Shown: one piece after another, positions 1 through 64,000 of the stretch
Numbering within the stretch: position 1 is the first letter of the stretch
Layout: every line of letters starts with the position of its first letter
Assembly: GCA_016214125.1 (NCBI GenBank)
Contig: JACRPC010000002.1
Span: forward strand, 1 to 64,000
Direction of reading: 5' to 3'
Source of the DNA: Rhodospirillales bacterium
GTDB taxonomy: Bacteria; Pseudomonadota; Alphaproteobacteria; Rhodospirillales; WMHbin7
Length of the DNA: 64,000 nucleotides
The notes under the pieces: generated by a model
What the model was told of the DNA's origin: nothing
The model's database searches: none
The model's input: only the letters and a program-made list of their open reading frames with translations
Position numbers and translations under genes: made by a program

Positions 1-390
1 CATGACCCTGGAAACCATCGCCCCAATAAGCCATGATCCCTTCATCAAGCTGCCCGCCGTGGCCGCTTGACCGACCGGCCAAGCCAAGCCGGAGTGAGCG
101 AGTACACCAACGCCCCTACACCACGCGCCGGGACACGACCCATCGGTCGGCGACGGCCAAAGAAACCGGCCCCGCTCCAGCCGCTTGGCATAAAGCGACA
201 TGCCAAGCCCGTCATGCCAGATGATCTTCACCAGGTCACCGCTGCGCCCGCGGAAAACATAGAGATCCCCAGCATGGGGATCGCGCTTCAGCGACTCCTG
301 GACCTGGAGAGCCAGCCCGTTCATTCCGCGCCGCATATCGGTTCGACCAACCGCCAGCCACACCCTTACATGGCTCGGAACAGGGATCAT
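1..390 (-). pseudogene. tnpB: IS66-family TnpB (Orf2-like), divergent C-terminus, runs off the window
   Basis: Reading leftward from an ATG at 390, the first ~84 residues are typical of the IS66 accessory protein TnpB: VRVWLAVGRTDMRRGMNGLA, then LYVFRGRSGDLVKIIWHDG and RFLWPSPTDG. After WPSPTDG (near position 138) the frame stays open to the window edge, but the residues no longer resemble the family, which normally ends ~30 residues later with a segment like LLEGIDWR. The gene therefore seems joined to foreign DNA, or frameshifted, near 138. It lies directly downstream of tnpA in the usual IS66 order. The transposase gene tnpC is not inside the window. TnpB is required for IS66 movement in studied elements; its exact role is unsettled. 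Confidence 0.75.
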
Positions 391-731
391 TGCCGTTCCA
401 GAGCCCGGATCACCGCCGCCGCAAGTGCCGGGGACGTTGAGGCCGGAATCCGCACCCGGGTGCGACCATCGACCGTAATTTCAATGGCGGCAGGCGCCGA
501 ATTCGTTACCTCCGGATTCGCCCGCGTAACCATCACCGGAAGAAAGCCGCTCCTCTCCAATCCAAAATGCCGACGCCACCGATAAATCTGGCAGGGATAG
601 AGGTTGTTCTGCCGTGCGACCTCCGAGACCACCGCTCCGGGCACAAAAGCCGCCAACACGACAGCCCGCTTCTCTTCCTCACTCCACCGACGCCGTCGCT
701 CCGGAGTCGTCAACACATCGACCCGCACCAT
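387..731 (-). CDS. tnpA: IS66-family accessory protein TnpA (HTH)
   Basis: 114 residues. The N-terminal half, RRRRWSEEEKRAVVLAAF then VSEVARQNNLYPCQIYRWRR, is a helix-turn-helix of the IS3/IS911 Orf A type as found in IS66 TnpA. The C-terminal half ends in a short basic segment (VIRALERQ). The stop overlaps the tnpB start by four bases (387-390), the coupling expected in IS66 elements. Length is normal for the family, so this gene appears intact although its neighbour is not. Confidence 0.85.
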   Translation of the reverse strand: MVRVDVLTTPERRRRWSEEEKRAVVLAAFVPGAVVSEVARQNNLYPCQIYRWRRHFGLERSGFLPVMVTRANPEVTNSAPAAIEITVDGRTRVRIPASTSPALAAAVIRALERQ

Positions 732-750
732 CCCATCCGCCCTGGTTCCA

Positions 751-772
751 GTGCTAACACCAGTGTTAGCAC
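751..772. repeat. Perfect inverted repeat upstream of tnpA
   Basis: Two 10-bp arms, GTGCTAACAC and GTGTTAGCAC, separated by CA, lie 20 bp upstream of the tnpA start. The element end is plausibly just outside, at the TTAC of 782-785 (GTAA on the minus strand, the usual IS66 terminal bases). The repeat could be an operator or part of the transposase-binding end; the sequence alone does not decide. Confidence 0.55.
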
Positions 773-834
773 CAGGGCCATTTACGCCAAAGCCTCCCCA
801 TAACGCTAGGCGGCCCTCGCCGGAGGGTTACCCT

Positions 835-1215
835 TCAACCGGGCGGCCGGACGAAGCGCACGACGACCGGCTTGCCGTTCACCGCGAGATTAAGAACGGC
901 GGTCAGCTTGTCGCGTCCGGTGACGTCGCCTTGACCGATCAGCCCGTCGCCCTCGGGTCGCAGGGGCATTTCCAACTTCTTCGCCCCGACCAGCAAGGTG
1001 GCCTTGCCGGTAACGGCCGAAGGCGGAATCGGCTTGTCGCCGTGATCGCGCACCCAGGCGATCACCGCCCCGTCGCGGACCGCGAACTCGACGCGGACCC
1101 CATCGGGAGTCTCGACCACCTGCCCGCCATGGAGGGCCCTCAGGGGGCCATCCGCCAGAGCGGCGCTGGCGCCGAGCAGCAGCGCCAACGCCCACATTCC
1201 CAATCGGCACCTCAT
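835..1215 (-). CDS. Small periplasmic protein of the HME-RND operon
   Basis: 126 residues with a clear signal peptide (MRCRLGMWALALLLGASAALA), then a beta-rich domain beginning LRALHGGQVVETPDGVRVEF. Short secreted proteins with an HGG motif near the mature N-terminus are common at the end of heavy-metal RND operons and may handle metal in the periplasm; that role is inferred. It starts 22 bp after the pump gene and is the last gene of the operon. I do not recognise a named family. Confidence 0.7.
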   Translation of the reverse strand: MRCRLGMWALALLLGASAALADGPLRALHGGQVVETPDGVRVEFAVRDGAVIAWVRDHGDKPIPPSAVTGKATLLVGAKKLEMPLRPEGDGLIGQGDVTGRDKLTAVLNLAVNGKPVVVRFVRPPG

Positions 1216-1237
1216 GGCATCGCTCCTTCCCTTGCCC

Positions 1238-4200
1238 CTAATAGGCCTCGACCCGCTTGCCGTCTTCCGCCAACATCGCCACCGCCCTTTGACCGAGCCG
1301 CAGAAAAAGGACCGGGGTCACGATGGTGTCGAGGACGGTCGAGGACATCAGGCCCCCGAAAATGACCACCGCGACCGGATGCAGGATTTCCTTGCCCGGC
1401 TCGCCGCCCGCAACGACCAGCGGCACCAGCGCCAGCGCCGCGACCAGGGCGGTCATCAGAACCGGCGTCAGACGTTCGAGCGAGCCGCGCACGATCATCG
1501 CCCGGCTAAAGGATTCCCCTTCATGGGCGATGAGATTGATGTAATGCGAAATCTTCAAGATGCCGTTGCGCGCCGCAATGCCGGTGAGCGTGATGAAGCC
1601 CACCAGGCTGGCCACCGACAGAGTTTGATCGCTCAGCCAGATCGCCGCCACGCTGCCCACCAGGGCCATGGGAATATTGACCATGATGATCAGGGTGAGA
1701 ATGGCGGAGCGAAAATGGCTGTAGAGCACGATGAAAATTCCGGCCAAGGATAGGAGAGACAAGACGGCGATCAGGCGGCTTGCTTCCTGCTGGCTCTTGA
1801 ACTGGCCTTCATAGGAAAGATAGTAGCCCTGCGGCAAGCTGATCTGGGCAAGCTGGGTCTGTATATCGGCGATGATCGAACCGATGTCGCGTCCCTGGGT
1901 GTTGGCGAGAACCACGATCCGGCGTCGCATGTTGTCGCGATTGATGATGTTGGGGCCGGTTGTCTCGACCACGTCGGCCAGCAGGGCCAGCGGCACCTTT
2001 CCCGCCGGGGTATCGACCAGGATGCGGTGAAAATCCGCCGTTTGCGCCCGCCAATCCTCGGCAAGGCGAAGCACGACGTTGAAGGCGCGTTGGCCGTCGC
2101 GCACCTGGCTGACCACCCGGCCGTTCAGCGCCGCCTCCAGCGTTTCCGTCATCTGATCGAGGGTAAGGCCATATTTCTTGGCCTCGGCGCGATCGAGGCG
2201 GATTTGCAGTTGGGGGATCAACACCTGCTTTTCCACCTGAAGATCGGTGACACCGACGATGGCGCTCATGCGGCCCTTCGCCTCCTCGGCAAGACCGCGG
2301 AGCGCATCGAGATCGTCGCCGAAAATCTTAACCGCGATTTCGGCCCGCACGCCGGACAGAAGATGATCGAGACGGTGCGAAATCGGTTGGCCGATATTGA
2401 CCGTGATGCCGGGAATCAGGGACAGGCGCTCGCGAATATCGCCCAGAACCGCCTGGCGCGACCGGGCCGTTGGCCGCAAATCGACGTCGATCTCGGTGTA
2501 ATGAACGCCCTCGGCGTGCTCGTCGAGTTCGGCCCGTCCGGTGCGCCGCCCGGTGCTGATCGCCTCGGGCGTTTGAAGAATCAGGGACTCGGCAATGGTC
2601 CCGATCCGGTTCGATTCCGACAGCGAGGTGCCGGGCGGCAGAACGACATTGACGGTCGCCGTGCCTTCGTTGAAGGACGGTAGGAAGGCCCGCCCGAGGA
2701 AGGGGATCGACGCCGCCGCGATCAGAACCAGAACCAGTGTCGGGATGATCACCGCCTTGGGGTGGTCGAAGGACCAGTCGAGAAGACGGCGATCCCCGGC
2801 CTTCAGCTTGCGCACCAGCCAAGCGTCGCCATGGGCGATCGCCTTGGCCCGGGGCAGCAAATAGTAACTGAGCACCGGCGTGACGGTGAGCGAGACCACC
2901 AGCGAGGCCAAGATGGAGACGATGTAGGCGATGCCCATCGGGGTGAACAGCCGCCCCTCGATGCCCGACAGGGCGAAGAGAGGTATGAAGACCAGCACGA
3001 CGATGATGGTGGCGTAGACGATCGAATTCCGCACCTCGGTCGAGGCGCGCCGAATGACCTCGGCCACCGGTCGCGGTGAGGGCCGTTTGGCGTTTTCCCG
3101 CAGCCGGCGAAGAATGTTCTCGACGCCGACCACGGCGTCGTCAACCAGTTCGCCGATCGCCACCGCCAGACCGCCCAGCGTCATCGTGTTGATCGACAGC
3201 CCCATCGCCTGAAAGACCAGGGCGGTGGCGACGATGGAGAGCGGGATCGCGGTCAGGCTGATGAAGGTGGTGCGCATGTTCATCAGAAAGGCGAACAGAA
3301 CCAAGGTAACGAGGATGGCGCCGTCGCGCAGGGCTTCCTCGACATTGGCGATGGCGCGTTCGATGAAATCGGCCTGCTTGAACAGGATGTGATTGGCCTT
3401 CACGTCGGCCGGCAGGCTGCGCGACAGCTCTTCGATGGCGGCCTCAACGGCGCGGGTCAGGGTAACGGTGTTGGCGCCCGGCTGCTTCTGCACCGCCATG
3501 ATGACGGCGGGCTTGGCGTTGACCGAGGCATCGCCGCGCTTCACCCCGGCCCCGATGCGCACGTCCGCCACTTGGCCGACCGTGATGGGCGCGCCTTTCT
3601 GCCAGGCAATCACCGTGTTCTTGAGATCGTCGACCTCGACCGTCTGACCCAAATTGCGGATCAGAAATTCGCTCGTCCGTTGTTCGAGAAAGCCGCCGGT
3701 GGTGTTCTTGGCGAACCCGGCCAAGGCCTTGCTCAGATCCTCATAGGACAGGCCGAAGGCCGAAAGGCGGGAGGGCGAGACCAGAACCTGGTATTGCTTG
3801 ACCTCGCCGCCGATCGGGATGACCTGGGCGATGCCGGGAATCGACAGCAGACGCGGCCGGATCACCCAATCGGCCAGGGTGCGAACCTCCATCGGCGTCG
3901 TGGCGCCGGTCTCCGAACGCATGCCGACCAGCATGATCTCGCCCATGATGGAGCTCACCGGTCCCATGACGGGTGACAGATCGGCCGGCAATTGCTCCCG
4001 TGCCGTGCCCAGACGCTCGGACACGAGTTGGCGATTGCGATAGATTTCGGTTCCCCAGTCGAATTCGACGAAGACGATCGAGAGGCCGATTCCGGAATTC
4101 GACCGCACCCGGGTGACGCCGGGCGCGCCGTTCATCGCCGTTTCGATGGGTCGGGTGACCAGAACCTCGACTTCTTCCGGGGCCAGGCCGGCCGCCTCGG

Positions 4201-4351
4201 TCATGATGGTGACGGTCGGTCGGTTGAGGTCGGGGAAGATGTCGACCGGTAGCCGCACGAGCGCCAAGCCGCCATAGATCAACAACACCAGGGCAAACGC
4301 GAGGACAAACAGGCGATGGCGGAGGGAGAATTCGATGATGCGATCAAACAT
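1238..4351 (-). CDS. HME-family RND efflux pump, CzcA-like inner-membrane subunit
   Basis: 1037 residues, normal for a heavy-metal-efflux RND permease. It has the N-terminal transmembrane helix (residues ~12-31), a periplasmic porter domain, a central helix block including the TM4 motif AVAIGELVDDAVVGVEN, a second porter domain, and a C-terminal helix block ending EAY. The TM4 motif has VDDAVV rather than the VDAAIVMIEN of Cu/Ag pumps or the DFG...DGAV of Zn/Co/Cd pumps, so the substrate is probably a divalent cation but remains open. Proton-driven export from periplasm or cytoplasm is the family role. It starts 3 bp after the adaptor gene. No outer-membrane factor is encoded in this operon. 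Confidence 0.9.
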   Translation of the reverse strand: MFDRIIEFSLRHRLFVLAFALVLLIYGGLALVRLPVDIFPDLNRPTVTIMTEAAGLAPEEVEVLVTRPIETAMNGAPGVTRVRSNSGIGLSIVFVEFDWGTEIYRNRQLVSERLGTAREQLPADLSPVMGPVSSIMGEIMLVGMRSETGATTPMEVRTLADWVIRPRLLSIPGIAQVIPIGGEVKQYQVLVSPSRLSAFGLSYEDLSKALAGFAKNTTGGFLEQRTSEFLIRNLGQTVEVDDLKNTVIAWQKGAPITVGQVADVRIGAGVKRGDASVNAKPAVIMAVQKQPGANTVTLTRAVEAAIEELSRSLPADVKANHILFKQADFIERAIANVEEALRDGAILVTLVLFAFLMNMRTTFISLTAIPLSIVATALVFQAMGLSINTMTLGGLAVAIGELVDDAVVGVENILRRLRENAKRPSPRPVAEVIRRASTEVRNSIVYATIIVVLVFIPLFALSGIEGRLFTPMGIAYIVSILASLVVSLTVTPVLSYYLLPRAKAIAHGDAWLVRKLKAGDRRLLDWSFDHPKAVIIPTLVLVLIAAASIPFLGRAFLPSFNEGTATVNVVLPPGTSLSESNRIGTIAESLILQTPEAISTGRRTGRAELDEHAEGVHYTEIDVDLRPTARSRQAVLGDIRERLSLIPGITVNIGQPISHRLDHLLSGVRAEIAVKIFGDDLDALRGLAEEAKGRMSAIVGVTDLQVEKQVLIPQLQIRLDRAEAKKYGLTLDQMTETLEAALNGRVVSQVRDGQRAFNVVLRLAEDWRAQTADFHRILVDTPAGKVPLALLADVVETTGPNIINRDNMRRRIVVLANTQGRDIGSIIADIQTQLAQISLPQGYYLSYEGQFKSQQEASRLIAVLSLLSLAGIFIVLYSHFRSAILTLIIMVNIPMALVGSVAAIWLSDQTLSVASLVGFITLTGIAARNGILKISHYINLIAHEGESFSRAMIVRGSLERLTPVLMTALVAALALVPLVVAGGEPGKEILHPVAVVIFGGLMSSTVLDTIVTPVLFLRLGQRAVAMLAEDGKRVEAY

Positions 4352-4354
4352 GGC

Positions 4355-5995
4355 CTAGCGGGCCGCCTTGATCTGTTCGACGCCCTGAACGACAACCCGC
4401 TCGCCGCTCGCCACCCCCTCAAGGATTTCCGCCTGTGGTCCAATGATCCGTCCGATGCGCACCACACGGGCCTCGAAGCGTTCCGGCGCCGTGCGGACGA
4501 ACACGACCTTGCGGCCGCCGAAATCGGCGAGCGCTTCGCGCGGCACCGCCAGGCCAAGGCGCGCCGTGCCGGTCTTGAGAAAGACATCGACCGGCATGCC
4601 GAGCTTCAGGCGCCGAGCTTGCGCGGTGGACACCGCGAATTGGGCATGCACGCCCTGATCGAGCGGATCAACCCGGGGGCTTACGCCCAACAGGGTCAGG
4701 GCGAAAGTTTCATCGGGAATCAGCCGCGAGGCGGCGGTGGCGGACGTGATCCTCTCGGCCATGGCTAAATCGTGGACGACCGCGTCAATGCGCAGGCGGC
4801 CGGGATCGACGATTTCGACCAGCACCTTGTCGGTGCCGACAACCTCGCCCGGCACGACATGGACGTCGGTGATCGTGCCCTCGACGGGCGCGATCAGGGT
4901 GTCCCGTCCCAGCGCGGTGCTGGCAATTTGCACCCGCTCCTTACGCAATTGCTCAAGACGGATGCGGGTCTGCTCCGGCAGCTTGGCCGGCACCACGCCG
5001 GCCAGAGCCTCTTGGCGGGCCAATTCGCGCTCTTGGATGGCGATTTCGCTTTCCACCCGGTAAAGCGATGCCCGCTTGTCGCTACGCTCGAACGAGGTCA
5101 GGGTCGGCTCAAGGACCATCAGAGCCTGGCCGCGGCGGACCGCCCGGCCCGACATCGGAAACGGAATGGCGGAATCGGAAATCACCCGTGCCGGCTGCGA
5201 GGACTGGACGCGCGCGAACCCATCCGGATCGGGGACGACGCGGCCGACCACGCGCACGGTGTCGGCCGCCTCCTTCGCCTCGACCCGCACCGTGCGAATC
5301 CCCAACAGGAACTGGGCGCCCTTCGCCATCACGAGGGGAGTTCCGCTTGCCACGGGGGCTGGGGTCTGGGCTTCGGGCGCCCCGCCATGGTCCTCGCCGC
5401 CATGTGCCCAAGCCGGGCCGGTCCCCAGCAGGATGACGGCCGCCGCGACGCCCGCCAGAACCGATCGCCGACGTCGCGCCAAGGCGATTCCCCCCACCAG
5501 AAAGGCCAGCCCGGCGCCTCCCGCCGCCATCAGGGGCAGGCTGGCTCGCCGCGGCTCGGATTTCGGCCCCGAGGCGATTTTGGCCGGTCCGTTGACCGGG
5601 AGCAGAACGAGATCGTCCTTGCCGTCGGACGAAATCGTCAGGGTGAGGTCGACGGACCCGTCCGGCGCCCAATCGACCTCGTAGACGCCGGGTTCCGCCG
5701 TCGGCCGCGCGCCACCCTTCCAATTTCCAGCTTCGATGTCGATGGTGGCAGCGATGATCGGCGCGTTGGTCTCGGCATCGGCGAGAAAAAGGCGGCTGTG
5801 GGGAGGCTGGGGAAGCAAGACGAGCTGGAACAGGCTGCCTTCGGCGGCAAAACCCGTTCGATCGGACCGCGCAGGCGCGCTTATAGCCGATGCCGGGGTG
5901 TCATGAACCTCGCCTTCATGCGCCAAGGCGGCCGGCGGCGTCAGCAGAGCCAGGCCGAGCCAAAGAATCCTGGGCAGGCTTCGGGCGTTGCGCAT
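4355..5995 (-). CDS. RND periplasmic adaptor (membrane fusion protein) with membrane-anchored N-terminal domain
   Basis: 546 residues. The start at 5995 is chosen because it begins a good signal peptide (WLGLALLTPPAALA); an in-frame upstream extension to 6187 would cover the promoter. Order: signal peptide 1-25; periplasmic beta domain 50-135 resembling FixH/YtkA-type domains; hydrophobic helices 153-173 and 177-197; a His-rich HGGEDHGG at 198-205; then the adaptor core with a lipoyl-like region, a coiled-coil hairpin (IQERELARQEA..., ~310-350) and the C-terminal barrel (GVASGERVVVQGVEQIK). The core links the RND pump to an outer-membrane channel. The anchored N-terminal module is unusual compared with plain CzcB/CusB and looks like a fusion of an operon-associated periplasmic domain to the adaptor. 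Confidence 0.85.
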   Translation of the reverse strand: MRNARSLPRILWLGLALLTPPAALAHEGEVHDTPASAISAPARSDRTGFAAEGSLFQLVLLPQPPHSRLFLADAETNAPIIAATIDIEAGNWKGGARPTAEPGVYEVDWAPDGSVDLTLTISSDGKDDLVLLPVNGPAKIASGPKSEPRRASLPLMAAGGAGLAFLVGGIALARRRRSVLAGVAAAVILLGTGPAWAHGGEDHGGAPEAQTPAPVASGTPLVMAKGAQFLLGIRTVRVEAKEAADTVRVVGRVVPDPDGFARVQSSQPARVISDSAIPFPMSGRAVRRGQALMVLEPTLTSFERSDKRASLYRVESEIAIQERELARQEALAGVVPAKLPEQTRIRLEQLRKERVQIASTALGRDTLIAPVEGTITDVHVVPGEVVGTDKVLVEIVDPGRLRIDAVVHDLAMAERITSATAASRLIPDETFALTLLGVSPRVDPLDQGVHAQFAVSTAQARRLKLGMPVDVFLKTGTARLGLAVPREALADFGGRKVVFVRTAPERFEARVVRIGRIIGPQAEILEGVASGERVVVQGVEQIKAAR

Positions 5996-6062
5996 TGAAA
6001 GTGACCCTTTACGGTTGGTGGAGCATTTCAGCACGAGCGTGTAAACGCCATGCATCAAGCCG

Positions 6063-6078
6063 TGTAAAGAAATGTAAC
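6063..6078 (-). promoter_or_regulatory. Candidate response-regulator box: TGTAA-N5-TGTAA
   Basis: On the + strand the sequence TGTAAAGAAATGTAAC holds two TGTAA half-sites 10 bp apart, about 70 bp upstream of the adaptor start at 5995. A third TGTAA lies at 6040-6044. The same arrangement in the same orientation to the transcribed operon occurs at 14301-14316 before the Cus operon. Direct repeats with ~10-bp spacing are typical sites for OmpR/PhoB-family regulators, and one is encoded at 15827-16576. Assignment to that regulator is inference. Confidence 0.6.
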
Positions 6079-6154
6079 AACCACAAACAGAACCGGGGTG
6101 CTTCCGCCGGGGAATGGCCGCAACGGAACCGCTTTCGACGGCCACCCGCCCTGG

Positions 6155-6192
6155 AAAAAAGCACGGCCCTGCGAACAGAGTCCGCAAGGCCG
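6155..6192 (-). terminator. Rho-independent terminator after the small periplasmic gene
   Basis: On the minus strand an 11-bp stem (GGCCTTGCGGA pairing with TTCGCAGGGCC, with two G-T/T-G pairs) and a 5-base loop is followed by GTGCTTTTTT. It sits ~45 bp past the stop of the 6237-6521 gene and isolates it from the adaptor/pump operon downstream. Confidence 0.85.
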
Positions 6193-6236
6193 CGCCGAAA
6201 TGACCGTTTGATCGATTGAGCCATTAAGGCCGATTG

Positions 6237-6521
6237 CTAATGTTTGGCATGTTCCTTGCTGCCCAGCCAGCGATGGACGAGATTGATGGTTTCGAAGGCC
6301 TCTCGCTCCTTGCCGGCGGCGCAATCGGCTTTGGCGTGATCGAGAGCCTGGCCGACACTCTTCCAGGACTGGGCCTGACCGCCGATCGACTCATGGCGAT
6401 GGCTGGCCCAGTTCTTTTCCACGCTGGCGATTTCGTCTTTGCAGGTGTTGGCGGCCAAGGCCGGTGCCGTTGCGGAAATCGTGGCGAGGGCCGCGACGGC
6501 AAACATAACGAACGTCTTCAT
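6237..6521 (-). CDS. Small secreted protein, function unknown, metal-island associated
   Basis: 94 residues. The start at 6521 is preceded by a strong AGGAGG site and begins a signal peptide (MKTFVMFAVAALATISATAPALA). The mature part is a short helical protein with two cysteines (NTCKDEIASVEKNW and DHAKADCAAGKEREAF), likely a disulfide, and a His-containing tail (HRWLGSKEHAKH). It is a single-gene unit between the two efflux operons with its own terminator. I do not recognise the family. Its position suggests a periplasmic metal or envelope-stress role, which is not shown by the sequence. Confidence 0.75.
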   Translation of the reverse strand: MKTFVMFAVAALATISATAPALAANTCKDEIASVEKNWASHRHESIGGQAQSWKSVGQALDHAKADCAAGKEREAFETINLVHRWLGSKEHAKH

Positions 6522-6693
6522 AAGGAACCTCCTGTTGATGTGATTCCCCAATTTCGTCCAATTCCGCGTATCAATCAGTAGTGATTTGGTTATTATTTGT
6601 GACCGCCGCCTTCAATATTGTTATTTGTTCACATTGTAGGACACGGGATGCCAAAGCGACGCGCCAGGTCGGCGTCGATCCGGCGGCCGCGGC

Positions 6694-7758
6694 CTAACCC
6701 AGGCCGCTGATCTTCTGGTAGAGCCGTTGGGCCGGCGCGAGCGGAATCGGGAAATCGGCTTCGATCGGACGTAGGCCATGGCGGCGGAACAGGTCATCCT
6801 CGCGCCCGGCATACGGAACGTTGCGAAGCAAATGGGCCGAACACGGGTAATGCCCAAAGGAGGCGCTGAAAAATAGCAGGCCGCCCTTTTTCAATAGGGC
6901 CGCCATCATGGCAACGGCGCTTTCGACGTCGATCAGGTGTTCCAAGACTTCCGTGCAGATGCCGAAATCAAACCGTTGAAAGTCGGACTGCGGGAATGTG
7001 GCGGCCGCGGCACCGAGTTCCCGATAGTCGATCGAGTGCAGGCCCATACGCCGGTCTTTCCAGGACGCAAAATCGAGCACGCTTTGCGAACAGTCCATCA
7101 GCAGACAGTGCTCGACCCCGATCGCTGCCATCAACGAGGTCATCAGGCCCGAGTTGCCGCCAAAGTCGAAGGCGGCCGTCGGCTTCTGGCTTAGCGCCAC
7201 CCAGAGCGGCAAGGCGTGATAAGCCAAAGCCAACCGATCTTGAGTGATCTTATTGAGCGTGCAGGCAATCGGAAAGGGCAGTGAGTCATAGAAGGCCTTC
7301 AGGGATGCGGCGTTAAGCTCATCCTCCTTGCCCGCAATCTCCTGCCATTTGGCGGCAAGAATTTCGTCGGCCCGTTCAAGACGGGCCCGGATATCGCTCG
7401 GTGTCAATCGCGCATATTGGGCGTAAAGCGCCAGGACGAGTTCGTCAACCGGCGTTCCCGGGGCGGCGGCGACCGCGATCTGAAGCCTGGGATAGATCGT
7501 TTCACAAACCAGCGTGGCGAGCTTTTCGACTTGGATGCTCTGCTCGATCATCAACAAGGTCAGCCGGGCGATCCCATAATCGTGATCCCGGATTTGCCTT
7601 TGGTACAGCAGCATCGCGCGGGCGAGATCATCCGAAGCGAAAATCGACAGTTTTCCGTCGTTGCGGCGGATCGTTATTGGCGGGCGGATATCAAGACGTC
7701 CGTTGTCGCTTGCATCGCGTGCCGCGCAAATGGCGTCGACAAGGTCGGGCCGGGGCAT
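6694..7758 (-). CDS. SAM-dependent methyltransferase-like protein, last gene of the Cus operon
   Basis: 354 residues. The C-terminal half is a class I methyltransferase fold: glycine-rich motif I FDFGGNSGLMTSL, acidic CLLMDCS, and the motif ICTEVLEHL followed by AALLKKGGLLFFS. The N-terminal ~150 residues are helical and match nothing I recognise. It begins 18 bp after the CusA stop, so it is probably co-transcribed with the copper pump. A methyltransferase is not a standard part of a Cus system, and its substrate cannot be told from the sequence. Confidence 0.75.
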   Translation of the reverse strand: MPRPDLVDAICAARDASDNGRLDIRPPITIRRNDGKLSIFASDDLARAMLLYQRQIRDHDYGIARLTLLMIEQSIQVEKLATLVCETIYPRLQIAVAAAPGTPVDELVLALYAQYARLTPSDIRARLERADEILAAKWQEIAGKEDELNAASLKAFYDSLPFPIACTLNKITQDRLALAYHALPLWVALSQKPTAAFDFGGNSGLMTSLMAAIGVEHCLLMDCSQSVLDFASWKDRRMGLHSIDYRELGAAAATFPQSDFQRFDFGICTEVLEHLIDVESAVAMMAALLKKGGLLFFSASFGHYPCSAHLLRNVPYAGREDDLFRRHGLRPIEADFPIPLAPAQRLYQKISGLG

Positions 7759-7776
7759 GCGATCGGACCGTTCTCG

Positions 7777-10700
7777 TTACGGCGGCATCGAAGGTTTGCT
7801 CTCGGTCGGCTCCGAGACGTCCTCGTCGCCGATTCGTGACACAAGACTTTCCCGCTTGGCCGACGGGTGGGGTAGGCGCGCCTGCTTGATCAGCGCGTAA
7901 AGGGCCGGTATGACGATCAGCGTCAAGACGGTGGACGACACCATGCCGCCCACCATCGGCATCGCGATCCGCCGCATCACCTCCGAGCCGGTGCCGGTGC
8001 TCCACATGATCGGCAGCAGTCCGGCCATGATGGCCACCACGGTCATCATCTTCGGACGAACCCGCTCGACGGCACCCTCCATGATGGCGTCGTAAAGATC
8101 GGCGCGGGTGAACGTGCGGCCTAACGCAAGGCACTTGGCCTTTTGCTGTTCGAGCGCGTGGTCGAGATAGATCAGCATGACCACCCCGGTTTCCGCCGCC
8201 ACGCCCGCAAGCGCGATGTAGCCGACCGCGACGGCGACGCTCATGTTGAAGCCGAGGTACCATTGCAGCCACAACCCGCCCACCAAAGCGAAGGGCAGCG
8301 AAAGCATTACGATCAACGTCTCGGTCACCCGCCGGAAATTGAGATAGAGCAGCAAAAAGATGACGAGGATGGTAACGGGAACCACGATTTTCAGCTTTTC
8401 GACCGCCCGCTCCAGATACTCGAACTGCCCCGACCAGGTGACAAAATAGCCCGGCGGCATCGGCACTTTCTCGCGCACCGCCTTGCGGGCATCGGCGACA
8501 TAGCCCCCAATGTCACGATCACGGATATCGATATAGATGTAAGCCGACAGGAGGGCGTTTTCGGTACGGATGCCGGCCGGCCCTCGGCTCAAGCGCACTT
8601 TCGCCAGTTGGCCGAGAGGGATTGAGGTGCCCTCCATGCTGTTGACGAGGATGCGGCTGGCGATCGCTTGCGGGTCGCTGCGGAACTCGCGCGGATAGCG
8701 GACGTTGACCGAAAACCGCTCGCGCCCTTCGACGGTGGTCGTCACCGTTTCGCCGCCCAGCGCGGTCAGGATCACGTCTTGTAGATCGCCAATGGTCAGC
8801 CCATAGCGGGCCAATTGGTCACGATCCGGTAGGATATCCAGGTAATAGCCGCCCCCGATGCGCTCGGCATAGGCCGAGGAGGTGCCGGGGACGGAACGGA
8901 CCACCGCTTCGATCTGGCGCGCCAACCGCTCCATCTCGTCCAAGTCCTTGCCGAACACCTTAACCCCGATGGGGGTGCGGATGCCGGTGGACAGCATGTC
9001 GATGCGGGCCCGAAGCGGCATGGTCCAGGCGTTGGAGACCCCCGGCATCTGCAAAGCCCGATCCATTTCGGCGATCAGCTTGTCGGTCGTCATGCCCGGA
9101 CGCCATTCGCGCTCGGGCTTCAGGTTGATGACGGTCTCGAACATCTCGGTCGGCGCCGGATCGGTCGCCGTTGCCGCCCGCCCCGCCTTGCCAAAGACGG
9201 ATTGCACCTCGGGAAAGCTTTTGATGATCCGGTCTTGAAGTTGCAGGAGTTCGGCCGCCTTGGTGATGGAAAGGCCGGGGAGGGTCGTCGGCATAAAAAG
9301 AATCGTGCCCTCGTTCAAGGTTGGCATGAATTCGGAGCCGATGCGGGTCAGGGGATAGAGGGAAACGCCGAGCACCGCCGTTGCCAGGGCGATGGTAAGA
9401 AGTTTAGCCCGCATGACGCCGCGAATCGCCGGCCGATAGACCCAAATCAGAAAGCGGTTGATGGGGTTCTTGCGCTCGGGAAGAATCTTGCCGCGAACGA
9501 ACAGGATCATCAGCACCGGGACCAGGGTAATCGACAGGAACGCCGCTCCGGCCATTGAAAAGGTCTTGGTGTAGGCGAGCGGCTTGAACAGGCGCCCTTC
9601 CTGGGCTTCCAGGGTGAACACGGGTAGAAACGAGACGGTGATGATCAAAAGCCCAAAGAACAGGCTGGGGCCGACTTCGATGGCGGCATCGATGACCGCC
9701 TCGACGCGACTTTGGCCCGGTTTCAGGCGTTCGAGATGCTTGTGCGCGTTCTCGATCATCACGATGGCGGCATCGACCATCGCGCCGACCGCGATGGCAA
9801 TGCCGCCCAGGCTCATGATGTTCGAGGTCATGCCCATCCAATCCATCACCATGATGGCAATCAGAACGCCGACCGGCAGCATGATGATGGCGACCAGAGC
9901 GGAGCGGACGTGCAGGAGGAAGACGATGCACACCGCCGCCACGATCAGGCTTTCTTCGATCAGCGTGTTCTTTAGGGTCTCGACGGCGCGCAGGATGAGA
10001 TCGGAGCGGTCGTAGACGACGTCGATGGAAACGCCTTCCGGCAAGCCGGTCGCGATCTCGGCAAGCTTCCGCTTGGCGCGTTCGATCACCGCCAGCGCGT
10101 TCTGGCCGAACCGCTGGATGACGATGCCGCTGACCGCTTCCCCTTCGCCGTTGTACTCGCCCAGGCCTCGCCGCTCGTCCGGCCCCAATTCCACCCGGGC
10201 GACATCGCGCAGCCGAACCGGCGTGCCCGCCTGGACCTTGAGGACGATCTGCTCGATGTCGCCGATACCCTTGAGGTACCCGCGCCCGCGAACGACGAAT
10301 TCGGTTTCCGCCATCTCGACGACGCGGCCGCCGACATCAATGTTGCTCTTGCGGATCGCTTCCGTGACCTTCGCCAGCGGAATCGCGTAGGCCTGCAGCC
10401 GTTGCGGATCGACGACCACCTGATATTGCTGGACAAAGCCGCCGAGGCTTGCCACTTCGGCAACGCCTTCCGCTTTGGCCAGTTGATAGCGCAAATACCA
10501 ATCCTGGATGGTCCGCAATTCCGCCAGGGAGCGATCCTTGGCCTGAACGACATACTGATAAACCCAGCCGACGCCGGTGGCGTCGGGGCCCAACGAAGGC
10601 GTCACGCCCGCCGGCAAACGCTTGGCGGCAAAATTCAAGTATTCGAGAACCCGCGATCGCGCCCAATAGATGTCGGTGTTGTCCTCGAAAATAATGTAGA

Positions 10701-10977
10701 CGAAGGAGACGCCAAAGAAGGAAAAGCCGCGCACCAGCTTCGAGCGCGGAACGCTCAGCATGGCGGTGGTCAACGGGTAGGTCACCTGGTCTTCGACCAC
10801 CTGGGGGGCTTGTCCCGGATATTCCGTGTAGAGGATTACCTGCACATCGGAGAGGTCGGGCAGCGCGTCGAGCGGCAGACGGGTGACGGAAAAAATGCCG
10901 GCGCCGGCGATGAAGATCGTTGCCAGAAGGACCAGAAAGACGTTCCGCGAAGACCAGCGGATGAGGTTGGCGATCAT
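7777..10977 (-). CDS. cusA: CusA-type Cu(I)/Ag(I) RND efflux pump
   Basis: 1066 residues, normal length. The TM4 motif AVGAMVDAAIVMIENAHKHL is that of the copper/silver HME-RND group. The N-terminal helix FLVLLATIFIAGAGIFSVTRL is followed by LPDLSDVQVILYTEYPGQAP, highly characteristic of CusA. Methionine-bearing porter segments (IDMLSTGIRTPIGVKVFG and TDKLIAEMDRALQMPG) fit the methionine relay that moves Cu(I)/Ag(I) through the trimer. It follows cusB after 17 bp. The C-terminus ends in a polar tail with no fused CusF-like domain. Confidence 0.95.
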   Translation of the reverse strand: MIANLIRWSSRNVFLVLLATIFIAGAGIFSVTRLPLDALPDLSDVQVILYTEYPGQAPQVVEDQVTYPLTTAMLSVPRSKLVRGFSFFGVSFVYIIFEDNTDIYWARSRVLEYLNFAAKRLPAGVTPSLGPDATGVGWVYQYVVQAKDRSLAELRTIQDWYLRYQLAKAEGVAEVASLGGFVQQYQVVVDPQRLQAYAIPLAKVTEAIRKSNIDVGGRVVEMAETEFVVRGRGYLKGIGDIEQIVLKVQAGTPVRLRDVARVELGPDERRGLGEYNGEGEAVSGIVIQRFGQNALAVIERAKRKLAEIATGLPEGVSIDVVYDRSDLILRAVETLKNTLIEESLIVAAVCIVFLLHVRSALVAIIMLPVGVLIAIMVMDWMGMTSNIMSLGGIAIAVGAMVDAAIVMIENAHKHLERLKPGQSRVEAVIDAAIEVGPSLFFGLLIITVSFLPVFTLEAQEGRLFKPLAYTKTFSMAGAAFLSITLVPVLMILFVRGKILPERKNPINRFLIWVYRPAIRGVMRAKLLTIALATAVLGVSLYPLTRIGSEFMPTLNEGTILFMPTTLPGLSITKAAELLQLQDRIIKSFPEVQSVFGKAGRAATATDPAPTEMFETVINLKPEREWRPGMTTDKLIAEMDRALQMPGVSNAWTMPLRARIDMLSTGIRTPIGVKVFGKDLDEMERLARQIEAVVRSVPGTSSAYAERIGGGYYLDILPDRDQLARYGLTIGDLQDVILTALGGETVTTTVEGRERFSVNVRYPREFRSDPQAIASRILVNSMEGTSIPLGQLAKVRLSRGPAGIRTENALLSAYIYIDIRDRDIGGYVADARKAVREKVPMPPGYFVTWSGQFEYLERAVEKLKIVVPVTILVIFLLLYLNFRRVTETLIVMLSLPFALVGGLWLQWYLGFNMSVAVAVGYIALAGVAAETGVVMLIYLDHALEQQKAKCLALGRTFTRADLYDAIMEGAVERVRPKMMTVVAIMAGLLPIMWSTGTGSEVMRRIAMPMVGGMVSSTVLTLIVIPALYALIKQARLPHPSAKRESLVSRIGDEDVSEPTESKPSMPP

Positions 10978-10994
10978 GAATAATCCTCAACCCG

Positions 10995-12461
10995 TCAGTG
11001 ATTGTGGAAGCCTTGCAGGGCCGCTTTTAGATTGCTTTCGGCATCGATCAGGAAATTGGCATGCACCACCACCTTCTCGCCCTCGGCGACGCCTTCGAGA
11101 ACCTCGACATAACCTTCGGCACGGACTCCGACCTTGACGACGCGCGGTTCGTACTGGCCCTCGCCGCGCTCGACCAGTACGGCCTGACGGGCGCCGCTGT
11201 CCAACACCGCCGAATCCGGTATCGCCACCACCGGACCGCGAGACGCCGGCGCCGCCAGCAGGACGGTTCCGTAGAGGGCGGGGCGCAGATGGCCATCATG
11301 GTTGGGCAATTCAATCCGGACCTTGGCGGTACGGGTTTCTGGGGTCACCGTGGGGTAGACGAAGGTTACCCTGCCGGTGAAGGTCATGCCCGGCAGCGCG
11401 TTGAAGCTGACGTCGGCCTTGTGCCCGACATCGACCTGCGCCAAATCCTGCTCGAAGATTTCGGCAATCACCCAAACCTTGGAAAGGTCGGCGATCTGAT
11501 AGAGCATCTCGCCCGGCATGACGCGCATGCCCTGAATGGCGCGCTTCTCCAGCACGACACCGGAGACCGGCGAGGCCAGGGCAAGAGTACGGGTTGGCTC
11601 GCCGCCCTCCTTCAGGCGTTCGATCTGAGCGACGGGAATATCCCAGTTTTTGAGGCGCGCCAGGGCACCGTCGGCGAGCGAGCGGGCCGATTCCCGCGCT
11701 TCCGGGCTGGCATTTTCCAGCGCGCGGGCGCCCTGCAAGGCAAGGCGGTATTCCTGTTGAGCCAGCACCAGATCGGGACTGTAGATGTCCATCAATGTCT
11801 GGCCGCGACCGACCGGCTGGCCGGTCTGGTTGACGTGCAGGCGCTCGATATAGCCTTCGAATTTGAGGGCAATGACATGTTGCTGGCGCTCATCCACCTG
11901 AACGGTGCCGACGGCGCGAATGGGCCGGCTCAAGATGCGGCGCAGGGCGACTTCCGTTTTCACGCCGAGTTTCTGCACCCGGTCCGGCGTGATCTTGACC
12001 GTTCGGCCGGAGTCCTCGCCCTCGAAGACCGGAATATAGTCCATGCCCATACTGTCCTTCTTGGGCACGGGCGAAGTGTCGGGTAGGCCCATCGGGTGCC
12101 GGTAGAAGAGAATCTTGGCGGTTCCCGGCGCTTTGGTGGTGGCCGGACGTTCCGGTGTCTTCGCGGGTTCCGGGTCGGCAAAGACCGGTTTGAAGTCGCG
12201 CCCTTGATCGTCCTTCTTCGGGATCGGCGAATATTCCGGCCTTCCGTCGGGATGTTGGAAGAAGAGAATCGACCGCTCCGTCTCCAGCGGCGCGGCCGCA
12301 TGGGCGGCGGGATCATGCCCACCATCCTTCGCCGGGGTTGCGGCGGTTTCTGCCGGCCCCGGAACCGCGTGCTTTGGTCCGGCTTGACGCCCCGCCCAAT
12401 ACCCGCCGGCAAATGTGACGAACGCGGCGGCGACGCCGATCAGCAGACCGATGCGCTTCAT
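10995..12461 (-). CDS. cusB: CusB-type periplasmic adaptor with two heavy-metal-binding domains
   Basis: 488 residues. An uncleaved anchor/signal (~4-24) precedes two tandem copies of the short heavy-metal-binding domain: residues 65-94 (ILFFQHPDGRPEYSPIPKKD) and 117-146 (ILFYRHPMGLPDTSPVPKKD, then SMGMDYIPVF). The second copy keeps the His and Met residues expected to bind Cu(I); the first has lost the methionines (HPDG, DDQGRDF). The usual barrel-sandwich, hairpin and beta-barrel regions follow, ending KAALQGFHNH. Its start overlaps the cusC stop by four bases (12458-12461). Confidence 0.93.
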   Translation of the reverse strand: MKRIGLLIGVAAAFVTFAGGYWAGRQAGPKHAVPGPAETAATPAKDGGHDPAAHAAAPLETERSILFFQHPDGRPEYSPIPKKDDQGRDFKPVFADPEPAKTPERPATTKAPGTAKILFYRHPMGLPDTSPVPKKDSMGMDYIPVFEGEDSGRTVKITPDRVQKLGVKTEVALRRILSRPIRAVGTVQVDERQQHVIALKFEGYIERLHVNQTGQPVGRGQTLMDIYSPDLVLAQQEYRLALQGARALENASPEARESARSLADGALARLKNWDIPVAQIERLKEGGEPTRTLALASPVSGVVLEKRAIQGMRVMPGEMLYQIADLSKVWVIAEIFEQDLAQVDVGHKADVSFNALPGMTFTGRVTFVYPTVTPETRTAKVRIELPNHDGHLRPALYGTVLLAAPASRGPVVAIPDSAVLDSGARQAVLVERGEGQYEPRVVKVGVRAEGYVEVLEGVAEGEKVVVHANFLIDAESNLKAALQGFHNH

Positions 12462-13753
12462 AATTCGCTTCCGATCAGCTTCTCGATTTCCGCCAGACGC
12501 ATCTGCTGATCAAGGTGAACCCTCAACAGTTCGATCTGCGTTTTCCAAAGCTGCTGTTCGGCCATCAGCACGTCGAGAAATTCGGTGCGGCCAAGCTCGT
12601 AGGATTTGGCGGCGGCCTGAAAGCCGATCTCGGCTTGCGGCAGTGAGTTCTCGCGCAGCAGCGTCTCGATCCGTCGTGCCGATTCCAGGGCGAAATAGGC
12701 CTCCTGCACTTCGCCGCCCAACTCGTTCTCGCGCGCCTTCCGCTTTTGCCGGGCGGCGGCCGCCATCGCCTTGGCCTCGCCGATCTCGGCGTTGCGCAAG
12801 CCCCATTGCAACGGGATGTTGAGAGAGACCATCGCCTCGTAACTGTCCCAGCGGCCCTCCTTGCGAACGGTGCCGACGCCGACCTCGAAATCGGGGTACC
12901 AGCCCTTTTCGGCCAACGATACTGTCCGATCGGCGCCTTCGATGATGGCGTCCTGGGCCAATTGCTCGGGATTGCCGGTCTGGGCGCGATCGACCAAGAC
13001 CGGCAGATCGAGGGCCGCCTTCGGGGGGATCGGTCGCGCGCTGAGCGTTTCCACCAAAGGCGCGCTCAGTTCACGACTGAGCAGGCGGTTGACCCGCACG
13101 CGGGCCTTTTGGCGCTCGGCCTCCATGCGGGCGATCTCGGCGTCGATCATCGCCTTCTCGACTTCCGCCCGAGTCACGTCTTGCTGACGGCCCAGCCCCT
13201 GGGCGTAACGCAGGCCCGCCAAGCGCGAAAGAATCTCCATTCGCCCGCGCAGATTCTTTGCCAGATCGATCGCCTGATGGGCTTGATGGTACTCGGCATA
13301 GGCCACCTTCAACTTGGCCATCAGATCATTCTCAACCGCGCGCTTGAGGATGGCGGCTTTCTTGGCGCCCGCCTCGGCAATCTCGCGCTTCAAGTCGCGC
13401 TTGCCCCAGAAGGGCAGTTCTTGGGTCAGCCGAAGTTTCTTCGTCGTATAGGCGGTCGATCCGGCGGGCGCGTAGCTTGGAAAATCGCGCCGCCAGTCTT
13501 CAACGGCGAATTGGATTTTGGGGTCGGCGAGACTGCCCGCCCCGGCGGCCTTGGCGGTCGCCGCATCGGCCTCCAGCGCCATGACCTGGATTTCCGGGTT
13601 CATCGATCGGGCGATGGCGATCAACTCGTCGATGTTGCGCCCAATGGCGCCGGGATGAGCCTCTTGGCTCCGAGCGTCGGTGGACAGAAGCAGGGCCATC
13701 AGGACCAGCGGGGTGGCAATCCGCCGGGCAATCGGCATCGGCGCTGGTTTCAT
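12458..13753 (-). CDS. cusC: TolC-family outer-membrane factor of the Cus pump (CusC role)
   Basis: 431 residues with a signal peptide (RRIATPLVLMALLLSTDARS). Two long alpha-hairpin repeats are visible: NPEIQVMALEADAATAKAAG...LPFWGKRDLKREIAEAGAKK and the second ending LDVLMAEQQLWKTQIELLR. This is the outer-membrane efflux protein fold, forming the channel through the outer membrane and periplasm. No lipobox cysteine follows the signal peptide, unlike E. coli CusC. It is the only outer-membrane factor in the island, so it may also serve the pump at 1238-5995. Confidence 0.9.
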   Translation of the reverse strand: MKPAPMPIARRIATPLVLMALLLSTDARSQEAHPGAIGRNIDELIAIARSMNPEIQVMALEADAATAKAAGAGSLADPKIQFAVEDWRRDFPSYAPAGSTAYTTKKLRLTQELPFWGKRDLKREIAEAGAKKAAILKRAVENDLMAKLKVAYAEYHQAHQAIDLAKNLRGRMEILSRLAGLRYAQGLGRQQDVTRAEVEKAMIDAEIARMEAERQKARVRVNRLLSRELSAPLVETLSARPIPPKAALDLPVLVDRAQTGNPEQLAQDAIIEGADRTVSLAEKGWYPDFEVGVGTVRKEGRWDSYEAMVSLNIPLQWGLRNAEIGEAKAMAAAARQKRKARENELGGEVQEAYFALESARRIETLLRENSLPQAEIGFQAAAKSYELGRTEFLDVLMAEQQLWKTQIELLRVHLDQQMRLAEIEKLIGSEL

Positions 13754-13786
13754 GGCTTCAATCTTTCCGTCCCGCTTCGGCTTTTG

Positions 13787-14197
13787 TCAATTGCGGTTGT
13801 GGGAATCCGGACTCACCCTTAGCGGAATCGTGCCCGTTACCGTGCCGCTTTCGCCATTGACCTTGGCTGACAAGTCGAGAATCCATGAACCTTGCATGGC
13901 AAGATCGGCAACGAACAGATAGCCGCCTTGGCCATTGGTCCCTTTGTAGGCGACTTTGCCGGCCATTGGCGCCATTCCAGGCATCGGCATCTCCAGGCGC
14001 GATTGAACGATAATCGCATCCGCCACTGGCCTTTTCGTGGGCCCATGAATCAGTTGAACGGTGATCGGAGCCGACGCGGATGGTGTAATGTGGTTGTTGG
14101 TCATCACAAACACATAATCTTTGGGTTCCGCCCGGGTGGCCGAAGTCCAACCGGCCAGACCAATCAGCAGCGCGATCATGCCAACCAGCCTTTTCAT
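13787..14197 (-). CDS. Secreted YtkA-like domain protein, first gene of the Cus operon
   Basis: 136 residues: signal peptide (MKRLVGMIALLIGLAGWTSATRA), then a single immunoglobulin-like domain of the YtkA/FixH type with the methionine-rich strand LEMPMPGMAPMAGKV and GQGGYLFVADLAMQGSWILD. Proteins with this M-P-G-M pattern recur beside copper efflux genes and may bind Cu(I) in the periplasm; the binding role is inferred from the Met cluster and context. It lies 33 bp upstream of cusC and directly downstream of the candidate regulatory box at 14301-14316. Confidence 0.8.
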   Translation of the reverse strand: MKRLVGMIALLIGLAGWTSATRAEPKDYVFVMTNNHITPSASAPITVQLIHGPTKRPVADAIIVQSRLEMPMPGMAPMAGKVAYKGTNGQGGYLFVADLAMQGSWILDLSAKVNGESGTVTGTIPLRVSPDSHNRN

Positions 14198-14300
14198 CGT
14201 TGCCTCCCTGATTGTCCATAAAATACGTATCTTTGCGCATCGCGCGCGCGTGCCGAAGGAAAGCTATACACCCGAGCAATCGCGGCGCCTCGTGCACAAT

Positions 14301-14316
14301 TGTAAATTTCTGTAAC
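14301..14316 (-). promoter_or_regulatory. Candidate response-regulator box: TGTAA-N5-TGTAA
   Basis: TGTAAATTTCTGTAAC on the + strand, in the divergent region between the Cus operon (start 14197) and the sensor kinase gene (start 14409). It matches the box at 6063-6078 in half-site, spacing and orientation. Position ~105 bp upstream of the Cus operon and ~95 bp upstream of the kinase would let one site serve both directions. Binding by the encoded regulator is inferred. Confidence 0.6.
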
Positions 14317-14408
14317 GCCGATGCCGGCCGATTGTTACTCGAAACCCTCTCGTCAAATTTCGGCCGGAGCGCTATTCGTTAAAACGTCCAAGTCAGGTGA
14401 GGTCGGAT

Positions 14409-15815
14409 ATGAATTGGGTGCTGCCAGATTCCATCGCCGGTCGCAGCCTGCTGGTCCTGCTCATCGGCCTGACGATTTCGCATCTTCTCAGCACGGCCGT
14501 CTATTCGACCGATCGCCAGACCGCCGTCCTGGAGGCCAACGAACGCCAATTCGCCGATCGGGTGGCTTCGGTGGCCCGCCTCTTGGAGCAGGCCGATCCG
14601 CCGCGTCGGCAGGATTTGGTCGAGGTTCTCAACAGCCCGATCCTGACCATATCCTGGACCCCGAACCCGACCTTTCCCCAAGACCATGTGGAAAGCCACG
14701 AGTTGGATTCAGTCCGCAGAGCCCTGGCCAATCATTTCGGCCCCTTGGACAAGGATCGCATCCATGTCATCGACCGCGGCGCCGGTGAGCTGTTTTCGGT
14801 ACAAGGACCCCAACGCAGCTTTCTCGACTGGGTCGGGTTGGGCCGCTTTGTGCCGGAGATCCAGGACAATCAGATCATCCAGGTTTCCCTCCAATTGGGC
14901 GACGGGAGCTGGGCGAACTTCGGATTGACGCTGATTCGCTCGACCTCATTTTGGTCCCCCCGCGCCATCCTCTCGACCTTGATCATGATCCTTGGCATCG
15001 CCCTGTTCTCGGCGCTCGCCACCCGCTGGGTCGGGCGACCGCTGGCCACCTTTGCCGCGGCGGCGGACCGGCTGGGCCGCGACGTGACCGCACCGCCTTT
15101 GCCGCCCGGCGGCCCGCGCGAGGTCCGCCAGGCGATCGACGCCTTCAACGAGATGCAAAGCCGCATTCGCCGGTTCGTCGAGGATCGGACGCGCATGTTG
15201 GCCGCCATATCGCATGATCTCCGCAGCCCGATCACCCGCCTCAAATTGCGCGCCGAACTTCTGCCCGATGTCGGCGTGCGAACAAAGATGATGCGCGATT
15301 TGGATGAGATGGAGGCCATGGTTTCCTCGACGCTCGATTTTGCCAAGGGCGAGGAACGCGCGGAAGCAATCGAGACCATCGATCTGGCGGCGACCTTGGA
15401 ATCGATTTGCGACGACGCCGCCGATATGGGTCTTGACGCCGAATATCATTGGACCGGTCGTCTGATCTGCACCGGCCGACCCCTGGCGATGAAACGGGCG
15501 CTTGCCAACCTGATCGAGAACGGGGCTCGCTATGGCGGAACCGTGCGCGTCCAGGCCGAACGCCGGAGTTCCGACGTACGGATTCGGATCGAAGATGACG
15601 GCCCCGGCATCCCAGAGGCCAGCTTCGAGAAAATCTTTACGCCCTTCTTTCGTCTGGAACAGTCCCGCAATCGGAAAACGGGGGGGATCGGTCTGGGGCT
15701 GACCGTCGCCCGGACCATCATCCGCGCTCATGGCGGCGACATCACGCTTGCCAACCGACCCGAAGGCGGCCTGCGGGTCGAGGTGACGCTGCCGCAAGGT
15801 CCGACCGGTATCTAA
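14409..15815 (+). CDS. Membrane sensor histidine kinase for the metal island
   Basis: 468 residues from the ATG at 14409, which has GGTGAGG just upstream; a GTG at 14397 is an alternative start. Order: transmembrane helix (~9-30), a ~140-residue periplasmic sensor, a second helix (ILSTLIMILGIALFSALAT), HAMP, then the HisKA motif AAISHDLRSPITRLK with the phospho-acceptor His at ~269, and an ATPase domain with N box NLIENGARYG, G1 DDGPGIP and G2 GGIGLGLTVA. It is divergent from the Cus operon and 11 bp upstream of the regulator gene. A copper- or silver-sensing role is inferred from position; the sensor region is only weakly CusS-like. Confidence 0.88.
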   Translation: MNWVLPDSIAGRSLLVLLIGLTISHLLSTAVYSTDRQTAVLEANERQFADRVASVARLLEQADPPRRQDLVEVLNSPILTISWTPNPTFPQDHVESHELDSVRRALANHFGPLDKDRIHVIDRGAGELFSVQGPQRSFLDWVGLGRFVPEIQDNQIIQVSLQLGDGSWANFGLTLIRSTSFWSPRAILSTLIMILGIALFSALATRWVGRPLATFAAAADRLGRDVTAPPLPPGGPREVRQAIDAFNEMQSRIRRFVEDRTRMLAAISHDLRSPITRLKLRAELLPDVGVRTKMMRDLDEMEAMVSSTLDFAKGEERAEAIETIDLAATLESICDDAADMGLDAEYHWTGRLICTGRPLAMKRALANLIENGARYGGTVRVQAERRSSDVRIRIEDDGPGIPEASFEKIFTPFFRLEQSRNRKTGGIGLGLTVARTIIRAHGGDITLANRPEGGLRVEVTLPQGPTGI

Positions 15816-15826
15816 AGGAACTCCCG

Positions 15827-16576
15827 ATGGAAAGCCCCTACCGCATCCTGATCGTTGACGACGACCCCGAGATTTCCGGCTTGGTTGCCGATTTTCTGGC
15901 GCCCTATGGCTTCGTGGTGACCGCCGCCGCCGATGGCCGCGCCATGCGCGAGACGCTGGCGAATGGCGATATCGATCTGGTGATTCTTGATTTGATGCTG
16001 CCGGGCGAGGATGGCTTGGCGCTCTGTCGCTATCTGCGGCAAGCGACGGCTCTTCCCATCATCATGCTGACCGCGATGGGGGAGGAAACCGATCGTGTCG
16101 TCGGCCTGGAAATGGGCGCCGACGATTACATCCCTAAGCCGTTCAGCGCTCGGGAACTTCTGGCGCGCATCAAGGCGGTCCTGCGTCGGGGCGCGCTCCG
16201 CGAGGCGGGAACCGGGACCGACCCTTCGGGAAAGCCAGAGCCGACGCGGGAAATTCTCGGATTCTCCGGCTGGCGCTTGGAAACCGGGCGCCGCCAGTTG
16301 CGCGCTCCCGACGGCGTGTTGGTGGAATTGACCAGCGGGGAATTCGATCTGCTTTACGCCTTCCTCAAGAACCCACAGCGCGTTCTTAACCGGGACCAAC
16401 TCCTCGATCTGGCGCGAGGCCGCGTTTCTGGGCCGCTCGATCGAACCATCGACGTTCAGGTCGGACGCCTTCGCCGAAAGCTGGAAATCGATCCCAAAAA
16501 GCCCGAAATCCTCAAGACCGTGCGTGGCGGCGGTTACATGCTGGCGACTGAAGTCCGCCAAGTGTCATCCTCATGA
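15827..16576 (+). CDS. OmpR/PhoB-family response regulator
   Basis: 249 residues. The receiver domain (1-~120) has acidic pocket D11-D13, phospho-acceptor D55 in VILDLMLPG, T82 and K104 (YIPKPFS). The C-terminal winged helix ends DRTIDVQVGRLRRKLE...ILKTVRGGGYML, the standard trans-reg C signature. It is co-transcribed with the kinase and is the natural candidate to bind the repeated TGTAA boxes at 6063 and 14301. A ~25-residue linker (residues ~128-150) is slightly longer than in CusR. Confidence 0.92.
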   Translation: MESPYRILIVDDDPEISGLVADFLAPYGFVVTAAADGRAMRETLANGDIDLVILDLMLPGEDGLALCRYLRQATALPIIMLTAMGEETDRVVGLEMGADDYIPKPFSARELLARIKAVLRRGALREAGTGTDPSGKPEPTREILGFSGWRLETGRRQLRAPDGVLVELTSGEFDLLYAFLKNPQRVLNRDQLLDLARGRVSGPLDRTIDVQVGRLRRKLEIDPKKPEILKTVRGGGYMLATEVRQVSSS

Positions 16577-16726
16577 ACGGTTTGGGAAGGCCGACCCTTG
16601 CAATCGGTAGCGTGCCTGCCTTGCCGATCGGATCGCCGGTGATTGCCTCATTCTCTTGGTTATGCCGGCACTTCGGCGATCCGTCTCACACGAGAATCAT
16701 GAATTACTGGTCTCGTCGGCCTCGTG

Positions 16727-16738
16727 TCCCCGCAACCA
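16727..16738 (+). other. Candidate att remnant resembling the 3' end of tRNA-fMet
   Basis: TCCCCGCAACCA is the usual 3' acceptor strand plus CCA of bacterial initiator tRNA. The TPsiC loop does not precede it, so this is not a tRNA gene. A short 3'-end copy next to foreign DNA is what integration and later decay of an element at tRNA-fMet would leave. The match is only 12 bases, so chance is possible. Confidence 0.35.
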
Positions 16739-16741
16739 AAT

Positions 16742-16775
16742 AAACGCCGCTAAGTCAAAAACTTAGCGGCGTTTT
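16742..16775. terminator. Perfect bidirectional terminator
   Basis: A perfect 14-bp stem (AAACGCCGCTAAGT with ACTTAGCGGCGTTT) and loop CAAAA, with TTTT at the + side and TTTATTT at the minus side. It would end the kinase/regulator transcript and anything arriving from the nuclease-like gene on the other strand. Confidence 0.9.
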
Positions 16776-16883
16776 GCTATTCCGGCCGACGGCTAAAAAT
16801 CCACTATGTCAACACTGTGTCAACAAAAGCCCTGGCGGGCACTGGCGGGATGCGTCAATAGCTTTCGGGGGCTTCTTCTAGAA

Positions 16884-17609
16884 TCACAGTCGTATGGCGC
16901 TATAATATGGTGGTTTGATATCGAGGATGACTTCGACGCCTTCGGTGGGATTTCTGGAAAGGTTTTCACGAATCTGAATTTCATACTGTGACGCGCATTC
17001 GTGCAAAATGTCGTCGAAATTAATTACCAAATAGGCGATGTATTTGGTGTGGAGATCGCTATCAAAAGACTCCATCTGGGTTTTCGCTTCATTTATGACA
17101 CGATGAAGTTTTGTGACAAATTCGGGTGATATATTTGGAACGCCGTCTATTACACCCCCAACAAGCCTACGATTTACTTCGTCTTGGGAAATATGGATTG
17201 TCTTAACTTCGCACAGCACCGTTTCATCGCCGGACATCGCCTTCAGGTCCGGTGTCTTCGATTTGGTCCGTGGAATGAACTCGATATTTGAATAGCCACG
17301 GGCAGCGAGGAAGTTGTAGCCCCGAGCCTGATTGAGGATGGAAAAAAACTGTTCCCACCCTCGATCAGGAATCGTAGCGGAGAGCCGGGGCAACGCCTCT
17401 TCTTTCAGGGCCTCCCATGCTGACTCATCAAGCCCGGCTAGGTCTTGCTCAATAGCCTGAAAGAAAGCCTGCTTATGAGGGGCTGTTAGCTTGTCATCAT
17501 CTGCCGTGAAATAAGAGTCTGGCGAGTTCAGGGCAATAGAAGCGTCCCGCAGTTCTTGAACGCGAACGTAATCGCGCATTGTGTCCATGCCGCCAGTGGA
17601 TGATGTCAT
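16884..17609 (-). CDS. PD-(D/E)XK nuclease-like protein, accessory
   Basis: 241 residues from the ATG at 17609; ATGs at 17588 and 17645 are alternatives and the start is uncertain. The central part matches the restriction-endonuclease-like core: helix GWEQFFSILNQARGYNFLAARG, then KTPDLKAM (D121) and VLCEVKTI (E134, K136). The rest is not recognised. The gene is visibly more AT-rich than its surroundings and lies between an att-like remnant and phage debris, so it was probably acquired. Family members cut DNA or RNA, often in defence or repair; a defence role is possible but unproven. No partner methylase or helicase is adjacent. Confidence 0.7.
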   Translation of the reverse strand: MTSSTGGMDTMRDYVRVQELRDASIALNSPDSYFTADDDKLTAPHKQAFFQAIEQDLAGLDESAWEALKEEALPRLSATIPDRGWEQFFSILNQARGYNFLAARGYSNIEFIPRTKSKTPDLKAMSGDETVLCEVKTIHISQDEVNRRLVGGVIDGVPNISPEFVTKLHRVINEAKTQMESFDSDLHTKYIAYLVINFDDILHECASQYEIQIRENLSRNPTEGVEVILDIKPPYYSAIRL

Positions 17610-17611
17610 TA

Positions 17612-17641
17612 TGCAACCCAGAAATATGCAACAAAGTTGCA
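17612..17641 (-). promoter_or_regulatory. TGCAAC repeats upstream of the nuclease-like gene
   Basis: TGCAAC at 17612-17617 is repeated at 17627-17632, and the second copy forms a perfect inverted repeat with GTTGCA at 17636-17641 (3-base centre). The cluster lies immediately before the preferred start and looks like a repressor operator. No candidate repressor is adjacent. Confidence 0.45.
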
Positions 17642-17669
17642 GCATAGCACGAGCGGCGAATAGGAGAAA

Positions 17670-17945
17670 TTAAGTCGCCGCCGTCGCGATCCCATCCAGC
17701 CGTACCCGCACGGTCGTGGTGCCATTACCCGCTACGGTAACGGCAACGCCGACGGAGAACAGCCCGACGCCGGGCAGCGCCACTTGCTTGGCGGTATCGT
17801 CCCAGGCGACGCGGGCGCCCTGGACGATGATGGTGGCCGGGGCCTTGGGCAGATCGAACACGCCTCGCGTGGCGATCTCGATCTCCTCGCCCTCGGCGAC
17901 CGTCACGGCGGCGACGCCGAACAGGCTGCCGACGAGGAGGCCATA
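17670..17945 (-). pseudogene. Truncated phage DUF2190 (capsid decoration) gene remnant
   Basis: Reading leftward from about 17945, GLLVGSLFGVAAVTVAEGEE...GVFDLPKAPATIIVQGARV and VAWDDTAKQVALPG are characteristic of DUF2190 proteins, found in tailed-phage head modules and thought to decorate capsids. Only ~90 of the usual ~110 residues remain and the natural N-terminus is missing. The open frame continues to 18338, but that extension is low-complexity and unrelated to the family. It is evidence of a decayed prophage. Confidence 0.75.
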
Positions 17946-17984
17946 ATCTAAAACGGGGACACAATAATAAAATACCATGAAAAC

Positions 17985-18272
17985 ATTTATAAAACAATAT
18001 TGTACGACTATTGACGCAGAAAGCTTGCCCCCCTTCTTTGCGCCTTCCTTCGCGCTCGTGGCGGCCTTGGCGTTAGGCCAGCCGGTCCCATCTCCACCGT
18101 TCCGTTCAAATCGAACTCCCATCCCCTCCGTCCCATCGCCGTCCTCCGTCCCATCGCCGCTCGCCCGGGGATGGTCCACCCATCGCCGTCCGCCCGGGGT
18201 GCGCCCACCATCGCCACCCCAACCTACACCCCTGGCCGATGTTTTTGTTATATTCATCAAATATTTATAAAA
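17985..18272. repeat. ATTTATAAAA direct repeats in two AT-rich patches
   Basis: ATTTATAAAA occurs at 17985-17994 and 18263-18272, each followed within ~15 bases by GTAC and then a GAC. The copies bracket the 18.1-kb low-complexity block and could be duplicated ends of an inserted or lost segment. Confidence 0.4.
18128..18215. repeat. 18-bp tandem and dispersed short repeats
   Basis: CCGTCCCATCGCCG appears at 18128-18141 and 18146-18159 (period 18). A shorter CCCATCGCCG recurs at 18179-18188, and TCGCCCGGGG/CGCCCGGGG at ~18161 and ~18191. The block has the look of slippage-generated repeats. Confidence 0.7.
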
Positions 18273-18754
18273 TGTACTTGACAGCCTGGCGGTGATCGGG
18301 CAACCTGTCCAGGCTCCCTTCTTGTGCGCGGGCGCCAAAAAGTGGGCTGGTGTTGCGAGCGGTTCTCGGAATCACAGAAATCCGCATGTCCGTTCAAGGC
18401 GCTAAGGTAAAAAATGCTAAAAGAATGGGCCGGATTCGGGGGTGAATTCTGTAAGATCAACGGGTTAATTGAGTCAAAGCGGCGCCAAGCGGGCGCGAGC
18501 CGACCGCGAACCGGCCGCAAAGCGGGTCCAATCGGGCGCAAATCGGCCATTCTTCGGCCCGCTTCAGGCCCGTCCCGGTCAAGCGTCCCGGTCGCCCGCC
18601 CCGGTCAAGGGCTTGGGCGCCGGTGGATGGAGGGCTGGTCTGGGTCAAGGCCGGCGGGCAGGGGCGGAGAGGCGGCGAAGCGACGACCCGGCGACCGGCG
18701 AGGCGACAGGCAACGATGTGAAAGGGGTAGGCGACAGGCAACGAGCCGGCGGGG

Positions 18755-18790
18755 CGACAGGCGGCAGGCGGCAGGCGGCAGGGGCGGCGA
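18755..18790. repeat. GGCGGCA heptamer tandem repeat
   Basis: GCGACAGGCGGCAGGCGG and following bases carry about three to four copies of a 7-bp unit just beyond the 3' end of elbB. Nearby, AGGCGACAGGCAACG is also repeated (near 18700 and 18730). Confidence 0.6.
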
Positions 18791-18807
18791 CCCAGCGAAA
18801 CGGGAAC

Positions 18808-19470
18808 TTACGTTCCCACCATCTCCAAGACGGCCGTCACCGTGTTCTGGGCGCCGTCGGCGATCTGGCTGATCGTGGCGTCCAGCATGTAGCAGGGCGA
18901 GGTCGCCACCCGGTTGGCCCGGTCCACCACCACATCGCCATGGGCGGTCTTGGTGTGGTGGGCGCCCATGCTTTCGATCGCCTTGGCGGTGCCCGCGTCG
19001 CTGCCGATGGTGACCTCGACCGGGGCCAAAAGCTTGGCGATCAGGGTGGGCGCGATGCACAGCGCCCCGATCGGTTTCTTGGCGGCGTGCATGGCCTTCA
19101 CCGCCCGGGCGACGTCGGGGTCGATCTGGCAATTGGCGCCGTCGAAGGCGAAGCTCGACAGGTTCTTGGCGGCGCCGAAGCCGCCGGGGAACAGGATGGC
19201 GTCGAACTCCTTGGCGTCGAAGGTCTTGAGGTCCTCGATCTGGCCTCGGGCGATGCGCGCCGCCTCGACCAGTACGTTGCGGCTCTCCTTGGTCTCCTTG
19301 CCGGTCCGGTGGTCGATGACGTGGCGCTGGGCGATGTCGGGGGCAAAGCAGCGGGCGCGGGCGCCGGCGCGGTCGAGCGCCAACAAAGTGAGCACGGCTT
19401 CGTGGATTTCCGAGCCGTCATAGACTCCGCAGCCCGACAACACCACCGCGACCTTGGCTTGGCGGCTCAT
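18808..19470 (-). CDS. elbB: ElbB-type DJ-1/PfpI superfamily glyoxalase-like protein
   Basis: 220 residues. The start MSRQAKVAVVLSGCGVYDGS and the elbow PIGALCIAPTLIAKLL are diagnostic of ElbB (isoprenoid-biosynthesis-associated, class I glutamine-amidotransferase-like fold); the Cys in ALCIAP is the nucleophile position. Glyoxalase activity has been reported for E. coli ElbB. It stands alone, divergent from the glycosyltransferase operon. ElbB is usually chromosomal core, so the mobile debris probably stops just before it. Confidence 0.9.
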   Translation of the reverse strand: MSRQAKVAVVLSGCGVYDGSEIHEAVLTLLALDRAGARARCFAPDIAQRHVIDHRTGKETKESRNVLVEAARIARGQIEDLKTFDAKEFDAILFPGGFGAAKNLSSFAFDGANCQIDPDVARAVKAMHAAKKPIGALCIAPTLIAKLLAPVEVTIGSDAGTAKAIESMGAHHTKTAHGDVVVDRANRVATSPCYMLDATISQIADGAQNTVTAVLEMVGT

Positions 19471-19581
19471 GGGTCCCTCCTTGTGCGATGCGATGCGCAA
19501 GGCCAAGCCTAGGCCGGGCCTCGGGGCCAAGGCAAGACCCTCCCCTTGGCAGGGGGCGGGCGGGGGCTTATAACGCCGGCC

Positions 19582-20622
19582 ATGCGCTTGGTCCTGGTCG
19601 ACGATTCCATCCCCTTCGACGGCTATACGCCCATGGCCCACCCCCTGGGCGGGGCGGAGAAGGCGGTGCTCAGTTTGGCCTCGGCCCTGGCCGGGCGCGG
19701 CCACGAGGTTCGGGTCTTCAACCGCTGCCGCTACCGCATGACCATCGAGGGCGTGCAGTGGGAGCCTTGGGACCGGGCGCGGCCCTTGGAGTGCGACGCC
19801 CTCCTGGCCTTCCGCAAGCCGGCGCTCTTGGGCGCGGTCCGCCAGGCGGCCAAGCGGCTGCTGTGGCTGGCGGCGCCGCCCGCCTATCTCAACCGCCCGG
19901 CCAACCGCGAACTCCTCGAGGCCTTCAAGCCCATCCTGCTCTTCCAGGGGCCGGCGCATCGGGCAAGCTGGCAGCCCGAGGGCCTGGCCCTGGCCGATCT
20001 GCCGGCACGGCTGCTGCCGATCGGCGTGCGCTCCGATTATTTGGGCGAGGCCGCCACCCAGCCCCAGGACCCGCCGCTGGCGCTGGCCACCACCCATCCG
20101 GCGCACGGGCTGGATTGGCTGGTCGGGCTCTGGGTGGCCGAGATTCATCCCGCCCTGCCCAAGGCGCGGCTGCGCCTGTATTCGGCCGGGCTGGCGCGCG
20201 GGCTGGAAGGCGGGCCGGTGGCGCCGGATCTGGCGCCGATCCTGGCCCTCGTCAAGGCCGCCACCACCCAAGGCGTCGAGGTGGCGCGGCCCCAGGGCGA
20301 TCTTGACATGGCCCAGGCCTATCGCAGCGCCCGGGTCCATCTCTATCCCGGCCATGCCGACGACGTGCTGGCCTCGACCCTGGCCGAATCCCAGGCCGCC
20401 GGCCTGCCCGCCGTGGTCCGCCGCCTGGGCGCGGCGCCCGAGCGGATCGTCGACGGCCAGACCGGCTTCGCAGTTCCCGACGATGCGGCCTTCGCCAACG
20501 TGGCGCTCCGCCTGCTTTCCGACGATAATCTGTTCTGGAGCCAGAACCGCGAGGCCCGCTTCGCCCAGTCCGGGCGCGGCTGGGAGAGGGCGGCGGAGGA
20601 ATTGGAATCGATCCTGCGATGA
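19582..20622 (+). CDS. Glycosyltransferase, GT-B fold, first gene of surface-glycan operon
   Basis: 346 residues. The start at 19582 gives MRLVLVDDSIPFDGYTPMAH followed by PLGGAEKAV, a nucleotide-sugar glycosyltransferase N-terminus. The C-terminal part has ESQAAGLPAVVRRLGAAPERIVDGQTGFAVPDD, the family GT4 pattern for donor binding. It is a paralogue of the gene at 22340 (shared VDD/ADD..FDG..P..PLGGAE opening). The next gene starts inside its stop codon (4-base overlap). Donor and acceptor sugars are unknown. Confidence 0.85.
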   Translation: MRLVLVDDSIPFDGYTPMAHPLGGAEKAVLSLASALAGRGHEVRVFNRCRYRMTIEGVQWEPWDRARPLECDALLAFRKPALLGAVRQAAKRLLWLAAPPAYLNRPANRELLEAFKPILLFQGPAHRASWQPEGLALADLPARLLPIGVRSDYLGEAATQPQDPPLALATTHPAHGLDWLVGLWVAEIHPALPKARLRLYSAGLARGLEGGPVAPDLAPILALVKAATTQGVEVARPQGDLDMAQAYRSARVHLYPGHADDVLASTLAESQAAGLPAVVRRLGAAPERIVDGQTGFAVPDDAAFANVALRLLSDDNLFWSQNREARFAQSGRGWERAAEELESILR

Positions 20623-21578
20623 AGCTTTTGTTCATCACTTCGACCCGCATCGGCGACGCCGTCCTGTCGACCGGGCTGCTCGACCATCTGGTCCGCCAGC
20701 ATCCGCAAGCGCGGGTGACGGTGGCCTGCGGGCCCGAGGCGGCGCCCCTGTTCGCCGCCCTGCCCAATCTTGAGCGGCTGATCCCGATGGCCAAGGAACG
20801 CTGGTCGGGCCATTGGTTCACGCTGTGGAAGGAATGCGTCGGCATTCATTGGGACATCGTGGTCGATCTGCGCCGTTCGGCGGTGGCCTATCTGCTGTCC
20901 ACGGATCGGCGCTACATGCTTCGGCGCAGCGGCGAGCCGGTGCATCGGGTGCGCGAGATCGCCGACGCCCTCGATTTGCCCGAGCCGCCGATGCCGCGCA
21001 TCTGGATTTCCGACGCCGAGCGCCAGGCGGCCCGGCGCCTGATGCCGTCGGATCGGCCGATCCTGGCGGTGGGGCCGACCACCAACTGGCGGGCCAAGAC
21101 CTGGCGGGCCGAACGTTTCCTCGAACTCATCCGCCGGCTCACCGGCCCGTCCGGAATCCTGCCCGAGGCCCGGGTCGCCATCTTCGGCGCCCCCGACGAG
21201 CGGGCGCAGGCGATGCCGGTGATCGAAGGCCTCGAGCCCGATCGTCGCCTCGATCTGGTCGGCAAGATCGACCTCTTGACCGTTTACGCCTGCCTCGAGC
21301 GCTGCGGCTTTTATGTCGGCAACGATTCGGCGCTGATGCATCTGGCGGCCGCCTCCGGCATTCCGACCTTGGGCCTCTTCGGTCCCAGCCAGGAGACTCA
21401 TTACGCGCCCTGGGGCTGGCACGCGGCGGCGGTGCGCACCCGGACCGAGTTCGGCAAGCTCTTCCCGCCCAATTTCGATCACAAGACTTCGGACACGCTG
21501 ATGGACACGCTCACCGTCGAGGATGCCGAGGCCGCCGCCCGCGCCCTTTGGGCCAAGCTCGAACGCCGGGCGGCCTGA
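20619..21578 (+). CDS. Glycosyltransferase family 9 (heptosyltransferase-like)
   Basis: 319 residues. N-terminus MKLLFITSTRIGDAVLSTGL, with the GT9 motif (R-I-G-D), and C-terminal FYVGNDSALMHLAAASGIPTLGLFGPS, the ADP-heptose-binding pattern of LPS heptosyltransferases. Probably adds a heptose-like sugar to LPS core on the cytoplasmic face. It overlaps the previous gene by four bases and abuts the next. Confidence 0.9.
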   Translation: MKLLFITSTRIGDAVLSTGLLDHLVRQHPQARVTVACGPEAAPLFAALPNLERLIPMAKERWSGHWFTLWKECVGIHWDIVVDLRRSAVAYLLSTDRRYMLRRSGEPVHRVREIADALDLPEPPMPRIWISDAERQAARRLMPSDRPILAVGPTTNWRAKTWRAERFLELIRRLTGPSGILPEARVAIFGAPDERAQAMPVIEGLEPDRRLDLVGKIDLLTVYACLERCGFYVGNDSALMHLAAASGIPTLGLFGPSQETHYAPWGWHAAAVRTRTEFGKLFPPNFDHKTSDTLMDTLTVEDAEAAARALWAKLERRAA

Positions 21579-22340
21579 ATGGACAAGCCGATCCGTCTGT
21601 CGGCGGTGGTGTCGGTGCGCAACGAGGCGCATCAACTGGCCGATTGCCTGGGTCGCCTGACCTTCGCCGACGAGATCGTCGTCGTGCTCGACAAATGCAC
21701 CGACGAGTCGAAGGGCATCGCCGCCCGCTTCACCGACCGTTTGGTCGAGGGCGACTGGGCCTTGGAGGGCGATCGGCGCAACGCCGCCATCGCCGCCTGC
21801 CGGGGCGAATGGATTCTCGAAGTCGATGCCGACGAGCGGGTGCCCGAGGCGCTGGCCCAAGAGATCCGCGCCACCATCGATACGACAACCTACGACTGGC
21901 ACGAAATCCCGGTCGACAATTACATCGGCCAACGCCTGGTGCGCTGGGGCTGGGGCGCCTCGTTCGGCAAGGCCGCCTATCCCGGCCTGTTTCGCAAGGG
22001 CGCGAAACGCTGGGGCCGCCAGCGCGTCCATCCGGCGCTGTCGTGGTCGGGGCGTAAGGGACCGATGCTCGTCAACCGCCTCGATCACTTGGTCGATCGC
22101 AACATCTCGGACATGATCCGCCGGCTCGACAGCTATTCGACCGCCCGGGCCAAGGATCTGCGCGAGTCGGGCGCCATCGGTTCCCTGCCGTCCAATCTGC
22201 GCCGGCTGGTCTCGCGCTTCGTCAAATGCTATGTCGGGCGCCAGGGCTACCGCGAGGGCGGCTACGGATTCCTGATCGCCCTCTTCGCCGGTTTGTTTCC
22301 GCTTCTCGCCCATCTCAAAGCCCGGCTGGAGAAAGAGTGA
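21579..22340 (+). CDS. Glycosyltransferase family 2, LPS-core WaaE/KdtX-like
   Basis: 253 residues. N-terminus LSAVVSVRNEAHQLADCLG and the acidic motif ILEVDADERVP are the GT-A family 2 nucleotide-sugar site; the overall shape resembles the beta-glucosyltransferases called WaaE/KdtX. C-terminal hydrophobic helix FLIALFAGLFPLLAHL suggests membrane association. It starts on the base after the previous stop and its own stop overlaps the next start (TGATG). Confidence 0.88.
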   Translation: MDKPIRLSAVVSVRNEAHQLADCLGRLTFADEIVVVLDKCTDESKGIAARFTDRLVEGDWALEGDRRNAAIAACRGEWILEVDADERVPEALAQEIRATIDTTTYDWHEIPVDNYIGQRLVRWGWGASFGKAAYPGLFRKGAKRWGRQRVHPALSWSGRKGPMLVNRLDHLVDRNISDMIRRLDSYSTARAKDLRESGAIGSLPSNLRRLVSRFVKCYVGRQGYREGGYGFLIALFAGLFPLLAHLKARLEKE

Positions 22341-23377
22341 TGGCCGACATCGTCCTGGCCGATGACGGCATCGTCTTCGACGGCACCACGCCCGAGACCC
22401 AGCCCTTGGGCGGCGCGGAAAGCTCGTTCGTTTTTTTGGCCGAGGAATTGGCGGCGCGGGGTCATCGGGTGCGGGTGGTCAATCGCTGCGCCCGCCCGCT
22501 CGATCACAAGGGTGTCGCCTGGCGCCCGCTGGCCGAAGGCTTTCCCGAAACCGCCGATCTCTACATCGCCAACCGGGGCGACAAGCTGATCCGCGCCATG
22601 CCGGGCGCCAAGAAGACGGTGTTCTGGATTCACAACCCGGCCGGCTATCTGATGAAATGGCGCTATCTGTGGAAGCTGACGGTGGCTCGCCCCGACATCG
22701 TTTTCATCGGCACCTACCACGCCACCACCTATCCGGCCTGGGCGCCGGGCGGCAGGCGGGTGGTGATCCCCTACGGCATCCCCGATCTTTTCCGCAAGGC
22801 CCAGCCGGGTCAGGGCGTGCCGGCGCCCCGGGCGGTGTTCACCTCGAACCCGCTGCGCTCGCTCGATTGGCTCTTGGAGCGCTGGGCCAAGGAGATTCGC
22901 CCCAAGGTGCCGGGCGCCGAACTGCATGTCTTCTCGGGCGCCGCCACTTACGGCGCGGTCGGCGACGCCAAGGCCCAGGCGATGCGCGAGGTGCTGGCGC
23001 GGGCCGAGGAATTGGCCGGCGTCGGCGTGGTGCTGCGCGGGCCGGTGCCCAAGGCGCGCCTGGTCGAGGAATTCCGTCAGGCCCGCCTGCTGCTCTACAA
23101 GGGCGACATCAACGAAACCTTCTGCCTGGCGGTGGGCGAGGCCCAGGCGATGGGAGTGCCGGCGATCGTTCAGCCGATCGGCTCGGTGGTCGAACGGGTG
23201 GTCGAGGGCGAGACCGGCTTCATCGCGCCCGATGACGCTCGCTTTTCCGAAGCCGCGGTGCGCATCCTGGCCGACGACGCGCTGTGGTCGACATTGCATG
23301 CGGGGGCGCTGGCGCGTCAGCGGCGTTGGGGCTGGCCCGATGCCGCCCAGGCCTTCGAACAATTCGTGCCGGCATAA
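22340..23377 (+). CDS. Glycosyltransferase, GT4-like, paralogue of the operon's first gene
   Basis: 345 residues from the ATG overlapping the preceding stop. Opening IVLADDGIVFDGTTPETQ then PLGGAESSFVFLAEEL parallels the 19582 gene; the C-terminus has EAQAMGVPAIVQPIGSVVER and GETGFIAPDD. Central motif VFWIHNPAGYLMKW is typical of GT4 enzymes acting on surface polysaccharides. Sequence divergence from the paralogue suggests a different acceptor. Confidence 0.87.
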   Translation: MADIVLADDGIVFDGTTPETQPLGGAESSFVFLAEELAARGHRVRVVNRCARPLDHKGVAWRPLAEGFPETADLYIANRGDKLIRAMPGAKKTVFWIHNPAGYLMKWRYLWKLTVARPDIVFIGTYHATTYPAWAPGGRRVVIPYGIPDLFRKAQPGQGVPAPRAVFTSNPLRSLDWLLERWAKEIRPKVPGAELHVFSGAATYGAVGDAKAQAMREVLARAEELAGVGVVLRGPVPKARLVEEFRQARLLLYKGDINETFCLAVGEAQAMGVPAIVQPIGSVVERVVEGETGFIAPDDARFSEAAVRILADDALWSTLHAGALARQRRWGWPDAAQAFEQFVPA

Positions 23378-23393
23378 GGCATAAGGAGAACGG

Positions 23394-24449
23394 GTGGGCA
23401 TGGTGCGGGTGTTGCAAGCGATGGCGGGAGCCGAGTTCGGCGGCGCCGAGGCCTTCTTCGTGCGTCTGGCGATCGCCCTCTATGGGCGGGGGCTCGACCA
23501 GCGGCTGGTGATCCGCGCCCATCCCAAGCGCGCCGCCACCTTGCGCGCCGCCGGCCTTGACGTCGTCGAGCTGCCCTTCGGCGGTCGGCTCGATTGGCGC
23601 ACGCCCTTGGGCTTCCGCAAGGCGGTGAACGAGTTCAAGCCCGATCTGGCGCTCACCTGGATGAACCGCGCCACCCGCCTGTGCCCCGAGGGGCCGTTCG
23701 TCCATGTCGGCCGCCTGGGCGGCTATTACGATCTCAAATACTACCGGCGCTGCCGCCATCTGATCGGCAACACCCAGGACATCGTCGATTATCTGGTGCG
23801 CGAGGGTTGGCCGGCCGAGCGCGCCCACTACCTGCCCAATTTCGTCATCCAGGCGATCATGCCGGCCGTCGATCGCAAGCCGCTCTTCACCCCGCCCGGC
23901 GCGCCGCTGGTGCTGGCGCTGGGCCGGCTGCACGCCAACAAGGCCTTCGACGTGCTGTTCAGGGCGATGGCCCAAGTGCCCGACGCCTATCTGTGGCTGG
24001 CCGGCGATGGCCCCTTGAAGGCCGAGTTGGAGGCCCTGGCGCAGCAGGTGGGCATCAAGCCCCGGGTGCGTTTTCTAGGTTGGCGCGACGACATCCCGGC
24101 CCTCTTTGCGGCCGCCGATCTGTTCGTCTGTCCGTCGCGCCACGAACCGCTCGGCAATGTGGTGCTCGAGGCCTGGGCGCAGGGCAAGCCGGTGGTCGCC
24201 GCCGACAGTTTGGGCCCGGGCACCCTCATTCAGCACGAAAGGAACGGGCTCTTGGTGCCCATCGACGATCCCGGTTCGATGGCGGGCGCCATCAAGTGGC
24301 TTTTGCAGGATCGCGCCTACGCGGCCAAGCTGGCCGAGGCGGGCCGCGCCGCCTTCGAGGCCCGCTTCACCGAAGGCGCGGTGGTCGATCAGTATCTCGC
24401 CTTCTTCGAGAAGGTGGTGGCGGAATGTGCGGCATCGCCGGCCTCGTAA
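23394..24449 (+). CDS. Glycosyltransferase family 4
   Basis: 351 residues with a GTG start 16 bp after the previous gene. Opening AGAEFGGAEAFFVRLAIAL, donor-site core VLALGRLHANKAFDVLFRAM, and CPSRHEPLGNVVLEAWAQGK (the E-x7-E region) are textbook GT4. It resembles enzymes that extend LPS core or capsule. Its stop lies within the next gene (25-base overlap). Confidence 0.92.
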   Translation: MGMVRVLQAMAGAEFGGAEAFFVRLAIALYGRGLDQRLVIRAHPKRAATLRAAGLDVVELPFGGRLDWRTPLGFRKAVNEFKPDLALTWMNRATRLCPEGPFVHVGRLGGYYDLKYYRRCRHLIGNTQDIVDYLVREGWPAERAHYLPNFVIQAIMPAVDRKPLFTPPGAPLVLALGRLHANKAFDVLFRAMAQVPDAYLWLAGDGPLKAELEALAQQVGIKPRVRFLGWRDDIPALFAAADLFVCPSRHEPLGNVVLEAWAQGKPVVAADSLGPGTLIQHERNGLLVPIDDPGSMAGAIKWLLQDRAYAAKLAEAGRAAFEARFTEGAVVDQYLAFFEKVVAECAASPAS

Positions 24450-26197
24450 CCCGCGATGGGCGGCCGCCCGATCCGGGCGCGCTCGACACGTTGGCCAAGG
24501 CGCTGGCGCATCGCGGCCCGGACGGCCAGGGCCGCCATGTTGCCGGCGGAACCGGTCTGGTTCAGACCCGGCTGGCGATCATCGATCTGGTAACCGGCGA
24601 TCAGCCGATCCATGAACCGGGTGGCGCCGCCTTGGTCGGCAATGGCGAGGTCTACAATTACCTCGAGCTGACCGCCGATCTGCCGGAGGTGGCCTTCGCC
24701 ACCCGCTCGGATTGCGAGCCGCCTTTGCATCTGTGGCGCCAGGCCGGCCTGGCCTTCGCCACCCGACTGCGCGGCATGTACGCCCTGGCGGTTCACGACC
24801 CCAAGACCGACCGGCTGGTGCTGGCGCGCGATCCTTTCGGCATCAAGCCTCTCTATTACGCCGAGACGGCGCGGGGTTTCGCCTTCGCCTCGGAGCCGCA
24901 GGCGCTTTTGGCGGCCGGGCTGGTTGAACGGCGCGAGGATACGGCCAAGCGCGACGAGCTGTTGGGGCTGCAATTCACCACCGGCGCCGAGACGATCTTT
25001 CAAGGCATCACCCGCCTGCTGCCGGGCGAGACGGTGGCGGTCGAGCGCGGCCGCATCGTCGAGCGCCGCCGGCTCGACGCCCTGCCCTCCGATGGCCCTT
25101 TGGGCGGCGACGTCGAGACGCTGGCCTATCGTCTGGACGAGGTGCTGGCGGAAAGCGTCGGCCTGCATCAGCGTTCCGATGTGCCCTACGGCATGTTCCT
25201 CTCGGGCGGCATCGACAGTTCCGCGCTCTTGGCCCTGATGGCGCGGCTGAACGAGCGTCCGGTGCTGGCCTTCACCGCCGGCTTTCCCGGCACCCAGGCT
25301 GCCGACGAGCGCGCCCAGGGCCAGGCGGTGGCGCAAGCCCTGGGCGCCCGCCATGTCGAAGTGGCCTTCACCGAACAGGATTTCTGGACCTTGCTGCCCC
25401 AGGTGGCGGCGGCGATGGACGATCCCGCCGCCGATTACGCCTGCCTGCCCACCTTCAAGCTGGCCGCCGAGGCGCGCCGGCATGTGAAGGTGATCTTGTC
25501 GGGCGAGGGGGGCGACGAATTGTTCGCCGGTTATGGCCGCTACCGCGCCGCCATGCGGCCCTGGCCCTTTTCCAGGCCGATGCGCCGGCGCGCCATTTTC
25601 GACGGCCTCGACCTTCTGCGCGAGCCGGCTGCGGCCTGGCGCCAGGGAATTGCGACGGCCGAGCGGGCGGAAGCCAAGCCCGGCCGCAGCCGCCTGCAAA
25701 TCGCCCAGGCGGTCGATTGCGCCGACTGGCTGCCCAACGACCTCTTGACCAAGCTCGATCGTTGTCTGATGGCGCATGGGGTGGAAGGCCGAGTGCCGTT
25801 TCTCGATCCGGCGGTGGCCGCCTTCGCCTTCCGCCTGCCCGACCGCCTGAAGGTCAAGGGCGGGCTGGGCAAATGGCTGCTGCGCCGTTGGCTGGACAAG
25901 GTGGCGCCGTTTGCCGATGCCTATTCGCGCAAGCGGGGCTTCACCGTACCGGTGGGGGAATGGATCTTCACCAAGGCCCCGGTGTTGGGCGAACTGGTCG
26001 CCGCCCAGCCCGCGATTCAGGCGCTGTGCCGGCCGGGCGCGGTCGAACGGCTGTTCGCCGATCGCCGCCATGGCTTCGCCGCCTGGACCCTTCTTTTCTA
26101 TGCTCTCTGGCACGGACGGCATATCCTGGACCGGCCGGTGGGGGACGATGTTCTGGAAACCCTGGAGGCCAATCGCGAGGGCGCATGTTCGATCTGA
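24425..26197 (+). CDS. asnB: Asparagine synthetase (glutamine-hydrolysing), AsnB family
   Basis: 590 residues. Cys2 of MCGIAGLV is the glutaminase nucleophile; HRGPDGQG, NGEVYNY and DPFGIKPLYY follow. The synthetase half has the PP-loop FLSGGIDSSALL (~257-268) and LSGEGGDELFAGYGRY. The reaction is Asp + Gln + ATP to Asn + Glu, but homologues inside glycan loci often amidate sugars or acyl chains. Its place after five glycosyltransferases and overlap with both neighbours make such a surface-modification role plausible. Confidence 0.9.
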   Translation: MCGIAGLVTRDGRPPDPGALDTLAKALAHRGPDGQGRHVAGGTGLVQTRLAIIDLVTGDQPIHEPGGAALVGNGEVYNYLELTADLPEVAFATRSDCEPPLHLWRQAGLAFATRLRGMYALAVHDPKTDRLVLARDPFGIKPLYYAETARGFAFASEPQALLAAGLVERREDTAKRDELLGLQFTTGAETIFQGITRLLPGETVAVERGRIVERRRLDALPSDGPLGGDVETLAYRLDEVLAESVGLHQRSDVPYGMFLSGGIDSSALLALMARLNERPVLAFTAGFPGTQAADERAQGQAVAQALGARHVEVAFTEQDFWTLLPQVAAAMDDPAADYACLPTFKLAAEARRHVKVILSGEGGDELFAGYGRYRAAMRPWPFSRPMRRRAIFDGLDLLREPAAAWRQGIATAERAEAKPGRSRLQIAQAVDCADWLPNDLLTKLDRCLMAHGVEGRVPFLDPAVAAFAFRLPDRLKVKGGLGKWLLRRWLDKVAPFADAYSRKRGFTVPVGEWIFTKAPVLGELVAAQPAIQALCRPGAVERLFADRRHGFAAWTLLFYALWHGRHILDRPVGDDVLETLEANREGACSI

Positions 26198-27501
26198 TCA
26201 TCAAGAACGGCACCGCCGTCACCCCCAACGGCATCGAGCCCGCCGACATCGGCGTTGCTCAAGGGCGCATCGCCGCTTTGGGCACGCTCGACGCCGGCCA
26301 AGCGGCGGCGGTGATCGACGCCAAGGGCCTGCATGTGTTGCCCGGCCTGATCGACACCCAGGTACATTTCCGCGAGCCGGGCCTGGAGGCCAAGGAGGAT
26401 CTGGCCACCGGCACCGCCGGCGCCGCCCTGGGCGGCATCACGGCGGTCTTCGAGATGCCCAACACCAAGCCGGCCACCACGACGCCTGATCTGCTGGCCG
26501 ACAAGCTGGCCCGCGCCAAAGGGCGGGCCTGGGTCGATCACGCCTTCTATCTCGGCGCCAGCGCCGAGAACGCCGGCCAGCTCGATGTCTGGGAGACCAT
26601 GCCCGGCTGCTGCGGGGTCAAGCTGTTCATGGGCTCCTCGACCGGCACGCTTCTGGTCGATGACGAACCGGTTCTGAGAACGGTGCTGGAAAACGGGCGG
26701 CGGCGGATCGCCGTGCATGCCGAGGACGAATCGCGCCTCAAGGAACGCCGGCCGCTGGCCGAGGCGCCGGGCGCCAGCGTCGGCCTGCATCCGGAATGGC
26801 GCGACGTGGAGACGGCGCTTCGGGCCACGCGGCGCCTGTTGACCTTGGCCAGGAGCACGGGGCGTCCGGTGCATGTGCTGCACATCACCACCGCCGAGGA
26901 AATCGAGTTCCTGGCCGAGAACCGCGATCTGGCCAGCGTCGAGGTGACGCCCCAGCATCTCACCTTGGCGGCGCCCGAATGCTACGAGCGCCTGGGCACC
27001 TACGCCCAGATGAACCCGCCGATCCGCGAGGCCCGCCATCAAGAGGCGCTGTGGCGGGCGGTGCGCGAAGGCGTCGTCGACTGCCTGGGTTCCGATCACG
27101 CGCCGCATCTGCGCGCGGAAAAAGACAGGCCCTATCCCCTAAGCCCTTCCGGCATGACCGGCGTTCAGACCCTGGTGCCGGTGATGCTGACCCATGTCGC
27201 GGCGGGGCGATTGAGCCTGGCCCGCTTCGTCGATCTGATGGCGGCGGGGCCGGCCCGGCTGTTCGGCATCCTGGGCAAGGGGCGGATCGCCAGGGGCTAT
27301 GACGCCGATTTCACCCTGGTCGATCTCAAGGCGAAGCGCCGCATCGAGAATTCCCAGATCGCCAGCCGCTGCGGCTGGACGCCTTTCGACGGCTTCGAGG
27401 CCACCGGCTGGCCGATCGCTACCGTCATTCGCGGCCAGGTGGCGATGCGCGACGGCCGGTTGGAAGGTCCGCCCATCGGTCGGCCGCTGCGCTTTCCCTA
27501 A
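26185..27501 (+). CDS. pyrC: Dihydroorotase, class I, alphaproteobacterial type
   Basis: 438 residues. Amidohydrolase signature GLIDTQVHFREPGLEAKEDL, the carboxylated-Lys region GVKLFMGSSTG, HAEDE, LHITTAEE and the catalytic GSDHAPH. It interconverts carbamoyl-aspartate and dihydroorotate in pyrimidine synthesis. The first zinc His of the usual HxH is Gln (QVH), a variant I associate with alphaproteobacterial members. It starts inside asnB (13-base overlap), so a core pyrimidine gene is translationally tied to a glycan operon. Activity is likely but the metal site must differ. Confidence 0.9.
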   Translation: MFDLIIKNGTAVTPNGIEPADIGVAQGRIAALGTLDAGQAAAVIDAKGLHVLPGLIDTQVHFREPGLEAKEDLATGTAGAALGGITAVFEMPNTKPATTTPDLLADKLARAKGRAWVDHAFYLGASAENAGQLDVWETMPGCCGVKLFMGSSTGTLLVDDEPVLRTVLENGRRRIAVHAEDESRLKERRPLAEAPGASVGLHPEWRDVETALRATRRLLTLARSTGRPVHVLHITTAEEIEFLAENRDLASVEVTPQHLTLAAPECYERLGTYAQMNPPIREARHQEALWRAVREGVVDCLGSDHAPHLRAEKDRPYPLSPSGMTGVQTLVPVMLTHVAAGRLSLARFVDLMAAGPARLFGILGKGRIARGYDADFTLVDLKAKRRIENSQIASRCGWTPFDGFEATGWPIATVIRGQVAMRDGRLEGPPIGRPLRFP

Positions 27502-27567
27502 AACGCCCCAATTCGGGCGGTTGCGATCCGGCGCGATTGGATTTATGGTGCGGCCCGCATGGCCGAT

Positions 27568-27642
27568 TGGGGCGTAGCCAAGTGGTAAGGCAGCGGTTTT
27601 TGGTACCGCCATTCCTAGGTTCGAATCCTAGCGCCCCAGCCA
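27568..27642 (+). tRNA. tRNA-Gln (anticodon UUG)
   Basis: The acceptor arms TGGGGCG and CGCCCCA pair perfectly, the anticodon loop is TTTTGGT with anticodon TTG, the T arm is CTAGGTTCGAATCCTAG, and CCA is encoded. The 75-nt length including CCA is normal. It sits between pyrC and the demethylation cluster, and no integrase is visible beside it. Confidence 0.97.
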
Positions 27643-27702
27643 GCCCCCGACCGTCCCCGTTCGCCAACCGATTGACCCGACGGTCGCGGCCATCGCCGAG
27701 CG

Positions 27703-28590
27703 CTAGGCATCCTCCATGAAGAGGCCGACGACGGCGGCCAAGGCGTCGCTGCCTTCGAGTTCGACGATCCGACAGAATTGCTGAAGGACGAAATTGTCCT
27801 TGGGCAAGAGCTGGTAGCCGCGCCAGGGCGTGCCCAGCACGGTGTCGAAGCCCAAGGGCATCGCCACGGTGAGGAAGGCGCATTCGAGCTGGTGCTTGAG
27901 ATCGGACCCGTCGAGGGCCTTATCCGGCAGATGCTGGGAAAGGTTGGAAAGGCCGCCCATGATGTGGACGCCCTTCAGCGCCGGATCGGCGCCGACCAGA
28001 CGAATGCCGTCGAGCGCCATCTTGATCAGACCCTCGGCGTCGGCGGCCAAGGTGGCCACCGAGACGTCGATCAGGAAATCGTCGTTGCTCATCTGCGGAT
28101 AGGCGCGCCGGAGCCGTTCGACCATGCTGCAGGCCGAGCCATGCACCTCGGCGCCGGTCCGGTTGGGCGTGACGCCCGCATCGCCCAGCCGCTCCGACGA
28201 CATCAGCACCACCTTGCAGGGCCGCACCGCCAGCGCCTCGTGGAGCGCCCAGCGCGATTCGGCGATCGAATTGATGATCGGCTTTTGGCCTTTGGCCTTG
28301 GCGTCGTCGTAGGTTTCGAGCGCCCGCGTCAAAATGGCGGCGTCCGGACAATCGAGCGACAAGGGCAGATCGACGACCGCTTGGATGCGCCGAATCATCT
28401 CGATCAGAAAGGCGGGATCGGACAGCGCCTTGGTGCCGGCGTTGACGTTGAGGTAGCTGGCGCCGGCCTCGGTCTGACGCACCGCCAGGGCCTGGATGCC
28501 GGCGAAGTCGTCGTGGTCGAACAGCGCCTTGGTCGAGCGGAAGCCGGGATTGATGCGCTCGCCGATGATGCGAAGGCCGGGAATGGACAC
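27703..28590 (-). CDS. Methyltetrahydrofolate:corrinoid methyltransferase (MeTr/AcsE-like)
   Basis: 295 residues from the GTG at 28590, which has AGGGAG 8-10 bp upstream; a longer frame to 28731 would cover the divergent promoter. SIPGLRIIGERINPGFRSTK, ASYLNVNAGT, DLPLSLDCPDA and PIINSIAES are the pterin-binding barrel motifs of AcsE/MtgA-type methyltransferases. It exchanges methyl groups between a corrinoid protein and tetrahydrofolate. With the corrinoid protein at 37400 and UroD-type enzyme at 36274 it would be the second methyltransferase (MT II) of a demethylation pathway, feeding methyl groups to C1 metabolism. It is divergent from the importer. Confidence 0.88.
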   Translation of the reverse strand: MSIPGLRIIGERINPGFRSTKALFDHDDFAGIQALAVRQTEAGASYLNVNAGTKALSDPAFLIEMIRRIQAVVDLPLSLDCPDAAILTRALETYDDAKAKGQKPIINSIAESRWALHEALAVRPCKVVLMSSERLGDAGVTPNRTGAEVHGSACSMVERLRRAYPQMSNDDFLIDVSVATLAADAEGLIKMALDGIRLVGADPALKGVHIMGGLSNLSQHLPDKALDGSDLKHQLECAFLTVAMPLGFDTVLGTPWRGYQLLPKDNFVLQQFCRIVELEGSDALAAVVGLFMEDA

Positions 28591-28851
28591 GCGAGACTCC
28601 CTGTTGATGGGTGGTGGCGACGATGGCACGAGGCGAGGGCCGTGGCCAACCGCCGTCGGCACCTTCACGATAGGGCGCGTGCCCCAGTGATTCCAAAGAA
28701 AATCGGGCGCCCAATCAACGTTGACACGCAAACAAACATATAACTAATATATCACGCCAATCAAACGCCACAACGCGGAGCGATTCCAATTCTCTCACCG
28801 CTGCCGTCGTGAAGCGAACCGACGACAATAAAATCCTTCAGGGAGGAACAC
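28591..28851. other. Divergent promoter region of the demethylation cluster
   Basis: 261 bp between MeTr (minus) and the solute-binding protein (plus). It contains the promoter and operator-like motif described separately at 28721-28756, and a GGGAGG ribosome site just before 28852. No small gene is apparent. Confidence 0.6.
28721..28756 (+). promoter_or_regulatory. Sigma-70-type promoter with overlapping candidate GntR operator
   Basis: TTGACA at 28721-28726 and TAATAT at 28745-28750 are spaced 18 bp, a good consensus promoter ~100 bp before the binding-protein gene. CTAATATATCACG (28744-28756) overlaps the -10. A near match, CTAATATCCACG on the minus strand at 38098-38109, lies in the promoter of the corrinoid gene. 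A shared regulator, probably the GntR protein at 38148-38834, is inferred. Confidence 0.6.
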
Positions 28852-30129
28852 ATGGATCTCGGCAGACGTAAAGCGATCAAAACGATCGGCACGGCGGGCG
28901 TTGTTGCGGCCACCTTGCCCATTCTCGGCTTCCCGGCGATTGCCCAGAACCGTCCCTTGCGGGTCGGCATCATCGCTCCCAAAGCCGGCATCGCCGGCAC
29001 GATCGGCGAATGCGGTCTGCAGGGCACGCTGTTCGCGGTGGAGAAGATCAACGCCGCCGGCGGCATCGCCGGGCGCATGGTCGAGCTGGTGATCGAGGAA
29101 GAGACCAACCCCAAGGATTCGATCGAACGGTTGCGCAAGCTGGTCTTGCAAGACAAGGTCGATTGCGTGCAGGGCATCGTGTCGTCGGGCGTCAGCCTGG
29201 CCATGGGTCCGGCGGCCGAGGAGATGAAGGCGCTCACCATCTATTGGGACGGCACCACCCAGGACGGCGTCGACGAGACGATGGCCAAGCCGCGCTACGT
29301 CTTCCGCAGCACCGACAACGAGTGCGAGGCGGTGATGGCCTCGCTTCTGGTCGTCAAGCACTGGAAGGGCAAGTTCAAGACCATCGCCGGCATCAATCCC
29401 GACTATTCCTACGGCCGCAACAACTGGGCGGCCTTCCAGGCGCTGCTCAAGAAGTTTGGCATCGAATTCACCGTGGTCGCCGAGCAGTGGCCAAAGGTGG
29501 GCACGCTCGACCTCACCTCGCACGTCGCGGCCTTGAAGGCCGCCAAGCCGGACATGATCTTCTCGTCGCTCCTGTTCGCCGATCTGCCGGTGTTCATGCG
29601 CACCGCCCACTCGGCCGGTCTGATGGAGGGAACGCGCTTCGCCTTCCCGGCAGCCGGCTTCCAGCACACGGCGCTCAAGAAGGAGTTCACGCCGGAAGGC
29701 ATGATTTTCGGCCACAACACGCTCTATTTCGATCATCCGCAGGCCAACGCCTTGCAGAAGGAATTCGTGGCCTACTATCACAACAAGACCAAGGACTATC
29801 CGCACTGGGAGGCCGACCGCGCCTATTTCGCCATGCAGGCCTACAAAGCCGGCGTCGAAAAGGCCCAGAAGGCGAAGAACGCCTGGCCCTCCATCGAGGA
29901 GATCGCCGCCGCCATGGAAGGCGTCAAGGTCGATTCGTTGGGCGGCCCCGGGCGGATGCGCGAGGACCACATCGCCGAGCAGACCTTCTATCAGGGCATC
30001 ACCACCCACAAGAACAAGTATGATTTCCCGACGCTCGGCGTGGTCGACACCATGTATTCCGATCAATTGCAAAAGCCGCCGGGCGCCAATTTCTGGAAAT
30101 GGATCGAGACCGCCCAAATCAAACTCTAG
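28852..30129 (+). CDS. ABC importer, periplasmic solute-binding protein (branched-chain/urea type)
   Basis: 425 residues. A signal region with RRK (GRRKAIKTIGTAGVVAATLP) suggests Tat or Sec export. The mature start RPLRVGIIAPKAGIAGTIGE and PDYSYGRNNWAAFQALLKKF are type I periplasmic-binding (LivJ/UrtA) features. It captures the substrate for the permeases at 30246-32092. In this cluster the ligand is presumably the methylated compound whose methyl group is removed. It is not obviously a leucine- or urea-specific binder. Confidence 0.88.
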   Translation: MDLGRRKAIKTIGTAGVVAATLPILGFPAIAQNRPLRVGIIAPKAGIAGTIGECGLQGTLFAVEKINAAGGIAGRMVELVIEEETNPKDSIERLRKLVLQDKVDCVQGIVSSGVSLAMGPAAEEMKALTIYWDGTTQDGVDETMAKPRYVFRSTDNECEAVMASLLVVKHWKGKFKTIAGINPDYSYGRNNWAAFQALLKKFGIEFTVVAEQWPKVGTLDLTSHVAALKAAKPDMIFSSLLFADLPVFMRTAHSAGLMEGTRFAFPAAGFQHTALKKEFTPEGMIFGHNTLYFDHPQANALQKEFVAYYHNKTKDYPHWEADRAYFAMQAYKAGVEKAQKAKNAWPSIEEIAAAMEGVKVDSLGGPGRMREDHIAEQTFYQGITTHKNKYDFPTLGVVDTMYSDQLQKPPGANFWKWIETAQIKL

Positions 30130-30177
30130 GGCGGGATCGGGGTCCATTTCTTGGTTGGCGTGTTGGCAATCGTGAAA

Positions 30178-30213
30178 GGCCGCGGCCGGACGCTTGAGCG
30201 TTCGGTCGCGGTC
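30178..30213 (+). other. Long RNA hairpin between binding-protein and permease genes
   Basis: A 16-bp stem (30178-30193 with 30098-independent partner 30198-30213, three G-U pairs) closes a TTGA tetraloop. No T-run follows, so it is not a standard terminator. Hairpins here often protect the upstream binding-protein mRNA and lower permease expression, giving the usual excess of binding protein. Confidence 0.65.
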
Positions 30214-30245
30214 GGTTGCCGGGGGGGCGAGGCGCAAAGGGGCCC

Positions 30246-31127
30246 ATGGCCGCGTTCATAAACATTCTGTTGGGCGGCGTCTTCCATGCGGCCGTGCTGT
30301 TCTTGGTCGCCGCCGGGCTGCAGATTGTCTTCGGCGTCCAGAAGATCGTCAATCTGGCCTGCGGCTCGTTCTATGCGCTGGGCGCCTATTTCGGCGTCAC
30401 CACGGTGACCTGGGCCTTGAAGGCCGGGCTGCCGCCCTTTCTGTTCCTGCCAGTCTTGATCGCGTCGGGCGTCGTTCTGGCGGTGATCGGTCCGGTGATC
30501 GAGCGGCTGCTCCGCACCGTCTATGACCGCGACGAAAGCTTCCAACTCTTGCTCACCTTCGCCCTGGTGCTGATGTTCCAGGACATCATGCGCTATTTCT
30601 GGGGCGCCAATCCCCAGCAATTGGGCAATCTGGTGATGGTCTATGGCAAGGTCGGCGCCGGCGGCGTCGATCTGCCGGTCTACAACGTCTTGGTGATCGC
30701 CGGCAGCATCGCGATTGCGCTTATCCTGGGCGGCTTTCTCCAACGCACCCGCTACGGACGCATCCTGCGCGCCACCGCCGAGAACCGGGCGATGACCGAG
30801 GCGCTGGGCGTCGACGTCCGGCGCATCAACGTCGTCGTCTTCACCCTGGGCACCGTGTTGGGCACGGTGGGCGGTGCCTTCGTGGTGCCGACCAGCGCCG
30901 CCTCGCTCGACATGGCGGTCGAGCTGGTCGTCGAGGCCTTCGCCGTGGTGGTGATCGGCGGCTTGGGCAGCATGCGCGGCGCCTTGGCCGGCGCTTTGGT
31001 GGTGGGCCTGATGCGGGCGGCGGCGATCGCGCTTTACGCCGAGTTGGAATTGCTGTCGATCTATCTGGTCGTCATCCTGGTGCTCATCCTGCGCCCATCG
31101 GGCCTGTTCGGGAAACCGGCGGAATGA
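30246..31127 (+). CDS. ABC importer permease, LivH type
   Basis: 293 residues from the ATG at 30246; a TTG at 30216 is possible but lies in the hairpin flank. Multiple transmembrane helices are evident, with the LivH hallmark AAGLQIVFGVQKIVNLACGS near the N-terminus and the cytoplasmic loop RATAENRAMTEALGVDVRRI that contacts the ATPases. It pairs with the LivM-type permease, whose gene overlaps by four bases. Confidence 0.9.
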   Translation: MAAFINILLGGVFHAAVLFLVAAGLQIVFGVQKIVNLACGSFYALGAYFGVTTVTWALKAGLPPFLFLPVLIASGVVLAVIGPVIERLLRTVYDRDESFQLLLTFALVLMFQDIMRYFWGANPQQLGNLVMVYGKVGAGGVDLPVYNVLVIAGSIAIALILGGFLQRTRYGRILRATAENRAMTEALGVDVRRINVVVFTLGTVLGTVGGAFVVPTSAASLDMAVELVVEAFAVVVIGGLGSMRGALAGALVVGLMRAAAIALYAELELLSIYLVVILVLILRPSGLFGKPAE

Positions 31128-32092
31128 CGCCGCGCCTGACGACCCTGGTGATCGTTGGCCTGGTGGCCCTGGTGGGCAGCGCGCCCCTTTGGGCGACGCC
31201 TTACCACATTACCTTGATGATCCCGGCCATGGCCTATGGCATCGCGCTCTTGGGCCTCAACCTGCTGTTCGGCTATGCCGGGCTGCTGTCCTTCGGTCAC
31301 GCCATGTTCGTCGGCATCGGCGCCTACACCACGGCGGTCTTCACCAGCAAGCTGGGCATCCGCAGTTTCGAGCTGGTGCTGGTGGCGTCGGCGGTTGCGG
31401 CGGCCCTTTTCGCCATACCGATCGGCCTCTTGACCGTGCGCTATGTCCGCATCTTCTTCGGCATGCTGACGCTCGCCTTCGGCATGCTCTTCCATTCCTT
31501 CCTGTTCAAGTTCTATCACCTGACCGGCGGCGATTCCGGCATGCGGGTGGTGCGCCCGACGCTCTTGGGCCAAGACACCCAAGAGCTGGACAAGATTGCC
31601 TTCCTGACTGGCCCCTTCTTTCTGTACGTGCTGGCGCTTCTGGTGATCCTGGGTCTGGTGATGCTGCGCATCGTCCATTCGCCCTTCGGCCTGCACTTGA
31701 AGGCGCTGCGCGAAAACGCCCGCAAGGCCGAATATCTGGGCGTCACCGTGCGCCGCTTCCGCTTGGCCGCCTTCGTCATCTCGGCCATCTATTGTTCGAT
31801 CGGCGGCGTGATCCTGGCGGTGCCGACCGGCATCGCCGATCCGGAACTGGCCTATTGGACGCATTCGGGCAATCTGATCTTCATGACGCTCTTGGGCGGC
31901 TTCACCAACTTCTTCGGGCCGATCCTGGGCGCCTTCTCCTTTATCTTGCTGCAAGACCAATTGATGTCGGCCACCCAATATTGGCGCTTCTTCCTGGGCG
32001 TCGTGCTGGCCCTGATCGTCATTCTGTTCCCGCGCGGTCTGATGGGCATCTTGGAATCCCTGATGGCGCGCTTTTCGCGGGGCCGTTCATGA
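31124..32092 (+). CDS. ABC importer permease, LivM type
   Basis: 322 residues with about ten predicted helices. IALLGLNLLFGYAGLLSFGH is the LivM family signature and LKALRENARKAEYLGVTVRR is the ATPase-coupling loop. It begins in the stop of the previous permease and ends in the start of the ATPase gene (ATGA overlap), so the importer genes are translationally coupled. Confidence 0.9.
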   Translation: MTPRLTTLVIVGLVALVGSAPLWATPYHITLMIPAMAYGIALLGLNLLFGYAGLLSFGHAMFVGIGAYTTAVFTSKLGIRSFELVLVASAVAAALFAIPIGLLTVRYVRIFFGMLTLAFGMLFHSFLFKFYHLTGGDSGMRVVRPTLLGQDTQELDKIAFLTGPFFLYVLALLVILGLVMLRIVHSPFGLHLKALRENARKAEYLGVTVRRFRLAAFVISAIYCSIGGVILAVPTGIADPELAYWTHSGNLIFMTLLGGFTNFFGPILGAFSFILLQDQLMSATQYWRFFLGVVLALIVILFPRGLMGILESLMARFSRGRS

Positions 32093-32925
32093 ACGGCCCC
32101 GGCGAGCCCACCAAGCGGACCGAGGACGGGCGCCTGCTCCGCCAGAGCGCCGATTCAGGAACGGTGATGATCGAGACCAGAGGGGTGAGCAAGCATTACG
32201 GCCCCTTCGTGGCCTTGGCCGACATCACGATTACCCTGAAGGCGGGCGAAATGGTGTCGATCGTCGGCCCGAACGGCGCCGGCAAGACCACGCTGGTCAA
32301 CGTTCTCACCGGGTTGCTGCGAACGACGACCGGCCAGGTGCTCTTCAAAGGGCACGACATCGCCGGCATCGGTCCGGTTCGCCTGGCCCGGCTCGGCATG
32401 GCGCGCAGCTTCCAGCTTGTGCACATCTTCCCGGAGCTGACGGTCGAGGAAACCATCGCGGTGGCGGAGATCGCCCGCGCCGGCAAGGCGGGCCGGCTGT
32501 GGGCTTCGGTCCGGGGCGACGACGCCATTCACGCCCGGGTGCGCGAGGTGGCGGCGATCTTCGGCCTCGACACCAAGCTTGACCGGCCGGCGCGCGTGCT
32601 TTCACAAGGCGACAAGAAGTTGCTCGACATCGCCAGCGCCTTTGCGCTCGCCCCCGAAGTGATCCTGCTCGACGAACCGACCAGCGGCATCTCGACCGGC
32701 GACAAGCACGGCATCATGAAAACCCTGGTCGAGGCCGCCCGAACCGCCAACGTCAAGGCGATCATCCTGGTCGAGCACGACATGGATCTGGTGGCCGAAT
32801 ATTCCGACCGCATCATCGCGCTTCAAGAAGGCCGCATTCTGGCCGACCTTCCGCCCACCCAATTCTTTGCCGATCCGGCGATCGTCGCCGCCGTGGTCGG
32901 CATGAAACCGGTCCGCCATGCTTGA
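32089..32925 (+). CDS. ABC importer ATPase, LivG type
   Basis: 278 residues. Walker A VGPNGAGKT, signature LSQGDKKLL, Walker B EVILLDEPTSG and H-loop VEHDMD are all present. LSQGD instead of LSGGQ is normal for LivG/UrtD-type subunits. The ~26 residues before MIETRGVSKHYG are atypical, and a GTG/ATG start at 32164-32167 is a reasonable alternative. Confidence 0.9.
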   Translation: MNGPGEPTKRTEDGRLLRQSADSGTVMIETRGVSKHYGPFVALADITITLKAGEMVSIVGPNGAGKTTLVNVLTGLLRTTTGQVLFKGHDIAGIGPVRLARLGMARSFQLVHIFPELTVEETIAVAEIARAGKAGRLWASVRGDDAIHARVREVAAIFGLDTKLDRPARVLSQGDKKLLDIASAFALAPEVILLDEPTSGISTGDKHGIMKTLVEAARTANVKAIILVEHDMDLVAEYSDRIIALQEGRILADLPPTQFFADPAIVAAVVGMKPVRHA

Positions 32926-33625
32926 TCTCGGCGCCCTGTCGGTCGACATCCAGAACAGCCATATCCTGAGGGGCGTCACCCTTAAGGTCGGCCAAGGCGA
33001 GCTGGTCTGCCTGATCGGGCGCAACGGCGCCGGCAAGACCACCACCTTGCGCAGCATCATGGGCTATCGCCGTCCCAACGCCGGCACCATCGCCTTCCTG
33101 GGCCGATCGCTTACCGATCTGCCCACCCACGCCATCGTGCGCCTGGGCATCGGCTACGCGCCCGAGGAAAGCGAGGTCTATGGCGATCTCACGGTGGCCG
33201 AAAACATCGAGCTGCCGACCTGGACCTGCCCCGAGGGCCGCCCGGCGGCGGAGCGCATCGCGCTGGCCTACCAGATCTTTCCCAAACTGCGCCAATACAT
33301 GAAGCGCGGCGGCACCCAGCTTTCCGGGGGCGAGCGCAAGATGGTGTCGATCGCTCGGGCCCTGGCGCTCGATCCCAAGCTTCTGCTGCTCGACGAGCCC
33401 TTCGAGGGCCTATCCCCGGCGATCATCCCCACCATCAGCGACGGCATCGCCTCGATCCGCAAATTGGGCCAAAGCGTGCTGATGGCGGAATCGAACGTGC
33501 ATCACATTCCCGACGACGCCGACCGGCTTTATGTGATGGAGCGGGGCGAGATCATCTTCGCCGGCACGCCCGGCGAGGCCAAGCGCGATCCGGCGGTGAT
33601 GCGGGTGATCAGCGGCGCGGCTTAA
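32918..33625 (+). CDS. ABC importer ATPase, LivF type
   Basis: 235 residues with Walker A IGRNGAGKTTTLRSIMG, signature LSGGERKMVSIARAL, Walker B LLLLDEPFEGLSP; His-loop position is ESNVHH, with Asn before the histidines. It starts eight bases inside the LivG-type gene. Its TAA shares the palindrome TTAA (33622-33625) with the stop of the convergent DUF1638 gene. Confidence 0.9.
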   Translation: MLDLGALSVDIQNSHILRGVTLKVGQGELVCLIGRNGAGKTTTLRSIMGYRRPNAGTIAFLGRSLTDLPTHAIVRLGIGYAPEESEVYGDLTVAENIELPTWTCPEGRPAAERIALAYQIFPKLRQYMKRGGTQLSGGERKMVSIARALALDPKLLLLDEPFEGLSPAIIPTISDGIASIRKLGQSVLMAESNVHHIPDDADRLYVMERGEIIFAGTPGEAKRDPAVMRVISGAA

Positions 33626-34356
33626 GAGTTTTCCTTGCGCGCCATCGGCTGCGGCGGGGCGTCGCCGGTCCAATGGAACATCGCGGCCGTCACCTCGCTG
33701 CCCGGGGCCAGAACCAGGAAGGCGTCGCTGGGGGCTTGCGCCACATCGGCCGGCATGGCGACCAGGGCGTCGATCAATTCGGTGGTGCCGATCGTTTCCT
33801 CATAGACCATGCCGAAGCGCTCGTGGCAGAAGCGGGCGATCTCCATCGCTGCCGGGCGCACGGACTCGATCTCCTCTTGGGAAAAGCCGACCAGGCAAAG
33901 CTTGCGGTAATGCTTGTATTTCATCTCGACCAGATAATCGGCGGTCTCCTCGTCGAACTGGGCGACGTAGTCACGATAATCGGTGAGCGGCTCGTCCTTG
34001 GCGTCGATCCAACCCTTGGTCAGGTAATAGGTGTTGGGGTTGGCGAAAAAGCGCTGCACATAGCGCTGATGCGACCCCAGAAAGATCGCCACGCAATCGT
34101 GGGTGCGCGGAATGACCAGGGTGTGCGGGCCCGATTTCAATCCGACCAGCCCGTTGCCGCACAGCCCGTAGCCGATTAGCACCGTGCTGGGCGTGGCAAG
34201 CGCGTCCAGGCGCTCCTGCAGCGCCGCCGCCATCTTTTTGGGCGTGTTGTGCAGGCTGATGTCCATCCAATCGACCGGCATCGATTTGGGCAGGCGCGAG
34301 CCGAGAAGGTCGTTCAGGACCGTGCAGGCCAGGGCAACGAGCGGCCGTTGGCTCAT
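33622..34356 (-). CDS. DUF1638 protein of the corrinoid cluster
   Basis: 244 residues. PSTVLIGYGLCGNGLVGLKS, LVIPRTHDCVAIFLGSHQRY and FANPNTYYLTKGWID are characteristic of DUF1638, a family repeatedly found beside corrinoid methyltransferases with no defined biochemical role. Conserved Cys and His residues (GLCGNG, RTHDC) could bind a metal. It overlaps the RACo-like gene by four bases (34353-34356) and is the last gene of the right-hand operon. Confidence 0.85.
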   Translation of the reverse strand: MSQRPLVALACTVLNDLLGSRLPKSMPVDWMDISLHNTPKKMAAALQERLDALATPSTVLIGYGLCGNGLVGLKSGPHTLVIPRTHDCVAIFLGSHQRYVQRFFANPNTYYLTKGWIDAKDEPLTDYRDYVAQFDEETADYLVEMKYKHYRKLCLVGFSQEEIESVRPAAMEIARFCHERFGMVYEETIGTTELIDALVAMPADVAQAPSDAFLVLAPGSEVTAAMFHWTGDAPPQPMARKENS

Positions 34357-36242
34357 GGGCCTCTCGTGGCTTGGGGCGGCGCCAGCGGCTCGGGCGCCAG
34401 CTCGGTGTGGGCGATGAACAGCTCGTGGAAATCGGCCCGGCCCGACAATTCCAACACCGTCATCCGCTTGGCCAGGGAAAGCGCCCGGTTCCGCTGATGG
34501 CGGTTGAAGAGGGCCAGGCGGGCGCCGTCGCCGGCGGCGTTGCCGATCGAGTGGATGCGCGCCACCGGCACGCGGGGCACCAGGCCGATCTTCAGGATAT
34601 CCTCGGGCTCGAGATGGTTGCCGAAGGTTCCGGCCAGATGGATGCGGTCGATCGTACTGGCGCCGCAGACGCCCATGAGAATTTCGATGCCCGAACGCAG
34701 CGAGGATTTGCCGAGTTGCACGCCGCGCACGTCCTTCTGGGTGAGCACGATGTCGCGCCCGGTCTGCGAGCGCGAAGCCGGCGCCAGCACGATGTCTTCG
34801 GCCCGCCCGCTCGGCCCGGCGCGCAAGGCCGGATGACGCCCGGGCTCGGCCAGGCTGCCTTCCGGGGTGATCAACCCGGCGCCGATCAGGGCGGCGACGC
34901 TGGAAATGACGCCCGAGCCGCACAGCCCGATGGGGCGCGGCTCCTTGTCGCGGCCTGGGTCGGGAATGGTCGCCAGGCGAAGCGCGCCGGTCGGGTCGAC
35001 CCAGACCCGCTCGATGGCGCCCGGTTGGGCGCGCACCCCGCAGCGAATATGGGCGCCTTCATAGACCGGGCCGGTGGCGCATGACGTCGCCATCAGGGCG
35101 CCGTCATGGGCCAGCACGACCTCGCCGTTGGTGCCGACATCGATCAGAAGCTGGGTGCCGCGATAGAAATCGCGCCCGCGGGTGAGAACGGCGGCCAGGA
35201 TGTCGCCGCCGATATAGCCCGACAGCATGGGAAAGACGAACAGGCGGGCGCGCGGCGCGATGGCCAGACCGAGCGACTGGGCTTCCGCCTCGACGCCCTC
35301 CGACCAAACCGGCAGATAGGGACCGCGCCCCAGCGGCTCGGGATTGATGCCCAACAGGATGTGCTGCATGGTCGGGTTGCCGACCAGAACCGCATCGACG
35401 ATGTCGTGGGGCTCGACGCCGGTTTCGGCGCACATATCCCCCGTCAACTGGTTCACGGCTTCGACGAGCGCGCCCTGCATCGCCCCAAGGGCCGCGATGT
35501 CCTTCTGGATGTGGGTCATGCGCGAGATGACATCCTCGCCGAACATGGCCTGGGGGTTGCCCGCCGCCCGCGAGGCCAAGATCGCCCCTTCCAGCAAATC
35601 GCAAAGAAACACCACGATCGAGGTGGTGCCAATATCGATCGCCAGACCAAAAAGGCGTTCATGCCGACCGGGGCGCACTTGGATGATCGTCCGCTCGCGG
35701 TACAGCGTGGCGGTGACCGTCTGCGCCGCGTCAAAGGAAGGCTGGCGGGAAAAATCGGCGATCACCGCCGCTCCCAGGGCGATCCGCCGCCGGCCGCTTG
35801 TCCGCATCACCGCGTCCTTGACGCGTTCGGCCAAGGCGCGGGGCGGCGGGGCGTTCGGGCCGTCCACGTCGATCGCGATGCGGGTGGCCAAGGGCCTTGC
35901 GGCGATCGGCAGGTGGGTGAAGGGTTTGCGCGGCGCGCTCTTGACCGCCTCGCTTTCCGGCGGCACCGACAGCGTCACCGCGCCCAGGATCTCGCACTGG
36001 CAGGCCAGGCGGTAATGGCGGTCCTCGCCCTCGGGCAGCAGGCCTTCGCGCTCGAGCAAGGTGGGCGGGTTGACCGCCCTACGCTCGGCCGAGGCCAGCG
36101 TCACCAGGCAACTGCCGCAGGTGCCGCGCCCGCCGCACACCGATTTGATGCCGACCCCGGCCTTCCAGGCGGCGGTCAGGGCCGTTTCGCCGGCCCGGAC
36201 CTCGACCGTCCGCTCGTCGGGCAGGAAGGTGACCTTGGGCAT
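34353..36242 (-). CDS. RACo-like reductive activator of corrinoid protein (2Fe-2S/ASKHA)
   Basis: 629 residues. The N-terminal ferredoxin domain has C36-x5-C42-x2-C45 and C81 (SVCGGRGTCGSCLVTL, then LACQC), a [2Fe-2S] site. The large C-terminal part is the ASKHA/DUF4445 ATPase domain: LFGLAIDIGTTSIVVFLCDL and TQLLIDVGTNGEVVLAHDG. Such proteins use ATP to reduce inactive Co(II) corrinoid to Co(I). It is 31 bp past the UroD-type gene. The 2Fe-2S type is that of acetogenic/O-demethylase RACo, not the 4Fe-4S RamA of methanogens. Confidence 0.92.
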   Translation of the reverse strand: MPKVTFLPDERTVEVRAGETALTAAWKAGVGIKSVCGGRGTCGSCLVTLASAERRAVNPPTLLEREGLLPEGEDRHYRLACQCEILGAVTLSVPPESEAVKSAPRKPFTHLPIAARPLATRIAIDVDGPNAPPPRALAERVKDAVMRTSGRRRIALGAAVIADFSRQPSFDAAQTVTATLYRERTIIQVRPGRHERLFGLAIDIGTTSIVVFLCDLLEGAILASRAAGNPQAMFGEDVISRMTHIQKDIAALGAMQGALVEAVNQLTGDMCAETGVEPHDIVDAVLVGNPTMQHILLGINPEPLGRGPYLPVWSEGVEAEAQSLGLAIAPRARLFVFPMLSGYIGGDILAAVLTRGRDFYRGTQLLIDVGTNGEVVLAHDGALMATSCATGPVYEGAHIRCGVRAQPGAIERVWVDPTGALRLATIPDPGRDKEPRPIGLCGSGVISSVAALIGAGLITPEGSLAEPGRHPALRAGPSGRAEDIVLAPASRSQTGRDIVLTQKDVRGVQLGKSSLRSGIEILMGVCGASTIDRIHLAGTFGNHLEPEDILKIGLVPRVPVARIHSIGNAAGDGARLALFNRHQRNRALSLAKRMTVLELSGRADFHELFIAHTELAPEPLAPPQATRGP

Positions 36243-36273
36243 CGGACCGGCCGTCGGCGCCAGGACGGCCGGC

Positions 36274-37371
36274 TCAGCGGTAGGGCGCGTATTTCTTGAT
36301 CGCCCGCGACATCGCCCAGATGTTCTCGACCTTGCAATAGTCGGTGATGCTGTTGGCGCTGGAGATCATGTAGCCGCCGCCCTTGCCGACCTTCTCGATG
36401 CGGTCGCGCACTTCGGCCTCGACCTCGGCCTCGGTGCCGCGCGGCAGCGTGTAGTCGAGATCGATGTTGCCGACGATGCAGACCCGATCGCCATACTTGG
36501 CCTTCAGCGTGTTGATGTCCATCGCCGAGGGCTGGACCGGATGGATGGCGTCCATGCCCAGCGTCAACAGGCCGTCGAGCAGCGGGAAGAGATTGCCGTC
36601 GCTGTGGAAGATCCAGGGCTTCCTGATCTCGTCGGCCACCAGCTTCTGATAGGGCTTCATGAACTCTTCCCACATCTCGGTCGACACCCAGGGCATCTTG
36701 GTGTCGGCGTGGTCGTCGTTCACCCAGAAGAAGTCGAAATCGAGCTTGTTGAGATGCTGCACCACCCGCGCCGACCATTCCGAAAAGCGACGGTGGATTT
36801 CCTTCACCAGATCGGGATCGTCGTACATCAGGACCGAGAATTCCTCGAGCCCCATGCTCTCGAAGGTGCTGGCGCCGCCCAGCCGGATGCGTGCGTAGAC
36901 GGCGAAGTCCTCCTTGTATTTGGAAATCCACTCCGCCACCTGCTCGTAGCGCGCCGGATGGTCGGGATCGGGCAGGAAGCGGTCGAACAGCTCCAGCGAT
37001 TCGCGGCTGGTGAGCAGGCCTTTCTTGACGTAGGTGCGGCCGCTCACTGGATCGTGACCCATCTCGGCGATCCAGGGCGGCACGAAATCGAAGGTGATGC
37101 GGTTGGGGTAGTACCAGGCCTCCTTGCCGGTGGTGCCGGTGGTCTGGATCGATTGGCTGTCGCTGGCCGCCTTGCCGGCCGGGAAGTGATAGCCGAAGCC
37201 GTCCATGCCCAAGGCGCGGCACAGCTCGCCCGGCGTGTAATCGGTGCGGCCGCCCATCAGCTTCACCTGGATGACTTCCTCGACCTCGTTCTCGATCCAC
37301 GGCACCCGATCGGGCTGGCCGCGCTTCAGGGCGGTAAGGACGCGTTCGCGGGGGGTCATGCTCTTGGTCAT
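36274..37371 (-). CDS. UroD-type (MtaA/OdmB-like) methyltransferase
   Basis: 365 residues from MTKSMTPRERVL at 37371, with GAGG upstream. TPRERVLTALKRGQPDRVPW and the barrel segments KPWIFHSDGNLFPLLDGL and RVCIVGNIDLDYTL place it in the uroporphyrinogen-decarboxylase superfamily branch that transfers methyl groups to or from corrinoids, not in heme synthesis. The HSDG motif replaces the H-x-C zinc ligands of MtaA, so metal binding differs. It is probably MT I, which demethylates the imported substrate and methylates the corrinoid protein. No MttB- or MtaB-type enzyme is nearby. Confidence 0.85.
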   Translation of the reverse strand: MTKSMTPRERVLTALKRGQPDRVPWIENEVEEVIQVKLMGGRTDYTPGELCRALGMDGFGYHFPAGKAASDSQSIQTTGTTGKEAWYYPNRITFDFVPPWIAEMGHDPVSGRTYVKKGLLTSRESLELFDRFLPDPDHPARYEQVAEWISKYKEDFAVYARIRLGGASTFESMGLEEFSVLMYDDPDLVKEIHRRFSEWSARVVQHLNKLDFDFFWVNDDHADTKMPWVSTEMWEEFMKPYQKLVADEIRKPWIFHSDGNLFPLLDGLLTLGMDAIHPVQPSAMDINTLKAKYGDRVCIVGNIDLDYTLPRGTEAEVEAEVRDRIEKVGKGGGYMISSANSITDYCKVENIWAMSRAIKKYAPYR

Positions 37372-37399
37372 AGCTGCCTCGTCGGTCTGTTCGATGCGC

Positions 37400-38035
37400 T
37401 CAAGCGAGGCGCTGGTTGCAGGACTGGACGCAGACATAGGCGTCCTCGCCGAAGAAGTCGGCGCCGATCTCGTCGGCGAACTTCTGGCTCAAGGGCGCGC
37501 CGCCGACCCCGACCACCACCTTCGAGCGCAGCCCCCCCGCGTTGAGCAGCTCGATGGTGCGGCGCATGCTTTCCATGGTCAGCGTGATGAGCGCGCTCAT
37601 CAGCAGGAATTTGGGCGATTCCTTGGTCACCGCCTCGACGAATTTTTCCGGCTGGACATCGACGCCGAGATCGACCACCTCGTAGCCGGCGCCTTCCATC
37701 ATCATGCGCACGATGTTCTTGCCGATGTCGTGGAAATCGCCCTGCACGGTGCCGATCACCGCCTTGCCCTTCTTCTCGGCGGCGACGCCGATCAGATGCG
37801 GCTTGATCAAGGGGATGACCTCGGTCATGGCGCGGGCCGCGATCATCATCTGCGGCAGGAAGTATTCGCCGCTCGAATATTTCTGGCCGACGATGGCCAT
37901 CGCGGCCACCAAGGCGTCCTTCATGATCAGGCCGGCATCGGTGCCGGCGGCCAGCGCCTGGCGCACCGCCTCGGCGGCGTCGTTCTTCTTGCCGCGGATG
38001 ACAAAATCCTTAATGGCATCAATGTGTTGTGACAT
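37400..38035 (-). CDS. Corrinoid (B12-binding) methyl-carrier protein
   Basis: 211 residues from MSQHIDAIKDF at 38035. The N-terminal helical cap (to ~85) is followed by the B12 domain: GTVQGDFHDIGKNIV with lower Co ligand H102 in the DxHxxG motif, LLMSALITLTMESM, and GGAPLSQKFADEIGADFFG. This is an MtaC/MtbC/MtvC-type carrier that shuttles a methyl group between the UroD-type and MeTr enzymes. It is the first structural gene of the right-hand operon. Confidence 0.93.
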   Translation of the reverse strand: MSQHIDAIKDFVIRGKKNDAAEAVRQALAAGTDAGLIMKDALVAAMAIVGQKYSSGEYFLPQMMIAARAMTEVIPLIKPHLIGVAAEKKGKAVIGTVQGDFHDIGKNIVRMMMEGAGYEVVDLGVDVQPEKFVEAVTKESPKFLLMSALITLTMESMRRTIELLNAGGLRSKVVVGVGGAPLSQKFADEIGADFFGEDAYVCVQSCNQRLA

Positions 38036-38069
38036 CGCTTCCTCGCCCAAGGTTTCGCGTCGGGCGGTC

Positions 38070-38125
38070 TGATCTCCGCCCGTTCCCTGACATATTACGT
38101 GGATATTAGGAAGCCCGCAACGAAT
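38070..38125 (-). promoter_or_regulatory. Promoter of the corrinoid operon with operator-like motif
   Basis: On the minus strand TTGCGG and a second TAATAT are spaced 17 bp, ending ~55 bp before the corrinoid start. CTAATATCCACG lies in the spacer and resembles CTAATATATCACG in the binding-protein promoter at 28744. The paired motifs suggest common control by the neighbouring GntR regulator. Confidence 0.5.
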
Positions 38126-38147
38126 CCCGTGCGCCAAGGGCTGGGTT

Positions 38148-38834
38148 TCAGAACTCAGTCGAGACCGTGGTGCGGGTGAATTCCGCCATGAGATCGATTA
38201 GCCGATCCGAGGCCTTGGCGGCGGCCTCCTCGTCGCCCTGGGCGATGGCCTGGGCGACCTCGGCGTGGCGGATGGCGGTTTCCGGAAGATCGGCGGCCTG
38301 GCGGTAATGCAGATACCAGAAACGCCGCGACAGCGACTGCATGTTGAGAAGCGCCGTCGAGGCGAATTCGTTGCGCGCCGCCGCGGCGTTGAGATCGTTG
38401 AACTCACGATCGGCCTTGATGAAGGTGGCGTCGTCGTTCGTGCGGGCGCAGGCAAAGAAAATGTCGGCCAACTCGGCGAAACGCTGGCGTTCGGCGTCAG
38501 TGGCGCGCCGGGCGGCGCTGCGCGCGGTGTAGCGCTCAAGCTCCTTGCGCACCTCCAAAAGGCGCAACTGGCTCTTGACGTCGATTTCCGAAACGATCAC
38601 GCCCCGCCTTGGCAGAACGCGAACCAACTGCTCGCGCGCCAGACGCTGAAGCGCCTCGCGCACCGGCGTGCGTCCGATCCCCAGATCGTTGCCCAGCGAC
38701 GATTCGGACACCACGGTGCCCGGCCGCAGCTTCATGGTGACGATCATCTCCTCGATCCGGGCGTAGGCGATGTCGGTGAGCAGCCGTTCATCGGCGCCCA
38801 CGGTTTGGGATTTCGGATTTTTCTTGGGACGCAT
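38148..38834 (-). CDS. GntR-family (FadR/FCD) transcriptional regulator
   Basis: 228 residues from MRPKKNPKSQT at 38834. The winged helix LTDIAYARIEEMIVTMKLRPG...LGIGRTPVREALQRLAREQL is the GntR signature. The C-terminal helical FCD domain has acidic/His metal-ligand positions (ADREFNDLN, AIRHAEVAQAI) that bind small organic acids in relatives. It lies ~110 bp upstream of the corrinoid gene on the same strand and probably senses the cluster's substrate or product. Confidence 0.88.
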   Translation of the reverse strand: MRPKKNPKSQTVGADERLLTDIAYARIEEMIVTMKLRPGTVVSESSLGNDLGIGRTPVREALQRLAREQLVRVLPRRGVIVSEIDVKSQLRLLEVRKELERYTARSAARRATDAERQRFAELADIFFACARTNDDATFIKADREFNDLNAAAARNEFASTALLNMQSLSRRFWYLHYRQAADLPETAIRHAEVAQAIAQGDEEAAAKASDRLIDLMAEFTRTTVSTEF

Positions 38835-39046
38835 TGCCAATCTCGGATCGCTCGCCCTAACCGCTGACACCGAATTTCTTACCGGCGACCGACCCTGCCA
38901 AAGGGCAGACCCTGCCCCTCGCCTCGTCCGCGCCATCGAACACAAGGGCATGATATAGGAGGGCCGCGATCAAGGACAACCTTTGCCGAGGACCGGGGCC
39001 GCAAATCCCCATAGCCATGACCGGGCGGTCTTCCTACACTTGGGCC

Positions 39047-40051
39047 ATGCGCGCGGCTCTTCTTGCCCTGATCGTTCTGGCGGGCCTGCCCGGTTTGGGC
39101 TGGGCGGCCGATTCGGCGGTGATCTTGATGTATCACCGCTTCGGCGAGACGGCGTTCCCGAGCACCAACATCCGCCTCGACCAGTTCGAAGCCCATCTCG
39201 ACCATCTCGCCAAGGGGCCCTATGCGGTCAAGCCCCTCGAGGAGATCGTGGCGGCGCTCAAGGACGGCCGCGAGCTGCCCGACCGCACGGTGGCGATCAC
39301 CATGGACGACGCCTATCTGTCGATCTACCGCCATGCCTGGCCGCGCCTCAAGGCCAAGGGCTTTCCCTTCACCCTGTTTCTGGCCACCGACGAGGTCGAC
39401 GCCAAGCTCAAGGACCATCTTTCCTGGGATCAGATTCGCGAAATGGCCGCCCAGGGCATGAGCGTCGGCAGCCACACCGCCAGCCATCCGCATCTGCCCG
39501 ATCTGGCGCCCGCCGAGGTGCAGGCGGAAATCGCCCGCGCCAACCGCCGCTTCACCGAGGAATTGGGCAAGCCGCCGGCGCTGTTCGCCTATCCCTATGG
39601 CGAGGCCAGCGCCCGCGATCTCGCCGCGGCGAAGGCGGCCGGCTTCGCGGCCGCCTTCGGCCAGCATTCGGGCGTCGCTTGGGCCAAACACAATCCCTAT
39701 TACTGGGCGCGCTTCCCCTTCAACGAGAAATATGGTGATCTCGAACGATTCCGCCGCGCCGTCGATGCGCTGGCCCTGCCGGTGCGCGATCTCGATCCCG
39801 CCGATCCCACCGTGAAGGGCGGCGAAACCCTGTTCCGCTTCCGGCTCGAGGGCGAGGGACCGGTCAAGGGCCTCACCTGCTACGACGCCGCCGGCAACGC
39901 GCACGCGCTGGCGATCGAGGGGCGCAGCGTGACGGCCAAGGCGTCGGCGGGCTTGCCCAAGGGGCGCAGCCGCTTCACCTGCACCCAGCCGGCCGGAGGC
40001 GGGCGCTGGCGCCATTTCGGCTATCAATATTATGTCGGGGGAAAGGGATGA
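39047..40051 (+). CDS. Secreted polysaccharide deacetylase-family protein
   Basis: 334 residues with a signal peptide (RAALLALIVLAGLPGLGWA). NodB-type motifs are AVILMYHRFGE, AITMDDAYLSIY (the usual D-D pair), GSHTASHPHLP and LFAYPYGEAS. The C-terminal ~80 residues form an extra domain (FRFRLEGEGPVKGLTCYD). It probably removes acetyl groups from a cell-surface glycan in the periplasm. Its stop overlaps the next start. Confidence 0.87.
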   Translation: MRAALLALIVLAGLPGLGWAADSAVILMYHRFGETAFPSTNIRLDQFEAHLDHLAKGPYAVKPLEEIVAALKDGRELPDRTVAITMDDAYLSIYRHAWPRLKAKGFPFTLFLATDEVDAKLKDHLSWDQIREMAAQGMSVGSHTASHPHLPDLAPAEVQAEIARANRRFTEELGKPPALFAYPYGEASARDLAAAKAAGFAAAFGQHSGVAWAKHNPYYWARFPFNEKYGDLERFRRAVDALALPVRDLDPADPTVKGGETLFRFRLEGEGPVKGLTCYDAAGNAHALAIEGRSVTAKASAGLPKGRSRFTCTQPAGGGRWRHFGYQYYVGGKG

Positions 40052-40458
40052 GCGGGGCGGCCTTCCGTTCGCCCAGCCTGGCCGATCTCGATCGCCTGGC
40101 CCGTCAGGAATTCGAGCGGCTGCCCGAGGTGCTGGCCCGTCCCGCCCGGGGCGTGGTGATCCGGATCGAGGATTTTCCCGACCGCGAAACCGAGGAGGAG
40201 ATGGAGCTGGAAAGCCCGTTCGATCTTCTCGGCCTCTATCGCGGCGTCGATCTTCTGCACAAGAGCGTCTCCGACCCTTTGCCCAGCCTCGACATGATCT
40301 TTCTCTATCGCCGGCCGATCCTCGATTACTGGTGCGAGAGCGGAGAAGACTTGTCGGCCATCCTGCGCCATGTTCTCATTCACGAGATCGGCCATCATTT
40401 CGGCTTTTCCGACGAGGCGATGGCGCGCATCGAGGAATCCGTCGCCGACGAGGATTGA
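40048..40458 (+). CDS. Zincin-like metallopeptidase family protein
   Basis: 136 residues. The HExxH motif HEIGHHFGFSDE (residues ~112-123) is that of the small minimal zincin family (DUF1025/metallopeptidase family). It is followed by the conserved acidic tail. No signal peptide, so cytoplasmic. Coupled to the deacetylase gene and 15 bp from the Lon-like gene; function unknown. Confidence 0.85.
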   Translation: MSGAAFRSPSLADLDRLARQEFERLPEVLARPARGVVIRIEDFPDRETEEEMELESPFDLLGLYRGVDLLHKSVSDPLPSLDMIFLYRRPILDYWCESGEDLSAILRHVLIHEIGHHFGFSDEAMARIEESVADED

Positions 40459-40473
40459 CCCGGGAAGGATCGC

Positions 40474-42906
40474 ATGACCCGCACCGCCCTGCCGCCCGAA
40501 CAGCTCTACCGCGCCTGCGATCCGACGCTGCTTCCCTTTGCCACCACGGAAAGCCTGCCCGACATCGAGCATCCGATCGGCCAGGACCGGGCGATCGCCG
40601 CCCTGTCCTTCGGCATCGGCATCGACAGCGAAGGCTTCAATCTGTTTGCGCTGGGCCCCGAGGGCACCGGCAAGACGGCGGTGGTGCGCCGCCTGCTCGA
40701 CGAGGAAGCCGCCAAGCGGCCGGCGCCCGACGATTGGTGCTACGTCAACAATTTCAAGGACCCGCACAAGCCGAAGGCGCTGCGCCTGCCGCCCGGTCAG
40801 GGGCCGGGCTTCGTCAAGGCCATGCAGACGCTGATCGACGATCTGCGCCTGGCCATCGTGGCGGCCTTCGAGGGCGACGAATACCGCACCCGCAAGCAGG
40901 TGATCGAGGACCAGTTCAAGGAAAAAAGCGAGGAAGCCTTTGGCCTGGTGCAGAAGAAGGCCGAGCAAAGCCATGTGGCGCTGATGCGCACGCCGGTGGG
41001 TCTCGCCCTGGCGCCGATGAAGGACGGCGAGGTGCTGTCGCCCGAGGATTTCAAGGCCCTGCCCGACGAGGAGCAGGCCGCCTTCAAGAAGGTGATGGAA
41101 GAGCTTCAGGCCGAGATGGAAGCCACCCTGAAGCAGATGCCGCGCTGGGAAAAGGAGCAGCGCGCCAAGCTGCGCGACCTCAACCGCGAGGTCACCGCCC
41201 ACGCCGTCGGCCACCTGATCGAGGAACTTGAAAAGCATTACGCCGGCATCCAGCCGGTGCTCGACCATCTGGAAGCGGTGCGCGAAGATGTGATCGACAA
41301 TGTCGAGCGCTTCCTCAACCCCGCCGGCGGCGAAGGCGACGGCGAGGGCGAAAGCCCGCTGCCCATTCCCATGCGCCGGCCGGGGGCCAATCCCTTCCGC
41401 CGCTATCAGGTGAACGCGCTGGTCCATCAGGCCGAGGCGCGGGGCGCGCCGGTGGTGTTCGAAAGCCACCCGACCCAGCCCAACCTGATCGGGCGGATCG
41501 AGCACATGTCGCAGTTCGGCGCCCTGCTCACCGATTTCACCCTGATCAAGTCGGGCGCGCTGCACCGCGCCAATGGCGGCTATCTGGTCATCGAGGCCCG
41601 CAAGCTTCTGATGCAGCCCTTCGCCTGGGAGGATTTGAAGCGCGCCATGCGCTCGCACCAGATCCGCATCGAGGCGCCCGGCCAGGCCTGGGGGTTGATC
41701 TCGACCACCACCTTGGAGCCCGAGCCGATTCCGCTGGCGGTCAAGGTGGTGCTGATCGGCGATCCGATGCTCTATTACCTCTTGTCGCATTACGATCCGG
41801 AATTTTCCGAACTCTTCAAGGTGGCGGCCGATTTTGATTACCGGCAAGGCCGCGACGCGCCGGCCGTTCTGGGCTACGCCCAACTGATCGCCACCTTGGC
41901 AAGACGGGAAGGCCTGCCCCATTTCGAGCGCGACGCGGTGGCCCGGGTCGTCGAGCATGGCGCCCGTCTTTCCGGCGACGCCGAGAAGCTCACCACCCAT
42001 CTGGCGGCGATTGCCGATCTGGTCCGCGAAAGCGCCCATTGGGCGCGTGGCGCTGGCCGCACCTTGGCGACGCGCGCCGACGTCGAGAAGGCGATCGGCG
42101 AGCACGAATACCGCTCGGACCGGGTGCGCGAGCACATCCAAGAAGACATCAAGCGCGGCACACTGATGATCGACGTGGCCGGCGCCAAGGTGGGCCAGGT
42201 GAACGGGCTGGCGGTGTTCCAACTGGGCCGCTTCGCCTTCGGCAAGCCCTCGCGCATCACCTGCCGGGTGCGATTGGGCAAGGGCGAAGTGATCGACATC
42301 GAGCGTGAGGTCGATCTCGGCGGCCCCTTGCATTCCAAGGGCGTGTTGATCCTTTCGGCCTTCCTGTCGTCGCGCTTCGCCAAGGATTCGCCCCTGTCGC
42401 TGTCGGCCAGTCTGGTGTTCGAGCAGTCCTATGGCGGCGTCGACGGCGATTCCGCCTCGTCGACCGAGCTTTACGCGCTGCTCTCGGCCCTGGCCGAGAC
42501 GCCGATCCGCCAATCCCTGGCGGTGACCGGCTCGGTCAACCAGATGGGCGAAGTGCAGGCGATCGGCGGCGTCAACGAGAAGATCGAGGGCTTCTTCGAT
42601 GTCTGCAAGGCGCGCGGCCTGACCGGCGAGCAGGGCGTGCTCATTCCCGCCGCCAACGTCACGCATCTGATGTTGCGCCCCGATGTCGTCGAGGCCTGCC
42701 GGGCGGGCCAATTCGCCATCCATCCGGTCGCCAGCATCGACGAGGGCATCGCGATTCTGACCGGGATCGAAGCCGGCGAAGCCGACGCCAAGGGCGAGTA
42801 TCCGCTGGGCTCGGTCAATCGCCGGGTTGCCAACCGGCTGGCGGCGCTGGCCGCCAAGGTACAGGAGCTTTCCGGCGGGCGCGACCGCAAGGGGCGCGAG
42901 CGGTGA
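40474..42906 (+). CDS. Lon-family (LonB-like) ATP-dependent protease
   Basis: 810 residues. Walker A GPEGTGKTAVVRRLLDEE (~61-78), a long helical insertion (170-300), sensor regions, and the C-terminal S16 protease domain with the catalytic dyad S660 (GGVDGDSASS) and K703 (GGVNEKIEG). The lack of a Lon N-terminal substrate domain and the large insertion mark the LonB-like/AAA group. It probably degrades or unfolds cytoplasmic proteins. Overlaps the UspA gene by four bases. Confidence 0.9.
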   Translation: MTRTALPPEQLYRACDPTLLPFATTESLPDIEHPIGQDRAIAALSFGIGIDSEGFNLFALGPEGTGKTAVVRRLLDEEAAKRPAPDDWCYVNNFKDPHKPKALRLPPGQGPGFVKAMQTLIDDLRLAIVAAFEGDEYRTRKQVIEDQFKEKSEEAFGLVQKKAEQSHVALMRTPVGLALAPMKDGEVLSPEDFKALPDEEQAAFKKVMEELQAEMEATLKQMPRWEKEQRAKLRDLNREVTAHAVGHLIEELEKHYAGIQPVLDHLEAVREDVIDNVERFLNPAGGEGDGEGESPLPIPMRRPGANPFRRYQVNALVHQAEARGAPVVFESHPTQPNLIGRIEHMSQFGALLTDFTLIKSGALHRANGGYLVIEARKLLMQPFAWEDLKRAMRSHQIRIEAPGQAWGLISTTTLEPEPIPLAVKVVLIGDPMLYYLLSHYDPEFSELFKVAADFDYRQGRDAPAVLGYAQLIATLARREGLPHFERDAVARVVEHGARLSGDAEKLTTHLAAIADLVRESAHWARGAGRTLATRADVEKAIGEHEYRSDRVREHIQEDIKRGTLMIDVAGAKVGQVNGLAVFQLGRFAFGKPSRITCRVRLGKGEVIDIEREVDLGGPLHSKGVLILSAFLSSRFAKDSPLSLSASLVFEQSYGGVDGDSASSTELYALLSALAETPIRQSLAVTGSVNQMGEVQAIGGVNEKIEGFFDVCKARGLTGEQGVLIPAANVTHLMLRPDVVEACRAGQFAIHPVASIDEGIAILTGIEAGEADAKGEYPLGSVNRRVANRLAALAAKVQELSGGRDRKGRER

Positions 42907-43739
42907 GCGACATCCGCCGCATCCTGGTGGCGCTCGACGCCTCGCCGCACAGCCTGGCGGCGCTCGAGGCGGCGTGCGGTCTGGCGCGCCGCCTCGAGGC
43001 GGAACTGCTGGGGCTGTACGTCGAGGACATCAATCTGATCCGGCTGGCTGCGCACCCCTGCGCCACCACCTTCAGTCTGGCCTGCCCGCCCGGTCGGCCG
43101 GTGGGCGACGACGACATTCTGACGAGAGCGCTTAGGCTGCAAGGCGCGGCGGCGCGCCGGGCGCTCGACGAAGCCGCTGCCCGAGCGCGGGTGACGGCCC
43201 GGTTCAGCCAGCGCCAAGGCCGGGTCGAGGCCGAAGTGCTGGCGGCCGCCGAGGAGGCCGATCTGCTGGTCATCGGCTGGACCGGGCGGGCGATCGTGCC
43301 GGCGCGCAGCCGGGCCGGATCGGTGGCCCGTGCGGTGGCGCGCGACGCGCGGGCTTCGGTGCTGGTGCTCCAGCGCGATCTGGCCGAGGGCGGGCCGGTG
43401 ATGTTGCTTTATGACGGCAGCGAGACGGCCGAGCGCGCCTTGGCGGTGGCGATGACGCTGGCCAGGCGCGATGGCGGCGAAGTGGCGGTGCTGCTCTTGG
43501 CCGAAACGCCACGCCGGGCGACGGAATTGGAACGGTCCGTCGAATCCCGCATGTCCGAGGCTGGGCTTTCCGGGCGCTATCAGATGCTGCCGAAGGCCGA
43601 TGCGGCCTTGATTCGCCGCGCCGTCGGGCTGGTGCCGGGCGGGGTGCTGGTGGCGGGCGTCGGCATGCCGGCCCTGGCCGAAGGCGGCGCCGAATCGTTG
43701 CTGGACGATCTCGGCTGCTCGGTGGTGCTGGTCAAGTAG
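42903..43739 (+). CDS. UspA-family universal stress protein, tandem-domain
   Basis: 278 residues. Opening IRRILVALDASPHSLAALEA is the UspA strand/helix start. A second, weaker Usp-like unit begins MLLYDGSETAERALAVAMT near residue 162. The ATP-binding G-x2-G-x9-G-(S/T) motif is degenerate. Coupled to the Lon-like gene; converges with the next gene with an 8-base overlap. Confidence 0.85.
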   Translation: MSDIRRILVALDASPHSLAALEAACGLARRLEAELLGLYVEDINLIRLAAHPCATTFSLACPPGRPVGDDDILTRALRLQGAAARRALDEAAARARVTARFSQRQGRVEAEVLAAAEEADLLVIGWTGRAIVPARSRAGSVARAVARDARASVLVLQRDLAEGGPVMLLYDGSETAERALAVAMTLARRDGGEVAVLLLAETPRRATELERSVESRMSEAGLSGRYQMLPKADAALIRRAVGLVPGGVLVAGVGMPALAEGGAESLLDDLGCSVVLVK

Positions 43740-44355
43740 GGACGCGGTCGCCCAGCGTCTGGGCAATTCGCCGGCGCAATTCCGGAATCAGCAGGGCCTC
43801 GAACCAGGGATGGCGGGCAAGCCAGCCGGTGTTGCGCCAGCTCGGATGGGGCAGGGGAAAGAAGTCGGGGCCGTATTCGGCGAAAGCCCGCACGGTCTCG
43901 GTCAGGCTCGGCTTGCGGCGGGCTCCCAGATAATGGGCCTGGGCGTAGAGCCCGACCAACAAAGTCAGGCGCACCCGCTTGAGTTCGGCCCGAATCGGCG
44001 GATGCCAAAGCGGCGCGCATTCGGGCCGGGGCGGAAGATCGGCGCCCTTGGCGTCCTGGCCGGGAAAGCAAAGCCCGATCGGCAGGATGGCGATGCGCTC
44101 CGGATCGTAGAACCGCGGGCGATCGAGCCCAAGCCAATCGCGCAGCCGATCGCCCGAGCGATCGTTCCAGGGGATGCCGGTTTCCTGGACCCGCGTGCCG
44201 GGCGCTTGGCCGACGATCAGCAGGGTGGCGGTAGGCGAAACCCGAAGAATGGGCCGGTGCGGATGCGGCAATGGGCAGAGCCGGCAGGCCCGGGCCGCCG
44301 CCACCCGCTCATCGAGGGATTGACCCGGGCACGAATCCGGCGAGGATGGGGTCAT
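43732..44355 (-). CDS. Uracil-DNA glycosylase superfamily protein
   Basis: 207 residues. RACRLCPLP, then TLLIVGQAPGTRVQETGIPW with NDRSGDRLRDWLG, and the late motif PLPHPSWRNTGW match the uracil-DNA-glycosylase-like fold. It probably excises damaged or deaminated bases, but the family also has inactive members. The start codon overlaps that of the divergent lipoprotein gene in a shared CATG. Confidence 0.85.
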   Translation of the reverse strand: MTPSSPDSCPGQSLDERVAAARACRLCPLPHPHRPILRVSPTATLLIVGQAPGTRVQETGIPWNDRSGDRLRDWLGLDRPRFYDPERIAILPIGLCFPGQDAKGADLPPRPECAPLWHPPIRAELKRVRLTLLVGLYAQAHYLGARRKPSLTETVRAFAEYGPDFFPLPHPSWRNTGWLARHPWFEALLIPELRRRIAQTLGDRVPT

Positions 44356-44671
44356 GAATCTTCGTTCCCTTTCGATCCTGGGCCTCCTGCTGCCGCTGGT
44401 TGCCGCCTGCGAGCGGCCATCGGCCTCGGCGCAGTGGATTCATCCCGAATTGGCGCCGGAATTGGCCTCCCGCGACCTGTCGCTGTGCCGCAAGGAGGCC
44501 GATCTCGAGGTGGCGCGCAAGGTGGGTTATGACGACGTCAACGAGCGCACGCCCTCGGGTTCGCCCATTCGCCAGGGCGATCCGATCCGGGTGCGGTCCC
44601 TGGTCGAACGCGCCATCGCCGATTGCATGCTCGGCAAGGGCTATCGCCGCGCCGGACCGACGGCTAAGTGA
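44354..44671 (+). CDS. Small lipoprotein, function unknown
   Basis: 105 residues. Signal MNLRSLSILGLLLPLVAAC ends in the lipobox LVAAC, so it is likely lipidated at C19. The mature part has two further cysteines (LSLCRKEADLE and IADCMLGKGY) that could pair. It overlaps the next gene by eight bases tail to tail. Confidence 0.8.
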   Translation: MNLRSLSILGLLLPLVAACERPSASAQWIHPELAPELASRDLSLCRKEADLEVARKVGYDDVNERTPSGSPIRQGDPIRVRSLVERAIADCMLGKGYRRAGPTAK

Positions 44672-45272
44672 GCGGCCGCCTTGCCACCAGATTGACCAGC
44701 GCCGCCGTGCCCTGGTGAATGGCGCCTTCGGCGAGTTCGCGCAGCACCTCGTTCAGTTCCAAGACTTCCGCTTCGGCGAAGTCGGAGGCCAGGGCCTCGG
44801 CCGAGAACAGCATCTCGGGATCGCGCGGGCCGCCGGTGCCGTAATTGACCTGGGCCTTGCGGAAGCCTTCCAGGACCAACAGCCCGCCCGGCTTCAAGGC
44901 CGCCAGCATCGCCTGATGCAGACCGGGCCGCATCTCGGGATTGACGTGCAGGAAGACCGCCACCACCAGATCGAACCGCGCCTGCGGCCATTCCCAGGTG
45001 AGCAGATCGGCGCAATGGGTGGCGATCGGCACGCCCTTGGCCTTCGCCAGCTCTTCGGTCTTGCGCAGGCCCGCTTCCGACGCGTCGACCGACAGCACGG
45101 AAAGCCCCTGGCCGGCCAACCAGACGCCGTTGCGGCCCTCGCCATCGCCGGGGCACAGGGCCTGCCAGCCGGGCTTCAGGCGCGCCTTCTGGGAGGCGAC
45201 GAAGGCGTTGGGCTCGGTGCCGTAATAATATTCCGGTTTGGAAAACCGTTCGTCCCACATGGTGGGGGCCAT
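44664..45272 (-). CDS. Class I SAM-dependent methyltransferase
   Basis: 202 residues from MAPTMWDERFSKPEYYYGTE. ALCPGDGEGRNGVWLAGQG is motif I, VDASEAGLRKTEELAKAKG motif II, FDLVVAVFLHV and LKPGGLLVLEGF complete the fold. The FSKPEYYYGTEPN opening is common in tellurite-resistance/thiopurine-like methyltransferases. Substrate unknown. Confidence 0.88.
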   Translation of the reverse strand: MAPTMWDERFSKPEYYYGTEPNAFVASQKARLKPGWQALCPGDGEGRNGVWLAGQGLSVLSVDASEAGLRKTEELAKAKGVPIATHCADLLTWEWPQARFDLVVAVFLHVNPEMRPGLHQAMLAALKPGGLLVLEGFRKAQVNYGTGGPRDPEMLFSAEALASDFAEAEVLELNEVLRELAEGAIHQGTAALVNLVARRPLT

Positions 45273-45373
45273 GGCCGTCCTTCCTTTCCTTGGTATCAAG
45301 AGGATGGCGCGAGCGGGCTTGCGGCGCAAGTCCCGCCTGTTCGCCCGGGGCGGGCTCGATTATCGTTGTGTCC

Positions 45374-47134
45374 ATGAACCAGGCCGATCCGCGTCTTCTG
45401 GCCGATCTCGACGAGGCCGTCCGCCTGCGCGGCGCCGGCCGCGCGGCCGAGGCGGCGGCGATCCTGGAGCGTCTGGCCGCCCAGTTTCCGACCAGCCCGG
45501 AAATCCGCAACAATCTCGGCAACGCCCTGGCCGATCTGGGGCGGCTTGCCGAGGCGCGGCGGCATTTGGAAGCGGCCTTGGCGATGGCTCCCGACCGGGT
45601 CGAGGCTCCGGCCAACCTCGCCCTGGTTCTCGACGGCTTGGGCGAGTTCGCTTTGGGCCTCGAGCATCATCGCCGCGCCGCGACGCTGGCGCCTGGTCAC
45701 GCCGCCATCCAGTTCAATCTCGGCACCGCGTTGGAACGGGCGCGCCGCTACGACGAAGGTGAGGCCGCCTACCGCCAAGCGCTTGCCTTGGCGCCCGATT
45801 TCGCGCCGGCCTGGCACAATCTGGGCAATCTGTTGCAGGAGACCGGGCGGGTCGAGGAGGCCGATGCCGCCTACCGGCGCGCCCTGGCCCTGAAGCCCGA
45901 TTTTCCCCAGGCGCGCTCGAGCCATCTGATGAACCTCCATTACCTTCCCGACGCCCGGCCCGAGACCATCTTCGCCGCCCACCGGGAATGGAACGATCGG
46001 CACGGCCGCTTTGCCGCCCAATCCTTTTCCAATCCGCCCGATCCCGAGCGCCGGCTGCGCGTCGGTTACCTAGCCGCCTATTACCGCGACCATCCGGTGG
46101 GTTTTTTAAGCGAGGCGGCGCTGAGCAACCACGATCCCGGCGCCGTCGCCCTGTTCGTCTATGTCAACAACCGGGGCGACGCGGCCGAAGCCCGCCTGAG
46201 GCCCCACGCCGCCGGCTGGCGCGATCTTTCCTCCCTTTCCGACGATCAGGCGGCCCAGCACATTCGCGCCGACGGCATCGACATTCTGGTCGATCTGGCC
46301 GGTCACACCCGCGATCATCGCTTGGGCGTGGTGGCGCACCGGCCGGCGCCGATCCAACTGCATTGGGGCGCCGCCTACTGGAACGGCACTGGGCTGGACG
46401 CCATCGACGGTTTGATTACCGACCGGATCGCGGTGCCGCCCGACCATCCGCCGCCCTTGAGCGAAACGCCGCTTTACCTGCCGGGCTGCTATGTCTGCTA
46501 CCGACCGCCCGACGACTTGCCGCCGGTGGCGCCGCCGCCCCGCGCCGCCAACGGCTTTCCCACCTTCGGATGCTTCAACCGCATCGCCAAGATCAACGAC
46601 AGGGTGGTGGCGCTGTGGGGCCGGCTGCTGCGGGACTGCCCAAAGGCCAGGCTGGTTCTCCAGGACCGTTCCTTCGACGACGTGGCCCAGCAGGCCCGCA
46701 TCCGGGCGCGCTTCGCCGCCCAGGGCGTCGAGGCGGCAAGGCTCGATCTCTTGGGCGCGCTCCCGCATCGCGCCGTGCTCGAAGCCTATGGCCGGGTCGA
46801 CGTGGCGCTCGACAGCTTTCCCTGGTCGGGCTCGATCATCACCCTCGAATCCCTGCTGATGGGGGTGCCGGTGGTGACCTGGCCCGCCGATTCGATCGCC
46901 GGTCGCCATTCGGCCAGCCTGCTTACCGCTCTGGGCCGCCCCGATTGGATCGCATCCAGCGCCGAAACCTATTGCGATCTCGCGGCGAAGTTGGCGGAAT
47001 CCGGCTCCTTGCGACCGGCCTTGCGCCAAGCCCTTTTGAACTCTTCTTTGTGTGACGCAAACGGTTTTGCCCGCAATCTGGAAGCGCTCTATCGCGCCTG
47101 CTGGCGCCGCTGGTGCCAGGCGCAATCGCGCTAA
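45374..47134 (+). CDS. TPR protein with O-GlcNAc transferase (SPINDLY/OGT-like) domain
   Basis: 586 residues. Residues ~1-190 are TPR repeats (NLGNALADLGRLAEARRHLE, then NLGTALERARRYDEGEAAYR, NLGNLLQETGRVEEADAAYR). The C-terminal ~380 residues are GT41: RVGYLAAYYRDHPVGFL, DILVDLAGHTRDHRLGVVAH, IQLHWGAAYWNGTGLDAIDG, and FGCFNRIAKINDRVVALWGR. It may glycosylate a protein, adding GlcNAc or another sugar. No flagellin or acceptor is adjacent. Confidence 0.92.
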   Translation: MNQADPRLLADLDEAVRLRGAGRAAEAAAILERLAAQFPTSPEIRNNLGNALADLGRLAEARRHLEAALAMAPDRVEAPANLALVLDGLGEFALGLEHHRRAATLAPGHAAIQFNLGTALERARRYDEGEAAYRQALALAPDFAPAWHNLGNLLQETGRVEEADAAYRRALALKPDFPQARSSHLMNLHYLPDARPETIFAAHREWNDRHGRFAAQSFSNPPDPERRLRVGYLAAYYRDHPVGFLSEAALSNHDPGAVALFVYVNNRGDAAEARLRPHAAGWRDLSSLSDDQAAQHIRADGIDILVDLAGHTRDHRLGVVAHRPAPIQLHWGAAYWNGTGLDAIDGLITDRIAVPPDHPPPLSETPLYLPGCYVCYRPPDDLPPVAPPPRAANGFPTFGCFNRIAKINDRVVALWGRLLRDCPKARLVLQDRSFDDVAQQARIRARFAAQGVEAARLDLLGALPHRAVLEAYGRVDVALDSFPWSGSIITLESLLMGVPVVTWPADSIAGRHSASLLTALGRPDWIASSAETYCDLAAKLAESGSLRPALRQALLNSSLCDANGFARNLEALYRACWRRWCQAQSR

Positions 47135-47249
47135 AGCATCCCGGGCGGCCCGCCGGGGCTGGTCGGGCGATCAACGCCTGTGTATGATGGTGGGAACGAG
47201 AACACCATCCGCGGGATCAAGCGATCCGACGCATTGGGGAGGCGACCCG

Positions 47250-48182
47250 ATGAAGGGTGACGTAACGACGGCGGGCGAGTCCGAACAGGTTCGAACGGCC
47301 AAGGACAATTGGGAACTGATCCAAGACAGCCTTCAGCATCTGAACGAGGGGATCAGCGTCTTCAATGGCGATCTCGAGCTGGTCCTCTTCAATCGCAAAT
47401 TCGTCGAGACCCTCAATTTTCCGCCTGACTTGGTGCGGATTGGGGTGTCGATTGGCGAGCTGTTCCGTTTCAACGCCTTAAGGGGCGAATACGGCCCCGG
47501 CGATCCCGACGAGCAGGTCCGCCAGCGCCTGGAGCTGGCGCGGCGCTTCGAGGCCCATTCCTTCGAACGCACGCGGCCCGACGGCTCGGTGATCGAGGTG
47601 CGCGGCAATCCGTTGCCGGGTGGCGGCTTCGTCACCATCTACGCCGACATCACGGTGCGCAAGCGCCTGGAGAACCGCCTGCACGAAATGGCCTCGACCG
47701 ACGAATTGACCGGCGTGTGCAACCGCCGGCGCTTTTTCGATCTCGCCTCGATCGAGATCAGTCGCTCGCGCCGCTACGATTGCCCGGTCTCCTTCCTGAT
47801 GATGGATGCCGACCGCTTCAAGAGCATCAACGACAATTTCGGCCACGTCACCGGCGATCGGGTGCTGAAAGCCCTGGCCGACACGGCGCGGGCGAGTTTG
47901 CGCACGGTCGACATCCTGGCCCGCTATGGCGGCGAAGAGTTCGCCATTCTGCTTCCGGAAACCGACGAGGACAACGCCGTCTCGGTGGCCGAGCGGCTGC
48001 GCCTGGCGATCAGCGAAACCGAGGTGCCGACCGAGAGGGGGCCGCTTTATTTCACCGCCAGCCTGGGGGTGGCGGGCGCCCGGGGCACGGCGGTCGATTT
48101 GGGCCGCCTGATCGAGCGCGCCGATCAGGCCCTTTTCGCCGCCAAACACTCGGGCCGCAATCTGGTGATTCGGGCCGAATAG
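47250..48182 (+). CDS. PAS-GGDEF diguanylate cyclase
   Basis: 310 residues. An N-terminal PAS domain (LNEGISVFNGDLELVLFNRK ... GGGFVTIYADITVRKR) is joined by a short helix to a GGDEF domain with active-site GGEEF (227-231), MMDADRFKSINDNFGH and the product-inhibition I-site R218-TV-D221 exactly five residues upstream. It makes cyclic di-GMP and should be product-regulated. No transmembrane segment; cytoplasmic. Confidence 0.93.
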   Translation: MKGDVTTAGESEQVRTAKDNWELIQDSLQHLNEGISVFNGDLELVLFNRKFVETLNFPPDLVRIGVSIGELFRFNALRGEYGPGDPDEQVRQRLELARRFEAHSFERTRPDGSVIEVRGNPLPGGGFVTIYADITVRKRLENRLHEMASTDELTGVCNRRRFFDLASIEISRSRRYDCPVSFLMMDADRFKSINDNFGHVTGDRVLKALADTARASLRTVDILARYGGEEFAILLPETDEDNAVSVAERLRLAISETEVPTERGPLYFTASLGVAGARGTAVDLGRLIERADQALFAAKHSGRNLVIRAE

Positions 48183-48189
48183 CCCGGAC

Positions 48190-49350
48190 TTATCCTTCGG
48201 TCTTTTCGTCCGAGGCCTCCAGTTCGGCCAAGCGTTGCTTGGCCACGTCGTTGACGGTCCCTTGCAATTCTGGATGTTCGGCCAGCATGTGGGCGAACAC
48301 GCTGGCATCGAGTTCCAAGAACTGGCACGACGAGACGGCGCGCACGGTGGCGGTGCGCCGGCGGCGGGCAATCAAGGCGATCTCGCCGAAGAAATCGCCG
48401 GCCTTGAGCCGTACGGCGCCCTTGGGAAGTTCGACTTCAACCTCGCCCGACAGGATGAAGTACATCGCGTCGGCCAGATCGTCCTTGCGCACCAGGCGCT
48501 CGCCCGGCACGGCGATCCGCGGCTTCAGGAGATCGACGATGTCGGCGATCCGGGCGGCGTTGAGCTGGGCGAACAGCGGCACCTTGGCGACCATGGTCCA
48601 GGTGATGACGAAGTCGCGCCGCTTCACCTCTTGGGCGAAGGCCGAAGCCAAGATGCCGGCGGGCAGCGCAAACATGCCGAAGCCCAGCATGGTGGTGAGC
48701 GCGCCCACCAATTTGCCCAGTGCCGTCTGCGGCACCACGTCGCCGTAGCCGACGGTGGTCAGGGTCACCACACCCCACCACATGGCGGCCGGAATGCTGC
48801 CAAAGGCGGCGGGCTGCACGTCGCGCTCGATCAGGTAGACGATCGAGGACAAGGTTACCAACAGGACGAGCATGACGACGCCGGCGGTGGTGAGCGTGCG
48901 CCGCTCGGAGCGGATGGCGTGAAACAGAAGGTCGAGGGCCGAGGAGTAGCGCAACAGCTTAAGCAGCCGCGCCAGCCGAAGAAAGCGCAAATCGACTGCG
49001 GCGATGACACCCAGGAGCAGGGGCAGCACCGCAACGAGATCGACGATCGCCATCGGCGTCGCCATATAGCGCAGCCGGCCCTTTATCGGATGGTGAAAGC
49101 GATCGCGCGGGTCGTCGACGCATACCCACAGGCGCGCCAGATATTCGAGCGAGAAGATTCCGACCGATATGATTTCGAAAAGGAAAAACTGCGCGTGATA
49201 AGCCTCGTCGATGCCGGGAACGGTGGCGATGATTTCGGCGGTGACGTTAACGAGGATCAACACCCCCAGGGCGCCGTTGATGAGCCGCCCCCATCGTCCG
49301 GCCGTTCCCTCGAGAATTCGCCACATTTGATAGCGCGCGGAATTAGTCAT
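48190..49350 (-). CDS. Six-helix K+ channel with cyclic-nucleotide-binding domain
   Basis: 386 residues from MTNSARYQMWR at 49350. S1-S6 helices are visible; S4 is LRFLRLARLLKLLR, and the pore filter TTVGYGDVVP (199-204) is the K+ signature. Residues ~270-375 form a cNMP-binding domain (GDFFGEIALIARRRRTATVRAV, including the phosphate-binding GE..L...RR.A). It resembles bacterial MloK1-type channels. It lies tail to tail with the diguanylate cyclase, 7 bp apart. Confidence 0.92.
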   Translation of the reverse strand: MTNSARYQMWRILEGTAGRWGRLINGALGVLILVNVTAEIIATVPGIDEAYHAQFFLFEIISVGIFSLEYLARLWVCVDDPRDRFHHPIKGRLRYMATPMAIVDLVAVLPLLLGVIAAVDLRFLRLARLLKLLRYSSALDLLFHAIRSERRTLTTAGVVMLVLLVTLSSIVYLIERDVQPAAFGSIPAAMWWGVVTLTTVGYGDVVPQTALGKLVGALTTMLGFGMFALPAGILASAFAQEVKRRDFVITWTMVAKVPLFAQLNAARIADIVDLLKPRIAVPGERLVRKDDLADAMYFILSGEVEVELPKGAVRLKAGDFFGEIALIARRRRTATVRAVSSCQFLELDASVFAHMLAEHPELQGTVNDVAKQRLAELEASDEKTEG

Positions 49351-49614
49351 GCCGCCTTCGCGTTCGCCTTCCGTGACCGAACGATAGCGGACGAAGCGGA
49401 CAACTGGCAAGCGCGGCAAGCCCAAATCCGCCGGCCTTAAGCTGCGCCAATCACCCAATAACCGTACCGATGGATGCAGCGATTGATCTGCGGAAGACGA
49501 TTAGTATCGATGGCTTTGGCCGCGATATTCGTAGATATCCGGATGCCGCCCTTTGCGTCCTGCCCATATTCTGCGGTCTTGGGTCACCCGGGCGAACCGG
49601 TAGGGGGAGGAAGG

Positions 49615-51363
49615 ATGTCGGGTTTGCGGCGCTTTCGTTATGGCGAGTTCGTGCGCGAGGTTGCCGGCAACCAGCGCCGGGTCAGCGCCAACCAGCTTTC
49701 CGCTCCCGCCGCCGGTCCCGCCGCCGCCGAGGAGACCATTCGGCTGCGCCCGATCGACGTCCATCGCCTGCTCACCCCCTATCTCGGGATACGGATGAAG
49801 GACCAGTTGCGCGCCGTGCTGCCGCTGGCCGCCTATCTCGTGCTCTTCCAGGTCATCATCCTGCGCCAGAATGTGAGCGAGGGCGGCCTGATCGCCGCCG
49901 GCATGGTGGCGGTGATGCTGGGCCTGATGCTGTTCATCGAGGGCCTGAAGCTGGGCATGATGCCGTTCGCCGAGCTGATCGGTCTTTATCTGCCCAAGCG
50001 CTCGCGTCGGCGGGTCGTTCTGTTGATCGCCTTCATCCTGGGCATCGGCGTCACCCTGGCCGAGCCGGCGGTCGGCGCGTTGCAGGCGGCCGGCTCGACG
50101 GTCGATCCCCGCCAGGCCCCCTATCTCTACGCGATGCTCAACGCCTGGTCGGGGGCGCTGGTGCTGGTGATCGGGGTCGGCGTCGGCCTGGCCGCCGTCC
50201 TGGGAACGATGCGCTTTCTCTATGGCTGGAGCCTGAAGCCGTTGATCATCGGCACGCTGCTGCCGGCCTTGGCCCTGACCGCCTACATGATGAACCGTCC
50301 CGATCTGGCGCCGGTGTTGGGTCTGGCCTGGGATTCGGGAGCGATCACCACTGGGCCGGTGACGGTGCCGATCGTTCTCGCCCTGGGGATCGGCATCACC
50401 GCCGCCGCCGGGCGCGACGATTCGGCGCTGTCGGGCTTCGGGGTGGTGACCTTGGCGTCGCTGATCCCGGTTCTGGGGGTGATGGTGCTGGCGCTGATCG
50501 TCTCGATGGTCAGCACGCCCGACGAGATCGTCGCTGCCGCCAGCGGCCTGTCGACGGCGGTGCCCGCTTGGTACGAGCAAAGCCCGGCGGTGGAAATCGT
50601 AAGCGGGCTGCGCGCCATCGTGCCCCTGGTCCTTTTTCTCTATGCGGTGCTGACCTTGCTGATCCGGGAAAAGGTGAGCCAGGCGAAGTTCGTCGTCACC
50701 GGCTTGGTCTTTTGTCTGGTCGGGATGATCGTCTTCAATCTTGGCCTCACCTACGGTCTGGCCAAGTTGGGCGGCCAGACCGGCGCCGTCACGCCGGCGG
50801 CCTTCACCGCCACCGCCGCCGTTCAAGGGTCACCTCTTTACGCCACCGGCCTCGGCATGGCCCTGGTGTTGATTTTCGCCTGGGCCCTGGGGTTCGGCGC
50901 CACCATCGCCGAACCGGCCTTGAACGCCATGGGGCTCACGGTCGAGAACCTGACCAACGGCGCCCTGCCCCGGCGCCTGCTGATCGGGGCGGTGTCGTTG
51001 GGCGTCGGCATCGGCATTGCCCTTGGGGTAGTCAAGATCGTCTTCAACGTTCCGCTGGCGCCGATGCTGATCGGTTTCTACGCCGTGGCGTTGGGGCTGA
51101 GCCTTATTTCCAGCGAGGAATTCGTCAACGTCGCCTGGGACAGCGCCGGCGTCACCACCGGCCCGGTCACCGTGCCGCTGGTTCTGGCGATGGGGCTTGG
51201 CTTCGGCGAGGCCATTCGCGTCGTCGAGGGCTTCGGCATTCTTGCCATGGCGTCGATTTGCCCGATCCTCACCGTTCTCGTGGTCGGGCTGTGGATACGG
51301 TACCAGCAGCGGCGCCAGGAAAGCGCCAAGCAGAAAGAGGAATTGGAGGCGGTTCAGTCATGA
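49615..51363 (+). CDS. DUF1538 family membrane protein, tandem domains
   Basis: 582 residues from the ATG at 49615, preceded by GGGGGAGGAAGG. Two homologous halves each have several helices and the repeated motif AGVTTGPVTVPLVLAMGLGF / GAITTGPVTVPIVLALGIGI, the DUF1538 duplication. A ~75-residue cytoplasmic N-terminus comes first. The family is an uncharacterised transporter-like group often paired with PII-like proteins. Here two such genes follow with four-base overlaps, suggesting PII-controlled transport. Confidence 0.88.
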   Translation: MSGLRRFRYGEFVREVAGNQRRVSANQLSAPAAGPAAAEETIRLRPIDVHRLLTPYLGIRMKDQLRAVLPLAAYLVLFQVIILRQNVSEGGLIAAGMVAVMLGLMLFIEGLKLGMMPFAELIGLYLPKRSRRRVVLLIAFILGIGVTLAEPAVGALQAAGSTVDPRQAPYLYAMLNAWSGALVLVIGVGVGLAAVLGTMRFLYGWSLKPLIIGTLLPALALTAYMMNRPDLAPVLGLAWDSGAITTGPVTVPIVLALGIGITAAAGRDDSALSGFGVVTLASLIPVLGVMVLALIVSMVSTPDEIVAAASGLSTAVPAWYEQSPAVEIVSGLRAIVPLVLFLYAVLTLLIREKVSQAKFVVTGLVFCLVGMIVFNLGLTYGLAKLGGQTGAVTPAAFTATAAVQGSPLYATGLGMALVLIFAWALGFGATIAEPALNAMGLTVENLTNGALPRRLLIGAVSLGVGIGIALGVVKIVFNVPLAPMLIGFYAVALGLSLISSEEFVNVAWDSAGVTTGPVTVPLVLAMGLGFGEAIRVVEGFGILAMASICPILTVLVVGLWIRYQQRRQESAKQKEELEAVQS

Positions 51364-51731
51364 CCACCCGCGACATCGTCGTCCTTACCGACGTGGCCCT
51401 GATCACCTGCATCGTGCAGCGCGAAATGGCCGACGCCATCATCGAGGCGGCGCGCGACGCCGGCGCCAAGGGCGCCACCGTCCATTTCGCCAAGGGCACC
51501 GGGGTGCGCGAAAGGCTGGGCGTACTCGGCATCGCCGTCAACGTCGAAAAGGAAGTGATCAACATCGTCGTCTCGACCGAGCAGGTCGACGACGTTTTCG
51601 AGCGCATGTATCTGGCCGGCAAGCTCGACACGCCCGGCATGGGCATCATGTACGTCACCCGCCTGGAAAAGGCGGCGACCCACATTCCGCTCGATGTCCT
51701 GCGCCGCCTGGAAGGGGGAGGGCGCAAGTGA
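51360..51731 (+). CDS. PII-like regulatory protein, first copy
   Basis: 123 residues. DVALITCIVQREMADAIIEA is a PII-like N-terminal strand/helix, and LAGKLDTPGMGIMYVTRLEK corresponds to the PII C-terminal region (GxxGDGKIFV...). The T-loop is short and lacks the uridylylated Tyr51 of GlnB. Such proteins sense nucleotides and bind a partner; the DUF1538 transporter encoded upstream with a 4-base overlap is the obvious candidate. Confidence 0.85.
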   Translation: MTTRDIVVLTDVALITCIVQREMADAIIEAARDAGAKGATVHFAKGTGVRERLGVLGIAVNVEKEVINIVVSTEQVDDVFERMYLAGKLDTPGMGIMYVTRLEKAATHIPLDVLRRLEGGGRK

Positions 51732-52075
51732 CCCTCGACATGGCCTCGGGTTCCTGGCGCCTGATCACCGGCTTTCTGCCGGTCGCCAAGGCCTCGGTCG
51801 TGGTTCAGGCGTTGCGCCGCGAGTTGGGCATCACCACCGCCATCCAATCGACGGCGCGTGGCATCGGCACCGCCAAGCACCGGGTCCTCGGCGTGTGGGA
51901 CGAGATCGCCATGGTCAGCGTGACGATTCCGGCCGAAAAGGCCGACGAGGTCTTCGCCTTCATCTTCGAAAGAGGCGAGATCGACCGTCCCAAGGGCGGG
52001 CTCCTGATCCAGCAGGTGGTCGATCACCAGACGGCTTACGTTCTGCCCGACTTGCCGGCGGAATCGGACGGCTGA
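51728..52075 (+). CDS. PII-like regulatory protein, second copy
   Basis: 115 residues from a GTG overlapping the previous stop (GTGA); ATG at 51740 is the alternative. SWRLITGFLPVAKASVVVQALRR and FAFIFERGEIDRPKGGLLIQ are PII-like, and it diverges strongly from the first copy, so the two may form heteromers or read different ligands. Its 3' end overlaps the convergent EamA gene by 40 bases. Confidence 0.82.
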   Translation: MTLDMASGSWRLITGFLPVAKASVVVQALRRELGITTAIQSTARGIGTAKHRVLGVWDEIAMVSVTIPAEKADEVFAFIFERGEIDRPKGGLLIQQVVDHQTAYVLPDLPAESDG

Positions 52076-52974
52076 GGGCGGCCGATCATCCGGGTGGTGG
52101 CCAGCGCGATGCCGGCGAAAATCAGCGCCATGCCGGCGATGTGGTACCAGCGCAGGATTTCGCCCAGAAAACTGACGGCGAGCACGGTGGCGAACACCGG
52201 CGTCAGATAGGAAAACTGGCCGGCCACCGCCGGCCCCACCTGGGCGACGCCCCGGTTCCAGGCCACCACCGCCAGAATGGCCGGGAAGATGGCGGTGAAC
52301 AGGATCACCAAGAAATTGACCCACGACGGATCGACGAAGCGCCCTTCGGCCATTTCCCAGACATAGAAGGGCAGGATGAAGGGAAAGCCGATGCCGCAGA
52401 GCACGGCCAGGAAGGTCAGGGGCGGCAGCTTGACCGGCCGGTGGCGCAGCCAGACCGAATAGATCGCCCAGGTCAGGTTGGCGATGAGCACGTAGAGGTC
52501 GCCCACATGCAGGCGCAGGCCGAGGAAGATCGCCAAATCGCCGCGCCCGACCACCAGCAGCAAACCGACGAAGGAGAGAACAACGCCGATCAGCTCCAAA
52601 CCCCGGGGACGACCGCCGCCCCAGGCCCAGGCGATGAGAACGATGAGGATCGGCATCGAGGCCGCAACCAGCACGGCGTTGATCGCCGGGGTGGTTTCCA
52701 GGGCGAGATAGAAGAAGCTGTTGTAGGTGGAGATGCTCAGCAGCGCCAACGCCGTCAGATAGCGCCATTGCCGGCGGATTTCGCCGGCATGGCGGATCAG
52801 GTCCCGGTAGGTGAACGGCAGCAACAGGAGAAAGGCCGACGCCCAGCGCCAGAAGGACAGCGCCAGCGGCGGCAGCGCATCGGAGATGAAGGCGCGCGAC
52901 ACCACCGCGTTCACCGCCCAGAAAATCGGCGGCCCGAGCAAAATCAGGTAAGGGGAAAGCAGATAACGCCGCAA
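52036..52974 (-). CDS. EamA/DMT-family transporter
   Basis: 312 residues with ten predicted helices in two EamA repeats (LLGPPIFWAVNAVVSRAFIS and LYVLIANLTWAIYSVWLRHR). Family members export amino acids or metabolites; the substrate cannot be assigned. It converges on and overlaps the PII-like gene by 40 bases. Confidence 0.88.
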   Translation of the reverse strand: MRRYLLSPYLILLGPPIFWAVNAVVSRAFISDALPPLALSFWRWASAFLLLLPFTYRDLIRHAGEIRRQWRYLTALALLSISTYNSFFYLALETTPAINAVLVAASMPILIVLIAWAWGGGRPRGLELIGVVLSFVGLLLVVGRGDLAIFLGLRLHVGDLYVLIANLTWAIYSVWLRHRPVKLPPLTFLAVLCGIGFPFILPFYVWEMAEGRFVDPSWVNFLVILFTAIFPAILAVVAWNRGVAQVGPAVAGQFSYLTPVFATVLAVSFLGEILRWYHIAGMALIFAGIALATTRMIGRPQPSDSAGKSGRT

Positions 52975-53060
52975 GGGGGATGGCCTGATCGGGAACGCGG
53001 GGGGCCATCCTCGCCCGGTCGGGCGCGCCGGTCAACCCCGGTATTTGCGAGCGCAAACAA

Positions 53061-53591
53061 TCAGCGCTTGCGCTTGCGGTTGAGTTCGAGCTGATCCGGG
53101 CTCAATTGGAACCCGACCCAGATGTCGGCGTTGTGAACGCTGTCGCCCGAGCGCATCGGAATGTTGACCACGATCTCGTCTTCGATCATGCGGATCTTGG
53201 GCGTACCCCTCTCGAACTTGAAGGGACTGGCAAAAACCTGCTTCGCCCGATCGGGCACCGCGAAAAAATAGCGGATCTCGCTCGCCCCGTCCGAACCGGC
53301 CGGGCCGCGCGTGACGTCGATCATCAGCTTCAGCACCACCTCGATGCTGGCGTTCTTTTCGTGATGGGTGCAGTAGCCTTCATAGCCGACGATTTCCGCC
53401 TCGTAGGCGATGTCGGTGATGTCGCGGCCGGCGCCCGGGCGGAATTGGGTGTATTGGGCGGCGTCGCTCAGGATGGCGATGCGCGGACAGGGCGGCGGCT
53501 CCTTGCCGCGGACGCGGTCAATCGTCTCCTGGCAGCCGGTGGCTGCCAGAAGCGCGATCAAAACGACAAGGGGCCGTAGGCCTGGAAACAT
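53061..53591 (-). CDS. Predicted lipoprotein, function unknown
   Basis: 176 residues from MFPGLRPLVVLIALLAATGC, a lipoprotein signal with lipobox AATGC. The mature part is beta-rich (DITDIAYEAEIVGYEGYCTH ... IRYFFAVPDRAKQVF) and ends in a basic tail (LELNRKRKR). No family recognised; conserved in alphaproteobacteria by appearance. 10 bp upstream of it is the CDGSH gene on the same strand. Confidence 0.8.
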   Translation of the reverse strand: MFPGLRPLVVLIALLAATGCQETIDRVRGKEPPPCPRIAILSDAAQYTQFRPGAGRDITDIAYEAEIVGYEGYCTHHEKNASIEVVLKLMIDVTRGPAGSDGASEIRYFFAVPDRAKQVFASPFKFERGTPKIRMIEDEIVVNIPMRSGDSVHNADIWVGFQLSPDQLELNRKRKR

Positions 53592-53601
53592 GAAGGGCGA
53601 G

Positions 53602-53841
53602 TTAGAGACTCTTGTGGGTACCGTCGCAGAATGCGCCCTTCTTGGAGTGGCGGCAACCGCAGAAATAGACGGTCTCGTTCTTTTCCGCGACATGGGCGAC
53701 GGGCGAGAAGCTCGACCCCTTGTGGGTTCCATCGCACAGGGGCTGCTTGCTGCTCTTGCCGCAAGCGCACCAGTAATAGGTCTCGCCCGCCTTGACGTCG
53801 ACGGCGTAGGGCGATTTCTGGGTGGCGATCGGCGCGTTCAT
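53602..53841 (-). CDS. Two-site CDGSH iron-sulfur protein
   Basis: 79 residues with two CDGSH-type motifs: [20 protein letters not shown] and [16 protein letters not shown]. Each gives the 3-Cys/1-His [2Fe-2S] ligand set. Tandem-site small proteins of this type are common in proteobacteria; their role is redox or Fe-S related. No signal peptide. Confidence 0.93.
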
Positions 53842-53978
53842 CTTGGTTCCCTTTCGTGAATCTGCTAATGCTCGACGAGGGGAACTGTAGTGGAGCCCCC
53901 GGAGCGGCACAAGGGGAGGCAGGGGCGTCCGGCGGAAACAGTCTGGTTCCGAAAATTGGACGTTCGAGGTTGGCGAGG

Positions 53979-54941
53979 ATGGCCGTCTATACCGAAGTCA
54001 GCGACGAGGAGTTGGACGCCTTCCTGGCCCAGTACGATCTGGGTGCGGTGCGGGCCTTGAAGGGTATTGCCGAAGGGGTGGAGAATTCCAACTACCTGCT
54101 TCAGACCGAGACGGGGCGCTACATCCTCACCCTGTACGAAAAGCGGACCCGCGCCGAGGATTTGCCCTTTTTCCTTGGCCTGATGGATCATCTGGCGGCC
54201 AAGGGAATCGCCTGCCCGACGCCCATCCACGCCCGCGACGGCTTGGCGCTGCGCCATTTGGCCGGGCGGCCGGCGGCGTTGGTCAGCTTTCTCGACGGCA
54301 TCTCGCCCAAGCGCATCACCGCCGGCCATTGCGCCGCCGTCGGCGCCGCTTTGGCGGGGTTGCATCGGGCGGGCGCCGATTTTGCGTCCCACCGTCCCAA
54401 CGCCCTGTCGGTGGCCGGCTGGCGGCCGCTGTTCGAATCGGCGCGCCCCCGAGCCGACGAGGTGCTGACGGGCCTCGCGGCCGACATCGATTCCGAACTG
54501 GCCCGTCTCGAGGCCGATTGGCCGCAGAATCTTCCGGCGGGCGTCATTCATGCCGATCTCTTTCCCGACAACGTTTTCTTCCTGGGCGACTCGGTGTCCG
54601 GCCTGATCGATTTCTATTTCGCCTGCACCGACTTCCTGGCCTACGACATTGCCGTCTGCCTGAACGCCTGGTGCTTCGAGCCCGACCTTGCCTTCAACGC
54701 CACCAAGGCCCGCCAACTCATCGGCGGCTATCAGCGCGTCCGGCCCTTGGGCGCCCAGGAGCTGGCGGCCCTGCCGCTCTTGGCGCGCGGCGCCGCCATG
54801 CGGTTCCTGCTCACCCGTCTTTACGATTGGCTGAACACGCCGGCCGGCGCCTTGGTCAAGCGCAAGGACCCGCTCGAATATTGGAAGCGCCTGCGCTTCC
54901 ATCGCGGCCTGTCCAGCCCCGCCGCTTACGGCGTGGCATGA
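53979..54941 (+). CDS. thrB: Homoserine kinase, ThrB type II
   Basis: 320 residues. [20 protein letters not shown] and the APH-like catalytic motif [16 protein letters not shown] with [17 protein letters not shown] identify the choline-kinase-like homoserine kinase of alphaproteobacteria. It phosphorylates homoserine in threonine synthesis. The rnhA start overlaps its stop by four bases, the usual thrB-rnhA order. Confidence 0.93.
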
Positions 54942-55387
54942 GCGAGGCCGAAACGGTCGAGCTGTTTTCCGACGGCGCCTGTTCGGGCAATCCCGGCCCC
55001 GGCGGCTGGGGGGTGCTCTTGCGCTGGAAGGGGGTCGAGCGCGAGCTTTCCGGCGCCGAGACTCTGACCACCAACAACCGCATGGAGCTGAAGGCGGTCA
55101 TCGAGGGGCTCAACAGCTTGAAACGGCCCTGCCGGGTGGCGGTCCATACCGACAGTCAATATGTTCACAAGGGAATCGTCGAATGGCTGGCCGGTTGGAA
55201 GGCGCGCGGCTGGCGCACCGCCGACAAGAAGCCGGTCAAGAACATCGATCTGTGGCAGGAACTGGACGCGGCGGCGGCGCGCCATCGGGTCCGTTGGCAC
55301 TGGGTCAAGGGCCATGCCGGCCATCCCGAGAACGAGCGCGCCGATGCCCTGGCGCGCGCCGCCATCAAGACCCTAACGGCGACGTGA
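54938..55387 (+). CDS. rnhA: Ribonuclease HI
   Basis: 149 residues. Catalytic residues D12 ([17 protein letters not shown]), E49 ([10 protein letters not shown]), D71 (VHTDSQYV) and the late Asp in [10 protein letters not shown] are all present, with the basic protrusion [15 protein letters not shown]. It removes RNA from RNA-DNA hybrids. It converges with the dsbD-like gene and overlaps it by 15 bases. Confidence 0.96.
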
Positions 55388-57439
55388 GGCGCGGTCGAGG
55401 GCGTCGATCACCGCGCCCTCGGTGAGCAGTTCGGGAAGCACGAGGCCGTCCGGCGCGCCCGGCCCATAGACGATGTTGAAGGGTATGCCGTAGCGCCCGT
55501 GGCGGGCCAGAAAGGCGGCGATCGCCGGATCGGGACGGGTCCAATCGGCGCGCATCGCCACCACCGCTCCGGCGGCAAGGCGCTTGGCGGTCTCGCCCCG
55601 GTTCAGCACCGCGGCCTTGTTAACCTGACAGGTGATGCACCAATCGGCGGTGACGTCGACCAGCACCGTTTTGCCCTCGGCGACCAAGTCACCAATCGCC
55701 GCCGTGTCGAAGGGACGCCAAAGCGCATCGGCCTTGGCCGTCGGCGTCCGATCGGATTGCGTCAGGCCGGGGACCAGGAAGACCAGGATCGCCAGACCGG
55801 CAAGGCCGATGGTCGCCAGACCGCGTCGGCGCGTCTCCAGCCGGTTCCGCCCAGCCAGAAGCCCGATCATCAGGGCGAGCAGAAGGGCAATGAGAATGGC
55901 CGGCGAAAGACCGATCTGGCCGACCAGCACCGAGACCAGCCAGGCGGCGGTGCCCGCCAGCGCCACGCCCAGGACGCGGCGCAGGGTGATCATCCAAGGC
56001 CCGGGTCGGGGCAGGCGGGTGGCGAAGCCCGGCCACAGCGCGATCGCCAGATAGGGTGTGGCCATGCCCAGACCCAAAAGGGCGAAGATCGCCAGATTAG
56101 CGGCCGGTCCGTGCGAAAGGGCGAAGCCGACGGCGGTGCCCAAGAAAGGCGCCGTGCAGGGCGTGGCGAGCAAGGTGGCGAACAGGCCGGCGGCGAAATG
56201 ACCGGCCAAGCTGTGCGGATGACCGTAGCCCTTGCCGATCCCGCCCAGCCAAGCGGGCAGCGGAATTTCGAACAGGCCCCAGAGATTGGCGGCGAACAAG
56301 GTGACGATCAGGGCCAGCGCGATCAGGAACAGCGGTTGCTGGAATTGAATGCCCCAGCCCACCGCCTGACCGGCCGCCTTGACGGCGATCGCCGTCAGGG
56401 CAAGCGCCAGGAACGAGACCAGGATGCCGGCCGCGGTGGCAAGGAAAGCTTGGCGCACCGAGCGCCGGCCGGCGCCGCCATGACCGACCAGGCTCATCAC
56501 CTTGATCGAGAGGACCGGCAGCACGCAGGGCATGAGATTGAGGATCAGGCCCCCCAAGAGCGCGAAGCCCACCATGGCGAGCAGGGAGATCGGCGGGGAG
56601 TCGAGCGGTGGCTCGGGCGGGCCCTGGGTGGGCGTGGCGCGAACCTCCAGCGCCCGCGCCCCATCGACCAAAGTGAGCACCAGCGGCGCGCCGCCCAGGC
56701 CGCCCTTCGGCTGGCCGGTGATGTCGAGCGCCAGCAGGGCCTCGCCGCCGCCTTCTTGGAGGCGAATTTTGGGGGCATCGAAGGCGGCGCCCTCCGGCCC
56801 CTCGACGAACAGGTCGGGCGCCTTCAAGGGCGGATCGGCGCGAAAGCGGGCGATCAGCCGCTCGGTCCCGGCCAAACGCGCTTCAAGCAAGCTCAGGCCT
56901 TGCGCCGTTCCGGCGCCGGGGACCCGATTGACGAACTGATCGATGCGGTGGGCCTCGGGATCGGGCGCCGCCGGCCCGGCCGCCAGATCGAGGCCGAACG
57001 TCAGGTTGACCGGAATGCAGATCTGGTCGCAGACCAGATAGTCGACGGCCAGCTTAAGCCGCAAAGGCTGTGCGGGATTTTCGGGCCGGACCAGGATCGG
57101 CAGCACCACCTCGTCCTTGTAGCCGATGGTCTGCAGGCCCAGCACGGTGAAGCGGGTGGGAATCGGCCACAGCATTCGCGCTTCGGCCAGATTGTCGGAG
57201 CCCTTCCAATCGAGTTTGGGGGGATAGCCGGCGTCGCCCGGCGAACGCCAGTAGATCTTCCAGCCCTTGACCATCTTGAAATGCAGGCCAAGCCGGATGT
57301 CGGCGCCGTCGCCGACCGCCGTTTGGGCGGCGATCAGCCGGACCTGGCCCTGGTCGGTGTTCTGCCAGCCGGTCTGGGCCTGGGCCGATCCGCCCGCCAG
57401 GGCGAGGATCACGGCGAAAATTGAGGCAAGGGCGCGCAT
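55373..57439 (-). CDS. DsbD/ScsB-type thiol:disulfide transporter
   Basis: 688 residues: signal peptide, an N-terminal periplasmic domain with C137/C141 ([11 protein letters not shown]), a core of eight or so helices with [12 protein letters not shown] and [12 protein letters not shown], and a C-terminal thioredoxin-like domain with ADWCITCQ. It moves electrons from cytoplasmic thioredoxin to the periplasm. The larger N-terminal domain fits ScsB rather than classical DsbD, a type linked to copper tolerance. The start at 57439 lies just behind a TATAAT element. Confidence 0.9.
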
Positions 57440-57442
57440 GGT

Positions 57443-57454
57443 TATTATATAATA
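57443..57454. promoter_or_regulatory. Palindromic TATTATATAATA between divergent genes
   Basis: A perfect 12-bp palindrome sits between the dsbD-like gene and the AlgH gene and offers -10 hexamers in both directions. On the minus strand TATAAT is only a few bases before the ATG at 57439, implying a very short leader or leaderless transcript. On the plus strand TTGAGG-N16-TATTAT could serve the AlgH gene. Confidence 0.5.
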
Positions 57455-57497
57455 GTCGGTGTCCGGGTTTGCCTGGGCGAAACGTTAGGGCGAGGCC

Positions 57498-58079
57498 ATG
57501 AGTAAGTCGAGCATCAATTCCGCCCCCGAATTTCTGGCCGGTCAGGTTCTGATCGCCATGCCGCAGATGCAGGACCCGCGCTTCGAGCGCGCGGTCGTCT
57601 ATCTGTGCGCCCATTCGGCCGATGGCGCCATGGGGCTGGTCGTCAACCGCCTGATCGACACCTTCCAGTTCACCGATCTGCTCGATCAGCTCAACATTCC
57701 CGCGACGCCGGCCTGCCAGCACATCCGCGTTCATTTCGGCGGCCCGGTGGAAACCGGGCGCGGCTTCGTGCTGCATTCCTCGGATTACGAACTCGACGGC
57801 ACGCTCAAGGTCGATAGCCAGTTTGCGCTGACCGCCACCATCGATGTCTTGAAGGACATCGCCAAGGGCGCCGGGCCCCGGCGCAATCTTCTGGCCCTGG
57901 GTTATGCCGGCTGGGGGCCGGGCCAGCTCGACACCGAAATGCGCGACAATGTCTGGCTCACCGCGCCGGCCGACGAAGAGCTGCTGTTCGCCGGCGACAT
58001 CGCCCACACCTGGGAGAAAGCCCTGGCCCGGCTGCACATCGATTTGTCGCTGCTCTCCTCCGATGCCGGCCACGCCTGA
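57498..58079 (+). CDS. AlgH/YqgE family protein
   Basis: 193 residues. LAGQVLIAMPQMQDPRFERA, GAMGLVVNRLI, VHFGGPVETGRGFVLHSSDY and ALGYAGWGPGQLDTEM are the UPF0301 (YqgE/AlgH) signature. The family is widespread and its biochemical role is unresolved. Single gene, divergent from dsbD. Confidence 0.95.
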   Translation: MSKSSINSAPEFLAGQVLIAMPQMQDPRFERAVVYLCAHSADGAMGLVVNRLIDTFQFTDLLDQLNIPATPACQHIRVHFGGPVETGRGFVLHSSDYELDGTLKVDSQFALTATIDVLKDIAKGAGPRRNLLALGYAGWGPGQLDTEMRDNVWLTAPADEELLFAGDIAHTWEKALARLHIDLSLLSSDAGHA

Positions 58080-58138
58080 GAACGGCCACGCCCGGCCACG
58101 CCTTTCCGTCAACGACCAACCGAACATGAGGCGACGAG

Positions 58139-58627
58139 ATGACAAGCTTGCCTTCCCGCGCGATGCTGCTGCTGGCTTTGGTGCTGGCGCTGCCGGCCGG
58201 CGCCGCCGAACAGGCCAACGCCGGCCATGTCCGAATCAGCAAGGCCTGGGCGCGCGCCTCCGCCGGCCAGGCGACCACCGGCGCCGCCTTCCTCACCTTG
58301 GACAATGACGGCCCGCCCGACCGCTTGATCCGTGTCGAGGCCAAGCTGTCGAAATCGGTCGAGCTGCACAACCACGTCCGCGACGGCGAGGTGATGCGGA
58401 TGCGCCGCGTCGACGCCATCGAGCTGCCGAACGGCAAGACGGTGACCCTGGCGCCGGGCGGCCTGCATGTGATGTTCATCGGCCTGGCCGCCCCTTTGAA
58501 GGAAGGCAGCGAGTTTCCGCTCACCCTGGTGTTCGAAAAGAGCGGCTCGGCCACCGTCACCGTCCTGGTGCATGGCGTGGGCGCCAAGAGCGCCGACGAC
58601 CATGGCGGTCATTCCCACAAGCACTGA
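58139..58627 (+). CDS. Periplasmic copper chaperone PCu(A)C
   Basis: 162 residues: signal peptide, then HVRISKAWARASAGQATTGA and the Cu(I)-binding motif H77-x10-M88-x21-H110-x-M112, an exact match to the family. The tail DDHGGHSHKH adds a His-rich Cu(II)-type site. It delivers copper to cytochrome oxidase. It has no visible TGTAA box, so it does not look part of the efflux regulon. Confidence 0.95.
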   Translation: MTSLPSRAMLLLALVLALPAGAAEQANAGHVRISKAWARASAGQATTGAAFLTLDNDGPPDRLIRVEAKLSKSVELHNHVRDGEVMRMRRVDAIELPNGKTVTLAPGGLHVMFIGLAAPLKEGSEFPLTLVFEKSGSATVTVLVHGVGAKSADDHGGHSHKH

Positions 58628-58633
58628 CGGCGG

Positions 58634-60340
58634 TCAGCCCGCCCAGTAGAGGCGACCGTCCCGGCGGATGAAGGCGTCGGGAACCGGTTTGCCCTTGGTA
58701 CCGCCCGCGCCTTGCAGGGGCGAGCCCGACGGGCGGCCGAAATAATAGCCCTGGCCGAACTGCACGCCCAATTCGCGCAGCAGATCGGCGGTCGGCTTGT
58801 CTTCGATCATCTCGCCGATCATGGCGATCTTGAGGTCGCGGCAAAGCGAGGCGATCGCCTTGAGAAACGGGATGTTCGAGCGGTCGGTGAGCGCCTTTAG
58901 GATGTAGCTGCCGTCGATCTTGACGAAATCGACGGTCAAGCGGCGCAGATAATGGAAGGCGGCGGCGCCGGCGCCGAAATCGTCGAGGCAGACCGGATGG
59001 CCGAGCTGGCGCAGCTCCTGGATGATGGCGTTCACCTGCTCGAAATCCTTGACCTCGGCCGATTCGGTCATCTCGAACAGCAGGCGGGGGCCGAAAGGCG
59101 GATAGTTGGCCAGGATCGCCCGCAGTTCGCGGATGAAGGGGCCATCGGTGAGCGAACGGCCCGACAGGTTGACCGCGAGGCGGATGGTCCGGTCGCCCAT
59201 GAAATTCTTGTGCAGAAGGCTGGCCACCCGCTCCAAGATGACGCGGTCGAGCTGGGTGATGAGGCCGGTGTCCTCGGCGAAGGTCACCAGCTTGAAGGGC
59301 GAGCCGCCGCCCTCGCCATGGATGCGCGACAGGCATTCGAAATGATGGACGGCGTGGTCGGTCAAGCTGATCACCGGCTGGAAGACGACGTCAAAACCGC
59401 CCTTTTCGACGATCGTCTTGACCCGGCTCATTTCCTTAACGGTCGAGGACAGTTCAACCGAAATGCCCTTGTCGAGGCCGCGCACGGTGAGCGCCGCGCC
59501 TTCGCGTTTCGAGAATTGGTTGATGGTGTAGACCAGCGCCTGAACCGCCTCTTCCTCGCTGATGTCCTGGGCGTCGAGCGTGACGACCGACGAGTGCACC
59601 GTCATCGCCGGCGCCTTGGGCGCCGTTTCCGCCGCCATTTTGGCGATCTGCTGTTTAATCACCTCGGGATCGACCGCCTCGCTGTGCACGACGCCGTATT
59701 TGTTGGCGTCGAGGCGGCCGGCGGAATCGCCGCCCACCGAGGCCTGAAGCAGATAATCGCCCACCCGGGTGACGAAATCCTGGGCGGCTTCGGGTCCGGC
59801 GGCCTGACGCAGGCGGGCCAGTTCGGGCATGTCGAGAAGCGTGAGCGTGTAGCCCAGCCCGCCGCGCGCCGCCTCTTCCAGGCGGGCGCGGGCGATGGCG
59901 GCGAAGGTCTCGCGGTCGGGCAGCACGGCCATATGGTCGGGCGAGGGCGGCGGCGTCACTTGCGGCCGTTCGTATTGGTGGCTCAAGGCCAGGAAGAGGC
60001 GGTTGTTCAGTTCCTGCATGCCGTGGCCGGACAGATTGATCCGGACGCGCTCGCCGTTCGGCTTGGCCACCTGGAGGGCGATGTCGGCGACGCGGCGGCC
60101 TTCCCGCATCCGCGCCAAGGCGGTCTCGGCCACCGGCCAGTCGGTATCAACGATGATTTCATTGACCGGCCGGCCCTCGACGGCGCGGGCGCCGCGCCCG
60201 AGGAGGTTGACCACCGTGCCGACGGCGAAGACGACGATGTTGCGTTCGTCCACCTCGAGCAACACTTCGGCCCCGGCCAAAGCCAAAGCCAGGAAGCGGT
60301 CCCGGTTTTTCCGGGCCTTGTCGAGGGTGGTGGCGGCCAT
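58634..60340 (-). CDS. PAS-degenerate GGDEF-EAL protein, c-di-GMP phosphodiesterase
   Basis: 568 residues. N-terminal PAS-like region (~1-130), a degenerate GGDEF-like domain (~145-270) with no GGEEF, then an EAL domain (~320-560). The EAL signature is ECL (FECLSRIHG). Other catalytic residues are kept: NLSGRS, LLFEMTES, CLDDFGAG, VDFVKIDGSYI and GEMIED. It is likely an active phosphodiesterase whose GGDEF part is regulatory. Confidence 0.87.
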   Translation of the reverse strand: MAATTLDKARKNRDRFLALALAGAEVLLEVDERNIVVFAVGTVVNLLGRGARAVEGRPVNEIIVDTDWPVAETALARMREGRRVADIALQVAKPNGERVRINLSGHGMQELNNRLFLALSHQYERPQVTPPPSPDHMAVLPDRETFAAIARARLEEAARGGLGYTLTLLDMPELARLRQAAGPEAAQDFVTRVGDYLLQASVGGDSAGRLDANKYGVVHSEAVDPEVIKQQIAKMAAETAPKAPAMTVHSSVVTLDAQDISEEEAVQALVYTINQFSKREGAALTVRGLDKGISVELSSTVKEMSRVKTIVEKGGFDVVFQPVISLTDHAVHHFECLSRIHGEGGGSPFKLVTFAEDTGLITQLDRVILERVASLLHKNFMGDRTIRLAVNLSGRSLTDGPFIRELRAILANYPPFGPRLLFEMTESAEVKDFEQVNAIIQELRQLGHPVCLDDFGAGAAAFHYLRRLTVDFVKIDGSYILKALTDRSNIPFLKAIASLCRDLKIAMIGEMIEDKPTADLLRELGVQFGQGYYFGRPSGSPLQGAGGTKGKPVPDAFIRRDGRLYWAG

Positions 60341-60347
60341 GCGACGC

Positions 60348-61010
60348 TCAGGCCATCGCAGTGTCGTAGACGGCCCGATAGAGCGTCGAGGCGGTGCGTG
60401 CCGCGTTTGCCATCCACAGCCAGTCGCGTCCGTCCATCGGCGTGGCGCGGATGACCGCCATCAGCTCGTCGTCGGCGCCGCTGGAACGGAAAAAGAAGCT
60501 GGCCTGACTGGGCTTGAGCTTCAGGATCTGGAACAGCTTGGCGCTGTAATTCTGGCTGAAGCTGCCAGCGATGGCGTTCATCACCGCGATGACCGCCAGC
60601 CGCGCCACCGGCGCCCGTAGCGCCACGTAATAGTTATAGGCGATGTAGGATTGGCAGGCCGGCGACGGGAAGCCTTGGCGCGGGTCGGTGCCGGTGAAGC
60701 CGGTCGCTTCAAGATCGTTGAGCACCCAGCGCCAATGGTCCTTCACCTGGTCGGCCTGATGGAGAAGATAGGCGCGCACCGCCTCGCGGTCCGGCGGGCA
60801 CTGCGCGGCGGCCAGGGCCGAAACGGCGGCGCCCTCATAGGTGATGTGGAAGAGCAATTGAAGGACGGCGTGATAGTCGGGCAAGCCAATCTGGCCCGCC
60901 ACCACCCGCCGGCAAAGCTTGTTTTCCGGAAAAGCCAGCGCCGCGTCGTTGACGGCGCTTACGAAGTCATCCATCCCCGCCATCGTCCCCATCCCCCTTT
61001 GGCGTCTCAA
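60348..61010 (-). CDS. Heme-oxygenase-like (TENA/CADD-type) helical protein
   Basis: 220 residues; ATGs near 60981 give shorter starts (MGTMAGMDDF). VLQLLFHITYEGAAVSALAA, LLHQADQVKDHWRWVLNDLE and AYNYYVALRAPVARLAVIAV show the all-helical heme-oxygenase-like fold with His/Glu residues that could bind iron. It lies 1 bp from phaC and 7 bp from the EAL gene. Function unknown. Confidence 0.7.
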   Translation of the reverse strand: MRRQRGMGTMAGMDDFVSAVNDAALAFPENKLCRRVVAGQIGLPDYHAVLQLLFHITYEGAAVSALAAAQCPPDREAVRAYLLHQADQVKDHWRWVLNDLEATGFTGTDPRQGFPSPACQSYIAYNYYVALRAPVARLAVIAVMNAIAGSFSQNYSAKLFQILKLKPSQASFFFRSSGADDELMAVIRATPMDGRDWLWMANAARTASTLYRAVYDTAMA

Positions 61011-62897
61011 TTACGGCTGCTGAACATACTGGCCGGGCGCGTCGTAGAGCGGCGCGTAGCCGGCTTTGGCGTTGCCCATCGACGGCGGGGCCGCGCCCGG
61101 CGTCGAGCGCTGGGCGAGCCAGCTCTGCCAGGCCGGCCACCAGGACCCGTCGGTGCTGGGCGTGGTCGCCTTCCAGGTCTCGGCGTCGATGAACTTGTCG
61201 GTGGCGGCGCGGCTGGTCATCTGGAAGCGCCTTCCCTTCTTGCCCGGTTCGCTCACGATGCCGGCGTTGTGGCCGCCCGAGGTGAGCAGGAAGGTGACGT
61301 CGGCGTCGGACAAAAGGCCGATCTTGTAGACCGATTTCCAGGGCGCGACATGGTCGGTGGCGGTGCCGACGGCGAAGATCGGCACCCGGATGTCGGTGAG
61401 CGCCACCGGCCGGCCTTCGACCAGATAGCGGCCCTTGGCCAGCTTGTTGTCGAGGAACAGCTCGCGCAGATATTCCGAATGCATGCGGTAGGGCATGCGC
61501 GTGGCATCCGAGTTCCAGGCCATGAGATCGTTCATGGTGTCGGGTTCGCCCAAGAGATAGTGGCTGATCAGGCGCGACCAGATGAGGTCGTTCGAGCGCA
61601 GAAGCTGGAAGGCGCCGGCCATCTGCTTGGTGTCGAGCACCCCGGTGTCCCACATCAGGTCTTCGAGGTAGGTCACCTGCGATTCGTCGATGAACAGCAT
61701 GATTTCGCCGGCATCCTCGAAATCGACCTGGGCGGCAAGAAGGGTCATGCTGGCCAGGCGGTCGTCGCCGTCGCGGGCCATGGTGGCGGCGGCGATCGCC
61801 ATGTCGGTGCCGCCCAGGCAATAGCCGACGCCATGCACCTTGCGCTTGGGGATGATGGCCTCGACGGCATCGAGCGCCGCCATCACGCCCAGGCGGCGGT
61901 AGTCGTCGAGCCCGATCTCGCGGTCGGCGGGGCCGGGGTTCTTCCACGAGATCATGAAGACCGTGTGGCCCTTCTCGACCAGATAGCGGACCAGCGAATT
62001 GTGCGCCGACAGATCGAGAATGTAGTATTTCATGATCCAGGCGGGCACGATCAGCACCGGCTCGGCCATCACCGCATCGGTGGCGGGCGCGTATTGGATC
62101 AGCTCGATCAGCTCGTTGCGCAGCACCACCTTGCCTGGGGTCGCGCCGACATTCTGGCCGACCACATAGGCCTGCGCCGGTTGCGGCCGCTTGGCCGAGA
62201 TGGCGCGCTCGACATCGTCCAGGAAATATTGGAAGCCGCGCACCAGATTCTGGCCGCCTTGCTCGATGGTGGCCTTGATGACGTCGGGATTGGTGGCCAG
62301 GAAATTCGACGGCGCCAGCATGTCGAGGAATTGGCGGGCGCCGAACGACACCATCGCCTCGTGATGCTTGGCGACGCCGCGCACGTCGGTGGTGGCGTAG
62401 TGCCACCATTGTTCGGCCAGCAGGAAGGACTGGGCATAAAGGTTGAACGGCCATTTCTGCCATTCCGGGCCGGAAAAGCGCCGATCCTGCGGCAAGGGCG
62501 AAATGAAGGGTTGCGATGGATCGGCGGTTTGGCCGTTGAGACCGGCTTGGCGCGCCTGATGGATGAGAAAGGCGATGGTCTTGCCGGCTGCGTTCTGGTT
62601 CAACTCGCCGATCTTGCCCAGCGAGTTCGAGAAATGCACCAGCCAGTCGAGATAGGCGATCAGAAGCGAGGCGGGCGATAGACCCAGGGTGAAACGGCCT
62701 TGGAGGGCGCGGACCATGCGGTCCGTGCTTTGGGTCATCCGGCCGTAGGAAGGCGCATCAAGCGCGGCGGCCGGTGGCGGCATGGGCGCAAGAGCGGGCG
62801 CGGGCCCCGCCTGGGCGGGCGCGCGGGTGGCCGGCTGGGGCGCGGCACGCTCGGGGGCGGCGCGGTTCCTCCCAGCGGGGCGGCTTGGGGCGGTCAT
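61011..62897 (-). CDS. phaC: Polyhydroxyalkanoate synthase, class I
   Basis: 628 residues. A Pro/Ala-rich N-terminus (~1-50) precedes the synthase domain: PFNLYAQSFLLAEQWWHYAT, LIVPAWIMKYYILDLSAHNS, lipase-box GVGYCLGGTDM with nucleophile C360, the Asp in TATDHVAPWKS and His in LTSGGHNAGIVSEPG. It polymerises hydroxyacyl-CoA to PHA granules. No phaA/phaB/phasin is adjacent. The downstream helical protein gene begins immediately after its stop. Confidence 0.94.
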   Translation of the reverse strand: MTAPSRPAGRNRAAPERAAPQPATRAPAQAGPAPALAPMPPPAAALDAPSYGRMTQSTDRMVRALQGRFTLGLSPASLLIAYLDWLVHFSNSLGKIGELNQNAAGKTIAFLIHQARQAGLNGQTADPSQPFISPLPQDRRFSGPEWQKWPFNLYAQSFLLAEQWWHYATTDVRGVAKHHEAMVSFGARQFLDMLAPSNFLATNPDVIKATIEQGGQNLVRGFQYFLDDVERAISAKRPQPAQAYVVGQNVGATPGKVVLRNELIELIQYAPATDAVMAEPVLIVPAWIMKYYILDLSAHNSLVRYLVEKGHTVFMISWKNPGPADREIGLDDYRRLGVMAALDAVEAIIPKRKVHGVGYCLGGTDMAIAAATMARDGDDRLASMTLLAAQVDFEDAGEIMLFIDESQVTYLEDLMWDTGVLDTKQMAGAFQLLRSNDLIWSRLISHYLLGEPDTMNDLMAWNSDATRMPYRMHSEYLRELFLDNKLAKGRYLVEGRPVALTDIRVPIFAVGTATDHVAPWKSVYKIGLLSDADVTFLLTSGGHNAGIVSEPGKKGRRFQMTSRAATDKFIDAETWKATTPSTDGSWWPAWQSWLAQRSTPGAAPPSMGNAKAGYAPLYDAPGQYVQQP

Positions 62898-62994
62898 GGG
62901 GGTGATCCTTTGGAAAGGACTCTTTTCGAACGACCAATTATACGCCGATTTTGGCTAAAAAACAGGACTCTTTCGCAGATGCGAAGGTTGAATA

Positions 62995-64000
62995 TCAGGC
63001 CGCCGGACGCGCGGATTTCTTCGGTGTCCGGCCTTCATCCTCGTCGAACAGGGCGGTGAGCGCCTTGAGCATGGTGCCGCCCAGCTCCTCGGCATCCATG
63101 ATGGTGACGGCGCGCCGGTAATAGCGGGTGACGTCGTGGCCGATGCCGATCGCCACCAGTTCGACCAAGCCGGTCGCCTCGATCCATTCGATGACTTCGC
63201 GCAGATGCTTTTCCAGATAGTTGCCGGGATTGACGGACAGCGTGGAATCGTCGACCGGCGCGCCATCCGAAATCACCATCAAGATCCGCCGCTGCTCGGC
63301 CCGGCCGATCAGGCGCTGATGCGCCCACAAGAGCGCCTCGCCGTCGATGTTCTCCTTCAAGATGCCTTCGCGCAGCATCAGGCCCAGGCTCTTGCGGGCG
63401 CGGCGCCAGGGCATGTCGGCCGCCTTGTAGACGATGTGGCGCAGATCGTTCAGGCGCCCGGGATTGGCGGGCTTGCCCTCGGCCACCCAGGCCTCGCGCG
63501 CCTGACCGCCCTTCCAGGCCTTGGTGGTGAAGCCCAGGATCTCGACCTTGACGCCGCAGCGCTCGAGCGTGCGGGCCAGGATGTCGGCGCTCATCGCCGC
63601 CACCGAGATCGGCCGGCCGCGCATCGAACCGGAATTGTCGATCAAGAGCGAAACCACGGTGTCGCGGAAATCGGTGTCGGTTTCGCGCTTGAACGACAGG
63701 GCGTGCACTGGGTTGGCGACGATGCGGGCCAGGCGGCTGGAATCGAGCAGGCCCTCTTCCAGATCGAACTGCCAGGCCCGCGTCTGCTTGGCCAACAGCT
63801 TGCGCTGGAGGCGGTTGGCCAGGCGGCTGACCACGCCGGTCAGGCTGGAGAGCTGCTGGTCGAGCTGGTGGCGCAGGCGGTCGAGTTCGTCGGCGTCGCA
63901 CAGTTGGGGCGCCTCGACCACCTGATCGAAGCGGGTGGCGTAGACGCGATAGGCCCCTTCGCCGCTGCCGCCCGGTTCGTTGCGGCCGCGCCGGCCGCGA
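62995..64000 (-). CDS. cobT: Aerobic cobaltochelatase subunit CobT, C-terminal part (cut by window edge)
   Basis: The frame is open to the window edge, so only the last ~335 residues are visible. It has the CobT linker ([20 protein letters not shown]) and the VWA domain with MIDAS motif [20 protein letters not shown], plus [20 protein letters not shown]. CobT with CobN and CobS inserts Co2+ into hydrogenobyrinic acid a,c-diamide. It shows the organism can make its own cobalamin, which the corrinoid cluster at 27.7-38.8 kb needs. Confidence 0.93.

Follow-up and report, generated by a model that had tools for sequence, protein, structure and literature searches.

A cluster of UroD-type methyltransferase, corrinoid protein and Liv-type importer genes in a Rhodospirillales bacterium: a candidate O-demethylation system for a small carboxylic acid

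Results

Gene content of the cluster

The analysed window, a stretch of 64,000 nucleotides, contains 11 genes at positions 27703-38834: a MeTr, a five-gene Liv importer, DUF1638, RACo, the UroD-type protein, a corrinoid protein and a GntR/FCD regulator (Table 1). Every gene named in a preliminary description of the locus was recovered with the same coordinates and strand, and the families were backed by profile scores. The importer and the UroD gene are on opposite strands.

Table 1. Features of the cluster. Identities refer to the corresponding proteins of the related loci L103 and L104.
Feature	Position	Strand	Remarks
MeTr/MtgD-like methyl-corrinoid:tetrahydrofolate methyltransferase	27703..28590	-	GTG start or upstream TTG
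Candidate operator TGATATATTAG	28744..28754	-	divergent MeTr/LivJ intergenic region; exact TGAYATATTAS match
LivJ-type periplasmic binding protein	28852..30129	+	Peripla_BP_6 198.7 bits
LivH-type permease	30246..31127	+	BPD_transp_2 101.6 bits; 56% to L103
LivM-type permease	31124..32092	+	BPD_transp_2 120.1 bits; 53% to L103
LivG-type ATPase	32089..32925	+	ABC_tran 104.8 bits; 53% to L103
LivF-type ATPase	32918..33625	+	ABC_tran 109.4 bits; 60% to L103
DUF1638 accessory protein	33622..34356	-	DUF1638 124.9 bits; 67% to L104
RACo/RamA-type 2Fe-2S reductive activase (corrinoid protein)	34353..36242	-	RACo_C_ter 237.7, Raco_middle 170, Fer2 39.7 bits; 63% to L104
UroD-type substrate:corrinoid methyltransferase (MT1), proposed O-demethylase	36274..37371, alternative start 37437	-	URO-D 80.8 bits (cut-off 23.9)
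MtgC/MtbC-like corrinoid carrier protein	37400..38035	-	B12-binding 91.4, B12-binding_2 64.7 bits; 78% to L104
Candidate operator TGACATATTAC	38088..38098	+	upstream of corrinoid-UroD-RACo-DUF1638 unit; exact motif match
GntR/FCD transcriptional regulator	38148..38834	-	GntR 60.7, FCD 73 bits; 67% to L104 cluster regulator

The MeTr was the weakest family call, with Pterin_bind at 24.8 bits (cut-off 25.5) and PRK07535 at 110.8 (cut-off 259), both below cut-off. It shared 54% identity with the MeTr-like protein encoded in another UroD/corrinoid/RACo/MeTr set of the host genome, which lies with Liv genes on contig C24. The corrinoid protein carries the DxHxxG motif as GDFHDIGKN. The cluster holds a cognate corrinoid protein, an ATP-dependent activase and an MT2 to tetrahydrofolate, the last assigned below the curated cut-offs. 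Judged from these families, MT1, corrinoid protein, MT2 and activase would form a methyl-transfer chain, and the gene set supports the proposed four-part system of corrinoid-dependent demethylation and its dedicated importer.

The importer has the LivJHMGF five-gene architecture. The LivJ, LivH, LivM and LivF types, the four subunits searched, scored below the NCBIfam cut-offs of the listed Liv and urea-transporter models. The closest PDB relative of the binding protein was 3i45 (E 1.7e-23), which we take to hold nicotinate; in a literature search on 3i45 the code was absent from the best matches. Some of its PDB relatives, such as 4ey3, are aromatic-acid binders. DUF1638 was found in a single copy in the host genome. 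Its model was confident (pLDDT 88.8), and the best solved match reached Z 6.6 over 102 residues, which is a common level; none of the racemase-like and periplasmic-binding-like matches was convincing.

Clade, predicted fold and metal site of the UroD-type protein

In the tree, the UroD-type protein was placed in a supported (97/99) and uncharacterised clade. The AF2 model (pLDDT 89.5) was predicted to adopt the URO-D fold, with Z values of 27.1-29.5 to HemE-type uroporphyrinogen decarboxylases and 28.3 to 4ay7. A duplicate of HemE was ruled out by a separate HemE-like gene on contig C28 (399.8 bits); three further non-HemE UroD-type genes were present in the host genome. The plasmid search resulted in a single weak match, 28.3% over 58%.

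The nearest solved relative of the clade profile was the methylcobalamin:CoM methyltransferase 4ay7 (E 6.5e-15), which, together with the URO-D superfamily, would suit an S- or Se-methyltransferase of the MtaA/MtbA/Mlp kind or a haloalkane dehalogenase. The metal-site positions, His256-x-Asp258 and Asn340, were invariant in 23 of 23 aligned sequences. S-methyltransferases have HxC...C in place of this HxD...N, and the His-Cys-Cys zinc ligands of SCMT, MtaA, MtbA and Mlp were not found in the window protein. The replacement of both Cys positions argues against S- and Se-methyl transfer and has no bearing on haloalkanes, whereas the importers described below imply a solute requiring transport, not a gas or a volatile thiol. 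Both functions are thus very unlikely. The HxD...N residues fit the pattern described for O- rather than S-methyltransferases (PMC10418091), which argues for an O-demethylase.

Novelty of a UroD-type substrate methyltransferase as such was not supported, as MtvB, OdmB, VdmB, MtoB and CdmB are already UroD-superfamily enzymes (PMC13222342). CdmB, described there as a relative of the other four and the only one of the group compared, matched the window protein weakly (phmmer E 1.3e-5), whereas the UroD-type enzyme on C24 was closer to CdmB (E 4.2e-34).

Recurrence of the gene set and linkage to importers

A large part of the gene set is shared by other genomes, from bacteria belonging to several phyla, indicating that the cluster is more than a chance assembly. 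Besides the window, 20 clade loci were found, with UroD proteins 59-86% identical. By raw count, an importer permease was located 1-5 genes from UroD on the same strand at 19 of these 20 loci (11 TRAP, 6 MFS, 2 Liv); the sole locus without one ends at a contig edge. The TRAP calls were confirmed by the Pfam family DctM at 11 of 11 loci and the MFS calls by families at 4 of 6. The proposed association of importer and methyltransferase genes held up, as 20 of 21 clade loci, window included, had an importer permease at most 6 genes from UroD, once a related Liv importer (L103). DUF1638 was linked to the clade at 11 and MeTr at 10 of the 21 loci. Genes resembling glcD/glcF were detected at two of the 20 non-window loci and glycerate kinase at one.

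In L103, from a genome of the Desulfobacterota group, DUF1638, MeTr, UroD, corrinoid protein, LivFGMHJ and glcF-, glcD/E- and glcD-like genes lie on one strand. Its Liv importer was 44-60% identical to that of the window (44-46% for the binding protein), the closest relative seen and beside the same methyltransferase type. The glcD/E/F-like scores were all below cut-off, and the FeS protein was best matched to TfrB (172.9; GlcF 103). The one-strand run of L087 comprises MeTr, DUF1638, UroD, corrinoid protein and MFS, followed by an acetolactate-synthase/glyoxylate-carboligase-like protein and a xylose-isomerase-like TIM barrel; it also includes a lactate/glycolate-oxidase-type FeS protein, a split transketolase, a sugar-acid kinase (SBD_N/NBD_C) and an FAD oxidase, the latter a 106-aa fragment at the end of the contig stretch. 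The FeS protein scored best with the L-lactate dehydrogenase LdhH (291; GlcF 160.4). The carboligase scored 531.4 bits as acetolactate synthase (cut-off 538.35) and 528.9 as glyoxylate carboligase (cut-off 791), and it retains the Glu of VRHEQ, which is not known from true glyoxylate carboligases. In L032, a lactate-type MFS (420 bits, cut-off 320), a glycerate kinase (449.1, cut-off 168.45) and a CdaR-like regulator were located near UroD.

The kinase, TIM barrel and transketolase in one gene run of L087 would suit an enzyme that demethylates an O-methylated sugar acid or tetronate instead of a two-carbon acid, as would the TRAP importers of the clade, since such importers are able to carry sugar acids. 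This evidence comes from one locus only; elsewhere no uronate or tetronate pathway genes were recognised, most neighbours being read by eye, and we consider a sugar acid rather unlikely.

A methoxylated aromatic acid has somewhat more in its favour. The same machinery would then act on a methoxybenzoate of the lignin type, as MtvB, OdmB and MtoB do, and a UroD-type MT1 with MFS neighbours is the layout of the Mto system (PMC8630106). The MFS proteins of three clade loci had aromatic acid/H+ symport as the top family (225-286 bits, below the cut-off of 418.55), and two more were 75-76% identical to one of these symport-like proteins. In L089 there is a gene resembling 2-oxopent-4-enoate hydratase (238.9 bits, cut-off 408.8), and 4ey3 is among the relatives of the binding protein. 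In the host genome, a 67% identical UroD paralog on contig C42, near another Liv importer, is accompanied by 4-hydroxy-2-oxovalerate aldolase and acetaldehyde dehydrogenase, enzymes of the lower pathway of catechol meta-cleavage; the clade may therefore hold several specificities. In contrast, the window protein is far from CdmB compared with the C24 enzyme, the glcD/glcF-like, lactate-type MFS and glycerate kinase neighbours would be unexpected, and no ring-cleavage gene was recognised by eye among the window gene calls. An aromatic substrate is accordingly considered a minor option. Trigonelline (N-methylnicotinate), raised by the 3i45 match and the aromatic-acid-symporter-like MFS, was set aside as the glycolate- and lactate-type neighbours favoured an O-methyl acid.

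Methionine synthesis and betaine demethylation

The top family of the corrinoid protein was MtgC_2 (191.7 bits, below the cut-off of 370), as would be expected if the cluster belonged to a methionine synthase or to a system for glycine betaine demethylation like those of Phaeobacter and Ruegeria. Methionine rescue was described in Phaeobacter inhibens (PMC5764234), and in R. pomeroyi both processes make use of MtgC and MtgD (PMC12478193). The host genome, in contrast, encodes a complete MetH of 1155 aa on contig C54, with homocysteine, pterin, B12 and activation domains, adjoining MetF, so that a MetH split into separate proteins without a full-length one was not found; a second PF02574 frame (336 aa) is on contig C10. 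The Pfam search of ten cluster proteins detected neither an MttB-type (pfam06253) MtgB nor a homocysteine methyltransferase domain, and the clade is accompanied by organic-acid-type importers. This makes either role improbable. The betaine substrate suggested in the preliminary description looks unlikely for the same lack of an MttB-type domain and because the glcD/glcF-like genes in two clade operons point to a hydroxy acid.

Candidate operator

An exact 11-base motif, TGAYATATTAS, was found in both intergenic control regions of the cluster and upstream of orthologous operons in two other genomes (L104, L061), which suggests co-regulation. The motif was derived by comparing eight intergenic pieces, with the two window sites and one L104 site used. 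In the shuffle control, the window gave three matches, one with a mismatch outside the cluster, and none of 100 shuffles reached three; given the way the motif was found, this control errs on the optimistic side where the two window sites and the L104 discovery site are concerned. The L061 site and a palindrome in L104 are independent of the discovery. A search of the eight pieces for the operator TNGTN(2-4)ACNA resulted in one match of doubtful form. TGAYATATTAS is the probable site through which the GntR/FCD protein regulates the divergent MeTr/Liv promoters as well as the corrinoid-UroD-RACo-DUF1638 operon.

Discussion

The complete MT1/corrinoid/MT2/activase set and the importer permeases near UroD indicate that the cluster is probably an importer-coupled O-demethylase of a small carboxylic acid. 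The glcD/E/F-like and malate synthase G cluster in another part of the host genome and the separate MetH and MetF were also counted in favour of an O-demethylase. The glcD/glcF-like genes in two clade operons refer to a hydroxy acid product, and, judged from neighbours at few loci, an O-methyl 2-hydroxy acid is the most likely substrate. On the same few neighbours, methoxyacetate with glycolate as the product can be proposed tentatively. Fermentation of methoxyacetate to glycolate and acetate has been described for Acetobacterium strains (Schuppert & Schink 1990, cited in PMC6011938). Owing to the glcD/E/F scores below cut-off, the best matches to TfrB and LdhH and the fragmentary FAD oxidase, the 2-hydroxy acid could be lactate-like instead of glycolate. 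The L087 carboligase with the Glu of VRHEQ, the aromatic-acid-symport-like MFS neighbours and the opposite strand of the window importer speak against the O-demethylase and methoxyacetate assignments.

The module would perform substrate-inducible import and demethylation. The Liv-type ABC importer would take up the O-methylated carboxylic acid, and the UroD-type enzyme would offer its methoxy group to Co(I) of the corrinoid protein, so that CH3-Co(III) is formed and the hydroxy acid is set free. The methyl group would be handed to tetrahydrofolate by MeTr, and accidentally oxidised Co(II) would be re-reduced by RACo, perhaps with the help of DUF1638. Glycolate could be converted to malate via the glcDEF-like and malate synthase G cluster of the host.

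Most of what is known about corrinoid O-demethylases concerns aromatic ethers in anaerobes. The kind of system is already known; the UroD clade with linked importers was not found in the literature searched. In titles and abstract starts, no paper was found on the clade, on a gene for methoxyacetate demethylation or on a Liv importer inside such a cluster; induced branched-chain ABC transporter genes were assigned to amino-acid uptake in PMC8359953. Aliphatic ether demethylation is on record for Acetobacterium, with no enzyme gene found in the literature searched, and the clade with its organic-acid-type importers is a defined target for assigning this activity. Orthologs in the named strains Moorella stamsii and Desulfotomaculum copahuensis make the O-demethylase proposal testable. 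It is possible that the cluster offers the first candidate genes for a corrinoid system that O-demethylates aliphatic methoxy acids, turning methoxyacetate into glycolate, that the UroD clade moved between anaerobes and proteobacteria with a host-suited importer (TRAP, MFS or Liv), and that the proteobacterial branch came under GntR/FCD control via the conserved TGAYATATTAS operator.

Methionine synthesis and the demethylation of glycine betaine in Phaeobacter and Ruegeria involve MtgC/MtgD, a RamA-like protein and DUF1638 (PMC5764234, PMC12478193), and for DUF1638 of Phaeobacter a role in B12 reactivation was suggested without a specific proposal from the authors (PMC5764234). DUF1638 is now tied to the UroD clade as well. 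MtgBCD/MtgE of Ruegeria pomeroyi and the split MetH of Phaeobacter inhibens, as described, share with the window the MtgC-like, pterin-binding MtgD-like, RamA-like and DUF1638 proteins, whereas the window has a UroD-type MT1 instead of the MttB-type MtgB, a Liv instead of a BCCT-type importer, and a host with complete MetH. The Type 1 mlp clusters (Kountz & Balskus) also combine URO-D superfamily methyltransferases with a corrinoid protein and a Ram-type activase; their enzymes are related to S-methyltransferases and differ in the metal-site residues, and DUF1638 is absent from the main text of that paper. The five-gene architecture is that of LivJHMGF branched-chain amino acid importers, although the four window subunits searched score below the listed Liv cut-offs. 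The Cdm chloromethane system of Acetobacterium dehalogenans has a URO-D fold MT1, a corrinoid protein and a MeTr-type MT2 in common with the window cluster, which differs by its weak similarity to CdmB, its importer and DUF1638. The Mtv, Odm, Vdm and Mto aromatic O-demethylases of acetogens and methanogens share a URO-D-type MT1, corrinoid protein, MeTr-type MT2 and ATP-dependent activase, and MFS transporters adjoin Mto (PMC8630106); in contrast, the window UroD is only weakly similar to their relative CdmB, and the window and its clade add DUF1638, the HxD...N site and TRAP or Liv importers.

Organization of the gene cluster

The preliminary description had proposed a UroD-type methyltransferase, a corrinoid protein, a methyl-corrinoid:tetrahydrofolate methyltransferase (MeTr), a corrinoid activase (RACo), DUF1638, a GntR/FCD regulator and a five-gene Liv importer, and this gene set was borne out, with 11 genes present.

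Genes of the cluster at 27703-38834 of the window, as assigned by families and gene calls
Gene	Position	Strand
MeTr	27703-28590	minus
livJ, H, M, G, F	28852-33625	plus
DUF1638	33622-34356	minus
RACo	34353-36242	minus
UroD-type methyltransferase	36274-37371	minus
Corrinoid protein	37400-38035	minus
GntR/FCD regulator	38148-38834	minus

The MeTr gene and the Liv block are divergent and share one intergenic region; the corrinoid unit and the Liv block are convergent. The weakest assignment was that of MeTr, with scores below the curated cut-offs; the protein shares 54% identity with its MeTr-like counterpart in the second corrinoid cluster of the same genome. In DUF1638, two cysteines, C66 (YGLC) and C88 (DC), were kept in all 11 sequences, suggesting a possible metal-related or redox function. 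No clear match was obtained when its predicted fold was compared with solved structures.

Elsewhere in the window, the genes for a DUF1538 protein, a P-II-like protein and another small protein lie in succession at 49615-52075, possibly encoding a P-II-regulated transporter. By eye, 1238-16576 was read as encoding a two-component-like pair and two efflux pumps of the RND type, accompanied by adaptor-like proteins; these perhaps serve metal efflux.

Fold and metal site of the UroD-type protein

A confident model of the window protein (pLDDT 89.5) supported the URO-D fold. The solved matches of this model were HemE-type enzymes (Z 27.1-29.5), and the comparison with the methylcobalamin:CoM methyltransferase 4ay7 resulted in Z 28.3 and an rmsd of 3.3 over 319 residues; the fold alone is uninformative on function. 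In the profile alignment to 4ay7, the HxC...C positions read His256-x-Asp258 and Asn340, which were invariant in all 23 aligned sequences, 19 of them members of the clade grouping with the window protein. As described in PMC10418091, the S-methyltransferases of the superfamily carry His-Cys-Cys, and in the O-methyltransferases one or both Cys are replaced by carboxylates or non-coordinating residues. Since the Cys positions are replaced according to this pattern, the window protein is read from its sequence as a putative O-demethylase, and S-methyl transfer is unlikely because the metal-site residues speak against it. Judged by the metal site alone, a haloalkane is a possible substrate. Two other roles were weighed against O-demethylation: methionine synthesis is unlikely because the genome has a complete MetH, and so is glycine betaine demethylation, because no MttB-type domain was found in the ten cluster proteins searched.

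Distribution and phylogeny of the clade

Relatives were detected in 5 of the 385 genomes of the class survey (E 1e-10) and in 5 of the 100 genomes of the order survey (E 1e-30), the close ones in both cases in the own genome only. A single scan across the genome collection resulted in 16 loci, seven of them at 62-74% identity. Four groups gave matches above 550 bits: the phylum of Desulfotomaculum copahuensis (6 of 348 genomes), that of a Syntrophobacteraceae MAG (6 of 345), the order of a Burkholderiaceae MAG (2 of 300) and the phylum of a Chloroflexi MAG (1 of 251); these are biased rates, because the groups, named here from their centre genomes, were picked for a known positive member.

In the tree, from which L086, a locus close to L060, was omitted, a branch with support 97/99 separated the 20 clade rows from the others. 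The window protein grouped with those of loci L061 and L104 (100/99). The outer rows include long branches, as the tree program warned. Horizontal transfer of the clade is suggested by its scattered occurrence: genomes of another order contain close kin, the sampled relatives none.

Gene neighbours of the clade loci

The neighbour survey comprised all loci matching above 550 bits, 21 loci from 19 genomes, of which fewer are independent owing to near-duplicate rows (L060/L086; the related L031/L085). An importer permease was located near the UroD gene in 20 of the 21 (11 TRAP, 6 MFS, 3 Liv), as a raw count. The lone locus without a permease, L030, lies on a 3.8-kb contig ending just past the match. 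Outside the window, 19 of 20 loci had their nearest permease on the same strand as UroD, at a distance of 1-5 genes; that of the window is on the opposite strand, at a distance of 6 genes. DctM was confirmed by Pfam in all 11 TRAP loci. The MFS type was backed by families at L027, L029, L031 and L032, and L085 and L087 were so labelled by 75-76% identity. The Liv loci are the window, L103 and contig C42 of the own genome, the importer of the latter being only about 25% identical to that of the window. With several contigs being short, the corrinoid gene was present in 15, DUF1638 in 11 (plus one short partial match), MeTr in 10 and RACo in 5 of the 21 loci.

The closest architectural match to the window cluster was L103, from a Desulfobacterota-group genome, where glcD-like, second glcD/E-like, glcF-like, livJ, H, M, G, F, corrinoid, UroD, MeTr and DUF1638 genes follow each other on one strand; its Liv proteins are 44-60% identical to those of the window. 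At L104, from the order of the Burkholderiaceae MAG, the identities were 67% for the regulator, 78% for the corrinoid protein, 83% for UroD, 63% for RACo and 67% for DUF1638. Its MeTr is of a different lineage (34% vs the window MeTr). The locus also encodes TRAP, formate-THF ligase and an MTHFR homologue, and this set is consistent with methyl-THF being oxidised or used.

Extra UroD-type and corrinoid genes adjoin the clade gene at L033, L100, L101 and L102, as if several methyl groups were handled. At L033, L100 and L101 the tree, and at L102 the sequence, revealed a further UroD-type protein of about 400 aa that belongs to another branch; an MtaA-like protein, scored for L102, is also encoded at these loci. 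Distant UroD relatives (34%) with HxDGN in Blautia sp. An249 (L035) and Lactonifactor longoviformis (L037) adjoin TRAP-like genes and a LarA-looking protein, as read by eye.

Candidate operator motif

The 11-mer TGAYATATTAS was derived by comparison of intergenic DNA. Its exact matches in the 64-kb window were only at 28744-28754, in the MeTr/livJ gap, and at 38088-38098, before the corrinoid unit; one further site, 17127, appeared with a single mismatch. Dinucleotide shuffles of the window had on average 0.19 matches, and at least three in none of 100. In L104 the motif is exact at 8491-8501, preceding the corrinoid-UroD genes, and a palindromic TGATATATCA lies at 2958-2969, ahead of a gene run containing the TRAP importer. 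In L061, which played no part in motif discovery, it is exact at 6736-6746, upstream of a minus-strand run including TRAP, corrinoid and UroD genes. Exact sites were detected in 6 of 118 loci; three of these (L002, L016, L105) duplicate the window and L099 shares sequence with L104, which leaves two exact sites outside the window. The candidate operator supports joint control of both strands. None was found in the remaining clade loci scanned for exact matches, therefore such control would be confined to the proteobacterial branch.

Substrate

The demethylated product is suggested by the neighbours to be a small 2-hydroxy acid: two clade operons, those of L103 and L087, contain glcD/glcF-like genes, a lactate-type MFS, glycerate kinase and a CdaR-like regulator are near UroD in D. 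copahuensis (L032), and a D-2-hydroxyacid-dehydrogenase-like gene (276.3 bits, under the cut-off) adjoins TRAP at L088. Methoxyacetate, the simplest substrate yielding such a product, is our best guess. A glcD/E/F-like run together with malate synthase G is present in the own genome; this is permissive only, because the glcD match (508.3 bits) was under the cut-off of 567.9 and the family also matched in 11 of 14 control genomes.

The main rival is a methoxylated aromatic acid. Against methoxyacetate, the MFS neighbours were aromatic-symporter-like at five loci, meta-cleavage enzymes are near the C42 paralog, and L089 has a 2-oxopent-4-enoate-hydratase-like gene. In addition, all glcD/E/F scores were under the cut-off, subunits of lactate dehydrogenase or fumarate reductase were the better match for the glcF-like proteins, and the assignment of the L087 carboligase as a glyoxylate carboligase is uncertain. 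Members of the clade may differ in specificity.

Related systems of the genome and comparison with known pathways

The genome (3,986,285 bases, 54 contigs, 98.94% complete) contains seven URO-D matches, of which a single one is HemE-like (399.8 bits); the remaining six include the window gene. Two RACo genes and one DUF1638 are also present. The C42 UroD is a 67% identical paralog. A separate Liv importer, 4-hydroxy-2-oxovalerate aldolase and acetaldehyde dehydrogenase (DmpF/DmpG-type), an old-yellow-enzyme-type reductase and SDRs were observed near it (L008:4258-13814). No corrinoid protein of its own was found on this 16-kb contig, and the paralog may borrow corrinoid machinery from elsewhere. 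On C24 (L011:1-13570), a second UroD/corrinoid/RACo/MeTr set is accompanied by an MTHFR-DUF5981 protein and an amidohydrolase, with Liv-type permease and ATPase genes some kilobases away. The other three genes are on C9, C10 and C28. That of C10 (L010:8380-13130) is flanked on both sides by Liv-type binding protein genes and adjoins IclR-type regulators and a molybdopterin oxidoreductase; no permease was recognised in the surrounding 20 kb. The window cluster therefore does not stand alone as such a system in the genome.

Corrinoid demethylation systems as a kind are already known; in the open-licence PMC literature searched, no description of the clade, its linked importers or the candidate substrate was found. 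CdmB was closer to the C24 UroD (E 4.2e-34) than to that of the window. In the proposed chain, the methyl group would be passed from the substrate to Co(I) and on to THF, with RACo repairing the corrinoid, as modelled on the Mto and Cdm systems described in PMC8630106 and PMC13222342.
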